Assembly: GCF_026745355.1 (NCBI RefSeq)
Contig: NC_079206.1
Span: forward strand, 3,341,800-3,405,799
Length of the DNA stretch: 64,000 nt
Source: Beta vulgaris subsp. vulgaris
Lineage: Eukaryota > Streptophyta > Magnoliopsida > Caryophyllales > Amaranthaceae
Reading direction: 5' to 3'
Made by a program: the position numbers and the translations under genes. The notes beneath the pieces were generated by a model. That model saw only the letters and a program-made list of their open reading frames with translations. It was not told the DNA's origin and ran no database searches. This document shows positions 1-64,000 of the stretch, piece by piece; within the stretch, counting starts at the first letter, position 1; the number at the start of each line of letters is the position of its first letter.

Positions 1-428
1 CTTTTTCCCCACCCATTGAGATTGTTATCCAAACAAGGGACCAGATCTTACGCCTTCCATTTACTCTAGTGTAAGAGTATTTTGTCTCACTCTCCCTGCC
101 TATCTCCCCCCTTCTTTCCCACCCATTCCTTTCTCTCCATTTCTCTCTATCTAAACAAGTGGAAGGGATTTCTGACCTCAAAGTTGCATTTTTCTAGTTT
201 GAAATATATTCCTTCAACATAATATGACCAATCCCATCATATGATTGGTTATAGACCTAATAAATGAATAATTACTTAAAAATTGAATGCCCATTCCCCC
301 TCCTATTATTTATATAACGACTGACAAGAAACAGATGTAACAAGAAATAAACATTTTAAAATGACGAGGCACCTCTACTTAACGGACAACACTACAAGAG
401 AGACGTGATTTTCAGCGTTATGTAATAA
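1..428. other. AT-rich sequence, no gene recognised
   Basis: No ORF or RNA gene is convincing here. The WD40 gene to the right points toward this edge, and I searched both strands for its missing C-terminal exon (Trp-rich stretch expected) without success. The sequence is pyrimidine-rich near 60-150 and otherwise featureless up to the MITE. Confidence 0.4.
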
Positions 429-430
429 TA

Positions 431-1225
431 CTCCCTTCGTCCCATAATATAGTGCTTGTTTCCTTTATGCACGGTATTCAAGATAGGGGTGTAAGCCGAC
501 TACGAAAAGTCCAAAATCCAATCCGGTCCAATCCAAACTTATCGGATTGGACTGAAATTTTTTTGCACTTGACTTGGACTCAAATTTTCGAGTCCAAATA
601 TTTTCGGACTGGATTCGGACTCACCCCTTTGGAGTCCAATAAGTCCAGTCAAAAAGTATTATATATATAATATATATTTAATATTTTTATATATAATGTA
701 TATATATATAATAGTTATATATATAAATTAAAAGAATGTATGTGACTTAGTTTACGGAATGGATATAATGAGCTTAATTATTCAAATTAAATTATGAGAA
801 AGCGTTGTGAATCATTGAATCTAAATCCAGGAAAAAAATATATAATAATCGGACTGGACTGGATTCGGACTCAAGAAAGAATTATCGGATGGGACTCGAC
901 TCAAAAAATATTTGGATCAGACTTGGACTCAATTTCTCGAGTCCAAAAAACATTGGACTGGATTTGGATTTGGCAAAGTCCAATAGAGTCCAATCCACTT
1001 ACAACCCACCCCTAACTCAAAATATACCTTTGACCTTCAATTTCTTCATTTCGTATTAATAAAAAATATAAAACGTTGATATTATGAAAGTAGACATTGA
1101 GACGAACCTAACAAGATCCTACATGAGCATGTTTTTTGTAAACATTAATGAAAATATTAAGTCAAAGATTTAAAAGTTTGACCTCAAGAGAGAGAAACAA
1201 GCACTATATTATGGGACGGAGGGAG
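431..1225. mobile_element. Stowaway-type MITE (Tc1/mariner), 795 bp
   Basis: The ends are inverted repeats. The left end starts CTCCCTTCGTCCCATAATAT and the right end is its near-perfect reverse complement, ending GGGACGGAGGGAG. Both ends carry the matching segment ATAGTGCTTGTTTC inside. The element is flanked by TA on each side (429-430 and 1226-1227). CTCCCTCCGTCCC ends with a TA duplication are the hallmark of plant Stowaway elements. It is unusually long because another element sits inside it (484-1014). The right interior (about 1,060-1,190) carries the GAGACGAA(T)C-type core also seen in other MITEs of this window. It has no coding capacity. Confidence 0.88.
484..1014. mobile_element. 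hAT-like MITE nested in the Stowaway element
   Basis: The ends are TAGGGGTGTAAGCC on the left and the reverse complement of TAGGGGTGGGTTGTAAG on the right. The flanking 8-mers ATTCAAGA (476-483) and ACTCAAAA (1015-1022) match at 6 of 8 positions, as expected for an old 8-bp hAT target duplication. The interior is made almost wholly of reiterated GGATTGGACT-like words in both orientations, so the element could fold on itself. The element at 27,776-28,333 has the same type of ends and interior. No transposase is encoded. Confidence 0.65.
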
Positions 1226-1227
1226 TA

Positions 1228-2395
1228 GCACTTTGCAAAACGACAAGTTCATACGTAACGGAACGACCGAGTTTCATTTCCATGCTTTAAACTAGCTTTT
1301 TCATGTGACTTCTCCCCAGATATCCCTTTGTAAGGAAAACTACCTTGAAAACCATGCCAAACAAATTTTTCTACAAAAGGACTGGAAGTTGCCTTTGGAC
1401 TTCCATTGGCTATGATATCCTAGAAGCATTTTCTAGGTCTTAGACTCCCGGCTATCAGGTTAGGCCTTTACGCATTCCAGCACCTCCAGTCATTCTTTAA
1501 TGATGTTCATGAAATATATGAGCTGCTTGATAAACGGTTTTAACTTCTTGCTTCATACAGATATATTCTGCATCAAATATTCTAAGGCCCTGCTCTATTT
1601 TCCTTTGATTTTAGGTCATAAGTATAGTCGAGGACAATAACATAACCCGTTAACCGCTGCAGCATACTATGTTCACTGTTACATGTGTTCCAAATACTTG
1701 AATTGCAATGATGAAGTGGAAAATGTTCAATTTGTCGATTCATGTTGGGATGGCAGCAAAATGTGAAGTAGAAGCCTCTATAAGCTTGGGCTCAAAGGAA
1801 CAATCTTTGGCCACAGAGGCTCCTAACTATGACAACCCTTATCAGGGCTATTTACCTTTGAGAAACAGAAAAACCTTGTGGCACTGGGAGAAGCAAACGA
1901 CAACCTATCTATGGCACTAGTCCCTTGTATTAACCTCAGCCAGATGGTATAGATTGGCTTCAGTAGAAAAAAGGTCAAAAAGTTCAATCCAGGGCAAATC
2001 GTATTTTCTGAGCTGTTGGTACATGGCAAGTGTTCATAAAGCAAGGAGTTTGGCAACTTCTTTTGGTTTCCAGAACTTAAATCAGAGGGAAAGCATTGAT
2101 GAGTTTGGCTTTTCAGAAGAGATGTGCACGCCGTCATAACAAAACTTGTCTTCACGAGTGTTTCAGACAGGAAGTATTGGTCTCAGAAAATAACATTCAT
2201 GCAGCAAGTGGACCCATGAAGTAGATCTCAAACTTCAGTTCACTTATCAATAGTACTTGGGATGATCTACAGTGTCCAATGAGATTGACAAGGATTTAAT
2301 TTCACTATTGTTTAGGAACTGCTGGTCCTCCTTTCAAGAATATTCACAACAAGAAAATAAATAAAAGTTTGATGATCTGAGGTAAGCTCTCATAC
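1228..2395. other. Unassigned sequence downstream of the last WD40 exon found
   Basis: About 1.2 kb with no gene I recognise. An open frame on the minus strand (2155-1823, about 110 codons) and one on the plus strand (1708-1920) show no family motif. This is where the terminal exon of the minus-strand WD40 gene would be expected. Reading both strands I did not find the expected C-terminal motif, so this stretch is probably intron or a rearranged 3' flank. Confidence 0.3.
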
Positions 2396-5300
2396 CTTTG
2401 CATGTCATAAACATGGATATTTGCATTGTTAACCTCCGCAATAGCATCTCCAACGGCCAACCGTGTCGAAGTATCATTCAGAGCAACCATTGGATAAACA
2501 CGTACAACTTCTCTCAAAGTTGCCATTGAACTCTGGAGGCAAGTTTTGCGCATAACTGAATTGGCAGGATCCATTGTTTGTAAGATGAAGTTGACCACCT
2601 GCACATCTGTCCAAATGTCAGAGCCATGCAAAGTATAAGCAGATACAGAAAAAATAATCATCATCGTTATTTGTTTCTAATATAGAATTCTAAAAGTAAA
2701 CTCATTAGCAGTGATATAATTACATCGATTTAACTTGTACTGAATTAATCATCCCGTTAGCTACTTTTAATGATCCTAAAAAAAAGCAATTTCAATGAAG
2801 TGCAGGTAAAAGTAGTTGCAAACCATGCATATTTCCAGCAGTAGCCTCAATATAAAAAGTAGTTAATATTTCTCCAACCCAGCTAACAGATTGTGTCCTC
2901 ACTTCTGCGATCCTTCGAGGGAAAACAGAAACCATATCCTAGGTAAGGACGACGACCAATCGTTTTAATTGACAATTGACCATTGCACACACCTATTATT
3001 AAGCCAGATATGCAAATTGCATTAAAGCCTACAGTCACCTATTGAATCCAACAATTTTATAGACAAAAGAGTGACATCACAGACCTTATTTAGATACTGC
3101 GCTAAGTTTCTGGGGGATCCACGCATGAGCCTAATGAGAGTCATGAGGGAAACTAAATGAACTGGTGAGTCAGAGGCTGTTGACCAGATAAGACCTTCAA
3201 CTACAGTCAGAAAGCCAGGTATATCTGCCAATGCTAGACTTGGAAGAAGAATGCTGACTAAAGTTTCCCGAAGTTTAGGAGGTACAGCTGCAGCCACAGA
3301 TGATATACTGGCAGAAGCACCACTTACACACTCTATTTGGAAAAAGATGTCCCCAATGAGACCATGGATTTCAGAACCTATACATGCTTTCCATGTACTC
3401 TCCATGCCTTCAGCTAGGAGTTCAGCAGCTGTACAACTATATTTCTCGTTCATGGCCATGACTAGTTTAATCAGTGGATGCACAACCAACAGGGCAAGGC
3501 TGGCTTTCACGATACTTGGATACCAAACAGCTAGAGCAGCTGCAACAATAATATGAGATGTCATGGCGTCTTGGCTTGTTCCACCAACACAAGAGATCCA
3601 GTCCTGCAGTTCAAACGATTCCAGCCACTTCAGTATACCAGCTTCTCCCGCTCGAGAATCCCCTTGAATGTCTGGACGTTCTGTCATTTTTTCATATTCC
3701 AGTTCACTTCCACCCACTTGATCTACAGAGTCTACAAATTTTAAGTGTTCAACTGTTCTCAAGCAACACAAGGGTGGAGGAATAGCTCTTGAAGCAGCAC
3801 AGTGAAACAAAGACCGGGCAGTCAAACGAACATGCTCATCTTCATCTTGCCAGAAGCTGACCAATAGCTGCAATTAAATGAACTACATATTTCAGGATCA
3901 ATGAGAAACTTGCCAAGGAAATATGTATAACAAGAGCTACTTAAATAAACTTTTTACCCAGATGAGAATAAATGTTGACTAAGGAAGGTAACAATCAAAA
4001 GATTGATGTTCAAACCCTTGTTATCTACAATTACAATTAGCCAAGAGGCTTAAGACTTGCCAGGCAAAAGAAAAATACAAGCAACTCTGAAATCAAAGGC
4101 AGAACAGGAAAAATAGCTACTTGGATCCTCAAAGTTCTAGCACGAGAGAGACAGTGTAGAGAACTTTGTATATGATTAACAAGTTTCCGGCCTAACAGAC
4201 TCGCTAACAGGAGATCTGCTTCAAATGACTTTGAAAAAGAGCAGCTCTAGCCTCTATAACTCTTTCCAAGAGAAAAATTATCTAAGGAACAAAAGAATTG
4301 CAAAAGAGGTAAGAGAAGAAAGGCAGAATTCAAACAAACCGTTGCACATAATGACATACATTAAAACCATTAAATAAAGAAACACGAGATCATATGCATG
4401 TATGTTCAATCAGGGATCTATCTGCAGGCCACACAAACCTGTAAGGAAGGAGGCTTCAGGTCAGGAACTTTCTCCGCGAAGTTACGCGTATAGAATGATG
4501 ATAAAGCACTGAATCAAGGATACAGAAATTAGATAAGATGATAACAGGATAATGATAAGGCTGTAAAGAGGAACTAATAAGTGATTGTAACATTTGTAAC
4601 CAATAAGTACTAAGTAATGCCCAATGACGCACATCCAACATGCAACAGAAATGCTATGTGGCCACATAGAACTGTTTCCAACTTCCATGAGGGAAAGGGC
4701 TAATTTTATCTTGCTGTTTCCTTCCCTTTTGTTTTCTGTTTCCTGTTCCTTTTTTTTTTCTAGAGAATTGGACTATGTGCAGTTTGAGTGATGTAATTGG
4801 TGAGAATTAGGAGAAAATTGGGGGTGAATCATTGATTTACTTAATAGTTTCAGCAGGAAGTAGAAGGCCCTTTAAAATATGTATAGGTTACTGCTTATGT
4901 TTAAGATAGAATGATACACAAAATTTTCACTTGAACCCGTTCTGTCTTGCATCTTAAGTAGATATTTTTCCTAAGTTCACTGTCACAGATCTTCCTCTTA
5001 TTTTTCCAGTTCTACATTAGAAACAATAGGAAGTGAACATGAACTCTAGGTCATGCTCACTAGTGAAATGCAGGCTCTCCCCTCCCCCCTCCCTTTGGAA
5101 AGGTCATTCAGGTGTTCAGAAAATATATTCATATGTTTTAGACGCTGAACTCTCCAATAATAATACTTTCTAGTCCTTGTTTCCCTTTTTCTCCTTATTA
5201 TCCTTGCATAAAATGCATGCATAAGTGGATGTTAACTTTACATTTCCACGGAGAATTGCGTTTGGAGATAAAGAAGAAAATGTAACATCTCCATTTAGAA

Positions 5301-8300
5301 TTTGTTATTTTTCATGGAGAAGTGGGCTAAAATATAAGCATTTTCTCTTGGAGGTTTATAACATATTGCAAAACACCTTTTTATCTCTCCCACTAAAAAA
5401 GAAAAGGAAAAAAAAAACATTTCGGTTCTGCATGCAACAGGTCGCCTAAAAATGATGCAATTCATAACCACCTCTGAGGAAAGAAAATTTACATAATATA
5501 TACTTCCCTCTGTTTTTTTTAGTTGCTACACTTCTTGTTTTCACGCTATCCAATGCATTACTTTGATCAATAATATTTATAATTATGCATAGTGAATAAA
5601 TATAAAAATTTGATATTATGAAAATATGCATTAAAATGAATCAAACAAGACCCTAATTGACTATGTTATTTCTTATACATAAGGAACAACAAATTGAACA
5701 AGGTTAGTTGGTGAATAACAATTACTCCCTCAGTTTTTATAAAGTGTTACGCTTCCCTCTTCAGTCCGCTTTTTAAAATTGTTACACTTCTACTTTTTCC
5801 TTATATAGTAACCTATCACAACTTTTCACACTTTTCCACCTCATATACCCACCACCCATTTTAATAATCCACCCAAAACCTTCCCACCTTCCCTATATTT
5901 CTCTCTCCTACATTATTTTAATGCTTCTTTTACATTTCCCAAAACCAAACATTCTTTTATTGTACTTCTTCCTTGTTTTTTGCACAATTTCCTTGGTTCT
6001 CCCCCAAAGTGAAGTGTAACAATTTAAAAAAATGGAGCGAATACTATGCAAGCTTAGCATCTAAAAAAATACACAGGAAGTATATAAATATTAACAATTT
6101 TAGTGTGACTTGGCCTATTCACTGCGACATTTGTATCAATGAAACAAGAATATGCTTATGGAGTTTATACTCACACAACTGAGAATTGAGCTTGCTGTCA
6201 GAGTGTCAGACACATCATGCCGCAGTGAGCCTGAGCCACAAGTAAAGACAGGAGATAACAGAGGCTTAGAAGAGTGCAATTTTCTTAATTAAGTAGTACT
6301 ACTATTCAGGCAACAACTGAGAGGAAATCTCTCTCTCCACTCTTCTCAACAACTTTAAGTTTAGAAGGCTGCGACTGGGTCCTATGTTAAAGTGGTATTT
6401 ATATGTGTGATCCAAGAGGATTTTATAAATGAGTTGCATTAAACCAAGAAATTTTATCGGCTTTAGCCCCCTCATTCCTGATAGTATAAGTTTATTGATT
6501 TACATTCAGGTTATTCTTGAGTATATTTGTACTGCAAATCAGTAAGCCATGTCCCTACAGCCATGTCCAGTTATAAGTGTCACTAATTTTACCCTTGGCG
6601 AGTCTGACACTAGGATATCTATCTGTATCTGACCCCTATATACGAGTCTCGGTAGCATAGCATAGAATTAATACTATAATAAGAAACGTCATTTTCTCCA
6701 TCTAAAATACCTATTGAATATTTTGGAATTTTCAGCTCAGCAAATCAACAGAGAAAATAACCAATAAAGTGCATAGACAAGTTGCCTCTACCCCATAAGC
6801 AGAAAAACTAGAACTGCATTACCTGCTGGCTCCTGAACAAGAGTGGGATAAGCTAACCAAGCTCTGAGCAAGGGACACCATAGTCAATGACCTCATTGCA
6901 CAGAATTCTGATGATGATTTCCAAAGCTGACAAGTTAATTTTGGGGCTTAGGATGCTATATAAGAAGTAGAAAATCTTATATAAACAGAAACATCAAGTC
7001 ACCTGAAGAGCAGAACTATAAGCAGGGAATGCTAATGTAATAGATCCTCCATCCCCTTCCAAACCAGGAGCTGACATCACGTTTTCATATCTTTTTACAT
7101 TCATTTCTTTCATTAGTAAGTGATCCAAATCGAAATCAACACCCCACATATGCAAAAGCGACAAGCTAAATTGCAGTAAGCACGATCTCAAAGCATCAGC
7201 GCACTGGTTATCTTGCAACATAACCAGAGATTTTCCTTGCTCGGAAGAATCACGGTATGCAGTCCGTTGCTGGGAACTAATTAATGTCTGCGATCCATAT
7301 AAGGGAGCATTCCAGTGTTTCCCTTCAATATCCCTACAAACATCAGGCGATAACAGAGCCGAAAGGTCAAAACCTAGGATCGCAATTCCAGGAATTGGGC
7401 AAGAGCATCTTATTGGAAGCTTGTCATTGATTCTTTTACTAGATTTTAAATATCTGGCACTACTACTATTGAGTGAAGACATGCTGCGTTCTATTACTTC
7501 ACTGGATGAGATAGACACATTATTTTCCAGATCAGATGACGATGACAAAGAGCTTCCATCTTCTGCCAATGAAAGAATTAATGAAGATCTTGAGGTATTA
7601 TAATTGGTTGAATGCCCAGAGATGTTACCGATGCCCATACCTTTGCAAAAATTGTTAAACATTGAGTGAGCTGCTGCATTGCGCAGGACTCGTTCTCTAG
7701 AACCAGCCTTTATGTCCCAAATGTATAAGGCATCCTTTGTACCTGATGCCACCGACTCATTTTGAGAAAGGCAAGCCAAATAACCTCTCACACCATCCCA
7801 AACAACTTGTAGAGGATAGCTAGGATGTCCCGGAAACATTCTTTCGACCCGCAAAGTCTCAAGAGACACAAGGGCAACACAAGATTCCTCACCCACAGAG
7901 AGAAAACAATTATTCCATGGATGATAACTTTGCATCGGCGATAAGATTATTTGGCGCACAGGGGCGACATGATGGTGCATCACCATTATTACATTGCAAG
8001 TCTCAAGATCCCATACACGAAGTGTGCAATCCATGCTTCCCGACAATAGAAATTTGCTGCATGCCCGCTCAGTGGAAGTACCTACCATCTGATGTGCAGC
8101 CAAACACAAGACTGCCCCAGTGTGCCCCAGAAAGTGTTTTTTGGATCCTTGAGACTCCAGCTCAGGATGTAGATCTACACCATCAGAATCTACTTTATGC
8201 CCCAAGAAGTTGAACAGGACCAGCTCTATTTGACCGCTATGATAACCATATACAATAGCATAAGGAGTTCGAGCATCCAGAGATATAACCATTGTCGAGG

Positions 8301-11300
8301 AGACAATACTTTCCTCTTGGACTGCAGTACACTTGAAATTATCTTTATAAAAAGTCCCAGCGACTCGCTCGTCTAGAGCAGGTTCTCCGTTGGAAGTATG
8401 CTCTGAGGCCTCAAAGTTCCCAACTGACCTATCAACCCAATCGACAAGAAAGTCCCCTTCTCCCCATAACCTGCAGAATTTGCCAATGTTCCCATGGTCA
8501 TCAAGCGTCTGATGCACTGACCAGATAGTAACATGAGGTCTCCACAATGGAGGATCCTCATTTTGAAAGCAATCTGATTCAACTCGAAGAAAGTATTCTC
8601 TCAACTGAACAAACTTTGTCGACAATATGACATCCATGGGACAAGCAATGGCAGGTACCTCATTAACAACCTCATACTTGAAAGTGTCATCCACAAATGA
8701 TAATTCATATATGGTTGCTGATCCTCTATCATCCCACAAAGAAAATCTTAATCCTATGATAATATGACTTTTCTCAGACTCAGAAATACAAGTATTGTCA
8801 GGAGAGATGAACACGCCCCCACTGACACATGACAGAGTGCAATTGGCTCCATTCATATGGTTATTATCTTCAAGAGAAATGACTCCGATTACAGCAGCAG
8901 TAGCAACTAGAAGAAAGATGCACCTGGTTTTATACACTAATCCTAACAAAGGCCCACAAGTGGCAACACATATGACCACCCCTCCTTCAAAAGTCCCATT
9001 ACTCGGTGTAGCTGTATTCACAAGAGAGGATATGTGATGCAGCTTACCCTCCTTGTCCAGATTAGAATCTTTAACCAATGGAATACACTGACTTTTACCA
9101 AATGAATCAATTATAAGGGCCGAATGCTTCTGGTTGTCATCAAAAGACTCGACTAGGGCCATGAACTTTAATGGGCCAATTGACAATTGCCCATGAAAAA
9201 CCGTTTGCACGATATTGAGGGAATAGGAATCAACAATAATGATAGTACACTTGGGTGCTTTTCTGTTCAAAGATTCCTCGTCACCAGTGACCTCATTCCC
9301 TTCAGTTGAATCCACATAATCAGGATCGGTCGCATATGTACTATCGATGAAACATGAAGCCACGCAAATATATCTTTTATTTGATGGCAATGCCTGAACA
9401 ATCAACGGGTTCCCTACCCAAGAAGGCAATTTTCTTCGGCGCCTACAATGTCCACTTGCTCGACTCCAAACACACAATACACCATCACCGCACACACTTA
9501 CTAATGCAGCCTGATCACCTCGCAGACTGTTGAACCCCACACCTCTATTTTGATCGACTTTTTCATCTAGTGAAGCCAAAAGAGGATAAGAAATACAAAG
9601 ATCAGCTATTGGTGCAACATGGCCACATAACATAGCAACAGGATTAATCTTCTGCAATAAGACAAGTTACAGAAACTAGTTACAATCAAAATATGCTATA
9701 TTAGTAAGCCCAAATGATACTTCCATGAATAGTAAGCATTGAATTGTATCAAGGGAAGAATAGAAAATCTCAATTCATGTAGTAGTGTACTAGAGTGGTT
9801 TCATGATTTATGTAAAAAGAGCAGTAGTTGGTCATGCCTACAGTGTAGAATATAAGCCAAGTGTGGCCTTGAAACTGAGGTAGATTTGATTAAAAAAAAA
9901 AACATTTTCTATTTCCTATGATATGAAATATATTTCACTGTCTGCAGTTGCTCTTTTGCTCTAATGATCCATTGCATTTCATCAATCCCACTGAACTCAA
10001 TATTGTATCAGAGCCACAAAATGCAAAGTTGGATTGAGTAAATAAGAGTGACATTGCAAGCCTTATCTTTCTTTTCTTCATTCCACTCTTTCCTTACCCA
10101 TATTTCTAGATCTTTTCTTTTCTTCAATATATGATTATACACTTCAGTATAAAGCATGTGGGAAGACCCAGAGTCCAGAACCCATGAAAATCCTGCATAT
10201 AGACACAAACCTAAATGCATCACTTAACAACTGCCAAAATCTAGGCAATATTGATAAATAAGTATTTTCTATGTTAGTAAGGGTTTATCTGATAGAAAGA
10301 AACATGTACAGCTTGTGGAGTTAGGTTCCATAGTGGTGAAATTTGTTGAACAGTTGTGGGTTATCCTAAATGGCATACTAAACATAAAAACACAGTAAGC
10401 ACGAGTGAAACCTAGTGAAAATGACACAAGACAAAATGGAACAGTAACAGAACTAGTGGATCTAGGATGCCAGGATTGCTCATACGAATGAAAGTGGAAA
10501 TGTTATGTTTATATCCCAGCTTGAACAACTAATGAAATTGCTTTTGAGCTTAGTAATGTCAGTCTAGAGAGGATATGAGACCTGATAAAGATATAGACTT
10601 GTCAGTTCTCCAACATGGTGTCATCGCCTCAGAGTATTAGTGAAGTAATGGATCACCGACTTTAGGGCCTCTAACCATACAACAACCTTATTACTCAATC
10701 TATCCACATCAGTTCCTGCTAAGAGCCATCTAAAATCAACTTGCCAACTGGCAAAACCACCGCCATATCTTTTATTGACATTGTCCACTTGCACAAAATT
10801 CTTGCCCTTGGTAAAGTTTTTCACGCTTTAAACTCTAAGCATAGCCTATTTTCTGTCCACAAACTTGTTCAAGATAACAAGTGTGAGCTACTCTTCTATC
10901 CAAACTCTTGTGTGAAACTGAACTCAACTACCAATGCTGTCAAGGGCATAGCCAGAGCAAAAGCCAGAGAAGGGTTATACTACAATTAGTACTCCTGTTC
11001 ACCACTATGTGAATTCATCCAGAAATCTACCTTACATTGCTTGCCAGTAGGCCTAATTAATGGACAGGGTAGCCCATTGGGCATAAGGGTAGGGCTAACT
11101 TGAGAAGGATTTATTGGGCAGGACCTGCAATGGACAGCACCAAGGCCAAAGTTGCAGGCCAACTATTTTCTAGAACAGAAAAAATAAGGTAGAGACAAAT
11201 TCTTGAATGGTTTGGTACTTACATGTGCCCACATCTCTCTTTCTCCTATCTCCTTGTTCCTATTGGTCCACCCATTATCACCCGCTATTGACCCTCAAAG

Positions 11301-12943
11301 CTTGACCTAATTTGGCCCATTAACAAGGTGACCCACTATCAGTCCAACTTGTATTAAGCCACACCAACCCGTCCAATAACCATGGTTAGTTTTAAGCATG
11401 TGTAGCAACCAACATGCCTGAGCAGCAAGAAGCTTATCACCCAACAACATTGTAACCACCACCTGCCACTCTGCTATTACAGAAGCTTCGATATGACAAC
11501 ATCAACTTAGTTTCCGTGGGGCATAAGGGTTGAAACATATTCCTTGATTTAAACCTATTTGCAACAACATAATTGAGTATGTTTTACATTCCCTATGCTG
11601 AAATTTACAGGAGCTACCTTTTCCTATCTATTTGCTTTAAGGTCATTTGAAGTGATTTACATTGACATATGACGAACATATCACGGATAAACACACCTCA
11701 CAATAGTTGATGACCACACAAGAGCTACATGGGTGAATTTACTATATAACAAATCTCAATACTCGGGAAGTTATTTAATTTTGTTCTAACTCACTTCAAC
11801 AAGTAGACCAGACAATGCCCTTGAGTTTGATGTAAAAATTCTTTGATAGACATGGCAATTTACATAAGCTTTAGGCGCCAAAAATCCACAACAAATCCAA
11901 GGGTGGAGAGGAAGCACGAGCATGTAATGGATATGGCAACAGCCTAAAATTTCATACTGGAATTTCACTTTCATACTATGTAGATTGTGAAATGACTCTA
12001 GTGCATTTGATAAATAAACTCCCTACTCCAGATCTCCGATTCTACAGAACTGCACTTGAGACTAGCTTCCGCCGCCTATTATCATCTCGAGATTTTTGGT
12101 TGCTTGGCCTTGACATACAACCCTGAACTTCAAATTGATCATTTTTTCCTAGAGAAGTCATATGTGCTCTTAAACATTATCTTCCTACACAAAAGGGCTA
12201 CATACCTTTTTATGTTCCTATCATAAAACCATTTTGTCAAAAGATATGAGATTTCATGAAACCATGTTTCCTTTCAACTTCAAGCCATCTCAACCTTGAA
12301 ACTCATACCAAAGCTGACATTCTTCCTGTTCCTACTCCATCCAAAAGCCTCCTAAGGAAGCTTGCCTATCTCCAATGACCACACCAGTCGTAGCATACAT
12401 TGCTCAAACCCTCACTTAAATCATGCATCAGCCAACTAATGTCCACGCGATGCTTATGAATTTGGCTGCTACATCATTTCAAGGATTCTATGTTGTAGCT
12501 CGTTCCACTGCAGAAGTAGAATACATAGCACTAACACTTTAACACAAGTGAACTAATTTGGCTGCTACATCATTTCAAGGATTCTAGGTAATTCACAACT
12601 TGGAATTATCCAACAGATTAGCAATCCGAACAAATACAACCTCATTTTCAACCAAAATAAGTTCATTAAAACAAAACAAAAAAATTGAAGTGAATAAGTG
12701 TAGCATTCAATTAACTTGATCATTTCATCAGACACAAGAAAGACTTCAAAATGTAAGAGAGTAAGAGAGAGAAGCTCTCACGGGAGAAGAGAGATTGGTG
12801 GAGAGATGCCACCAGACGATTGAGCCATCGGAGGCACCGGTATAAAGAGACGGAGGTTCATCGATAACAGCGACGGCTGTAATACGATGAGATGGTGGAG
12901 TTTCCGACCAAATTCCGACGATCGATCTACACTTCATCGCCAT
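2396..12943 (-). CDS. WD40-repeat protein, WDR7/rabconnectin-3 beta-like (C-terminus not in window)
   Basis: Seven exons join in one frame with GT-AG junctions: 12943-12782, 9651-7003, 6926-6823, 4508-4439, 3867-3085, 2938-2824 and 2606-2396. The total is 4,094 nt, 1,364 codons plus 2 nt. The ATG is set by the first exon (residues 1-54, starting MAMKCRSIVG). Exon 2 (residues 55-937) holds most WD40 blades, for example CTLRVWDLET and ALYIWDIKAG. Exons 3-7 carry the conserved later segments EFCAMRSLTMVSLAQ, SFYTRNFAEKVPDLKPP, SFWQDEDEHVRLTARSLFHC, FPRRIAEVRTQSVSWVGEI and STRLAVGDAIAEV. The family matches Arabidopsis At4g11270 and animal WDR7, which with DMXL proteins supports V-ATPase assembly and endomembrane acidification (family knowledge). 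Exon 7 ends in phase 2 at a good donor. The family has roughly 100 more residues, including a last WD blade; they lie left of the window or are lost. Introns 1 and 3 hold transposon debris. Confidence 0.88.
5503..5734. mobile_element. Truncated Stowaway-like MITE in WD40 intron 3
   Basis: The left end resembles a Stowaway terminus (TACTTCCCTCTGTTTTTT, then GTTGCTACACTTC). About 110 bp inside is the core GATATTATGAAAATATGC...AATGAATCAAACAAGACCC shared with other MITEs here. No matching right end is present; the sequence runs directly into the next MITE, so the right half is lost. Confidence 0.45.
5735..6041. mobile_element. Stowaway-like MITE in WD40 intron 3
   Basis: The left end is CTCCCTCAGTTTTTATAAAG followed by TGTTACGCTTCCC. 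The right end (GAAGTGTAACAATTTAAAAAAATGGAGCGAATA) is its imperfect inverted repeat, and TA occurs at both borders. It is about 0.3 kb, with no coding potential. The borders are uncertain by a few bases because the right end has diverged. Confidence 0.6.
9985..12600. mobile_element. Decayed Ty1/copia fragments in WD40 intron 1
   Basis: Three recognisable scraps lie in this 3.1-kb intron. On the minus strand near 10,200-10,135 a frame reads SWVLDSGSSHML, the copia protease signature. On the plus strand 10,741-10,989 reads PTGKTT, then HSLFSVHKLVQDNKC and GLYYN, the pre-integrase region that normally follows the protease. On the plus strand near 12,490-12,545 a frame reads ARSTAEVEYIALTL, the copia RNase H end. 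Frames are short and broken, and the protease scrap is inverted relative to the others. There are therefore at least two insertions or an internal inversion. I saw no LTRs. Nothing else gene-like is present in the intron. Confidence 0.65.
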
Positions 12944-13152
12944 CTTCCCGTAATCACTAGCTATATCTCATCGACTCCGGAGTCGTGAATGAGTTTGATG
13001 AAATAGAGTTATACGAGCTGACTGTCAATTTGGGGTGTAATTCGTGTAATGTTTGAATTTTGTTTGTTGTTGAAGTGGTTGCAGACTTGCAGGTTTGGGA
13101 CTTGGGTGATCGACTGCTTGGTGTGGGCGGGGTCTTTGTTTTTGGTTTAATT
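12944..13152 (-). promoter_or_regulatory. Presumed promoter and 5' leader of the WD40 gene
   Basis: This is the 210 bp upstream of the ATG, on the minus strand, before the MITE begins. I see no clear TATA box. The interval is defined only by the start codon and the MITE border. Confidence 0.3.
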
Positions 13153-13491
13153 GAGCGACTATGTTCAGTTCACTTTATTTTTGCTTATTTTAGATCTAAT
13201 CAGATCAGAAAAAAATAAGTTTAGATCAAATCAGTTCAGATCAGATCATGCTTATATTTAAAAATTATTATTATTATTAAATATCTTTCATTACATATTA
13301 GTAAAAATTATAATAATTGAATATTAATAAAGTACTCATTGAGACGAATCAAACAAGACCCACATGATTACATTTTTTCTTATATATTGAGAAAAATATA
13401 AAAGATAAGATCTTGTAAATCAGATCAGTTCAGATCAGATCAGAAAAAATAAGTTCAGATCAGAAAATTTCAGGTGAACTAAACATAGCCT
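13153..13491. mobile_element. MITE with GRCTATGTTYAGTTCAC ends (family unassigned)
   Basis: The left end reads GACTATGTTCAGTTCACTTT. The right end reads AGGTGAACTAAACATAGCC, the inverted repeat with few mismatches. Just inside both ends are runs of TCAGATCAGATCAG-type words in inverted orientation, next to AATAAGTT. The centre holds the core CATTGAGACGAATCAAACAAG also found in Stowaway elements of this window, although the ends differ. No clear target duplication was seen, so I do not assign a superfamily. Confidence 0.6.
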
Positions 13492-14023
13492 AAGTGTTGT
13501 GGATGGTGACGTATATCAGGTTTTGGATACTGTTCTCGATTAATTTTTAATACTTTACTAAATAAGTTAGATGGCATTTACAAGATTTTTATGTTCTTTA
13601 GACAAAGGTCAAGTTGAGGAGTAGCTAAACGGACCGGTCTAGTCGGGGCATGGGTTGTGGTTATTTTGATTATGTTGTTCAAGGTATTTTTGGATAGATA
13701 ATTTGAGTTTTGATTGAGCAATACTTGCTTAAAATCCAAATATGTTCAGGTGGATTATATGGATTATTTGTTATCATGTATTGTGAAGTTGCAGTAGATC
13801 TGAAATCTAAACATGTTGTTTATGGTTCACTTTTGTTAACTTTTCTCTAAATACTATTGAAGATTACCAACTAAAACTCTATGCAACGAAAAGACTTTTT
13901 TTGTGATAATATTTTTATATCCTCGTAGTATAGTAGTTCCAAACTTTAGATATTTTGGGTATGTTTCACTTGGAAAAGCTTTTTTGTAGTTTGTTTATGA
14001 CTTATGGTAATCTCTTTATAAAG

Positions 14024-14279
14024 TACTCCCTCTATTACTTTTTAATCTACGTATTTGTTACTTTGAAACTATTTACACATACTTGACCTTGTTTGTGGCG
14101 TTACATAAGAGAAAATCTAGTCACTTGGATCTTGTTAGATTCGACTCAACATAAAGTTTCCAAACATATTATTTTTGATAATTATTACTTATTCTTGATT
14201 AAAGATGTGATGGTCAATGTTTTTACGTTGACCAACGTAAAAGTCAAATTTTGTAAATTAAATAGAAATAGAGATAGTA
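14024..14279. mobile_element. Degenerate Stowaway-like MITE
   Basis: The left end TACTCCCTCTATTACTTTTT, then AATCTACG, pairs with the right end GTAAATTAAATAGAAATAG, AGATAGTAC as an imperfect inverted repeat. TA lies at both borders. It is about 256 bp and non-coding. The short ORF over it is an accident. Confidence 0.55.
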
Positions 14280-16020
14280 CAATGCTAATAACTTCTCAAG
14301 ATCCATGTTAAAGGAATTTTAAGGATGGCACGAGACTCCTTGTTCTCTCTTCTACGTTATGCGGTCTCATTGCGGGTAAAGGTTGAGAAACATGAATGTC
14401 ACACTCATGAATAACAAAAGCTTTTCATAGTTGAAGAGATTTTAATGATATACTTTGAGATAAGTATCTCAATTGAGAGATCATAGAAAATCACCAAAAA
14501 TTCCTTTGTTGGGAAGAAACCGTAATACTCCATATTACTGAAGTTTATATGCATACAAGAATTTTAAGTGAAAGTTTAAAGAAAGTTTTGGAGATCTATA
14601 ATACTTTTTAAGAATAGCTTTATTAGTCCAATATTTTTCTATTTTACTAGGGATTTTAGCTTGTTAAAGAGTAGGAGGAAAAAAATTAGATTGTAAAATT
14701 TTATTAGTCTAATGAAAAAAAGAAGCACTTATACATATGCGGTTCTTGTTCGCCAATTATTAGAGGGAAATTATTTAATTCTAATTCTAGCTTCCTTTTG
14801 TTTCAGGTAAGTTATGTGTTCTTTCTCTATTTCATAATTCATCCTTATCTTTTTCAATTTTTCCATATACAATTTCTTTAATGGTTGCCTTGTCATGAGA
14901 TTTTTGAATTTGATTTTAGTATTAAATTTACCATGTATTTGAGCAAAATATAGAATGTTACAGAAATTAGTAGGTAAACTTTCATTTTCCTCTATTCTGT
15001 CTAATGCTTCATTGCAATTGATGAATGATGGTGGTCTTATTGGATGTCAACTAGGTTAGTTGGTTAAAGATTTGGGAGGTAGAGCCCAAAATCTGAGATC
15101 AAATATTGTCTACATCAAGCTAGTAGCTAGTTACCATTTATTTCTGAGAAAAAATCATTCCCATTTTCGATTACAAAGCCGATATCTATTTTGAATAGAA
15201 ATAAGTAATAGAGTTTGGTTTACAATAGAATATTATAGATAAATAAGTAGAGTAAATTGATTTGAGCTTTTCATACAAATATTGAAAAATTATAATAAAT
15301 TTGTGTATAAAAAAAACGTGAAAAGTACATTACACAAGGTCCAATTATGATATATTCAGAGGTTTATAAACTAAATTCAACAATGGCGTTGGTAACACCT
15401 GGAAATATGTGAACTAGTGAAATTATGTCTGCGTATTCCTTAATACATTAGTTTGAAAAGATTTTGTTATGATTGGGTAATGTACATATTATTAGATCGA
15501 TGTGGGTCAAGATTTTTAATTCGTTTAAGTAACTGGGTTTACCTGAGGCATTTGGCAGGCTGGGTTTTGATTGACCTTTCTATTTGACATAACAAACTAT
15601 TTAGTTATATGCTTTTACTAATATTATTAGTTTGGCTTGTAATAGTTAAAATATTTTTCGTAACTATATAATATTTATGATTTGGTTATTCAATTTGGTT
15701 GAACTTTATAATAAACTTTAGACACCTAAAAAGAATAACAAGAACCATATTATGGGATCAAAAGATTATATAAGAAATTTGTAAAGAAATAACGAGGTTG
15801 ATTTGTCTGGTTTATAGATAGGTGAATGACTAACGGGTCAATAAAAAGTCTACTTATGGTTGTCGACTCGATTTAAAAACGGGTATGGTTAGTATTGAGG
15901 GTTCAACCCGTTTAGGGGTGAATCTAACACGACCCTAGGAATATAATTAACCTCAACAATGATAAGTAACCTCTAGTCCGATCCCCTACTATAAATAAAC
16001 CCAACAATAAAGGTATCGCC
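14280..16020. other. Intergenic AT-rich DNA between MITE and SF3b14 repeats
   Basis: No gene is supported. It contains the SINE-like stretch at about 15,036-15,163 and otherwise diverged AT-rich sequence. Confidence 0.4.
15036..15163 (+). mobile_element. Possible tRNA-derived SINE
   Basis: A box A-like stretch (TTAGTTGGTTAAAG) is followed about 35 bp later by a box B-like stretch (GAGATCAAATATTG). The sequence then runs to a short A-rich tail (GAGAAAAAA). The spacing fits a pol III promoter of a tRNA-derived SINE, but both boxes are imperfect and no target duplication was found. Confidence 0.35.
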
Positions 16021-16021
16021 C

Positions 16022-16254
16022 AATATATTAACTTGCAACAAGATTTGAACTCGTGACCTCTTGCTATTATACATAACACAATCACCATCTCAACCAACTT
16101 TTAACCATGCTTTAAGTGTCCATATTATTATATTTGTACCTTTTAAATGTTGAATGCTGACTTTTCCTTAATATATTTTAATAAGAATGAAAAAAATATA
16201 TATTAAATTTGGATAATAATACTAGCTCGGGGTAACGCCCAAACCATATACTAA
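16022..16254. repeat. Dispersed repeat with Helitron-like end and tRNA-like core (copy 1)
   Basis: The first about 110 bp match 61,430-61,545 closely, with shared words AACAAGATTTGAAC, CTCTTGCTATTATACAT and CATATTATTATATTTGTACC allowing a few changes. On the minus strand the first part has a box A-like GGTTGAGATGG and a box B-like GAGTTCAAATC, so it may be a SINE. The right end (GGGGTAACGCCC, then ATACTAAT) resembles the small hairpin plus CTRRT terminus of plant Helitrons. The left border is not defined. Confidence 0.4.
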
Positions 16255-16532
16255 TTTGAAATTATTATGAGATTAGAAAGTTTGATCCCAACCAGTCAAA
16301 AGAAAAAATTGTCTAATCTCAAACTATCCATTTGCTTCTGTCAAAAAAAAAAAAAAAAACTAATCCATTTGCTAGACAAGCACAAGTTAACCAATACATT
16401 AACGCGCTTTTCTGTTTCTAAAACGCGTGTAGACAATTTAACCGACATAACAATTAACAAATATCTCCCCTTCCCTTATTTTCCCGTTGGAGCTTCTGAA
16501 ATCCAATCTCTCTCATCAAACCTTCAATCAAC

Positions 16533-16541
16533 AAACCCTAA
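16533..16541 (+). promoter_or_regulatory. telo-box (AAACCCTAA) in the SF3b14 leader
   Basis: AAACCCTAACCCTAAAAATG puts the interstitial telomere motif directly against the start codon. Telo-boxes are common in 5' regions of plant genes for translation and RNA processing, expressed in dividing cells (established knowledge). A role here is inference. Confidence 0.6.
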
Positions 16542-16549
16542 CCCTAAAA

Positions 16550-16921
16550 ATGTCGATCAGTTTGAGAAAAGCCAACACTCGATTACCTCCAGAAGTTAAC
16601 AGAGTTCTCTACGTTCGAAATCTTCCCTTCAACATCACCAGCGAAGAAATGTACGACATTTTTGGCAAGTACGGAGCAATTCGACAAATTCGTGTCGGAA
16701 CTAACAAGGATACTCGAGGAACTGCGTTCGTAGTTTACGAGGATATTTACGACGCTAAAACTGCTGTCGATCATCTCTCTGGGTTTAACGTCGCTAATCG
16801 TTATCTCATTGTGCTGTATTATCAACCTGCTAAGATGAACAAGAAGGTTGATTTTAAGAAGAAGGAAGAGGAAATCACGAAATTGCAGGAGAAATATGGT
16901 GTTTCTACTAAAGATAAGTGA
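16550..16921 (+). CDS. SF3B14: Splicing factor 3B subunit p14 (SF3b14/SF3B6)
   Basis: A 123-residue, single-exon protein of the usual family length. It is one RRM: the RNP2 motif LYVRNL is at residues 20-25 and the RNP1 motif RGTAFVVY at 56-63. They are followed by [15 protein letters not shown] near the C-terminus, typical of p14. Tyr21 in RNP2 corresponds to the Tyr of human p14 that contacts the branch-point adenosine (family knowledge). The protein sits in the U2 snRNP SF3b complex, bound to SF3B1, at the branch site in the nucleus. The ATG at 16,550 is chosen because the sequence from [18 protein letters not shown] aligns with the family start; an in-frame ATG 21 codons upstream is in the leader. 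The gene reads divergently from the WD40 gene. No frameshift or missing key residue is seen. Confidence 0.95.
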
Positions 16922-18279
16922 CTTTTTTGTCGTATGGTTTAATTGTTATGCTTTTTTTTTTTTTCGGTTTTTAGGTTTAGCGAGTTTTTTTTGGAATGTA
17001 TGTTAATTGTATATGTTTTTTTTTTTTTTTTTTGGAATTGATTGTGACTATTTAGTATTGTAGTATTAGCTTGCTAGTATACACTATGAAATTGGGCGCT
17101 TTTTGCTCTTGAATTTATAGTATTATGGATGTGTTTTTGTTGAAGTGTCAAATTCGTAGAAATTGACACTATAACTGAAGGGAAGAAGCTTCCTTTTGTT
17201 GATGAACAACTCTGTGGTCTGATTTTATTCTGGCTACTGGTTCTTGTTCATGATTTTTTTGAAGGATCGTATTTTCCGATACTAGTGTTTTGGGGGTCTG
17301 TTTTTATGCTTCTGGGTTAGGATTTGAGGAGTTTGAGAGCGTTTTGCTATTCGCCAAATTAATAAGAAGGTATCTGCTTAGGTTATATTAGAATGAATTC
17401 ATGTTTGGGCTTGAGTTGTGAGTTTCGAATATTTGATAAAGTAGCAGACTAATTAAGAGGAAGGTGTTGTTTCATTTTGGTTCACCAGATACTTTGATTG
17501 ATATTTGACATGAGTTATGTGTATGCTGTAACGAGAATGACCTGCTCCATTTGTTGGAGTGTTCCTTCATGTGTTACATACTCTATCTGCTCTCTAGGTT
17601 GATATGATCTTCTTCCTATCTACTTCCAACACTAGCTGATTTAGTAAAAATAGTGCATTAAAAAACACAAATGTTAACAACAGTAAAGCACATGGAGGTG
17701 ATCTTATAGTTATTTCAGCATTTGTTTGTCCCGAGAGTTATGCTTCTGCCCTTAGGAACAGCTTGTCATTGTTGGTTTGGAATTCCATATCTTGCATATA
17801 ATTGGTTGGGTTGTCAGCTGGATATCAATCTTGCTGATCTATAATGGATTTGGCCGTTTAGGTGTGGCAGTTTGTACATTTGGATTTCCCTAGATACTGT
17901 TTTGTCGGTCTTTATTTGGGTTGTTGTTCTCCATGACGTGCTACTTCTAATAGTTGTTTTTTTTACGTAGTGGAAAATTAGGGCTTGTTTATCATCATTG
18001 CCACTTGCAAATATGAGTTTGAAATGTAGCAAAAACACAAAAAAAAGTGTTGAAATAAGACGTAACTAACTGATTTTTAGCTGTTAGCCTTCAACATTAA
18101 CATGACTAATCTCAAGTTTGTATACTACTTGTATGATGCAATTTTTGAAATCCAAAAACTTATGCAGTTGATTAATTTGTCTGTTTTATTGCCGAATTGG
18201 TTATGTTTTGCAATGAAGGGATCTTGTTACATCCTTGAAATGGAAAAGTAGTTTCAACTAGTGATTGAAAGCTTAAGTG
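16922..18279. other. 3' flank of SF3b14, no other gene
   Basis: T-rich 3' UTR and flank with poly-T tracts at about 16,951-16,964 and 17,019-17,033. No second gene is recognised. A 30-40 bp stretch near 18,177 (CTGTTTTATTGCCGAATTGG) recurs at about 55,321, on the far side of the tandem array. The flank may therefore be part of the ancestral repeat unit. Confidence 0.45.
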
Positions 18280-21200
18280 CTCTAGGTTGTTTGAGGATAA
18301 ATTATTGTAAAGAAGGCGATTTGGTGAAAGGATCTTAGTGTAATTGTATGTAATGGTTGTGTTTGAAAAGCTGTGATGTAGTTTATGGTTGACATACTAT
18401 GGATAATGTACTACCTTTGATGAACATTATGGCAAGTATCTATTACAAGAATTTTGGCTCCTCACGTTGTTTAATTGTAGATTATGTAGTATGATGTTGG
18501 TTATTTTGAGGTGGTTGGATATTCATTTGTTTGAAGAGAGTTAAAATTGGTGGTACACAAACTCGAGTTAGATGATAAACATGTTTTAGGTTGTTATGGA
18601 GCATTTGAGGACATTAATGATTCAAGCATAAATGTTATATAAAGTGTATTATCATTTTGGGTTACAATTATTGTGTGTATGATTTGAATTTTTTTGATGG
18701 GGTGGACCTTTTGCAATTGGGGAATGCTAAGACAAACTCTTTGGGAAAATTGTTTGTTTTTACTTTGAGACTTGGAATTATTTTTATCTTTTGGTGTTTG
18801 GTAGAATTTTATTGTGAATTGTGAGTTATGACTCTTTAGGAAATACGTTCTTTTTGACTTTGAGACTTGGGAAGTATTTCTATCTTTTGGTGTTTGATAG
18901 AATTAAATTGTGAATAGTGAGTTCGGATTTAAATTATCAAAAGTGTGAATTCTGTGATAAATGACTTCAGTTGTGTTATGGATAGAATGTGAAGTGTTTA
19001 GTTACTAAGGAATTAGGGTTCTTAGTGGAGGTGTTATGATGCGGTTGTTGTTTGAGGATAAATTATTGTAAAGGAAGCGATTTGGTGAAAGGATTTAGGT
19101 TTAATGGTATGTAATGGTTGTGTTTGAAAGGCTGTGATGTAGTTTATGGTTGACATATGTACTACCTTTGACGAATATTATGGCAAGTATCTATTACAGG
19201 AATTTGAATTTTGGCTCCTCACGTTGTTTAATGTAGATTATGTAGTATGATGTTAGGTTATTTTGAGGTGGTTGGATATTCATTTGCTTGAAGAGATTTA
19301 AAATTGGTGGTAGACAAACTCGAGTTAGATGATAAACATGTTTTATGTTGTTATGGAGCATTTGAGGACATTAATGATTCGAGCATAAATATTATATCAA
19401 GTGTATTATCATTTTAGGTTACCATTATTGTGTGTATGATTTGGATTTTTTTGATGGAGTGGACCTTTTGCAATTCGGGAATGCTAAGACAAACTATTTG
19501 GGAAATTTGTTTGTTTTGACTTTAAGACTTGGAAGTATTTCTATCTTTTGGTGTTTGATAGAATTTAATTGTGAATTGTGGGTTATGACTCTTTGGGAAA
19601 TACGTTCTTTTTGACTTTGAGACTTAGGGATGTATTTCTATCTTTTGGTGTTTGATAGAATTAAATTGTGAATAGTGAGTTCGGATTTTTGATTGAAATT
19701 ATCAAAAGTGTGAATTCTATGATAAATGACTTCAGTTGTGTTGATGGATAGGATGTGAAATGTTTAATTATTACGGAATTGGGGTTCATAGTGGAGGTGT
19801 TATGATTAGGTTGTTGTTTGAGGATAAATATTATAAAGGAAGCGATTCGGTGAAAGGATCTAGGTTTAATTGTCTGTAATGGTTGTGTTTGAAAGGCTGT
19901 GATGTAGTTTATGGTTGACATACTACGGATATTGTACTACCTTTGACGAATATTATGGCAAATATCTATTACAAGAATTTTGGTTCCTCACGTTGTTTAA
20001 TTGTAGATTATGTAGTATGATGTTAGGTTATTTTGAGGTGGTTGGATAATCATTTGTTTGACGAGAGTTAAAATTGGTGGTAGACAAACTCGAGTTAGAT
20101 GATAAACATGTTTTAGGTTGTTATGGAGCATTTGAGGACATTAATGATTCAAGCATAACTGTTATATCAAGTGTATTATCATTTTGGGTTACCATTATTG
20201 TGTGTATGATTTGGATTTTTTTGATGGAGTGGACCTTTTGCAATTGGGGAATGTTAAGACAAATTCTTTCGGAAATTTGTTTGTTTTGACTTTAAGACTT
20301 GGAAATATTTTTTTCTTTTGGTGTTTGATAGAATTTTAGTATGAATTGTGGGTTACGACTCTTTAGGAAATACGTTCTTTTTGACTATGAGACTTGGGAA
20401 GTATTTCTATCTTTTGGTGTTTGATAGAATTAAATTGTGAATAGTGAGTGCAAGCATAAATGTTATATCAAGTGTATTATCATTTTGGGTTACCATTATT
20501 GTGTGTATGATTTTGATTTTATTGATGGGGTGGACCTTTTGCAATTAGGGAATGCTAAGACAAATTCTTTGGGAAATTTATTTGTTTTGCCTTTGAGACT
20601 TGGAAGTATTTCTATCTTTTGGTGTTTGATAGAATTTTATTGTGAATTGTGAGTTATTACTCTTTAGGAAATACGTTCTATTTCATTGTGAGACTTGGGA
20701 AGTATTTCTATCTTTTGGTGTTTGATAGAATTAAATTGTGAATAGTGAGTTCGGATTTTGGATTGAAATTATCAAAAGTGTGAATTATGTGATAAATGAC
20801 TTCAGTTGTGTTATGGATAGGATGTGAAGTGTTTAGTTACTAAGTAATTGGGGTTCTTAGTGGAGGTGTTATGATGCGGTTGTTGTTTGAGGATAAATTA
20901 TTATAAAGGAAGCGATTTGGTGAAAGGATCTAGGTTTAATTGTATGTAATGGTTGTGTTTGAAAGGCTGTGATGTAGTTTATGGTTGACATATGTACTAC
21001 CTTTGACGAATATTATGGCAAGTATCTATTACAAGAATTTGAATTTTGGCTCCTCACGTTGTTTAATTGTAGATTATGTAGTATGATGTTAGGTTATTTT
21101 GAGGTGGTTGGATATTCATTTGTTTGACGAGAGTTAATATTGGTTGTACTCAAACTCGAGTTAGATGATAAACATGTTTTAGGTGGTTATGGAGCATTTG

Positions 21201-24200
21201 AGGATATTAATGATTCAAGCACACATGTTATAGAAAGTGTATTATCATTTTGGGTTGCCATTTTTGTGTGTATGATTTAGATTTTTTGATGGGGTGGACC
21301 TTTTGCAATCGGGGAATATTAAGACAAACTCTTTGGGAAATTTGTTTGTTTTGACTTTGGAACTTGGAAGTATTTCTATCTTTTGATGTTTGATGGAATT
21401 TTATTATGAATTGTGAGTTATGAGTCTTTAGGAAATACGTTCTTTTTGACTTTGAGACTTGGGAAGTATTTCTCTCTCTTGGTTCTTGATAGAATTAAAT
21501 TGTGAATAGTGAGTTCGGATTTTGGATTTAAATTATCAAAAGTGTGAATTATGTGATAAATGACTTCGGTTGTGGTGATGGATAGCATGTGAAGTGTCTA
21601 GTTACCGAGGAATTGGGGTTCTTAGTTGAGGTGTTATGATCAGGTTGTTGTTTGAGGATAAATTATTGTAAAGGAGGAGATTTGGTGAAAGGATCCAGGT
21701 TTAATTGTATTTAGTGGTTGTGGTTTAAAAGCTATGATGTAGTTTATGGTTGACATACTACGGATTATGTACTAACTTTGATGAACATTACGGCAAGTAT
21801 CTATTACAAGAATTTTGGCTCCTCACGTTGTTTAATTGCAGATTATGTAGTAATGATGTTAGGTTATTTTGAGGTGGTTGGATACTCATTTGTTTGATGA
21901 GAGTTAAAATTGGTGGTAGACAAACTCGAGTTCGATGAAAAACATTTTTTAGGTTGTGGTGGAGCATTTGAGGACATTAATGATCAAGCGTAAATGTTAT
22001 TTCAAGTGTATTATCATTTTGGGTTACCATTATTGTGTGTATGATTTGGATTTTTTTGATGTGGTGTACTTTTTGCAATTGGGGAATGCTAAGACAAACT
22101 CTTTGGGAAATTTGTTTGTTTTGACTTTGAGACTTGGAAGTATTTCTATCTTTGGGTGTTTGATAGAATTTTATTGTGAATTGTGAGTTATGACTCTTTA
22201 GGAAATACATTCTTTTTGACTTTGCGACTTGGGAAATATTTCTATCTTTTGGTGTTTGATAGAATTAAATTGTGAATAGTGAGTTAGGATTTTGGATTTA
22301 AATTATCAAAAGTGTGAATTCTGCGATAAATGACTTTAGTTGTGTTGATGGATAGGATGTGACGTGTTTAGTTACTAAGGAATTGGGGTTCTTAGTGGAG
22401 GTGTTATAATTAGGTTGTTGTTTGAGGATAAATTATTGTAAAGGAAGCGATTTGGTGAAAGGATTTAGGTATAATTGTATGTAATGGTTGTGTTTGAAAA
22501 GGTGTGATGTAGTTTATGGTTGACATACTACGGATAATGTACTACCTTTGATGAACATTATGGCAAGTATCTATTACAAGAATTTGAATTTTGGCTCCTC
22601 ACGTTGTTTAATTGTAGATTATGTAGTATGATGTTAGGTTATTTTGAGGTGGTTGGATATTCATTTGTTTGACGAGAGTTAAAATTGGTGGTACTCAAAC
22701 TCGAGGTCGATGATAAACATGTTTTAGGTGGTTATGGAGCATTTGAGGATATTAATGATTCAAGCATACATGTTATAGAAAGTGTATTATCATTTTGGGT
22801 TGCCATTTTTGTGTGTATGATTTAGATTTTTTGATAGGGTGGACCTTTTGCAATTGGGGAATGCTAAGACAAACTCTTTGGGAAATTTGTTTGTTTTGAC
22901 TTTGGGACTTGGAAGTATTTCTATCTTTTGGTGTTTGATAGAATTTTATTGTGAATTGTGAGTTGTGACTCTTTAGGAAATATGTTCTTTTTGACTTTGA
23001 GACTTGGGAAATATTTCTATCTTTTGGTTTTTGATAGAATTAAATTGTGAATAGTGAGTTCGGATTTTGGATTTAAATTATCAACAGTGTGGATTCTGTG
23101 ATAGATGACTTCGGTTGTGTTGATGGATAGCATGTGAAGTGTCTAGTTACTGAGGAATTGGGGTTCTTAGTGGAGGTGTTATAATTAGGTTGTTGTTTGA
23201 GGATAAATTATTGTAAAGGAAGCGATTTGGTGAAAGGATCTAGGTGTAATTGTATGTAATGGTTGTGTTTGAAAAGGTGTGATGTAGTTTATGGTTGACA
23301 TACTACGGATAATGTACTACCTTTGATGAACATTATGGCAAGTATCTATTACAAGAATTTGAATTTTGGCTCCTCACGTTGTTTAATTGTAGATTATGTA
23401 GTATGATGTTAGGTTATTTTGATGTGGTTGGATATTCATTTGTTTGACGAGAGTTAATATTGGTTGTACTCAAACTCGAGTTAGATGATAAACATGTTTT
23501 AGGTGGTTATGGAGCATTTGAGGATATTAATGATTCAAGCATATATGTTATAGAAATTGTATTATCATTTTGGGTTGCCATTTTTGTTTCTATGATTTAG
23601 ATTTTTTGATGGGGTGGACCTTTTGCAATCGGGGAATATTAAGACAAACTCTTTGGGAAATTTGTTTGTTTTGACTTTGGAACTTGGAAGTATTTCTATC
23701 TTTTGATGTTTGATGAAATTTTATTATGAATTGTGAGTTATGACTCTTTAGGAAATATGTTTTTTTTGACTTTGAGACTTGGGAAATATTTCTATCTCTT
23801 GTTGTTTGATAGAATTAAATTGTGAATAGTGAGTTCGGATTTTGGATTTAAATTATCAAAAGTGTGAATTCTGTGATAGGTGACTTCGGTTGTGTTGATG
23901 GATAGCATGTGAAGTGTCTAGTTACTGAGGAATTGGGGTTCTTAGTGGAGGTGTTATAATTAGGTTGTTGTTTGAGGATAAATTATTGTAAAGGAAGCGA
24001 TTTGGTGAAAGGATCTAGGTGTAATTGTATGTAATGGTTGTGTTTGAAAAGGTGTGATGTAGTTTATGGTTGACATACTACGGATAATGTACTACCTTTG
24101 ATGAACATTATGGCAAGTATCTATTACAAGAATTTGAATTTTGGCTCCTCACGTTGTTTAATTGTAGATTATGTAGTATGATGTTAGGTTATTTTGAGGT

Positions 24201-27003
24201 GGTTGGATATTCATTTGTTTGACGAGAGTTAATATTGGTTGTACTCAAACTCGAGTTAGATGATAAACATGTTTTAGGTGGTTATGGAGCATTTGAGGAT
24301 ATTAATGATTCAAGCATATATGTTATAGAAATTGTATTATCATTTTGGGTTGCCATTTATGTTTCTATGATTTAGATTTTTTGATGGGGTGGACCTTTTG
24401 CAATTGGGGAATGTTAAGACAAACTCTTTGGGAAATTTGTTTGTTTTGACTTTGGAACTTGGAAGTATTTCTATCTTTTGATGTTTGATGAAATTTTATT
24501 ATGAATTGTGAGTTATGACTCTTTAGGAAATATGTTTTTTTTTTATTTTGAGACTTTGGGAAATATTTCTATCTCTTGGTGTTTGATAGAATTAAATTGT
24601 GAATAGTGAGTTCGGATTTTGGATTTAAATTATCATAAGTGTGAATTCTGTGATAGATGACTTCGGTTGTGTTGATGGATAGCATGTGAAGTGTCTAGTT
24701 ACTGAGGAATTGGGGTTCTTAGTGGAGGTGTTATAATTAGGTTGTTGTTTGAGGATAAATTATTGTAAAGGAAGCGATTTGGTGAAAGGATCTAGGTGTA
24801 ATTGTATGTAATGATTGTGTTTGAAAAGGTGTGATGTAGTTTATGGTTGACATACTACGGATAATGTACTACCTTTGATGAACATTATGGCAAGTATCTA
24901 TTACAAGAATTTGAATTTTGGCTCCTCACGTTGTTTAATTGTAGATTATGTAGTATGATGTTAGGTTATTTTGAGGTGGTTGGATATTCATTTGTTTGAC
25001 GAGAGTTAATATTGGTTGTACTCAAACTCGAGTTAGATGATAAACATGTTTTAGGTGGTTATGGAGCATTTGAGGATATTAATGATTCAAGCATATATGT
25101 TATAGAAATTGTATTATCATTTTGGGTTGCCATTTTTGTTTCTATGATTTAGATTTTTTGATTGGGTGGACCTTTTGCAATTGGGGAATGTTAAGACAAA
25201 CTCTTTGGGAAATTTGTTTGTTTTGACTTTGGGACTTGGAAGTATTTCTATCTTTTGATGTTTGATGAAATTTTATTATGAATTGTGAGTTATGACTCTT
25301 TAGGAAATATGTTTTTTTTGACTTTGAGACTTGGGAAATATTTCTATCTCTTGGTGTTTGATAGAATTAAATTGTGAATAGTGAGTTCGGATTTTGGATT
25401 TAAATTATCAAAAGTGTGAATTCTGTGATAGATGACTTCGGTTGTGTTGATGGATAGCATGTGAAGTGTCTAGTTACTGAGGAATTGGGGTTCTTAGTGG
25501 AGGTGTTATAATTAGGTTGTTGTTTGAGGATAAATTATTGTAAAGGAAGCGATTTGGTGAAAAGATCTAGGTGTAATTGTATGTAATGGTTGTGTTTGAA
25601 AAGGTGTGATGTAGTTTAAGGTTGACATACTACGGATAATGTACTACCTTTGATGAACATTATGGCTAAGTATCTATTACAAGAATTTTGGCTACTCACG
25701 TTGTTTAATTGTAGATTATTTAGTAATGATGTTAGGTTATTTTGAGGTGGTTGGATATTCATTTGCTTGACGAGAGTTAAAATTGGTGGTAGACAAACTC
25801 GAGTTAGATGATAAACATGTTTTAGGTTGTTATGGAGCATTTGAGGACATTAATGATCAAGCGTAAATGTTATATCAAGTGTATTATCATTTTGGGTTAC
25901 CATTATTGTGTGTGATTTTGAATTTTTTGATGGGGTGGACTTTTTGCAATTGGGGAATGCTAAGACAAACTTTTTGGGAAATTTGTTTGTTATGACTCTT
26001 TAGGAAATATTTCTATTTGGTGTTTGATAGAATTTTATTGTGAATTGTGAGTTATGACTCTTTAGGAAATATGTTCTTTTTGACTTTGAGACTTAGGAAG
26101 TATTTCTATCTTTTGGTGTTTGATAGAATTAAATTGTGAATAGTGAGTTCAGATTTTGGATTTAAATTATCAAAAGTGTGAATTTTGTGATAAATGACTT
26201 TAGTTGTGTTGATGAATAGGATGTGAAGTGTTTAGTTACCAAGGAATTGGGGTTCTTAGTGGAGGTGTTATGATGAGGTTGTTGTTTGAAGATAAATTAT
26301 TGTAAAGGAAGCGATTTGGTGAAAGTATCTAGGTTTAATTGTATGTAATGGTTGTGTTTGAAAGGCTATGATGTAGTTTATGGTTGACATACTACAGATA
26401 ATGTACTACCTTTGACGAATATTATGATAAGTATCTATTACAAGAATTTTCGCTCCTCACGTTGTTTAATTGTTAGATTATGTAGTATGTTTTTAGGTTA
26501 TTTTGAGGTGGTTGGATATTCATTTGCTGACGAGAGTTAAAATTGGTGGTAGACAAAGTTATTGTTAAACATGTTTTAGGTTTTTATGGAGCATTTGAGG
26601 ACATTAATGATTCAAGCATAACTGTTATATCAAGTGTATTATCATTTTGGGTTACCATTATTGTGTGTATGATTTGGATTTTTTTGATGGGGTGGACCTT
26701 TTGCAATTGGGGAATGCTAAGACAAACTATTTGGGAAATTTGTTTGTTTTGACTTTGAGACTTGGAAATATTTCTATCTTTTGGTGTTTGATAGAATTTC
26801 ATTATGAATTGTGAGTTATGACTCTGTAGGAAATACGTTCTTTTTGACTTTGAGACTTGGGAAGTATTTCTATATTTTGGTGTTTGATAGAATTAAATTG
26901 TGAATATTGAGTTCGGATTTTGGATTTAAATTATCAAAAGTGTGAATTTTGTGATAAATGACTTCTGTTGTGTTGATGGATAGTATGTGAAGTGTTTAGT
27001 TAC
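18280..27003 (+). repeat. Tandem array of about 770-bp units (well-preserved half)
   Basis: About eleven direct repeats. The anchor CTCGAGTTAGATGATAAACA, or a variant, falls near 18564, 19321, 20091, 21157, 21927, 22702, 23477, 24252, 25029 and 25800, with a mutated copy near 26557. Spacings are 757-777 bp. The one exception is 1,066 bp, where a partial unit (about 20,452-20,745) is inserted. Each unit contains an internal direct repeat of about 110 bp, so the pair TTTGACTTTGAGACTTGG / TCTATCTTTTGGTGTTTGAT occurs twice per unit. Units between 22.7 and 25.8 kb share private variants (GTTGTACTCAAAC, TTGCCATTTTTGT), which shows recent local amplification. The plus strand is very poor in C. Small ORFs recur because the units recur; I do not call them genes. 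Confidence 0.9.
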
Positions 27004-27004
27004 A

Positions 27005-28670
27005 CAGCAACCATCATCATTTCTTCTAAAGTTTTGACAATTTCATGCTCAGAACGACCATCTATATTCCATTCATAAAGATGATCTGCAGAGAATTGTT
27101 TTTGAGGACCATATTGACTTCGTTCCTCATATTGAAGGTCTGGAGGTGTTGGTCGTGGATAATAGTTCCTAGTAGGATTATTTCTCCATGAAGAAGGAAA
27201 TTTGGATTTTATTTTGTTAACAGAAAAATGTTCATCAGACTCCTCATTAAAATATTCCTCTTTTGGATAGTCTTCATCGCTGCAGTCACAATCTTGGTCA
27301 ATGCAGTTGATGTTCTTATCCAATCGTTTAGAAATTTCCTTTAAAAGGTTTGATGAGGGTTTTGAAGAAATATTAGTGAACTAGAATTTGATGGTTCAAA
27401 ATCTGGAACCTTTATTAAGAAAGGTTTTGTTATTTCATTTGGATAAGATTTAGAAGTAGAAGCCTTATCATTAGAATTAGACGAATTTTCAGAAATAGAC
27501 AATTTTTTGAAATCCTGTGATAATTGATCTTCTTCTTTAAATTTTGAAATCTGTTCTGACATGTTATCCACTTGTTTAGAAATAGTGTGCAGAATTTTGT
27601 TTGAAAAATTATTTTGTTCATAGACCTTTTTAATGTCTTCTAAGCAGGAATTTTCTTGACCAGATCCCTCTCTCCCGGTTTTGAAGGGAGCAGCATGACA
27701 AGTTTGACCTTGCTGCGTAATCAAAAACCCTTCAAGAGGAGGATACTTGGCTTGAACAATCTTACCGTCTTTAAGTAGGGGTGAAAGTTCGGTGTGCGGT
27801 TTGGATTAGGGTTTAATCCAATCCGATCCGAATAAAATTTGGATTTCAATTTTTCAATCCGAATCCAAACCAATTGGGGTTTGAATCCGATCCAATCCAA
27901 TCCGAATTTTCATACTCTAGATTGGATCCGATCCGAAAATCCGATTTTTTTAAAACTCTAGTTTTTCAATGAAATGAATTAAGCACAACAACAACTTAGT
28001 AGATTCAGGAAATGAGGAATTAAGTGCACTTAGTGTTTTAGGGGAAGGGTTGAAGTGCTATGTGTATTAGGCTATGGAGTAGGTTTTGTTTATAAAAAAA
28101 ACAGTTAAGTACTTAAGCCCAATCCAGATATACATAATATAAGGCATATTACTATTTGGTTATATTGGATTTTTGGATCCGATTACCCTCAATCCAATCC
28201 AATCCGAAAATCCAATTTTTCAAAAAATCTCAATCCGAATCCAATCCGAACACAATTCAAATCCGATCCGAATTACTAATTCGGATTGGATTGGATTGGA
28301 TTTTGGATTTGATCCGAATAACTTTCACCCCTATCTTTAAGTGTCCATTTCTGACTTAAAGACTCGTGAGTTTGAATACTATTAAAGGGATATATTAAAT
28401 CATTTTGACAAAAATATATAGGTAGCCATGTAAAATATAAAACATTTGCAGACAGTTTGTTCATAAAACTGTACCATTCTTCTCTTAGAAAATCTCTTGC
28501 TTCTTTATCAAAATTTTCATAAAACCATTTTCTTTTCTCATAATTTTCTTCTGAAGAAAAGTCTTCTTGCAAATAAGCTTTATCAATTTTGAATTCTCTG
28601 AAAAGAACATTAATGGAGGAGAACGATGGAGGTCTCATTTCAGAGTGAGTTGGAGAAACATTCTCAGTGA
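27005..28670 (-). pseudogene. EPRV A1 coat-protein N-terminal region (broken)
   Basis: The frames 28638-28334 (MRPPSFSSINVLFREFKI start) and 27724-27341 (acidic and Ser-rich, SSNSNDKAST) belong to the start of the coat-like part of the polyprotein. Between them lies the hAT MITE at 27,776-28,333. One base is missing near 27,371 compared with copy B, which shifts the frame before the Asp/Glu-rich segment DCDCSDEDYPKEEY (27,323-27,005). The piece then stops abruptly at host DNA after EEMMMVA. It is not functional as it stands. Confidence 0.75.
27776..28333. mobile_element. hAT-like MITE inside the viral coat region, perfect 8-bp TSD
   Basis: The ends are TAGGGGTGAAAGTTCGG and its inverted complement CCGAATAACTTTCACCCCTA. 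The target duplication TCTTTAAG is exact (27,768-27,775 and 28,334-28,341). The interior consists of reiterated AATCCGATCC/GGATTGGATT words in both orientations. Viral copy B has the empty site TCTTTAAG at 41,372-41,379 with the same flanks, which proves the insertion and its ends. No transposase is present. Confidence 0.9.
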
Positions 28671-29621
28671 TTATTTCAGGAATTGGAGTTTTTTGGAAAA
28701 CTTTATAGGAAGTGTAGAAGGAATATTATCCTCTTTAAAACTTGGAAAAGAACATGATGATCTAGCGGATTGAAATTCATAAGTAGAGGCCGCAGGGAAG
28801 TCTCTACTAGAATTAAATCTGATAAGTACTCGACCATCAGGTTCTTCTATTATTTGTTCAACTTTCTTTTCTTCTATTGGTTTGAGGATGGGTTGAGAGT
28901 CTACTGCCCATTCATCTGGAATAGTAACTTCATCCCATTTTAAGGATTTTGGAACGTGTGTAGTGGCTTGTCCTAGTTCCACTTTAAACATCAAAGTTTC
29001 ACCAGGTGCAAACCTTATTCTACACTTTGGATTAAGCTGAGAGTTTAATAATTTGTAATAAATTCGATAAATAATTGAAAAATTCCTTGCTCCTTCAAAT
29101 TGAATATTATGAGCCATATTCACATCTAAAATCAAAGATTGAAGAATAAATGGATCTTCTAAATCTTTAGATAGGTTTGGAAAACAATTGAAGTAAATTG
29201 GACCTTGACAAATATTAGTATTAGCTAAAGCAAGCAAAGAATCTTTAAATGTTTTTAAAGATTTATCACGCAAAGCTAACATAACTGGACAATCTAAACC
29301 TAATCTGACCATAGGTTTAATAGCAATTTGGACACAACCAAAATGAATATACCTATGACCTTGACTGACATAATTTTGAATTGACTTTGAATCTAAAAGT
29401 TGGAGACTCATAACTTTGGATGCAACACTTGTAGTAAACTCTTCTATCCTAATTCCATGCGAAGACATGAAATTCCATGGACTCTTTTCATAAATTTGAG
29501 ACTCTGAAATTTTTGGAAGTTGCCAATTTTGAAAATCTTTGGAAATGACCTCATGGCTTTGGACTGGGTGTTTCATACTGGAACTACTACCTACAAGCTT
29601 CTTGATCTTACTCAAGGACAT
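28671..29621 (-). CDS. EPRV A1 movement protein (30K superfamily)
   Basis: A 316-codon open frame starting MSLSKIKKLV. The central part (YVSQGHRYIHFGCVQIAIKP, GLDCPVMLALRD) has the pattern of caulimovirid 30K cell-to-cell movement proteins, which bind nucleic acid and form plasmodesmal tubules (family knowledge). The C-terminal tail is acidic, then Ser-rich. The frame ends just after a run of six A on the coding strand. A one-base shift there would continue into the coat region (PEIITENVSP). Copy B has the same feature, so the ORF boundary is either authentic or an old shared mutation. This copy appears intact; copy B is broken. Confidence 0.78.
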   Translation of the reverse strand: MSLSKIKKLVGSSSSMKHPVQSHEVISKDFQNWQLPKISESQIYEKSPWNFMSSHGIRIEEFTTSVASKVMSLQLLDSKSIQNYVSQGHRYIHFGCVQIAIKPMVRLGLDCPVMLALRDKSLKTFKDSLLALANTNICQGPIYFNCFPNLSKDLEDPFILQSLILDVNMAHNIQFEGARNFSIIYRIYYKLLNSQLNPKCRIRFAPGETLMFKVELGQATTHVPKSLKWDEVTIPDEWAVDSQPILKPIEEKKVEQIIEEPDGRVLIRFNSSRDFPAASTYEFQSARSSCSFPSFKEDNIPSTLPIKFSKKLQFLK

Positions 29622-29799
29622 TGGAATGATATAAATTTGACACTAGCAAATACTGTGGGACTTACGGGACCAACTGCTACGGGGACCACCTAACCACGGC
29701 TGACCAACCTTAGATGCAGTCTAAACCAACGTATGACCACGCACACGTATATGCAGTGCTAAACTTATATGTATTCTAATGGCAGAAAGTAAAATAAAG

Positions 29800-29870
29800 A
29801 TGCTACAGTAGATGTTGCAGTATGCTACAGTAATGCTACAGTGTCGGTACTATACAGTATGCTACAGTAT
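29800..29870 (-). repeat. TGCTACAGTA-type motif repeated in the viral leader
   Basis: The words GATGCTACAGTAG, TATGCTACAGTAATGCTACAGT and TATGCTACAGTATGG give about five copies of a 9-10 bp motif in 70 bp, just downstream of the primer site in viral orientation. It is present again at about 42,830-42,902 in copy B. The role is unknown. Confidence 0.7.
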
Positions 29871-29883
29871 GGCTCTGATACCA
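29871..29883 (-). other. tRNA-Met primer-binding site of EPRV A1
   Basis: The minus strand reads TGGTATCAGAGCC, complementary to the 3' end of initiator tRNA-Met, the primer used by Caulimoviridae for minus-strand synthesis (established). It lies in the leader, about 250 bp before the movement ORF. A short (TA)n run lies at 29,903-29,916. Confidence 0.88.
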
Positions 29884-30087
29884 GAATGGAAGGAGCTTTG
29901 GTATATATATATATATTAAAACGATATTTAAAAGAAATGGAATTTATAAAGCAATTTAAACAAAATTTGAAGTAATGTAGAAAATCTTACTTTTGATATA
30001 TCTGGATAAAAGCTTCAAAGATTGGAGGTGATAAATAGTAAACTACACTTGAGACTAAGATTATTACAGAGATAATTTTTATGAAGG

Positions 30088-33000
30088 ATGAAGGCTGAAA
30101 ATTTTTCTGTTAACAAAATAAAATCCAAATTTCCTTCTTCATGGAGAAATAATCCTACTAGGAACTATTATCCACGACCAACACCTCCAGACCTTCAATA
30201 TGAGGAACGAAGTCAATATGGTCCTCAAAAACAATTCTCTGCAGATCATCTTTATGAATGGAATATAGATGGTCGTTCTGAGCATGAAATTGTCAAAACT
30301 TTAGAAGAAATGATGATGGTTGCTGAAGTTTATCATAGATCGAATGATAATGTATCTATGAACGAAGCGGCCGCTGCCATAGCAAGAGGTTTTACAGGAA
30401 ACCTTAAGCATTGGTGGGAAAATGTAATTTCCTTAAGAGATAAAATTGATATATTAAATGCTGTAGAAGAAAAATCCGAAGAAAAAATAGATCCAACTAC
30501 TGGAGAAGTTAAAAAAGAAATTAAAAGAACTGACAGAGGATTAAGAATGTTAATGTCTGCAATTGTAATGCATTTCATGGGAAACGCCTCAGATCATCTC
30601 AAAACTGGACATATAATTCTGAGTAACCTCCGATGTCCTTCTTTAAGTGACTATCGATGGTATAAAGACGTCTTCCTATCAAATGTATTAACCAGAGAAG
30701 ATTGTACTCTTCCATTCTGGAAAGAAAAATTTATCTCCGGTCTTCCAACTCTTTTTGCTCAAAGAATTTTCAACAAGCTCCGAGAAGCCACGGGTCAAGA
30801 TGAAATTCCATACAATGAATTTACATACGGACAACTGTTTGCCTTTATCAAACGAGAAGGATTGTCCCTATGTAATGAATTGAGAATTCAAACTAAGTAT
30901 GGAAATGAAAAAGCCATAAAACGTAAGGAACTAGGATCTTTCTGTGAGGCCTTTGGTCTAGAAAAGATTCAAGCTCCTTCTACCAGAAAACGACAAGAAA
31001 AATTTAAAAGGTCGAAATTCGTTAATAAACCTAAATCCAAGATTCCTAAATTTTCTGAAAAATATTATAAAAAGGGTAAAAAAGTAAAGTCTAAAAAACA
31101 TGTAGATGATACAACTATCATCTGCTACAAATGCGGAAAACCTGGTCATAAAGCTAACAAATGTAATTTTAAGAAGAAAATAAATGAAATATTCTCCGAT
31201 AACCCTGATCTCCAAAATAAACTTCTTAAGCTCTTCCAATTAAGTCAAAATTCCTCATCTGAGTCAGAAGATAATGAAATAAATCAACTGTGTTATGACA
31301 GTGATAATTCTACATCTTCTGATAACTCTTCTGTTCAATTCTGTACTCAAAATATTTGTGTCCTTTCAAATTCTGATAAGGAGAAAGAATTGATTCTTGA
31401 CATTGTGGACAAGATCAATGATCCTCTTATCAAAGAACAATATCTTAAAAGATTAAGAGATATAGTTCTTAAAAAACCAATACTGTCCAACAACAGAACA
31501 GAAGAAGAAAATCTAAATCAAATTCTTAAAATGGCATCTAAAAGTCCAATAACGCCTATTACCACAAAAGAGCTCCAAACTGAAATCAATCATATCAAAT
31601 CCCAGATCAAACAAATTCAAGATTCTATATTAGATCTTCATACCAAAGATCTAAGTATAGAAGCAAAATTGAGTCTGCTTGAAAACAACAATTATCCAAG
31701 GCAAAAATCTAAAGAGATTATAATTGAACATCAAACATCTTCATCTGATTTTACAAATGATCAATTTTGTCAAGTTATAGAAAGAATATCTTTTCAAAAA
31801 TGGTATTGTTTAATAACTCTTTCTGTATCAAATGATTTTCAAAGAAATATTATTGCCCTAGTAGATAGTGGTGCTGATCAGAATTGTTTAAGAGAAGGAT
31901 TAATACCTTCAAAGTTTTACGAAAAAACTTCTGAACAATTACAAAGTGCTAATGACGCTAAGCTCCAAATTAAGTACAAACTCCCAAAAGCTTATGTTTG
32001 TAACTCAGGTTATTGTTTCAAAAATTCTTTTATTTTAGTCAAAGATATTAGTAATGAAATGATTTTAGGAACCCCCTTTCTAACTCAAATTTATCCTTTT
32101 CATGTTAACTCTGAAGGAATACACACTAATGTTTTGGGAAAGGAAATGACTTTCAAATTTGTTACTTCTGTTAGTCAAAAGGATATTCATCTCTTACAAT
32201 CAAGCACTATTTCTCAACAGATAAACCAAATCTCTTCAAAAAGGTCTCAGATTAAAATGCTTAAAGATGAAATATCTTACCTTCGCATAGAAGAACAATT
32301 GCAAAGGAAAGATATTCAACAAAAGATTAAAGAAATTGAAGAACGTTTTCAAAATGAAATTTGTTCTGATGTTCCAAATGCTTTCTGGGAAAGAAAGAAA
32401 CATGTTGTTTATCTACCTTATGAAAAAGATTTTTCTGAAAAAAATATTCCAACTAAAGCCAGACCAATCCAAATGAACCAAGAACTTTTAGAATTTTGCA
32501 AGAAAGAAATCCAAACCCTTCTTGACAAAAAACTTATTCGACCCTCAAAATCTCCTTGGAGTTGCTCAGCCTTTTATGTTAATAATCAAGCCGAAAAAGA
32601 AAGAGGTGTCCCTCGGCTAGTTGTTAACTATAAACCTTTAAACAAAGCTCTCCAATGGATTCGTTACCCTATTCCAAATAAGAAAGATTTGTTAAATAGA
32701 TTATATGATGCAAAAATTTTCTCCAAATTTGATATGAAAAGTGGTTTTTGGCAAATCCAAATAGCAGAGGAAGACAGATATAAAACTGCCTTCAATGTTC
32801 CTTTCGGGCATTACGAATGGAACGTTATGCCTTTTGGAATTAAGAATGCTCCATCAGAATTTATGAATATTATGAACGATATTCTAAATCCTTATTCTAA
32901 TTTTGTTATTGTCTACATTGACGATGTGTTAGTATATTCCAATTCTGTTGAACAGCATATGAAACACCTAAACATCTTTTTAAATGTTATTAAAAGAAAT

Positions 33001-33747
33001 GGTTTAGTTGTTTCTGCACCAAAGATGAAGCTTTTCCAAACAAAGATTAGATTTTTGGGTCATGATATTCACCAAGGAACTATCAAGCCAATAGCTCGCG
33101 CTATAGAATTTTCTGATAAGTTCCCTGATGAAATCAAAGATAAAAATCAATTGCAGAGGTTTCTAGGATGTCTTAATTATGTCTCTGATTTCTTTCCAAA
33201 TTTACGTCAATTATGTGCTCCTTTGTATAAACGTCTGCAAAAGAATCCCCCTGCATGGAGTCAAGAGCATACTGCATTGGTCAAACAGTTAAAACAAAAG
33301 GTCAAGTCCCTTCCATGCATAGGTCTTCCACATCCTCAAGCATTCATGATAGTTGAAACAGATGCCTCGGAGATAGGATATGGAGGCATTCTCAAACAAA
33401 AATTGCATGAGTCATCCAATGAACAAGTTGTTAGATTCACGTCAGGTCTATGGCTCGGACCTCAAAAGAATTATTCTACTATTAAAAAGGAAATTTTATC
33501 AATAGTTTTATGTATTTCTAAATTCCAAGATGATTTGTACAATAAAAGGTTTTTGTTAAGAATAGATTGTAAATCTGCTAAAGAAGTTTTACAAAAGGAT
33601 GTTCAAAATATTGTTTCAAAACAAATTTTTGCAAGATGGCAAGCTATCTTGTCAGTTTTTGATTTTGAAATTGAATTCATTAAAGGAGAAAACAATTCAC
33701 TTCCAGATTTTCTTACCCGTGAATTTTTACAGGGAAGAAATGGGTAA
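30088..33747 (+). CDS. EPRV A2 polyprotein: coat, protease, reverse transcriptase, RNase H
   Basis: One open frame of 1,219 codons. Residues about 50-330 are coat-like (AAAAIARGFTGNLKHWWENV). The CCHC knuckle CYKCGKPGHKANKC is at 346-359. A retropepsin aspartic protease (VDSGAD, Asp593) follows a coiled-coil stretch. The reverse transcriptase (about 790-1010) has Asp882 (FDMKSGFWQI) and YIDD at 943-946. RNase H has Asp1092, Glu1135, Asp1160 and Asp1207. No integrase follows. All catalytic residues I can check are present and there is no stop or frameshift, unlike copy B. The first codons (MKAEN) are leader sequence fused by the A1/A2 joint, so the true N-terminus (movement protein and coat start) is missing here. 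The last 8 nt overlap the next ORF. Confidence 0.9.
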   Translation: MKAENFSVNKIKSKFPSSWRNNPTRNYYPRPTPPDLQYEERSQYGPQKQFSADHLYEWNIDGRSEHEIVKTLEEMMMVAEVYHRSNDNVSMNEAAAAIARGFTGNLKHWWENVISLRDKIDILNAVEEKSEEKIDPTTGEVKKEIKRTDRGLRMLMSAIVMHFMGNASDHLKTGHIILSNLRCPSLSDYRWYKDVFLSNVLTREDCTLPFWKEKFISGLPTLFAQRIFNKLREATGQDEIPYNEFTYGQLFAFIKREGLSLCNELRIQTKYGNEKAIKRKELGSFCEAFGLEKIQAPSTRKRQEKFKRSKFVNKPKSKIPKFSEKYYKKGKKVKSKKHVDDTTIICYKCGKPGHKANKCNFKKKINEIFSDNPDLQNKLLKLFQLSQNSSSESEDNEINQLCYDSDNSTSSDNSSVQFCTQNICVLSNSDKEKELILDIVDKINDPLIKEQYLKRLRDIVLKKPILSNNRTEEENLNQILKMASKSPITPITTKELQTEINHIKSQIKQIQDSILDLHTKDLSIEAKLSLLENNNYPRQKSKEIIIEHQTSSSDFTNDQFCQVIERISFQKWYCLITLSVSNDFQRNIIALVDSGADQNCLREGLIPSKFYEKTSEQLQSANDAKLQIKYKLPKAYVCNSGYCFKNSFILVKDISNEMILGTPFLTQIYPFHVNSEGIHTNVLGKEMTFKFVTSVSQKDIHLLQSSTISQQINQISSKRSQIKMLKDEISYLRIEEQLQRKDIQQKIKEIEERFQNEICSDVPNAFWERKKHVVYLPYEKDFSEKNIPTKARPIQMNQELLEFCKKEIQTLLDKKLIRPSKSPWSCSAFYVNNQAEKERGVPRLVVNYKPLNKALQWIRYPIPNKKDLLNRLYDAKIFSKFDMKSGFWQIQIAEEDRYKTAFNVPFGHYEWNVMPFGIKNAPSEFMNIMNDILNPYSNFVIVYIDDVLVYSNSVEQHMKHLNIFLNVIKRNGLVVSAPKMKLFQTKIRFLGHDIHQGTIKPIARAIEFSDKFPDEIKDKNQLQRFLGCLNYVSDFFPNLRQLCAPLYKRLQKNPPAWSQEHTALVKQLKQKVKSLPCIGLPHPQAFMIVETDASEIGYGGILKQKLHESSNEQVVRFTSGLWLGPQKNYSTIKKEILSIVLCISKFQDDLYNKRFLLRIDCKSAKEVLQKDVQNIVSKQIFARWQAILSVFDFEIEFIKGENNSLPDFLTREFLQGRNG

Positions 33748-35017
33748 GAATAAGTCGTCAAAGTCAAAATCAAAAGAAACTTCAAATGATCAAATTGTTC
33801 TCCATCCTTCAGGAATTCCAATTACCCAAAATGCCTTTCAAAACTTACAAGATTTTCCTCCAATAACATTTGCCCAAGCTACAGAAAAACCTTCTCAAAT
33901 TTCTCCTTCTAAAACTCCAGAATACCTGAAAAAAGAATTTGAAGAACCAATCACTCTTTTATCATTTTCTAATGTCCCAACTAAAGATAATATTCAAACT
34001 TTTCTTTCAAGATTTCTACCGCCCAATTTCAATTGGATCCCAGAAGATCCAAGAAAGGATTTAAGTTTCTATCGTCAAATTTTAGTAGAGTCAAATTCCT
34101 GTAAGATTGATGATAAAATTGCCAAAGATACGAATTTTTCCAAATGTCTCATTTTTCAAATCATTATATCCTCTGATTGGGGAAATTCTCCCTGGTCTTA
34201 CCGTCCTTTGTCCAAACCATGTAATAATTTAACTGGATACAACTATTACGACTATGTCCATGCCTGGCATAGAGTTTTCCTTGTGGAAAGTTACAACCAT
34301 TCATGGTTTATTAATTTCCATCCAGTTTGCCTCAAAAATAATCCAAGATTTCCTGTATGGTTTCTTGAATGGTGGCGTAAGTATGGTCTAGAACCCTCTT
34401 TGCTGCCAGAAGAACTCAAAAAACCATTCCAATACTTTTGTTCCAAGACCGCCAGAAGCTCCCAGTGGCAAATGATCAATATAATGGATTTTTGCAAGAC
34501 TTTCCGTCTAGCATGGATCTCTTGTTGGTCATACTGCTGGTTCCAAAGAAATCAAAATGAACCTTATACCCTTCACCGTCAATTCAATGTTAAGTGGTGG
34601 AAGAATTTTACAATATTTCCAGGGTTTCTCCAATTAGTATCTGATTACTGTTCCATGGGAGAAAAAGCTCTTCAAAGATATTCAGATTGGTCCAAAGAAC
34701 AAGAATTGAAGAAAAGATCTCCTAATGTCCAAGCTCAAACTCAGCCCATTCCTGTTCCGGTCCATCTTCAAGTTCCAAATCCAAGTTTTGACATTGCAGG
34801 TCCATCAACTCCTTCTAAAGATAAAAACAAACAATCCATCTCTAAGCAAAAGAAGTCCATTACTCCAGATTCGGCCTTATTTGACGAATTTTTGGAATTC
34901 AAGAAGTTTGTCAAAGCTCGGTCTTCAGCTGAAGCAACCGAAAAATCCAGTTCAAGTTCCAGTTCTGAGGGCTCTTCCTGTATGGGCCCATTTTCTCAAG
35001 ATCCTTATGACTTTTAA
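33740..35017 (+). CDS. EPRV A2 downstream ORF (ORF2), function unknown
   Basis: 425 codons from ATG 33,740, overlapping the polyprotein stop in the string ATGGGTAA. Such overlaps suit reinitiation or leaky scanning on a polycistronic viral RNA. The start is Lys/Ser-rich (MGKNKSSKSKSKE). The middle is rich in Trp, Phe and Tyr (FPVWFLEWWRKYG, WISCWSYCWFQRN). The tail has Ser/Pro repeats and a Ser run. I recognise no domain. By position it could stand for the transactivator/inclusion protein ORF of caulimoviruses, or be the second ORF of florendovirus-like genomes, whose function is unknown to me. It is intact here and frameshifted in copy B. Confidence 0.75.
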   Translation: MGKNKSSKSKSKETSNDQIVLHPSGIPITQNAFQNLQDFPPITFAQATEKPSQISPSKTPEYLKKEFEEPITLLSFSNVPTKDNIQTFLSRFLPPNFNWIPEDPRKDLSFYRQILVESNSCKIDDKIAKDTNFSKCLIFQIIISSDWGNSPWSYRPLSKPCNNLTGYNYYDYVHAWHRVFLVESYNHSWFINFHPVCLKNNPRFPVWFLEWWRKYGLEPSLLPEELKKPFQYFCSKTARSSQWQMINIMDFCKTFRLAWISCWSYCWFQRNQNEPYTLHRQFNVKWWKNFTIFPGFLQLVSDYCSMGEKALQRYSDWSKEQELKKRSPNVQAQTQPIPVPVHLQVPNPSFDIAGPSTPSKDKNKQSISKQKKSITPDSALFDEFLEFKKFVKARSSAEATEKSSSSSSSEGSSCMGPFSQDPYDF

Positions 35018-35463
35018 AGTTTTCCAGATGTACAGTCCAGATTAATCTTCCAGAAGACTTTTCCAAAAGATTTACAGATGTATCGTCCAGATTTATTCTC
35101 CAAAAGGTCTTTTTCAGATAATTGAAAACCTCTCCAGCTGTCCCATTATTATTGTGATCAAGACTCCACCAAACCGTCCAAATTTTGAAGACCGTCCACC
35201 TGTCAAAGAAAGCAATCAGTAGTTTAAAGTTTGTTTTTGCGTGTTGTAATTTAATTGGTCAAGTATTTGTATAAGTAGATGAATTGTGATCCAGTTGAAG
35301 GCAAGCGTTTTTCAGCTTAGAAAAATTTTCAGCCTTCATCCTTCATAAAAATTATCTCTGTAATAATCTTAGTCTCAAGTGAAGTTTACTATTTATCACC
35401 TCCAATCTTTGAAGCTCTTGTACATTTATCCAGATATATCAAAAGTAAGATTTTCTACATTAC
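35018..35463 (+). promoter_or_regulatory. EPRV A2 intergenic region with putative pregenomic-RNA promoter
   Basis: A non-coding region after ORF2, running into the leader. TATAAGTA at 35,270-35,277 lies at the place expected for a 35S-like promoter, between the last ORF and the leader holding the primer site. The same motif occurs inverted in copy B near 35,690-35,700. The promoter call is inference from position and TATA only. Confidence 0.45.
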
Positions 35464-35937
35464 CATGGAATTTATAAAGCAATTTAAACAAAATTTGAAG
35501 TAATGTAGAAAATCTTACTTTTGATATATCTGGATAAAAGCTTCAAAGATTGGAGGTGATAAATAGTAAACTACACTTGAGACTAAGATTATTACAGAGA
35601 TAATTTTTATGAAGGATGAAGGCTGAAAATTTTTCTAAGCTGAAAAACGCTTGCCTTCAACTGGATCACAATTCATCTACTTATACAAATACTTGACCAA
35701 TTAAATTACAACACGCAAAAACAAACTTTAAACTACTGATTGCTTTCTTTGACAGGTGGACGGTCTTCAAAATTTGGACGGTTTGGTGGAGTCTTGATCA
35801 CAATAATAATGGGACAGCTGGAGAGGTTTTCAATTATCTGAAAAAGACCTTTTGGAGAATAAATCTGGACGATACATCTGTAAATCTTTTGGAAAAGTCT
35901 TCTGGAAGATTAATCTGGACTGTACATCTGGAAAACT

Positions 35938-37213
35938 TTAAAAGTCATAAGGATCTTGAGAAAATGGGCCCATACAGGAAGAGCCCTCAGAACTGGAACT
36001 TGAACTGGATTTTTCGGTTGCTTCAGCTGAAGACCGAGCTTTGACAAACTTCTTGAATTCCAAAAATTCGTCAAATAAGGCCGAATCTGGAGTAATGGAC
36101 TTCTTTTGCTTAGAGATGGATTGTTTGTTTTTATCTTTAGAAGGAGTTGATGGACCTGCAATGTCAAAATTGGATTTGGAACTTGAAGATGGACCGGAAC
36201 AGGAATGGGCTGAGTTTGAGCTTGGACATTAGGAGATCTTTTCTTCAATTCTTGTTCTTTGGACCAATCTGAATATCTTTGAAGAGCTTTTTCTCCCATG
36301 GAACAGTAATCAGATACTAATTGGAGAAACCCTGGAAATATTGTAAAATTCTTCCACCACTTAACATTGAATTGACGGTGAAGGGTATAAGGTTCATTTT
36401 GATTTCTTTGGAACCAGCAGTATGACCAACAAGAGATCCATGCTAGACGGAAAGTCTTGCAAAAATCCATTATATTGATCATTTGCCACTGGGAGCTTCT
36501 GGCGGTCTTGGAACAAAAGTATTGGAATGGTTTTTTGAGTTCTTCTGGCAGCAAAGAGGGTTCTAGACCATACTTACGCCACCATTCAAGAAACCATACA
36601 GGAAATCTTGGATTATTTTTGAGGCAAACTGGATGGAAATTAATAAACCATGAATGGTTGTAACTTTCCACAAGGAAAACTCTATGCCAGGCATGGACAT
36701 AGTCGTAATAGTTGTATCCAGTTAAATTATTACATGGTTTGGACAAAGGACGGTAAGACCAGGGAGAATTTCCCCAATCAGAGGATATAATGATTTGAAA
36801 AATGAGACATTTGGAAAAATTCGTATCTTTGGCAATTTTATCATCAATCTTACAGGAATTTGACTCTGCTAAAATTTGACGATAGAAACTTAAATCCTTT
36901 CTTGGATCTTCTGGATCCAATTGAAATTGGGCGGTAGAAATCTTGAAAGAAAAGTTTGAATATTATCTTTAGTTGGGACATTAGAAAATGATAAAAGAGT
37001 GATTGGTTCTTCAAATTCTTTTTTCAGGTATTCTGGAGTTTTAGAAGGAGAAATTTGAGAAGGTTTTTCTGTAGCTTGGGCAAATGTTATTGGAGGAAAA
37101 TCTTGTAAGTTTTGAAAGGCATTTTGGGTAATTGGAATTCCTGAAGGATGGAGAACAATTTGATCATTTGAAGTTTCTTTTGATTTTGACTTTGACGACT
37201 TATTCTTACCCAT
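35938..37213 (-). pseudogene. EPRV B downstream ORF2 (frameshifted)
   Basis: Same sequence as the intact ORF2 in A2, starting MGKNKSSKSK at 37,213. A frameshift near 36,905-36,920 (around a GGATCC) and another near 36,170 break it into two frames. Confidence 0.8.
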
Positions 37214-40200
37214 TTCTTCCCTGTAAAAATTCACGGGTAAGAAAATCTGGAAGTGAATTGTTTTCTCCTTTAATGAATTCAATTTCAAAATCAAAAACTG
37301 ACAAGATAGCTTGCCATCTTGCAAAAATTTGTTTTGAAACAATATTTTGAACATCCTTTTGTAAAACTTCTTTAGCAGATTTACAATCTATTCTTAACAA
37401 AAACCTTTTATTTACAAATCATCTTGAATTTAGAAATACATAAAACTATTGATAAAATTTCCTTTTTAATAGTAGAATAATTCTTTTGAGGTCCGAGCCA
37501 TAGACCTGACGTGAATCTAACAACTTGTTCATTGGATGACTCATGCAATTTTTGTTTGAGAATGCCTCCATATCCTATCTCCGAGGCATCTGTTTCAACT
37601 ATCAGAATGCTTGAGGATGTGGAAGACCTATGCATGGAAGGGACTTGACCTTTTGTTTTAACAGTTTGACCAATGCAGTATGCTCTTGACTCCATGCAGG
37701 GGGATTCTTTTGCAGACGTTTATACAAAGGAGCACATAATTGACGTAAATTTGGAAAGAAATCAGAGACATAATTAAGACATCCTAGAAACCTCTGCAAT
37801 TGATTTTTATCTTTGATTTCATCAGGGAACTTATCAGAAAATTCTATAGCGCGAGCTATTGGCTTGATAGTTCCTTGGTGAATATCATGACCCAAAAATC
37901 TAATCTTTGTTTGGAAAAGCTTCATCTTTGGTGCAGAAACAACTAAACCATTTCTTTTAATAACATTTAAAAAGATGTTTAGGTGTTTCATATGCTGTTC
38001 AACAGAATTGGAATATACTAACACATCGTCAATGTAGACAATAACAAAATTAGAATAAGGATTTAGAATATCGTTCATAATATTCATAAATTCTGATGGA
38101 GCATTCTTAATTCCAAAAGGCATAACGTTCCATTCGTAATGCCCGAAAGGAACATTGAAGGCAGTTTTATATCTGTCTTCCTCTGCTATTTGGATTTGCC
38201 AAAAACCACTTTTCATATCAAATTTGGAGAAAATTTTTGCATCATATAATCTATTTAACAAATCTTTCTTATTTGGAATAGGGTAACGAATCCATTGGAG
38301 AGCTTTGTTTAAAGGTTTATAGTTAACAACTAGCCGAGGGACACCTCTTTCTTTTCGGCTTGATTATTAACATAAAAGGCTGAGCAACTCCAAGGAGATT
38401 TTGAGGGTCGAATAAGTTTTTTGTCAAGAAGGGTTTGGATTTCTTTCTTGCAAAATTCTAAAAGTTCTTGGTTCATTTGGATTGGTCTGGCTTTAGTGGA
38501 ATATTTTTTTCAGAAAAATCTTTTTCATAAGGTAGATAAACAACATGTTTCTTTCTTTCCCAGAAAGCATTTGGAACATCAGAACAAATTTCATTTTGAA
38601 AACGTTCTTCAATTTCTTTAATCTTTTGTTGAATATCTTTCCTTTGCAATTGTTCTTCTATGCGAAGGTAAGATATTTCATCTTTAAGCATTTTAATCTG
38701 AGACCTTTTTGAAGAGATTTGGTTTATCTGTTGAGAAATAGTGCTTGATTGTAAGAGATGAATATCCTTTTGACTAACAGAAGTAACAAATTTGAAAGTC
38801 ATTTCTTTCCCAAAACATTAGTGTGTATTCCTTCAGAGTTAACATGAAAAGGATAAATTTGAGTTAGAAAGGGGGTTCCTAAAATCATTTCATTACTAAT
38901 ATCTTTGACTAAAATAAAAGAATTTTTGAAACAATAACCTGAGTTACAAACATAAGCTTTTGGGAGTTTGTACTTAATTTGGAGCTTAGCGCCATTAGCA
39001 CTTTGTAATTGTTCAGAAGTTTTTTCATAAAACTTTGAAGGTATTAATCCTTCTCTTAAACAATTTGATCAGCACCACTATCTACTAGGGCAATAATATT
39101 TCTTTGAAAATCATTTGATACAGAAAGAGTTATTAAACAATACCATTTTTGAAAAGATATTCTTTCTATAACTTGACAAAATTGATCATTTGTAAAATCA
39201 GATGAAGATGTTATGTTCAATTATAATCTCTTTAGATTTTTGCTTTGGACAATTGTTGTTTTCAAGCAGACTCAATTTTGCTTCTATACTTAGATCTTTG
39301 GTATGAAGATCTAATATAGAATCTTGAATTTGTTTGATCTGGGATTTGATATGATTGATTTCAGTTTGGAGCTCTTTTGTGGTAATAGGGTTATTGGACT
39401 TTTAGATGCCATTTTAAGAATTTGATTTAGATTTTCTTCTTCTGTTCTGTTGTTGGACAGTATTGGTTTTTTAAGAACTATATCTCTTAATCTTTTAAGA
39501 TATTGTTCTTTGATAAGAGGATCATTGATCTTGTCCACAATGTCAAGAATCAATCTTTCTCCTTATCAGAATTTGAAAGGACACAAATATTTTGAGTACA
39601 GAATTGAACAGAAGAGTTATCAGAAGATGTAGAATTATCACTGTCATAACACAGTTGATTTATTTCATTATCTTCTGATCAAGATGAGGAATTTTGACTT
39701 AATTGGAAAGATTAAGAAGTTTATTTTGGAGATCAGGGTTATCGGAAAATATTTCATTTATTTTTTCTTAAAATTACATTTGTTAGCTTTATGACCAGGT
39801 TTTCCGCATTTGTAGCAGATGATAGTTGTATCATCTACATGTTTTTTAGACTTTACTTTTTACCCTTTTTATAATATTTTTCAGAATTTAGGAATCTTGG
39901 ATTTAGGTTTATTAACGAATTTTGACCTTTTAAATTTTTCTTGTCGTTTTCTGGTGAAGGAGCTTGAATCTTTTCTAGACCAAAGGCCTCACAGAAAGAT
40001 CCTAGTTCCTTACGTTTTATGGCTTTTTCATTTCCATACTTAGTTTGAATTCTCAATTCATTACATAGGACAATCCTTCTCGTTTGATAAAGGCAAACAG
40101 TTGTCCGTATGTAAATTCATTGTATGGAATTTCATCTTGACCCGTGGCTTCTCGGAGCTTGTTGAAAATTCTTTGAGCAAAAAGAGTTGGAAGACCGGAG

Positions 40201-41709
40201 ATAAATTTTTCTTTCCAGAATGGAAGAGTACAATCTTCTCTGGTTAATACATTTGATAGGAAGACGTCTTTATACCATCGATAGTCACTTAAAGAAGGAC
40301 ATCGAAGGTTACTCAGAATTATATGTCCAGTTTTGAGATGATCTGAGGCGTTTCCCATGAAATGCATTACAATTGCAGACATTAACATTCTTAATCCTCT
40401 GTCAGTTCTTTTAATTTCTTTTTTAACTTCTCCAGTAGTTGGATCTATTTTTTCTTCGGATTTTTCTTCTACAGCATTTAATATATCAATTTTATCTCTT
40501 AAGGAAATTACATTTTCCCACCAATGCTTAAGGTTTCCTGTAAAACCTCTTGCTATGGCAGCGGCCGCTTCGTTCATAGATACATTATCATTCGATCTAT
40601 GATAAACTTCAGCAACCATCATCATTTCTTCTAAAGTTTTGACAATTTCATGCTCAGAACGACCATCTATATTCCATTCATAAAGATGATCTGCAGAGAA
40701 TTGTTTTTGAGGACCATATTGACTTCGTTCCTCATATTGAAGTCTGGCGGTGTTGGTCGTGGATAATAGTTCCTAGTAGGATTATTTCTCCACGAAGAAG
40801 GAAATTTGGATTTTATTTTGTTGATAGAAAAATGTTCATCAGACTCCTCATTAAAATATTCCTCTTTTGGATAGTCTTCATCACTGCAGTCACAATCTTG
40901 GTCAATGCAGTTGATGTTCTTATCCAATCGTTTAGAAATTTCCTTTAAAAGGTTTGATGAGGGTTTTGAAGAAAATATTAGTGAACTAGAATTTGATGGT
41001 TCAAAATCTGGAACCTTTATTAAGAAAGGTTTTGTTATTTCATTTGGATAAGATTTAGAAGTAGAAGCCTTATCATTAGAATTAGACGAATTTTCAGAAA
41101 TAGACAATTTTTTGAAATCCTGTGATAATTGATCTTCTTCTTTAAATTTTGAAATCTGTTCTGACATGTTATCCACTTGTTTAGAAATAGTGTGCAGAAT
41201 TTTGTTTGAAAAATTATTTTGTTCATAGACCTTTTTAATGTCTTCTAAGCAGGAATTTTCTTGACCAGATCCCTCTCTCCCGGTTTTGAAGGGAGCAGCA
41301 TGACAAGTTTGACCTTGCTGCGTAATCAAAAACCCTTCAAGAGGAGGATACTTGGCTTGAACAATCTTACCTCTTTAAGTGTCCATTTTTGACTTAAAGA
41401 CTCGTGAGTTTGAATACTATTAAAGGGATACATTAAATCATTTTGACAAAAATATATAGGTAGCCATGTAAAATATAAAACATTTGCAGACAGTTTGTTC
41501 ATAAAACTGTACCATTCTTCTCTTAGAAAATCTCTTGCTTCTTTATCAAAATTTTCATAAAACCATTTTCTTTTCTCATAATTTTCTTCTGAAGAAAAGT
41601 CTTCTTGCAAATAAGCTTTATCAATTTTGAATTCTCTGAAAAGAACATTAATGGAGGAGAACGATGGAGGTCTCATTTCAGAGTGAGTTGGAGAAACATT
41701 CTCAGTGAT
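37206..41709 (-). pseudogene. EPRV B polyprotein remnant (coat-protease-RT-RNase H)
   Basis: The coat N-part (41,676-41,326), coat body (41,329-40,667 and 40,625-40,053), protease region, RT with YIDDVLVYS (in 38,261-37,602) and RNase H (37,695-37,206) are all present in order. Open pieces overlap in different frames, which shows at least seven frameshifts, mostly single-base losses next to short homopolymers. Unlike A1, this copy has no MITE at 41,372-41,379. It is not translatable as one protein. Confidence 0.85.
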
Positions 41710-42653
41710 TATTTCAGGAATTGGAGTTTTTTGGAAAACTTTATAGGAGGTGTAGAAGGAATATTATCCTCTTAAAACTTGGAAAAGAACATGATGATCT
41801 AGCGGATTGAAATTCATAAGTAGAGGCCGCAGGGAAGTCTCTACTAGAATTAAATCTGATAAGTACTCGACCATCAGGTTCTTCTATTATTTGTTCAACT
41901 TTCTTTTCTTCTATTGGTTTGAGGATGGGTTGAGAGCTACTGCCCATTCATCTGGAATAGTAACTTCATCCCATTTTAAGGATTTTGGAACGTGTGTAGT
42001 GGCTTGTCCTAGTTCCACTTTAAACATCAAAGTTTCACCAGGTGCAAACCTTATTCTACACTTTGGATTAAGCTGAGAGTTTAATAATTTGTAATAAATT
42101 CGATAAATAATTGAAAAATTCCTTGCTCCTTCAAATTGAATATTATGAGCCATATTCACATCTAAAATCAAAGATTGAAGAATAAATGGATCTTCTAAAT
42201 CTTTAGATAGTTTGGAAAACAATTGAAGTAAATTGGACCTTGACAAATATTAGTATTAGCTAAAGCAAGCAAAGAATCTTTAAATGTTTTTAAAGATTAT
42301 CACGCAAAGCTAACATAACTGGACAATCTAATCCTAATCTGACCATAGGTTTAATAGCAATTTGGACACAACCAAAATGAATATACCTATGACCTTGACT
42401 GACATAATTTTGAATTGACTTTGAATCTAAAAGTTGGAGACTCTTGCTTGGATGCAACACTTGTAGTAAACTCTTCTATCCTAATTCCATGCGAAGACAT
42501 GAAATTCCATGGACTCTTTTCATAAATTTGAGACTCTGAAATTTTTGGAAGTTGCCAATTTTGAAAATCTTTGGAAATGACCTCATGGCTTTGGACTGGA
42601 TGTTTCATACTGGAACTACTACCTACAAGCTTCTTGATCTTACTCAAGGACAT
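41710..42653 (-). pseudogene. EPRV B movement protein (frameshifted)
   Basis: Matches the A1 movement ORF from MSLSKIKKLV. It is split by one-base deletions near 41,773, 41,936, 42,210 and 42,297, and has a small change near 42,443 where the region after SVASK diverges. Confidence 0.8.
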
Positions 42654-42902
42654 TGGAATGTATATAAATTTGACACTAGCAAATACTGTGGGACTTACGG
42701 GACCAACTGCTACGGGGACCACCTAACCACGGCTGACCAACCTTAGATGCAGTCTAAACCAACGTATGACCACGCACACGTATATGCAGTGCTAAACTTA
42801 TATGTATTCTAATGGCGGAAAGTAAAATAAAGATGCTACAGTAGACGTTGCAGTATGCTACAGTAATGCTACAGTGCGGTACTATACAGTATGCTACAGT
42901 AT

Positions 42903-42915
42903 GGCTCTGATACCA
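42903..42915 (-). other. tRNA-Met primer-binding site of EPRV B
   Basis: The minus strand reads TGGTATCAGAGCC, as in A1. It lies about 45 bp from the right border of the viral block. Confidence 0.88.
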
Positions 42916-42957
42916 GAATGGAAGGAGCTTTGGTATATATATATATATTAAAACGAT

Positions 42958-44041
42958 ATTTTGAATTTTTTGATGGGGTGGACTTTTTGCAATTGGGGAA
43001 TGCTAAGACAAACTTTTTGGGAAATTTGTTTGTTATGACTCTTTAGGAAATATTTCTATTTGGTGTTTGATAGAATTTTATTGTGAATTGTGAGTTATGA
43101 CTCTTTAGGAAATATGTTCTTTTTGACTTTGAGACTTAGGAAGTATTTCTATCTTTTGGTGTTTGATAGAATTAAATTGTGAATAGTGAGTTCAGATTTT
43201 GGATTTAAATTATCAAAAGTGTGAATTTGTGATAAATGACTTTAGTTGTGTTGATGAATAGGATGTGAAGTGTTTAGTTACAAGGAATTGGGGTTCTTAG
43301 TGGAGGTGTTATGATGAGGTTGTTGTTTGAAGATAAATTATTGTAAAGGAAGCGATTTGGTGAAAAGTCTAGGTTTAATTGTATGTAATGGTTGTGTTTG
43401 AAAGGCTATGATGTAGTTTATGGTTGACATACTACAGATAATGTACTACCTTTGACGAATATTATGATAAGTATCTATTACAAGAATTTTCGCTCCTCAC
43501 GTTGTTTAATTGTAGATTATGTAGTATGTTTTTAGGTTATTTTGAGGTGGTTGGATATTCATTTGCTGACGAGAGTTAAAATTGGTGGTAGACAAAGTTA
43601 TTGTTAAACATGTTTTAGGTTTTATGGAGCATTTGAGGACATTAATGATTCAAGCATAACTGTTATATCAAGTGTATTATCATTTTGGGTTACCATTATT
43701 GTGTGTATGATTTGGATTTTTTTGATGGGGTGGACCTTTTGCAATTGGGGAATGCTAAGACAAACTATTTGGGAAATTTGTTTGTTTTGACTTTGAGACT
43801 TGGAAATATTTCTATCTTTTGGTGTTTGATAGAATTTCATTATGAATTGTGAGTTATGACTCTGTAGGAAATACGTTCTTTTTGACTTTGAGACTTGGGA
43901 AGTATTTCTATATTTTGGTGTTTGATAGAATTAAATTGTGAATATTGAGTTCGGATTTTGGATTTAAATTATCAAAAGTGTGAATTTTGTGATAAATGAC
44001 TTCTGTTGTGTTGATGGATAGTATGTGAAGTGTTTAGTTAC
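42958..44041 (+). repeat. 1.08-kb direct duplication of the array flanking the viral block
   Basis: This stretch repeats 25,916-27,003 almost base for base, including private variants absent from other units: the shortened GTTATGACTC segment after TTTGTTT, and GACAAAGTTATTGTTAAACA in place of the CTCGAG anchor. Only a few one-base indels separate the two. It ends at the same base (TTTAGTTAC) where the left copy meets the virus, and the array then continues normally. Confidence 0.88.
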
Positions 44042-46100
44042 GAGGGAATTGGGGTTCTTAGTGGAGGTGTTATTCATCAGGTTGTTTTGAGGATAAATTA
44101 TTGTAGAGGAAGCGATTTGGTAAAAGGATCTAGGTTTTATTGTATGTAATGGCTAAGTGGTTTTCTTGTGGCATAGTGGATATCGTTTCTTTAATTTGTT
44201 TCAATGTCAAATATGAGTACTATGGGTTATTCTAGTCTTTTGACTTGAAAATGGACAATCACGTGCGCGGTCTAAGGATTGTTAGGATAATCGCTTTGGA
44301 GACTCTTGAAATGATTTCAATCTTTAACATTAGGATCTTGGAAAAATAAAAGAGAATGTTCATGGAAAAGAAAATGAATTTGGGTTCGTAGTGGAGGTGT
44401 TATGTTTAGGTTGTTTGTGGATAAATGATTGTGAAGGAAGCGATTTGGTGAAAGGGTCGTAAGTAATGGTTGTTTGAAATGTCGTGATCTAGTTTATGGT
44501 TGACATACTACGGATAATTTTCTACCTTTGATGAACATTATGGCAAGTATCTATTATAAGAATTTAGGCTTCTCACGTTGTTTAATTGTAAATTACGTAG
44601 TATGCTGTTAGGTGATTTTGAGGTAATATCGTTTCTTTAATTTATTTCAATGTCAAATATGAGTACTATGGGTTATTCTAGTCTTCGATCTTAAAAATGG
44701 ACAATCATGTGCGCGGACTAAGGATTGTTAGGATAATCGCTTTGGAGACTCTTGAAATGATTTTAATATTTAACATTAGGATCTTTGAAAACTAAAAGAG
44801 AATGTTCATTGAAAAGAAGAGGAATTTGGGTTCGTAGTGGAGGTGTTATGGTTAGGTTGTTTGAGGATAAATTATCGTAAAGGAAGCGATTTGGTGAAAG
44901 GGTCGTAATTAATGGTTGTGTTTGAAAAGCTGTGTCTTGTTTATGGTTGACATACTACGGATAATTTGCTACCTTTGATGAACATTATGACAAGTATCTA
45001 TTACAAGAATTTTGGCTCCTCACGTTGTTTAATTGTAAATTACTTAGTATGCTGTTAGGTTATTTTGAGGTGGTTGGATGATTATTTACTTGGCGAGAGT
45101 TAAAATTGGTGATAGACAAGCTCGAGTTAGATGTTAAACATGGTTTAGGTGGTTATGGAGCATTTGAGGACATTAATGATTCAAGCATAAATGTTATATA
45201 AAGTTTATTGTCATTGTGGGTTACCAATATTGTGTATGCTTATTTATGATGGGGTGGACATTTTGCAATGCTAAGACAAACTCTTTTGGGAAATATGTTT
45301 GTTTTGACTTTGAGACTTGGAAATATATCCGTTTTCTGGCGTTATGATAGAATATTATTGTGAATAGTGAATTGTGATTTTGGATTTAAATTATTAAAAG
45401 TGTGAGTCTATGCTAAATGACTTAGTTGTAGTGATAGAGTATAGGATATGAAGTGTTTAGTTACTCAGCAGCTATGTAGAGTTAATGACTTAGAAGGCTA
45501 AATGGATTTTTTGTGGCACAATGGATATTGTTTCTTTAATTTGTTTTAATGTCAAATATGAGTACTATGAGTTATTGTGGTCTTCGATCTAGAAAATGGT
45601 CAATCTTGTGCCCGAACTAAGTATTGGTAGGATAATCTCTTTGAAGGGATTTTTAAATGATTTTGATCTTTAACATTAGGATCTTGGAAAACTAAGTTGT
45701 CCATATAGATGGTATCATGATAATCTGTGGTGGGGTTGGTTTGTGGAGTTTGGGGATGTCGAGGTCCTTGGGGATGTCGAGGTCCTTAGTGAGTTGATGG
45801 TTGTATATTTTCATCTATAATTAGATGGCTAATGAAGTGTATATCTCTATTATCATGATTTATGTGCTAGAAACGTGGGAAGTTAAAAGTTCGTTTTTGA
45901 TATCAAAAGAGAAAATCTTGGAAAACAAATTGATGGACCTGTTATCTCGAAATTTTTTAAGGATAAGTTATTGTGAAACAGTTTAGGCTACATTTTAAGT
46001 AATGGTTCTGTTTGAAAGGCTTTGGATGATTATTACTAGATCTAGGTTTTGGTTCTCATAATCTAGAATAATGCGTTATATTTGAGGGATATTATGTCAA

Positions 46101-46227
<127 letters not shown>

Positions 46228-47676
46228 TTGATGATTATTGACGAGAGTTAAAATTGGTGATGGACGAGTTGGAGTTAGAGGGAAAAATATGTTGTATTAT
46301 TTTGCCAAGAATTAGATGGCTAATGAAGCTGACTGTATGTCTCTCTATTATTATAATATGTGTGCTAGAAACGTGAATTGTTAAGTGGTGGTTTTTGATA
46401 TTAAAAGAGAGTATTTGGAACACAGAAAGAATGTGTTTGTAGTGGAGGTTGTTTAAGGATAAGTTATGGTATAGGTTGCTATTTGATGAAGCGGTCTAGA
46501 ATTCATTGTGAGTAATGGTTGTGTTTGGATGTGTGATTATCATACGATCTAGATTGCAGTTCACTCCCTTTAGAATAATGTGTTATCTTTGAGGGACATT
46601 ATGTCAAGTATATATGGTAGGAACTTTGTTAGCGAGTTGATGGAATTGTGTTTTTTGCTAAGAATGAGATGGTTAATGAAGTTGAGTGTATGTCTCTCTA
46701 TTATCATGATTGGTGTGCTAAAAACGTGAATTGTTAAGTAGTGGTCTTTGATATTAAAAGAGAGTTTGTGGAACACAAACAGAATGTGTTCGTAGTGGAG
46801 GTGTTATTGGAGGTTGTTTAAGGATAAATTATGGTATAGGTTGCTATTTGGTGAAACGTTATGGGATTCATTGTAAGTAATGGTTGTGTATGAATGTGTG
46901 AGTATCATACGATCTAGATTGTAGTTCACATACTTTGGATAATGTTTTTTTTATCTTTGAGGGACATTATGGCAAGTATTTATGGTAGGAATTTTGGCCC
47001 CTCATGTTGTTTGATGGTAGTTTATGTAGTACAATGTCAGATTATCTTATCTTGAGGTTGTTGGAGTTTTGGATGATGTTTAACTTTGCGAGAGTTGAAA
47101 TTGGGGATGGACAAGCTCTGAGTTGTGATGATAACATATGATAACATGTTCTAGGTGGTTAGAGAGTATTTTGGGACATTAATGATTCAAGAATGAATGA
47201 TATATTAAGGTGTATTGTATGGTCATTGTGGATTATAGATATTGCGTTTTATTTTTATGATTTTGTGGACCTTTTGCAAGTAGGGAATGCTAAGACATTT
47301 CATTTGGAAATATGTTTTTTTGACCTTGAGATTTCGAAGTATCCTATCTTTTAGCTTTTCATAGAATTGCATTGTGGAAAGTGAGTTGTGATTTTGGATC
47401 TGAATTGTCTAAATTGTAAATTCTATGATCAATGTTGTGTTGATGGATTCTTTAATTTCTTTTAATGTCGAACATGATGCACTATGGGTGTGATTTGGTT
47501 TTCGTTGATCGTAATAATGGCCAATCTTGTGAGCGGACTAAGTAATGCTTGAATAATCTCTTTGAGAGACCTGTTTATATGATTTCCTTCTTTAATACTC
47601 GGATCTTGGAAAAGTAATCAGTTCATATAGATGATTTCATGATAATATCATCAAGGTTTTTTATGGTGAAGTGTTT

Positions 47677-47994
47677 TGTAATAGACTAGCCTAGGGAGAG
47701 GGGCACTTTTGGCATTATAATAATTAGTTAGATTTTAGTAGTAGCTTGAAGAATAAGCTAGGGAGTTAGGGAGTAAATATCTCTATAAATAGAATGGAAT
47801 AGGGAGAGAGAAAGGATGTTGAATATTGAGTATATTTTGGGTGAACTTTTAAGAGTTCAATGGGAGAGAACAAGCCTCTCGAAAGCTTGTAATTATCAAC
47901 TTGTTTTACTGTTTTTCAAGAGAACGATCAATCAAGTCCATTTTACTTCTTAATCTTCTTCTCTAATCTGTCCTAGTGATGTCAGTTCATCACA
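47677..47994 (+). repeat. 5' LTR
   Basis: 318 bp, TG...CA ends. A TATA box (CTATAAATAG, 47,783-47,792) sits mid-LTR, giving a plausible U3/R boundary just downstream. Confidence 0.92.
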
Positions 47995-47996
47995 AA

Positions 47997-48008
47997 TGGT
48001 ATCAGAGC
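47997..48008 (+). other. tRNA-Met primer-binding site of the LTR element
   Basis: TGGTATCAGAGC starts two bases after the 5' LTR, complementary to the initiator tRNA-Met 3' end. Confidence 0.9.
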
Positions 48009-48085
48009 AGTTCGTTCCAGGAGATTAAGTGCTGATTTTCGGTTTCAAAAAAAAAAAAAAAAAAAGAAAAAAAGAGAAATCTGCA

Positions 48086-49834
48086 ATGGAGTTTGCTTCG
48101 CAGGAGACAAAGAAATTCGCTGCAGATTTGAATGAGATAATCAGGAAAGGTTTTGAAAAATTTCAACAAGACCTAACAAACGACCTCAAGAAAATAATTA
48201 GTGACGCTGTTACTCCACTCAAAAGGGAGTTGAATCTTATTCGAAAAGAGATGGAGGATGAAGATACCCACAAAGATTCAGAGGTGGAAGAGAACGAGGT
48301 GGTGAAAACAACCGAGCAAACAACCACCAATGACTTTCAACAATCAGGTGAAGAAGAAATAGAAGCGGGATCGGAGAAGGGTGCATCATGTGGTGGTCTA
48401 GATGATCGCTTAGGAGGACAAACCGGTGGATGTCGAAACATCATCGCCCACAACCACAATGGTGGAGAAGTTTTCGGAAAAGAGGGTGGAAGAAGAGAAT
48501 CTGGTGGAAGGCCCGGTGACTTCGCCGGAGGATTTACCGGGGGAGGTAATGGAGACTATGTTGGTGGGTTGAATGTTTGTGCGGGTGGTCTGATTTTTGT
48601 TTGGGTTAAGAGAAGAAGAGGAGGAAGAGACGACAAAGACGGATCTGTGGGATGCGGGTCTGGTGGTGGCCCAGGCGGTGGACCTGGTGGTTCCTTGAGA
48701 AATGGAAGCTACAGTGGTGGTGTATTGGGTGGACGAGGAAAGTTCGTCCAAGATAATTCCATCGCTAGTGTTTTGAGTGGTGGTTCGGTTGACCGTAGTG
48801 GTCGTGCCGGAGATTTTGATGGTGGTAATCCACGGTGGAAATTATTAGGGAGCTTGCATCAGAACTTTCGAGAGAGAGGGGAAGAAGTGTATAGAAGAAG
48901 CTCCCTTGAATCAGTAATTGCCTTGGAGGAGAAGACTATTCTAGAAGATCTTCCTAGTAAGGGCAATCTTGTAAAAGAATTGAAGGATGACATCATAATT
49001 GAGGGTAAGGGTTGTGGTAACCACCCTCTGCAAGAGAGTAATATGTCACGTGGGAACAAGGAGAAACCAAAAAGGGACTCAATTAATATGAGTGAGGTAA
49101 GTCCCACTTTTAACTTACCTACCCTTATTGAATCACCTGGGCATTCTAGTTGTGATTTGAATGAGACTGGGCCAATCTTTGGGCTTTGTGACTTTTTGCA
49201 ACCCCAACTTTTAAAGCCTGATTATACAACCCAATCTACAGCACCTAGCAGCCTCATCCATTCCCTTCCAAACCAACCCAACTCAGTTAGTAATTACCCA
49301 GCTCAACCTTTAAAACATATCCTTCCTTATTCTCCCACCCCACATTTTGATGGCTTACTTGAGAGAAACAAGCCAGGGCCCAAATTTGATCATCCCTTTT
49401 CCAACCCCCCATTCCTATGTCCCAATTGTTCTACCCACCTATCCAGCCAACAAACTCAACTTGTAAACCAAGAAATCCAATCTGGTTTTCCCCACACAAG
49501 ACTCAATTATCCAGCCCAGCTTACTAAACCAAAAAATCCTACAATCCAACCACTCACTTCATGGTTCGTTCAGTCTGCCAAATCCTCTACTACTCCCATC
49601 AAAGCTACTGAATTTTTCTGCCATCCCAATTCAAATTCTACCCACTTCAGTCATAACCAGACATCTTCCCTGGATAAGCTGCTGAGCTTTTCTGCCATGG
49701 GCAAGCTAAGTATGCAACTGAAATCAACGCTGGGCAGAAAGGAGATGAAACAACACTGTAAACAGTTCTCCTCAGAAGGCAGTAACCACTATTTTCGAGG
49801 TCGGACCTGTAGTGCAAATTACTATCCACCTTGA
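48086..49834 (+). CDS. Single ORF of the LTR element, gag-like candidate
   Basis: 582 codons from MEFASQETKK. An in-frame ATG 19 codons earlier would add a poly-Lys head encoded by the A-tract, so I prefer this start. Residues 1-80 are charged and helix-prone (coiled-coil-like). About 100-270 is Gly-rich with RGG-like patches (RRRGGRDD, GGGPGGGPGG). About 340-560 is Pro/Ser/Thr/Asn-rich. I see no zinc knuckle, protease or RT motif. By position after the primer site it may supply a structural or RNA-binding function, but homology to gag is not demonstrated. An intact frame of this length between identical LTRs fits a recent insertion. Confidence 0.55.
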   Translation: MEFASQETKKFAADLNEIIRKGFEKFQQDLTNDLKKIISDAVTPLKRELNLIRKEMEDEDTHKDSEVEENEVVKTTEQTTTNDFQQSGEEEIEAGSEKGASCGGLDDRLGGQTGGCRNIIAHNHNGGEVFGKEGGRRESGGRPGDFAGGFTGGGNGDYVGGLNVCAGGLIFVWVKRRRGGRDDKDGSVGCGSGGGPGGGPGGSLRNGSYSGGVLGGRGKFVQDNSIASVLSGGSVDRSGRAGDFDGGNPRWKLLGSLHQNFRERGEEVYRRSSLESVIALEEKTILEDLPSKGNLVKELKDDIIIEGKGCGNHPLQESNMSRGNKEKPKRDSINMSEVSPTFNLPTLIESPGHSSCDLNETGPIFGLCDFLQPQLLKPDYTTQSTAPSSLIHSLPNQPNSVSNYPAQPLKHILPYSPTPHFDGLLERNKPGPKFDHPFSNPPFLCPNCSTHLSSQQTQLVNQEIQSGFPHTRLNYPAQLTKPKNPTIQPLTSWFVQSAKSSTTPIKATEFFCHPNSNSTHFSHNQTSSLDKLLSFSAMGKLSMQLKSTLGRKEMKQHCKQFSSEGSNHYFRGRTCSANYYPP

Positions 49835-49863
49835 GGACAAGGTGAATGTTGGGCGGCCGGTAT

Positions 49864-50181
49864 TGTAATAGACTAGCCTAGGGAGAGGGGCACTTTTGGC
49901 ATTATAATAATTAGTTAGATTTTAGTAGTAGCTTGAAGAATAAGCTAGGGAGTTAGGGAGTAAATATCTCTATAAATAGAATGGAATAGGGAGAGAGAAA
50001 GGATGTTGAATATTGAGTATATTTTGGGTGAACTTTTAAGAGTTCAATGGGAGAGAACAAGCCTCTCGAAAGCTTGTAATTATCAACTTGTTTTACTGTT
50101 TTTCAAGAGAACGATCAATCAAGTCCATTTTACTTCTTAATCTTCTTCTCTAATCTGTCCTAGTGATGTCAGTTCATCACA
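49864..50181 (+). repeat. 3' LTR
   Basis: 318 bp; I found no difference from the 5' LTR. The purine-rich GTTGGGCGGCCGG just upstream is the likely polypurine-tract region, though it is not a clean tract. Confidence 0.92.
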
Positions 50182-53100
50182 TGTTTTTCCCAAGTTTGGC
50201 ATGTCCATGGGAATTTGTATGTGTGTGTGTTAGTGATAAATTTGTATATAAATTTGTGTATTTTTTTTAGAATAGTTGGATAATGAAGGGAGTGTATAGC
50301 TCTCTATTATCATGATTTGTGTGTTAGATTGTGGAATGTTAAGAGTTGGTCTTTATAACAAATTTGTAACATTGTATTTGAAGAGGAAGTTTGTGGAAAA
50401 CAAAAGGTATGTGCTCTTAGTGGAGCTATTATCTCAAGGGATAAATTATTATGAAGGAAGCTATTTGGTTAAACGATGTACGCTTGGTAGTATATGAAAG
50501 GTACTCTATGATTGTTGTAAGATCTAGATCGTGGTTCACATACTCTGGAATAATGAGTTATCGTTGAGGGATTTTGTGGGAATGTTAATGGTAACAACTT
50601 TGGCTCCTCATGTGTTTGATGGTAGTTTATGTAGTATGTTTTGGGATATCTTGAGTTTGTTGGATGTTGGGTGTCCTGATTAACTTGGCGAGACTTAAAG
50701 TTGTTGATGGACGGGCCGGACTTGAGATATTTGTTTTGATTATGGAGTGTTCCGAGACATTAATGATTCAAGCATAAATGATATATGATGGCCATTGTGG
50801 TTATTGATATTGTGCGTAGCTCTCTATTTTTATGATTGGATTGGCCTTTTGCAATTGGGCAATGGTGTGATAAACTCCTAAGAAAATATGTTTGCTTCGA
50901 AGTACAATATCTTTTGGGTTTTGATAGAATCCTATTGTGAATAGTGAGTTGCGATTTTGAATTTGAATTGTGACATTAGTTGTGTTGATGGAACGTAGGA
51001 TGTGAAGTGTGTAGTTTAAGGAACTTCGTAGAGTTAATTATTTAGAAGGCTAAATGGATTCTTTGTTGAATAGTGGATACACTTCCTTTATTTTGTTTTA
51101 GTGTCAATCATGATGTATTATGGGTCTATTGTGCTCTTCGTTGATCTTGAAAATGGACTATTCTATGTTGTGGAATGTTGGGATAATGTCTCTGAGACAC
51201 TTGTTCTTTAACATTAGGATTTTGGAAAACTAAGTAGCTCATATAGATGGTATCATGAGGGCATTTTCTGCCGGGGTTGCTCTTTTCCAGTTTGGCTTGT
51301 TGAGGTCCTTGGGAATGTTTACATCTGTTAGTGAGTTGATGGAATTGTATATTTTTCTGAGAATTTTCATCAAATATTCGACTCTTTCACGGATTCTCGG
51401 GTTCAGATACCCACTTATTCGCTGTTTGTTTACTGGCTTCATATAATTCCGAAAACACTAGTTTTCTCGAAGCCTCTTGTTCATATCTCTCATCGGAAGG
51501 TGCTAGTCGATAATGTCTATCTAGCAGACTCCCCGCTAAATCAGATGGCTAATGAAGCGGGTGGGTTTCTCTATTATTATGATCTGTATATTAGAGACGT
51601 GGATTGTTAACTGGTGGTCTTTGATATGAATAGAGAATGTTCTTGGAAATCAATTAATGGAGCTGTTATCTCTAGGTTGTTTAAGGATAAATGATTGTGA
51701 AGGAAGATATTTGGTGAAATGTTCTTTGCTTCATTTTCAGTAATGGTTGTGTTTAAAAGGCCCTCTATGATTATTATAAGATCTAGATTGTGGCTCCTCA
51801 AGTTATTTAATGGTAGTTTATGTAGTATAATGCTGGGTTATCTTGGGGTTGTTAAGATGATGACTATGTTGACGAGGGTCAAAGTTGCCGACGGACGAGC
51901 TCGAGTTGTGATGATGATGATGATATATATTTATATATATAACATGGTCTAGGTGGTTGTGGAGCATTTTGGGACATTAATGATTCAAGCGTAAATGGTG
52001 TATGGTTATTGTGGGTTATCGATATTGTGCGTATGCTCTCTATTTTCATGAATGAATGGACTTTTTGCATTTGGGAAATGTTGAGATAAACTCTTTGGTA
52101 ACTATATCTATCTTTTGGCTTTGTGTGGAATTCTATTGTGAGTTGTGTTTTGTGTCAGAATTGTCGGAATTGTGAATTCAATGATAAATGAATTTAGTTG
52201 TACTCACGAAGCATAGGATATGAAGTGTTGAGTTATTGAAAAGCTTCGCAGAGCTAGTGGTTAGGAAGGCTAAATGGATATTTTGTGGAACACTGGATAT
52301 ATATAGTTTATTTATTTTGTCTTAATGTCAAACATGATGTATTATGGGTTAGTTCTGGTCCTTTTGGACAATCTTCTGGCAGACTTGAGGAATGTTGGGA
52401 TAATCTCTCTGGAGAGACCTCTTTAAATGATTTTATTTTTGAACATTAGGATCTTGGAAAACTAAGCAGTTCATATAGATGGTATCAGGCATGTTGTGGG
52501 TGTATGTCAATCTATCACCGTGATCCGTGTGCTGGTAGAATATGGAATATCATGAGTTGGTTTTTGATGTTAAAAGAGAGTTTTTGAAAAAAAAAAAGAA
52601 ATATGTTATAAAATTTTAATGGAGTTGTTATCTCGAGGTTGTTCGAGGATAAAATAATGTAACGGAAGCTATTTGGTGAACCGGGCTTGGATTTATTGTA
52701 AGTAATGGTTTTGTTTGATAAATCTTGCAAATATTTATGGTGGGGACTTCGGCTCCTCATGTGGTTCGAGTAGTTTATGTGGTAAAGTGTCGTATTATCT
52801 TGAGGTTGTTGGATGTTTGATGATGATCAGCTTGACGAGAGTTAAAAGTTGGTGATGAAGGAGATGACAAACATGTTTTAGGTGGTTATGGAGCATTTCG
52901 TGACATTGCTGTTTCAAGCATAGATGATGTATAAATTGTATGGTCATTGCGGGTTATCGATATCGTGCCCATGCTCTCTATTTTTACGAGTGGGTAGACA
53001 TTTTGCAATTTGGGAATGCTAAAACAAACTTTTTGGGAAATATGTTTGTTTTGACTTAGAGTCTTGTATTGGACGTATATCTATCTTTTGGCTTTTGAGG

Positions 53101-54399
53101 AAATTTTATTGTGAATAGTGATTGTGGTTTTGGATCTGAAATGTCAGTAGTGTGAATTCTATGATAAATGACTTTCGTTTTGTTGATGGAGCATAGGATG
53201 TGAAGTGTTTAGTTATTTAGCAGTTTGGTAAAGTTAATGATTAAGAAGTCTAAATGGATTTTGTGTGGTAGACTGGATATAGTTTTTTTAATTGTCTTAA
53301 TGTCAAACATGATGTTCAATGGGATTATTGTGATCTACTTTGGTCTCAAATGGGCAATCCCATGCGCTAACTAAGGAATGCTAGGATAATCTATTTAAAG
53401 GACGTGATTAAATTGTTTTGTTCTTTAACATTAGGATCTCGGAAAACTAAGGGCAATCCCGTGCGTGAACTAAGGAATGCTAAGATAATCTCTTTGAAGG
53501 ACGTGCTTAAATTATTTTGTTCTTAACATTAGGATCTTGGAGACTGAGTAGTTCATATAGATGGTATCATGAAGGCAGTTTGTATTGGGTTGTTTTTTTC
53601 TAGTTTGGCATGTCGAGGTCTTTAGGAATGTTTATGTGTTAGTGAGTTGATAGAATAGTGTTTTTTCTTTATAATTAGATGTCTAATGAAGCGAGTGCAT
53701 TTCTCCCTATTATCATGATTTGTGTGCTAAAAACGTGGAATGTTGAGAGTTGGTCTTGATATTAAAAGAGGGAGTTCTTAGTGGAGCTGTTATCTGGAGG
53801 TTGTTTCAGGATAAATTACTCTAAATGAAGCTATTTGATGAAACGTTCTATGATCCATTTTAAGTTGTGGTTGTGTATACTCTAAATGAAGCCCTTTATG
53901 ATTATTATAAGATCTAGATCGTGGTTCACATAGTTGGAATAATGAGGAATCTGTGGGGAACATTATGGCAAGTATCTATGGTAGGAGCTTTGGCTCCTTT
54001 GTTGTTTGATGGTAGTTTGTGTATTATGGTGTCGAGTTATTTTGAGGTTGGATGCTGGATGATGATTAAGTGGGCAAGAGTTGAAGTTAGTGATGGATGA
54101 GTTGTAGTTCAGATGATAATGTTTTAGGTATCTATGGAGCGTTACTTGATAATGATAATGAGTTGTAGTGATGGACATTAATTGATTCACGCATAAATGA
54201 TATATAAATTCATTGTGGGTTATCCATATTGTGCGTATGCTTTCTATTTTTATAATTGAGGAATTCTAAGATAAACTCTTTGGGAAATTTGTTTGTTTTG
54301 ATTTTGAGACTTGGAAATATATCCATCTTTTGGCTTTTATGATTGAATTTTGATGGTGGTTCATATTTGCTTATAGGATTTTGTACATGTAAGCTTGTT

Positions 54400-56900
54400 G
54401 GTAAGAAACGAGGACCGGTGAAAAAGTTTTTTTCTTTTTTAGCTGAATATGATGAGTTTGATGGGCTATATTTAGGGTATGATTGGATTCAGGTGTAGTG
54501 AATTGTGTTGTTATAGATCATTTTGCAGAGTTAATGATTCTAAAGTTATATTGAAATTTGGGAACTTTGGGTGTACTCTGTTTAAATGTTTAACATGATG
54601 TTGTATGGGTAAATTGGGGTTTATATTGATATGTAAATGGACATTTCCTGTTTTAGGAAATGCTAGGACATATTCTTATGAGATTATATCTGTTTTGAGT
54701 GATATTTTGTAGTTTGCTTTGTAACTTTAGGATCTTTAAAATCTTGAGCTGTCCATATAGATGTATCCTGCAGGACAAGTGCTTGAACTTGGTTGCACTT
54801 GGTTGGTTGCAGAGAAGTTTGGTTTAATCTAGTGTGTTTCTCATGCTTGAGATTTACATAATCTCTTTTCATAGTCCTTGCTTGCTAGGTTAGTCTGATT
54901 GCTTAAGAGTTTTTGGCTCGGATGTGAATTTATGTTCTCATGTGGGCTATGTACCAATTATGTTGAAAGTAAATAGCTATGGGTCCATTTGAAAATTATT
55001 GGGGGACAACAGGATGTTAATATAACTCTTTTTAAGTATGGAATATTATGTGGAGTCTTGTTGATTGTTTTGGAGGAAATTGCGTGCTGTTAATTGGATC
55101 AAGATGAAGGTGGTTTTCATTCTATTTATATGTTTATTTTGTTGAACCGAAAGATAAGAGCGTGAAGGTTAGGTTGGTTGTTTACGTGAACATTTCCAGA
55201 GGTCGCAGTTTTCTTAATTCTCCAAGGAAACTGGCTCACAACAGATTGTGGTGCACATACTTCGGAAGCATGTGTTATTATTGGGGCACATTACGACAAG
55301 TATAAATGTGTCCAGTTTGCCTGTTTTATTGCTGAATTGGTTCTGTCATGTTTGTGTTCGACAATAATTTAAATTTTGTGTGCTTTTGTAGTAGAAGTTC
55401 CCATTATTATTGTTTTATGATTAGATAATGGTGGAGTACTGGAGTCAATGGATTCTAGTTATAGAATTCACCCGTATATGGAATTTTGAGCACAAGGTAA
55501 TCCCTGTTTGTTGGACTTTTTACTGCTACGAACTATGGACCTTCTGGAAGTGATTTTGGTGGGTTTTGTGGAATGCGCTTGTACTACCATCGATGTCTTC
55601 ATCCCTATGTTTTGTGTCCTTTCTTGAAGTTAAAAAATGAAAGCTTTTTTTGGTGCTTATTTCTAAAGCTATAAGGAATCATGTCCAAGTGTACGATTTC
55701 TATAACTTGGTATCTGATCTTATACAATCTCAATGAGGAAAATTCCGACTGATTAGAGTTTTTTTTATCTAGTAGAGCGGAAAGGTTTTTTCGAACTGGT
55801 GATTTAGAGCTTTTCCTACCTCTTAGAAAACTATTTCCTGTGCTCCATAATGTTATGCAATTTCAAGGTTAAACTTTATGGATGTTGACTATGTATTCTC
55901 ACCATATCTTGTAATTTTTTTTTACACGAAATCTACTTAAATTGATTTCAACGAGCAATTTACTAATGCATAGATGAAGATATTTATGGTTAACGTAGTG
56001 CATTAGAAACTTCGAAATTGCAATCGTTGCAAGAAATATGGAACAGAGGAAGTAAAGATTGACGTCAAGATTTATTGCTGATCACTTATATTTTGGGTTT
56101 CCTGATTTGTTTGCCTCAAGGGTTCTCAATTATTTGAATGTGTAACAGAATTGTATTTTGCTGATTCCTCCCTCCTGTCTGCCGCGAGTGCTCAATCAGT
56201 GCTAGTGACTTTAGCTATTCCTGGTGTTTGATGGTGGTTTATTTATTTATAATGAGCTGGTTGTTTGAGGGTAAATGATTCGTGGGAAGAGAAATTGGTG
56301 ATATTGGATGAGGGTTTGTGGATGAACAACATAAGGTGGGTGTAATGCATCTTCTTACATTAATAAGTAGAGTTGATTTATGGATTGTATGGTTTGATTA
56401 TTCTTTATCAACACTCTGAATGTCTTTACCATGCATATTGCTTTTTATATTGATTTTTGGATGGAGCTCTTATGATTTGGCGAATGCTAAGATGAGTTAT
56501 TTGGTTGTTTTGACTTTTGGTGAAGCTAGAACATGTCACATAGGTTTGAAAGCTAGTTGCTATCTATACACTTGATGAGGATCATGTGGATTAGGAAACT
56601 AGGGCTCATGGCGAATTGTAGGTTGAGTGAATAGATTTCCCAAAGGAGAAGGGATATAGTCATCTGTATATATAGGTTATGCAACTCATGCTTGGTCCAG
56701 CAATTCAATGATTTTTAGAGTAAAAAATAATTGAGAAGTTGGGATTAGGGTGAAATTGGCTTTGAGTTGCAATTAATTTTTCAAAATGTCTTGGGTAGAC
56801 TAGGTTAACAATAACTTATTGTGCACTGAAAAAAATATGAATAGTCGGTTTACGTTGGCTATGATAATAGTCAATTTTTGCATGGTACAATGGCCTTTTA
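54400..56900. other. Array fringe and unassigned AT-rich DNA
   Basis: It contains faint traces of the array (for example about 54,530-54,760 and 56,220-56,530) and otherwise unremarkable sequence. CTGTTTTATTGCTGAATTGG near 55,321 echoes 18,177. No ORF of note and no RNA gene was recognised. Confidence 0.4.
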
Positions 56901-56904
56901 AATA

Positions 56905-57188
56905 CTCCTTCCGTCTTTTTTTATTTGCTACAAGCACTTTTTCACAAAGACCAATGAGGGAGTGGGGACCATTGGCATAAATGGAATTAACAAAAAAGCA
57001 AATAGGTAAATTGTGGGACCTATGTATTATATATGGAAACATTTACAAAATCAAGAAGGGAGTGATGGCAAATTTGTAAATAAAGTGTTGGACCTATGTA
57101 CTATATATGGAAATATTTGCAAATGTAGCAAATAAATTGAAACACCCCTAAATGACAAAATGTAGCAAATAAAAAAAGACGGAGGGAG
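56905..57188. mobile_element. Stowaway MITE, 284 bp
   Basis: CTCCTTCCGTCTTTTTTTAT, then TTGCTAC, is mirrored by GTAGCAAATAAAAAAAGACG, GAGGGAG. TA lies at both borders (56,903-56,904 and 57,189-57,190). The ends are well preserved, so it is relatively young. Confidence 0.88.
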
Positions 57189-57190
57189 TA

Positions 57191-58673
57191 ATAGTCAATT
57201 TTTGTATGATATAGTCGTTTTTTTTCTTCTTATAAAGTCAGTTTTTGTGATAGTCATAGTTTTTTTATTAATATTTTTTTTTTCAAAAATCCACTTTCCT
57301 TTTAGAGAAATTTCAGGTCATATAGATTTCTAGCATGTTTATAAAATAATTGATTCTTTTTGTGTTTTACAGAAGAAATATTCTAATCATGTATGCACTT
57401 GTATCCCTAGTATTTTGTGACAATGTCTGTTATATTTGGGTATAAGATATGCACCAATTTGTCGAAAACTATAGAGCGAGTTACCTTAGAAAACATAGTG
57501 GCCATTTAACTGTAGTTCAGAGCATTCATGTCTTCATAATAGTTGAACTGCAAGTCTAGTATTCGTAGGGCTGCAGTTCAGGATTCGTAGGGGATTGTTG
57601 TCGATGGTACCAAATAGCGAGGCACTAACTTTGTTTATGTTGCCAAAGAAAGAAAAAAGATGCGTCTAGGGATAAATCATGGGTTATAGCCTGTACGTCA
57701 ATTAGAATCGACTTTTGTTTGTAAAAGGTGAGGTATAATATGGTGTCATGTAAGATCATCTTACAATTATTGTAGTATATGCAATGGCAAAGCTAGGGTT
57801 TCAAACGGGGTGCACCACAAAGGTAAATCAGATTTTGCAACGCAAAAAACATTGTTTCATATTCAACCGCATAATCTTGATATGCAAATTAGTCCATCCA
57901 AAACTCACACTTTGTTTATGAAGTTTCCTCACTTGATGAAGCTAGCACAATCACTGCATTCGAAAATGTTGGAGAATCCAGTAGTGTTCCAAACTTCTTA
58001 CCAATCTTAATAATAAACCTTTTCAAGTAGGGTATTGTCAAAAGAATTACCCACTTGTTGGGAAGGGTCGGTTCAAATATTGGGCCAATTTTTTGTGGCT
58101 AAAGCTTGCATTTTGGGCAAAAATTATTCGTAAATAATTTTAGGTAGTCCAAACCTGTCCCAACAGGTCGAGTCGACTCGAAAATCGCGCCCAAAAATTT
58201 GGCCAAGTCCGATTATTTTTTGGAATGGTTTGGGTTTACTTTAATCGACTCTACTGATGGACTATGGACTAAACGACCACAGCCTAAAAGGATAATGTCC
58301 CCCCCCGCCCAAGGTACATCTCGCGCCTATGGGCCACTATAACTATCCAAGAAGACACTCGAAACTGGAAAGAGAAACAAACCCACCCGGTAGACTGCCA
58401 AGCTACAAGTCTTACGACACAGGAGCGGGATTCTCTAAAAAGCCAAGGTCGTGAGTGGCCAAGAGGGCCCACTTGGAGACTTGGGATCTCAGCAGAATCT
58501 ACGAAGGTTGCTTAAAGTCGGCCAATCGGTAGGTAAAAGAAAATTAACTAATTTAGTTCTGTATTTTGGGTTTAACTCCGTTGACAAAATTCAATGTTTT
58601 AACTAATATGGCCAATCACAAGTCTGATATGTGTATCAAACCATCAAATAATTGAAGTATTTGAAGCAACTTA
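57191..58673. other. Intergenic DNA with a GC-richer island at about 58,290-58,535
   Basis: No gene is recognised. Around 58,290-58,535 the composition changes sharply (CCCCCCCCGCCC, then GGGCCACT, CACCCGGTAG, GAGGGCCCAC). The origin is unknown; it may be a fragment of an LTR element or transferred DNA. The short ORFs here carry no motif. Confidence 0.35.
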
Positions 58674-58803
58674 ACTCTTGATATCTTGGTCTAGTGGTTA
58701 ATATTGAGGTGTTGTGAACGATATGTCACATGTTTGAATCTCTCCTCTCCTTTGTTGTAATTTGTACTGCCTTCATAGTTCATATGGATTCAAAAACAAA
58801 ACT
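58674..58803 (+). mobile_element. tRNA-derived SINE (older copy)
   Basis: Same family as 59,228-59,346. It has a box A-like TTGGTCTAGTGG, a decayed box B (TGTTTGAATC), then the shared body TGTACTGCC...TTCATATGGATT and an A-rich tail (CAAAAACAAAA). Several mutations in the boxes mark it as older. No clear target duplication. Confidence 0.75.
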
Positions 58804-58969
58804 AATCAGAACCAAACATATACAACGCTCCACTCTGTTTATACTTTATTAGGCACTTTTTTTTTTTTTTTTTTGGTACAAAAACCTCATTTTTTTGGAA
58901 TCTATGCATTTTTTGAAGTGAAAGGTATTACTTCTAGATATTAAGTCACTTTTTTGCTCTTATCATATA

Positions 58970-59364
58970 CTACTTTATTTTCTTTTTAATAGTTGTTTTT
59001 ATACTTTTCACTTATGCCAATGCTCTACTTTCAGTCTTTATATCTCTAATTTTGTAGTGGTAAAAGATATAAAAAGTCGATATTCTAAAAGTACATATCG
59101 AGACGAATCAAACAAGATTTCACATGATTATATTTTTTCTTAACCATAAATTACAAACGACAGTCAAAGGAAAATTTGTGAATAGTGTCAAAAGTGAAAA
59201 TGTAACTATTAAAAAGGAACGGAGGTACCAAGGATGTCTTGGCCTAGTGGTTAAGATTGAGGTACTGTGAATGATAGGTCACAGGTTCGAATCCCCCCTC
59301 CCCTTCTTTGTACTTTGTACCGCCTTCGTGGCTCATATGGATAAAAAAAAAGGAACGGAGGTAG
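58970..59364. mobile_element. Stowaway MITE interrupted by a SINE
   Basis: The left end CTACTTTATTTTCTTTTTAA matches the complement of the right end (CTACCTCCGTTCCTTTTTAA). TA flanks are at 58,968-58,969 and 59,365-59,366. The core GAGACGAATCAAACAAGA is at about 59,099-59,116. The right terminus appears twice because a SINE inserted near it and duplicated 17 bp. Confidence 0.75.
59228..59346 (+). mobile_element. tRNA-derived SINE with a 17-bp target duplication
   Basis: 119 bp. Box A TGGCCTAGTGG and box B GGTTCGAATCC are both perfect to the pol III consensus. The body then runs to CATATGGAT and an A tail. The target duplication AAAAAGGAACGGAGGTA is exact (59,211-59,227 and 59,347-59,363), as expected for LINE-driven retroposition. 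Intact boxes and duplication imply a recent insertion. Confidence 0.88.
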
Positions 59365-59479
59365 TATTATTATAAGACAAAGACAATATTAAAATACATT
59401 TTGTACTCGTCCATATTAATGTTTATATTTTCTTTTAGGTGAACGGTGTTCAAACTTCGATTTGTACATTTTCCAATGC

Positions 59480-59716
<237 letters not shown>

Positions 59717-60083
59717 TCGTGTGTGTGTAAAAAAGTATAAAATTTGATATTATTGAAGTATCGTTTGAGACGAATCAAAGGAGACTTCCTAATAACTACG
59801 TTTTCTATATCATATTATATAGGTTATGCAACTAACTCATAATATATACCTTATATATAAAGATTAGTTTTAGCAAACCCATGGAAAGAAGAAAACAATA
59901 AATTTAACATGTGCTACGGGTCTAATTAACTTTTTGATTGCCTTTCTTGTACATTTTGTATGTGCACTGTGTAACTACAAAAGATTGAAAGACTAATTAA
60001 TTTGCACCAAGTTCGTGGTGTTGATTAGCAATTAATTACATTTAACTACAAGGATATTCATATTCATAGAGCTTAATAAAACC

Positions 60084-63000
60084 CTAAAATCGAGAGAGGA
60101 ACTGAAGTTGCTTGAGGAGAGGGCTCAAGGTCTCCATCAACTTTTCGCTAGGATGATTGTGAATGCCTTCGTATGTTGTAATTACGGTTCTTGTATCCCT
60201 TGAATGTCGTTGTATCTGTTTCTTTACATTGCATGTGTGGTACGTGCAACGATAATAACTCCTTCCCCATGCAAGCCATGCAAATTTAGAAAAAGTTAGA
60301 ATTATGTTCAACAAGGTTCAGATAATGATATTAAAACTCGTAAAGATTTAAACGCATACATATATACTGATATTAAAGGTGATCATGTATCGGGTCGCGT
60401 CAATATTCGAGCCAAAATTCTGTCTCCAAAGTTCGCTATTTCTGGCAAAAAGTGCGTGATTTTCGTGCCAAAATTATGTTGGGATAAAAAAAATTAAAAA
60501 GTCATTTTTGGCTTCCCCAATACCCGTCCCAAAGCTTAAAAAATCGAACCGGGACGGGTTGGACTCGACTGCGGGTCAAAAAATATGCTCGAACCTAAGC
60601 GGACTCATACATAGATTTACTGTAAATTTGAAACCCCCCCCCCCCCCCCCCCCCCCCCACCCCCCTCCAGTTTACTAAATTACATAAGGCATGTGTTAAC
60701 ACTTTTAAGCATGTAATTAAATTTAGTTAAAGTTACTATACATCAATTTTAATTTTGCATATTGTATCATTAATATAAAATTATTTAGGATCTCATCTCC
60801 TATTTCAAAATTACTCATTGATACTGTTAAAGACCTCATATATTTTTGATTTTTTATTTATTAAAATGCCTTATAATTATTATTTACAAATGACTGAATG
60901 AGGCTGGCTTTCTTTGAGTAATTATTAAAATGCCGTTAAAATATATTAAAAAAAGGAAGTGGAGGAAGTAAAATTCTTGGTGGACGTCCATGAAACTTAA
61001 TATTTGCGGCCAAATACTTCATATGTATCAAAATATCTGTTCCATTTTGATGTAATAGAGGTTGGCAAAAAAGAAAAAAAAAATACATGCTCTAAAAAAT
61101 CATTATTGTACAACATTCTATGTAAAATTAGACGATCTATAATACACTCATTGCATGTACAAGTCATTAAAATTCTGATAGAAGTGAGATATAATCTTAA
61201 TTTCGACTTTATCAACTAAGCTACCTATATCTAAATTTCCTAATAGTATAAGGTTCATGTTTAAACATTAGATATGCTCCCAAATTGTATTAATTTAATA
61301 ATTATGACAGTCATGAGTGGATATAAATTTGTTCCTTATCTATAACTCTGAGAGCTATGGCGGCTATCTCTTATTATTATCTGATTATTGTAATTAGTAG
61401 AAGTGTTTTTGAAACCAGAATCCAAATTAACTTGGAACAAGATTTGAACCCATAATCTCTTGCTATTATACATGACACAATTATTATCTCAATCAACTTT
61501 TAATCATGTTTTAATCGTCCACATTATTATATTTGTACCTTTTCTTAATATATTTTAACGGGAATGAAAAAAAATGCATATCAAGTTCGAAAAACAATAC
61601 CAACCCAGGGCAACGTCCGGGCCCAAATACTAGTTAAGTCAAAATAAAGGTTCAAGATAAATATATCAAATAAAGAGTTATGGAAAGGATCCAATGGCTT
61701 CGAAAGAATTAAACGAGTAGCCGTATGAGGTGAAAATCTCATGTACAATTCTGTAGAGTGACAGTTTGGGTGACTTATCTGTCAACTTTTCCACTATCAC
61801 CCAAAAAACCAAATTCTACCTTACGTAAAGTTGCCATAGTACGATTAATCTCTGAATTTGAAATCACTGCTTATATATCTGGTATTGGCCATAATTTACA
61901 AGAGCATTATGTAGTCTTAGTAAGAGGGGGAAAGGTTAAGGATTTACCCAGTGTGAGATATCTTCATACCTATTGCGCAATGTGCACTATATTATTTTAC
62001 TCCCATTCCAATTTTAGTTTTTTTTATGTCATATTTGAAAGATGTCACTTATAATCTCGATATGCGGTTATTTGTTTCTTCAATAATACACCAATACCTT
62101 ATATAATCACTAAGTGATTACCTAATAACAAATTTAAATATAACGTGACATATTTGATTCTATGATGAAGGGAGTAACACTATATTATATACTATAATAA
62201 CACATATTTCAATGATGTTTTAGGAGAAATTTATTTTAAGTACTCCCTCCGTCTCATAATATAGTGATTGCATTTTTCTTTGGGTGTCTCAAAATGTTGT
62301 GCCTATTTCTTTTTTGTCAATTTATTTTGACTAAATTATCCTTCATTTCTACATAAAACTTTACAAAATACCCCTACTTTCTTTTAAAATATATGCCCCT
62401 ATTTATTGTTTTGCGCCATTCCAAGGTATATTTATTGCTCTTACATTTTATTTTAAAGGAAAAAAAAGAAAAAAACTAGTTCCAAGACAAAAATACTCAA
62501 TAAACATTTACTTAAATATATATTTTTGTGAAATCCTAAAACTCTTTCCATTTTCCTTAATTTTTGTGAAAAATGAGAAGTGAACACTATATTATGGGAC
62601 GGAGGGAGTATATAAGCCAGAAATGCATTGATGTAGATGAGACTTGATACAAGATTATTAATTTCTTTACATTTCCATATGACTTTACCATTTACCAACT
62701 TAATTACTTCATAACACATGATTTTTTTTTTTTTTGGGACATCTATACTGATGAATTTTAAAGATACTACAAAAAATAGACTATGATAGAAAATGACATA
62801 CCTGGGGTGGGAGTTATTTTTGACAGACTTTTGTCCATATTTTCTCCACTTATACCCATCATCAAGAACATCATCCACACTTTTTGTATGGAAAGCAAAC
62901 CTCGGAGGTACCATCTTTTTCTTCATACTATTAGATGAGCATGAAACAGATGACCTTCCTTTACCAGTTGTACCATTAATATTCTTATTATTATTATTAT

Positions 63001-63487
63001 AACTGCTCATTCCTTTCTCTCCTCTATCTTGTTGACCATGATTCTTGCAACCATTTACAGTATTATCAATATTACTAGTATTGTTGAGGTGGTTGTCATT
63101 AGCTTGAGCTGATGAGGTAGATGATTCTACAGATATCGCGCTTGGTTCAAGAGCCGAGCAAGAAGAAAAGAGATTAATCCAATCAATATTATCCAAAATA
63201 GGAGGAGTTTGAGATAACTCTGAGCAATTAGGTATTAATGGAGGGAATAGTAGGTTACTTGAGGAAGAAGAAATATTAATGTTGTTATCATTAATTTTGT
63301 TAGTTAATGAAGAAGTAGGAGTGGATGGAAATGTAAATGTGTTTTGGATAAATTGATGATGATTATTGTTGTTAGAAGAAGTGTAAAACATCATTTGATC
63401 ATCATCATCATTGGTATTGTAATTAGGTATTAGGGTTGCTGGTTGTTGGACAAGATCTGAGTTTAAAGTTATTCCTGTTGTTTCCAT
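60084..63487 (-). CDS. WRKY transcription factor, group IIc (WRKY24/56-like)
   Basis: Two exons, 63487-62802 and 60261-60084, give 287 residues. The intron splits the Arg codon after NNSHP, the conserved position and phase for this WRKY group (CCCAG/GTATGT donor, GGGAAG/GAGT acceptor). The N-terminus starts [10 protein letters not shown] and is rich in Asn and Ser. The DNA-binding domain is [17 protein letters not shown], with the heptad at 214-220. The zinc finger is C-X4-C-X23-H-X-H (CTYHTC to HNH). The C-terminus [18 protein letters not shown] matches WRKY24/56-type proteins. These nuclear proteins bind W-boxes (TTGACC/T) in stress and senescence control (family knowledge). The 2.5-kb intron holds a Stowaway MITE, a plastid rps12 fragment, a Helitron-like repeat and a poly-C tract. 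Both ends of the protein fit the family, so the gene seems complete. Confidence 0.93.
60380..60630. repeat. Possible hAT-like MITE or repeat in the WRKY intron
   Basis: It begins GGTGATCATGTATCGGGTCG and later holds GGGACGGGTTGGACTCGACT and GCGGGTC. Similar wording (GGTCGGTTCAAATATTGGGC, GGTCGAGTCGACTCG) occurs at about 58,065-58,200, so it is a dispersed repeat. Borders and target duplication were not resolved. Confidence 0.3.
60634..60668. repeat. Poly-C tract
   Basis: 25 consecutive C, then A and about 6 C and CTCC. It lies in the WRKY intron; its length is likely to vary and is error-prone in sequencing. Confidence 0.9.
61420..61634. repeat. Dispersed repeat with Helitron-like 3' end (copy 2)
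   Basis: Counterpart of 16,022-16,254 at roughly 80-85% identity by eye. It ends GGGCAACGTCCGGGCCC, AATACTAGT. A small G/C-rich hairpin about 10 bp before CTAGT is the pattern of plant Helitron 3' termini (established). No helicase and no 5' end were found, so it would be a non-autonomous or truncated copy. Confidence 0.45.
61678..61966 (+). pseudogene. rps12: Nuclear plastid fragment: rps12 intron end plus exon 2
   Basis: The first half contains AGCCGTATGAGGTGAAAATC and TCATGTAC, the domain V region of the plastid rps12 group II intron, followed by the intron tail CTGTCAACTTTTCCACTATC. Exon 2 then reads [40 protein letters not shown] and [10 protein letters not shown], the plastid ribosomal protein S12 with several substitutions. 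An indel in the C-run near 61,800 and an abrupt end at SVRY show that it is dead. It has no plastid targeting sequence. It lies inside the WRKY intron on the opposite strand. Confidence 0.9.
62243..62608. mobile_element. Stowaway MITE in the WRKY intron, 366 bp
   Basis: CTCCCTCCGTCTCATAATAT, then AGTG, pairs with CACTATATTATGGGACGGAG, GGAG. TA duplications are at 62,241-62,242 and 62,609-62,610. The ends are nearly identical to those of the element at 431-1,225. Confidence 0.9.
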
Positions 63488-63539
63488 TTGAATATGTTAA
63501 TTGGAAAAGAACAGCAATGTTTTCTTTCCTTAAGGAAAG

Positions 63540-63547
63540 TATTTATA
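63540..63547 (-). promoter_or_regulatory. TATA box of the WRKY gene
   Basis: TATAAATA on the minus strand, 52 bp before the ATG, which implies a short leader of about 20-25 nt. A W-box-like TTGACT lies further upstream (63,720-63,725), compatible with auto- or cross-regulation by WRKY factors; that is inference. Confidence 0.6.
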
Positions 63548-64000
63548 GTAAGAAGGTGAAGTAACATAGGATAGGTAGACAAAGGTTGGTAGACTGAGCA
63601 GCCTAGCTCATTCATCAACCGTGATAGATTATAGAGAGAGGAAGACCATAACTTGAATATACGTAATTAGTCATTTATACGACTGTAAATTATTTAAGAA
63701 ATTTCTACCGTTCATTTATCTTGACTCATGCATTTAATCTATTGTTTTTATTAAATACTTCATCAGTAATTTTTTGTAGTTGTACTCAAAGGTTTTGACA
63801 CGTTTGCCATCACACATCATTTATAATTTTAACTACATTAAATTAAATTAGGGTTTTTTTTATGTTATACACTTGTGTTATTTCAATTTCTACATTTTTA
63901 CCCCAACTTTTTAAAAATTCCACACGGTTCCCTCAAGTTTACCTTTTTTAATGCACGATGCCCAAATTGCTGATTATATGTCATCAATTTCATTATTTTT
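63548..64000. other. WRKY upstream region
   Basis: AT-rich promoter side. Apart from the TATA box and one W-box-like site I see no further gene or repeat. Confidence 0.4.

What the first reader, a model, noticed from the sequence alone, without database searches (positions are those of the whole stretch)
27005..42961. Three-piece, mixed-orientation concatemer of an endogenous caulimovirid with one full genome circle
Two minus pieces and one plus piece of the same virus are joined. B is one full genome circle opened in the leader about 45 bp from the primer site. A2 meets B tail to tail, giving a palindrome with arms of about 5.35 kb and an axis near 35,465-35,500. A1 and A2 meet at a shared ATTTTTCT. 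The left host joint has one filler base and the right host joint a 3-4 bp overlap. This pattern suggests end-joining of several viral DNA molecules during break repair.
Basis: partly seen in the sequence, partly recalled or inferred. Interest (0 to 1): 0.85.

Follow-up and report, generated by a model that had tools for sequence, protein, structure and literature searches.

The report
Rearranged beet virus fossil, duplicated flanks
Three pieces of a plant DNA virus are glued together in mixed directions inside a repeat array of what is most likely the beet genome, and the host DNA at the break appears copied on both sides; the scrambled virus is a known kind of thing, the 1.1-kb copied flank is the unusual part.

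Summary
Three pieces of one caulimovirid lie in a ~765-bp tandem array: A1 (minus, 27005-30108), A2 (plus, ~30101-35463) and B (minus, 35465-42961, a full circle less 7 nt). A2 and B form a 5.35-kb-arm palindrome. Joints show 1-nt filler, 8-bp microhomology, 1-nt filler, 4-bp microhomology. No integrase was found; coat and movement-protein domains and a florendovirus-like gene order were. Host: most likely Beta vulgaris. (1) The insert is flanked by a 1089-bp direct duplication of the array (2 mismatches; every other array match of that stretch differs at over 5% of sites). (2) The palindrome arms are different viral variants, and A1 and A2 share a variant where B differs, so fold-back copying is very unlikely and at least two molecules were joined. 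(3) It is not unique: 8 of 11 further loci are mosaics with 22 rearranged joints (11 inverted, 11 direct), and piece ends cluster in the viral leader (15 of 55). Best reading: end-joining capture of several viral DNAs at a break with kb-scale target duplication. Rearranged, inverted endogenous caulimovirids are known; the long flanking duplication is the part worth testing. Frame breaks may partly be assembly errors.

The parts
18286..27003 (+). host tandem array (~765-775 bp unit, G- and T-rich + strand), left flank
   Evidence: self-BLAST; composition
25915..27003 (+). left copy of the 1089-bp flanking host duplication
   Evidence: 99.36% (2 mismatches, 5 one-base gaps) to 42958-44041
27004..27004 (.). 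one filler base at host|A1 joint
27005..30108 (-). piece A1: leader, primer site, movement protein, DUF7588, start of coat region; interrupted by a transposon
27776..28333 (.). hAT-like non-autonomous element in A1, end repeats TAGGGGTGAAAGTT, 8-bp target duplication TCTTTAAG
   Evidence: absent from B and not matched in the 26 slices mapped
28671..29642 (-). movement protein frame in A1 (PF01107, E 3e-19)
29872..29883 (-). tRNA-Met-type primer site in A1
   Evidence: motif recalled
30101..30108 (.). 8-bp microhomology ATTTTTCT at A1|A2
30096..35463 (+). piece A2: coat, protease, RT, RNase H, ORF2, intergenic region
30085..33747 (+). open frame of 1220 aa in A2 (stop to stop): DUF7746, caulimovirid coat, CCHC, protease, RT, RNase H
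   Evidence: scanned in three pieces
33566..35017 (+). ORF2, 483 aa, no Pfam family; two hits in 5.8 billion proteins, one 97% identical
35464..35500 (.). palindrome spacer: one filler base plus 36 nt of B
35465..42961 (-). piece B: one full genome circle opened 46 nt upstream of the primer site, 7 nt short
42904..42915 (-). primer site in B
   Evidence: motif recalled
42958..42961 (.). 4-bp microhomology ATTT at B|host
42958..44041 (+). right copy of the flanking host duplication

Best explanation
This is an endogenous caulimovirid of florendovirus type, most likely in Beta vulgaris. During or soon after an infection, at least two variant viral DNA molecules (the A variant, giving A1 and A2, and the B variant) with free ends in the leader near the primer site were ligated to one another and into chromosome break(s) in a tandem array by host end-joining (classical or polymerase-theta type). 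Shown: piece structure, joint micro-anatomy, the sharing of variants, the flanking duplication and the break of array phase. Inferred: the order of joining, the enzymes, and how the host duplication arose; my preferred route is that the viral chain bridged two ends offset by 1.09 kb (sister chromatids, or a staggered break filled in). I found no sign of a function for the locus; if transcribed, its long inverted repeat could feed small RNAs against the virus.
For: Joints with 1-nt fillers and 4- and 8-bp microhomology. MP, caulimovirid coat, CCHC, protease, RT and RNase H domains, and no integrase in any of 14 viral frame pieces scanned (frames under 120 aa not scanned). A2 has an 8-bp leader stretch (35417-35424) that A1 and B both lack; 13 of 14 copies at other loci that span the site have it, one (C15a) lacks it, so it is a viral polymorphism. 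In their ~226-bp overlap A1 shares all 4 of its substitutions against B with A2, which has one more; three of the four states occur in no other-locus row compared. A2 and B are sisters among 15 copies in RT (99/97) and among 13 copies in ORF2 (100/100), support rough. The flanking duplication has 2 mismatches in 1084 sites against a best-match background of 0.87% minimum and 4.5% median over 40 stretches of 800 bp, and 1089 is not a multiple of the ~765-bp unit. Eight of 11 further loci show the same kind of mosaic; 15 of 55 piece ends fall in a 285-nt leader zone, 2.1 expected.
Against: No reads were seen, so an assembly error is not excluded. The flank duplication could be an older array duplication followed by a deletion at insertion; alignment ends cannot test this because virus lies beyond both. 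At the two other loci with both flanks readable, similar long matches (872 bp, 4.17 kb) are not outliers against their satellites. A1 resembles B, not A2, at its leader end, and in the movement-protein segment A1's nearest copy is at C15a (4 differences), not B (7), so variant descent is mosaic. The CP-protease segment does not join A2 with B. Eight of 15 A1/B and 3 of 18 A2/B substitutions have both states at other loci. The end count was compiled by hand and AT-rich alignment breaks inflate it.
Confidence: 0.72

Rival explanations
1. One over-length linear genome (A1 continuous with A2) inserted beside B, and the A2 part was later inverted; A1 and A2 are two halves of one molecule.
For: A1 and A2 ends match on the circle within 129 and 229 nt; chance 0.6% for uniform ends, 2.5% with ends drawn from the other loci. 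They share substitutions absent elsewhere at one overlap.
Against: At the other overlap A1 equals B (172/172) and lacks the 8-bp stretch that A2 has; a staggered-break inversion would leave these two copies identical at the time.
Confidence: 0.13
2. Fold-back (snap-back) synthesis made the palindrome: B was copied into A2.
For: 5.35-kb arms at ~99%, 37-nt spacer.
Against: A2 has the common 8-bp stretch, about 40 nt inside its arm, that B and A1 lack; of 18 A2/B substitutions 14 are A2 states absent at other loci against 1 for B; one filler base at the joint.
Confidence: 0.04
3. Assembly chimera of separate viral loci.
For: Long inverted repeats are hard to assemble; differences between pieces include many 1-bp indels (17 of 19 indel events between A2 and B), as in residual long-read error.
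Against: Arms differ by real substitutions; the joints have clean micro-anatomy; none of the 22 rearranged joints read at other loci has the window's pair of ends; host phase break and flank duplication coincide with the insert.
Confidence: 0.08
4. The flank match is an old array duplication (as in the run of units at about 98-99% within 22986-25786) and the insertion deleted part of a unit.
For: Recent unit duplication does occur in this array; at C15a background matches are as close as the flank match.
Against: The stretch 25915-27003 has no other relative in the window closer than about 92%, and the required copy would have to sit exactly across the insert.
Confidence: 0.25

Closest known systems
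Endogenous florendoviruses (Geering 2014, PMC4241990; passages seen)
   Same: 7.2-8.5 kb genome, ORF1 with MP-CP-zinc finger-protease-RT-RNase H, second ORF of a 45-58 kDa protein without homologues, integration explained by end joining
   Different: frames from MP to coat are separate in A1 and B (mutation, assembly error or a split ORF1); no host TA repeat next to the joints (nearest found at 46102, 3.1 kb away); long flank duplication, whereas that paper speaks of short stretches gained or lost
beetEPRV1-3 of sugar beet (Schmidt 2021, Ann Bot, doi 10.1093/aob/mcab042; not held; content recalled; the entry of 3 beetEPRVs seen in PMC11603912 passages)
   Same: same host as inferred; recalled as florendoviruses of 7.5-10.7 kb, clustered and near satellite DNA
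   Different: could not be compared by sequence, so whether this is one of them, and which, remains open
Rearranged endogenous caulimovirids: rice ERTBV (PMC526188, passages), tomato LycEPRV (PMC1899175, passages), eBSV and inverted-repeat tomato loci (review PMC10377300, passages and sections 2.1, 3.1, 3.3)
   Same: inverted, duplicated and truncated pieces; in rice, piece ends concentrated in the intergenic region and at discontinuities
   Different: here nearly identical copies, one whole circle, and a kb-scale flanking duplication
Multi-copy T-DNA integration (PMC8348815, passages)
   Same: arrays with inverted repeats, microhomology or filler at joints, host duplications at the insert
   Different: the duplications in those passages are mostly inverted; viral DNA has no delivery machinery

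Membership tests
Endogenous Caulimoviridae | caulimovirid coat domain with CCHC finger | tested here: met
   PF22909 E 1e-9 and PF00098 in A2
Endogenous Caulimoviridae | 30K-type movement protein | tested here: met
   PF01107 E 3e-19 in A1
Endogenous Caulimoviridae | protease, RT and RNase H without integrase | tested here: met
   RVP, RVT_1, RNase H found; no integrase family in 14 viral frame pieces (frames under 120 aa not scanned)
Endogenous Caulimoviridae | circular genome, tRNA-Met primer site | tested here: met
   A1 spans B's opening; primer motif (recalled) at 29872 and 42904
Florendovirus | second ORF of 45-58 kDa without homologues, other frame | tested here: met
   483-aa ORF2 in another frame, 0 Pfam, 2 database hits
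Florendovirus | one ORF1 from MP to RNase H | tested here: inconclusive
   frames are separate in A1 and B; 1-bp indels may be the cause
Florendovirus | monophyly in protease-RT-RNase H phylogeny | not tested
   no named reference set at hand; the one viral-contig scan found no relative
Ty3/gypsy LTR retrotransposon | integrase and flanking LTRs | tested here: not met
   no integrase family; the repeats are permuted circle pieces, not LTRs
Insertion with target-site duplication | direct host duplication reaching both joints | tested here: met
   25915-27003 and 42958-44041; that it arose at insertion is inferred, no empty site was available

The most novel reading that the evidence does not exclude
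Endogenous caulimovirids in tandem arrays are captured as chains of viral molecules that bridge two breaks offset by about 1-4 kb (for example on sister chromatids at a stalled fork), leaving kb-scale direct duplications of the host on both sides, a scar not described in the passages I read.
Probability: 0.3. Interest if true: 0.6.

Novelty: new member of a known kind. Interest (0 to 1): 0.42.

Why it matters
How viruses without an integrase become part of plant chromosomes is still called speculative in the 2023 review (PMC10377300, section 3.1 read). A young locus with every joint readable, one whole circle, distinguishable parental variants and a long host duplication constrains that step, and the 11 further loci in one genome make a joint-by-joint comparison possible. 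The 10.7-kb inverted repeat is also a natural candidate for antiviral small-RNA production, as the review reports for inverted-repeat loci in tomato.

Tried and rejected
Fold-back synthesis of the palindrome: rejected on the 8-bp leader difference and the 14-to-1 split of states. Twin-priming-like origin of A1/A2 (inverted 5' half joined to forward 3' half with a 229-bp overlap): considered because the layout fits, dropped because A2 has no poly(A) at its 3' end, the leader overlap differs, and the C12 and C15b joints do not show the layout. Long flank duplications as a rule: at C15a (872 bp, 1-2 mismatches) and C15b (4.17 kb, 32-60 mismatches) the flank match is not an outlier against the background of those satellites (best-match minimum 0.12% of 48 stretches and 0.96% of 52), so they only hint. 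Host-methylation decay as cause of A2's own changes: their types are mixed. Sequence search of solved structures with the protease-region piece: no hit. tRNA and Rfam scans (gathering threshold) of the window: nothing. Papers that hold pararetrovir*, target site duplication, integration and flanking: 10, titles and abstract starts seen only; none of these is about long duplications at endogenous caulimovirids.
Full report
WHAT IS THERE. The window is part of a 569-Mb assembly in 20 contigs. A host frame at 6997-9666 is 99% identical to Beta vulgaris BVRB_5g099790, the next best being spinach at 72%, so the host is most likely beet. Between 18286 and about 45.5 kb lies a tandem array of ~765-775-bp units with a very strong G-over-C skew; degenerate relatives of the unit run on to about 54.3 kb. 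The array is interrupted at 27004-42961 by three pieces of one virus.

PIECES AND JOINTS. A1 (27005-30108) and B (35465-42961) have their viral sense on the minus strand, A2 (~30101-35463) on the plus strand. B is a whole circle less 7 nt; A1 crosses the opening and shows those 7 nt. The circle is thus about 7.50 kb. The excess stretch of A1 (27776-28333) is a hAT-like element with 8-bp target duplication. The four joints show a 1-nt filler, an 8-bp microhomology, a 1-nt filler and a 4-bp microhomology: end-joining marks. The coordinates and joint details of the finding were reproduced.

WHAT VIRUS. Pfam finds movement protein, caulimovirid coat, CCHC finger, aspartic protease, RT and RNase H, and no integrase in any of the 14 viral frame pieces scanned. 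A second, 483-aa frame has no family and only two database relatives, one at 97%. Size, order and the orphan ORF2 match florendoviruses as described in PMC4241990 (passages). Membership in florendovirus was not tested by a tree.

THE HOST WAS DUPLICATED. The right flank does not continue the array in phase. Its first 1084 bp (42958-44041) repeat the last 1089 bp before the insert (25915-27003) with 2 mismatches and 5 one-base gaps. That stretch has no other match in the window better than about 92%. Over 40 test stretches of 800 bp in this array the best match elsewhere differs by at least 0.87%, median 4.5%, against 0.18% here. 1089 is about 1.42 units, so the phase of the array changes exactly at the insert. 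The simplest reading is a 1.09-kb target duplication made at integration. A caution: the array does contain one recent run of units at about 98-99%, and virus lies beyond both ends of the match, so its limits cannot be tested.

HOW MANY MOLECULES. A2 carries an 8-bp leader stretch (35417-35424, about 40 nt inside the inner end of its arm) that A1 and B lack. Of 14 copies at other loci that span the site 13 have all eight bases and one (C15a) has none. So the difference is viral, and B was not simply folded back into A2. In the stretch shared by A1, A2 and B (~226 bp) all 4 substitutions of A1 against B are shared by A2, which has one more; three of the four states occur in no other-locus row compared, where 11-13 rows carry B's state. 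So A1 and A2 carry one variant there and B another, while A2 and B are sisters among 15 copies in RT and among 13 copies in ORF2 (support rough): one strain, at least two molecules. Against this simple picture, A1 equals B at its leader end (172/172), its movement-protein segment is nearest to the C15a copy (4 differences against 7 to B), and A2 does not group with B in the CP-protease segment; the variants look recombined. Of 18 A2/B substitutions 14 are A2 states absent at other loci (3 of them shared with A1), 1 is a B state absent elsewhere and 3 occur in both forms elsewhere; of 15 A1/B substitutions the figures are 5 (the same 3 shared with A2), 2 and 8. The 14:1 split has p 0.001. Equal decay after insertion would not do this, so most of the A2/B difference probably predates the insertion. 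A1 and A2 also have matching ends on the circle, within 129 and 229 nt (chance 0.6-2.5%), so together they make just over one genome; whether they were one molecule is open, and the leader overlap argues against it.

AGE. B states absent elsewhere number 1 in its overlap with A2 and 2 in its overlap with A1, and the flank copies differ by 2 of 1084. With a plant mutation rate near 7e-9 per site and year (recalled) this means of the order of 50,000-150,000 years; it is a rough figure from very few changes.

NOT ALONE. Of 40 places scored, 17 match the 1.2-kb probe at 98% or more: the window's A2 and B and 15 others at 11 loci; the other 23 belong to a lineage at about 70% (the tool scores only the best candidates, so these are lower bounds, and one probe only was answered). 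Slices round the 11 loci were mapped. Eight of 11 contain rearranged viral joints, 22 in all, 11 inverted and 11 direct (the direct ones include small internal deletions and duplications; joints with over 120 nt of unaligned sequence or at a slice edge are not counted); three (C2, C5, C6 at 50.12 Mb) show one piece in their readable part. Parts of 17 of 26 slices were masked, and both host flanks could be read only at two C15 loci, which lie in a ~382-bp satellite. There the right flank also repeats the left one (872 bp, 1-2 mismatches; 4.17 kb, 32-60 mismatches) and the array phase is broken, but the matches do not stand out from the background of those satellites. None of the 22 joints has the window's pair of end positions.

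WHERE THE ENDS LIE. I compiled 55 piece ends by hand, dropping masked ends and ends beside more than about 95 nt of unaligned sequence (except one at C15a, kept). Fifteen fall in a leader zone of 285 of 7504 nt where 2.1 are expected; 12 of 50 without the window. AT-rich sequence there ends alignments early, which inflates the count. The result agrees with the rice ERTBV paper (PMC526188, passages), which links such ends to discontinuities of the open circle.

HOW IT MOST LIKELY AROSE. Open-circular or linear viral DNA with ends near the primer site was present in a germline or meristem cell; several molecules and the array ends were joined by end-joining. The host duplication needs two host ends offset by 1.09 kb. 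A viral chain joining two sister chromatids broken at different units, or filling of a long staggered break, would do; the paper on small tandem duplications at breaks with 3' overhangs (PMC8355091, passages) deals with far shorter overlaps. T-DNA lines show similar features: arrays with inverted repeats, filler or microhomology, and duplications, there mostly inverted (PMC8348815, passages).

KNOWN OR NEW. Inverted, multi-copy, rearranged endogenous caulimovirids are established, and end joining is a widely held explanation (PMC10377300, PMC526188, PMC1899175; passages or sections seen). Beet has three described beetEPRVs (PMC11603912, passages; the primary paper was not held and is recalled). 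The locus is a new, unusually legible member of a known kind. The long flanking duplication was not described in anything I read, but my paper searches cover only open-licence text and were read as listings and passages.

CAVEATS. No reads were seen. Of 19 indel events between A2 and B 17 are single bases, few in homopolymers; together with A2's long open frames this suggests that part of the frame breaks in A1 and B may be residual assembly error in multi-copy sequence. A genome-wide count of the joints, the inserted element and the array unit was not possible because the genome search stayed busy.

Noticed in passing
47673-50181: LTR-type element: 322-bp direct repeats at 99.7%, tRNA-Met primer motif 2 nt behind the left repeat (47997), one 601-aa frame (48029-49834) with no Pfam family and no CCHC motif; looks like a young non-autonomous retrotransposon.
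   Followed up: partly
18286-54351 outside the virus: Array with GC skew mostly +0.3 to +0.5 and negative AT skew over tens of kb, unit ~765 bp falling to about 70% similarity rightwards; no Rfam hit. Such skew is, from recall, typical of R-loop-prone DNA and could make breaks likely.
   Followed up: partly
27776-28333: hAT-like non-autonomous element (TIR TAGGGGTGAAAGTT, TSD TCTTTAAG) inserted in A1; absent from B, so it probably came after the virus.
   Followed up: partly
L013/L014 and L011/L012 (C15 contig): Two viral loci 66 kb apart on a 656-kb contig lie in a ~382-bp satellite; a related satellite (about 85-90%) flanks the C12 locus (L010).
   Followed up: partly
L013:6140-6340: About 201 nt next to the viral leader at locus C15a match neither the window nor the other 25 slices; filler or a divergent leader.
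   Followed up: no
40612-40836 and homologues: This 225-bp stretch before the coat domain differs by up to 5.8% among 16 copies, against maxima of 0.9-2.7% in the four other segments compared.
   Followed up: no
62453-63496: Minus-strand frame matching the first 22 positions of a WRKY domain, probably an exon of a WRKY gene.
   Followed up: no
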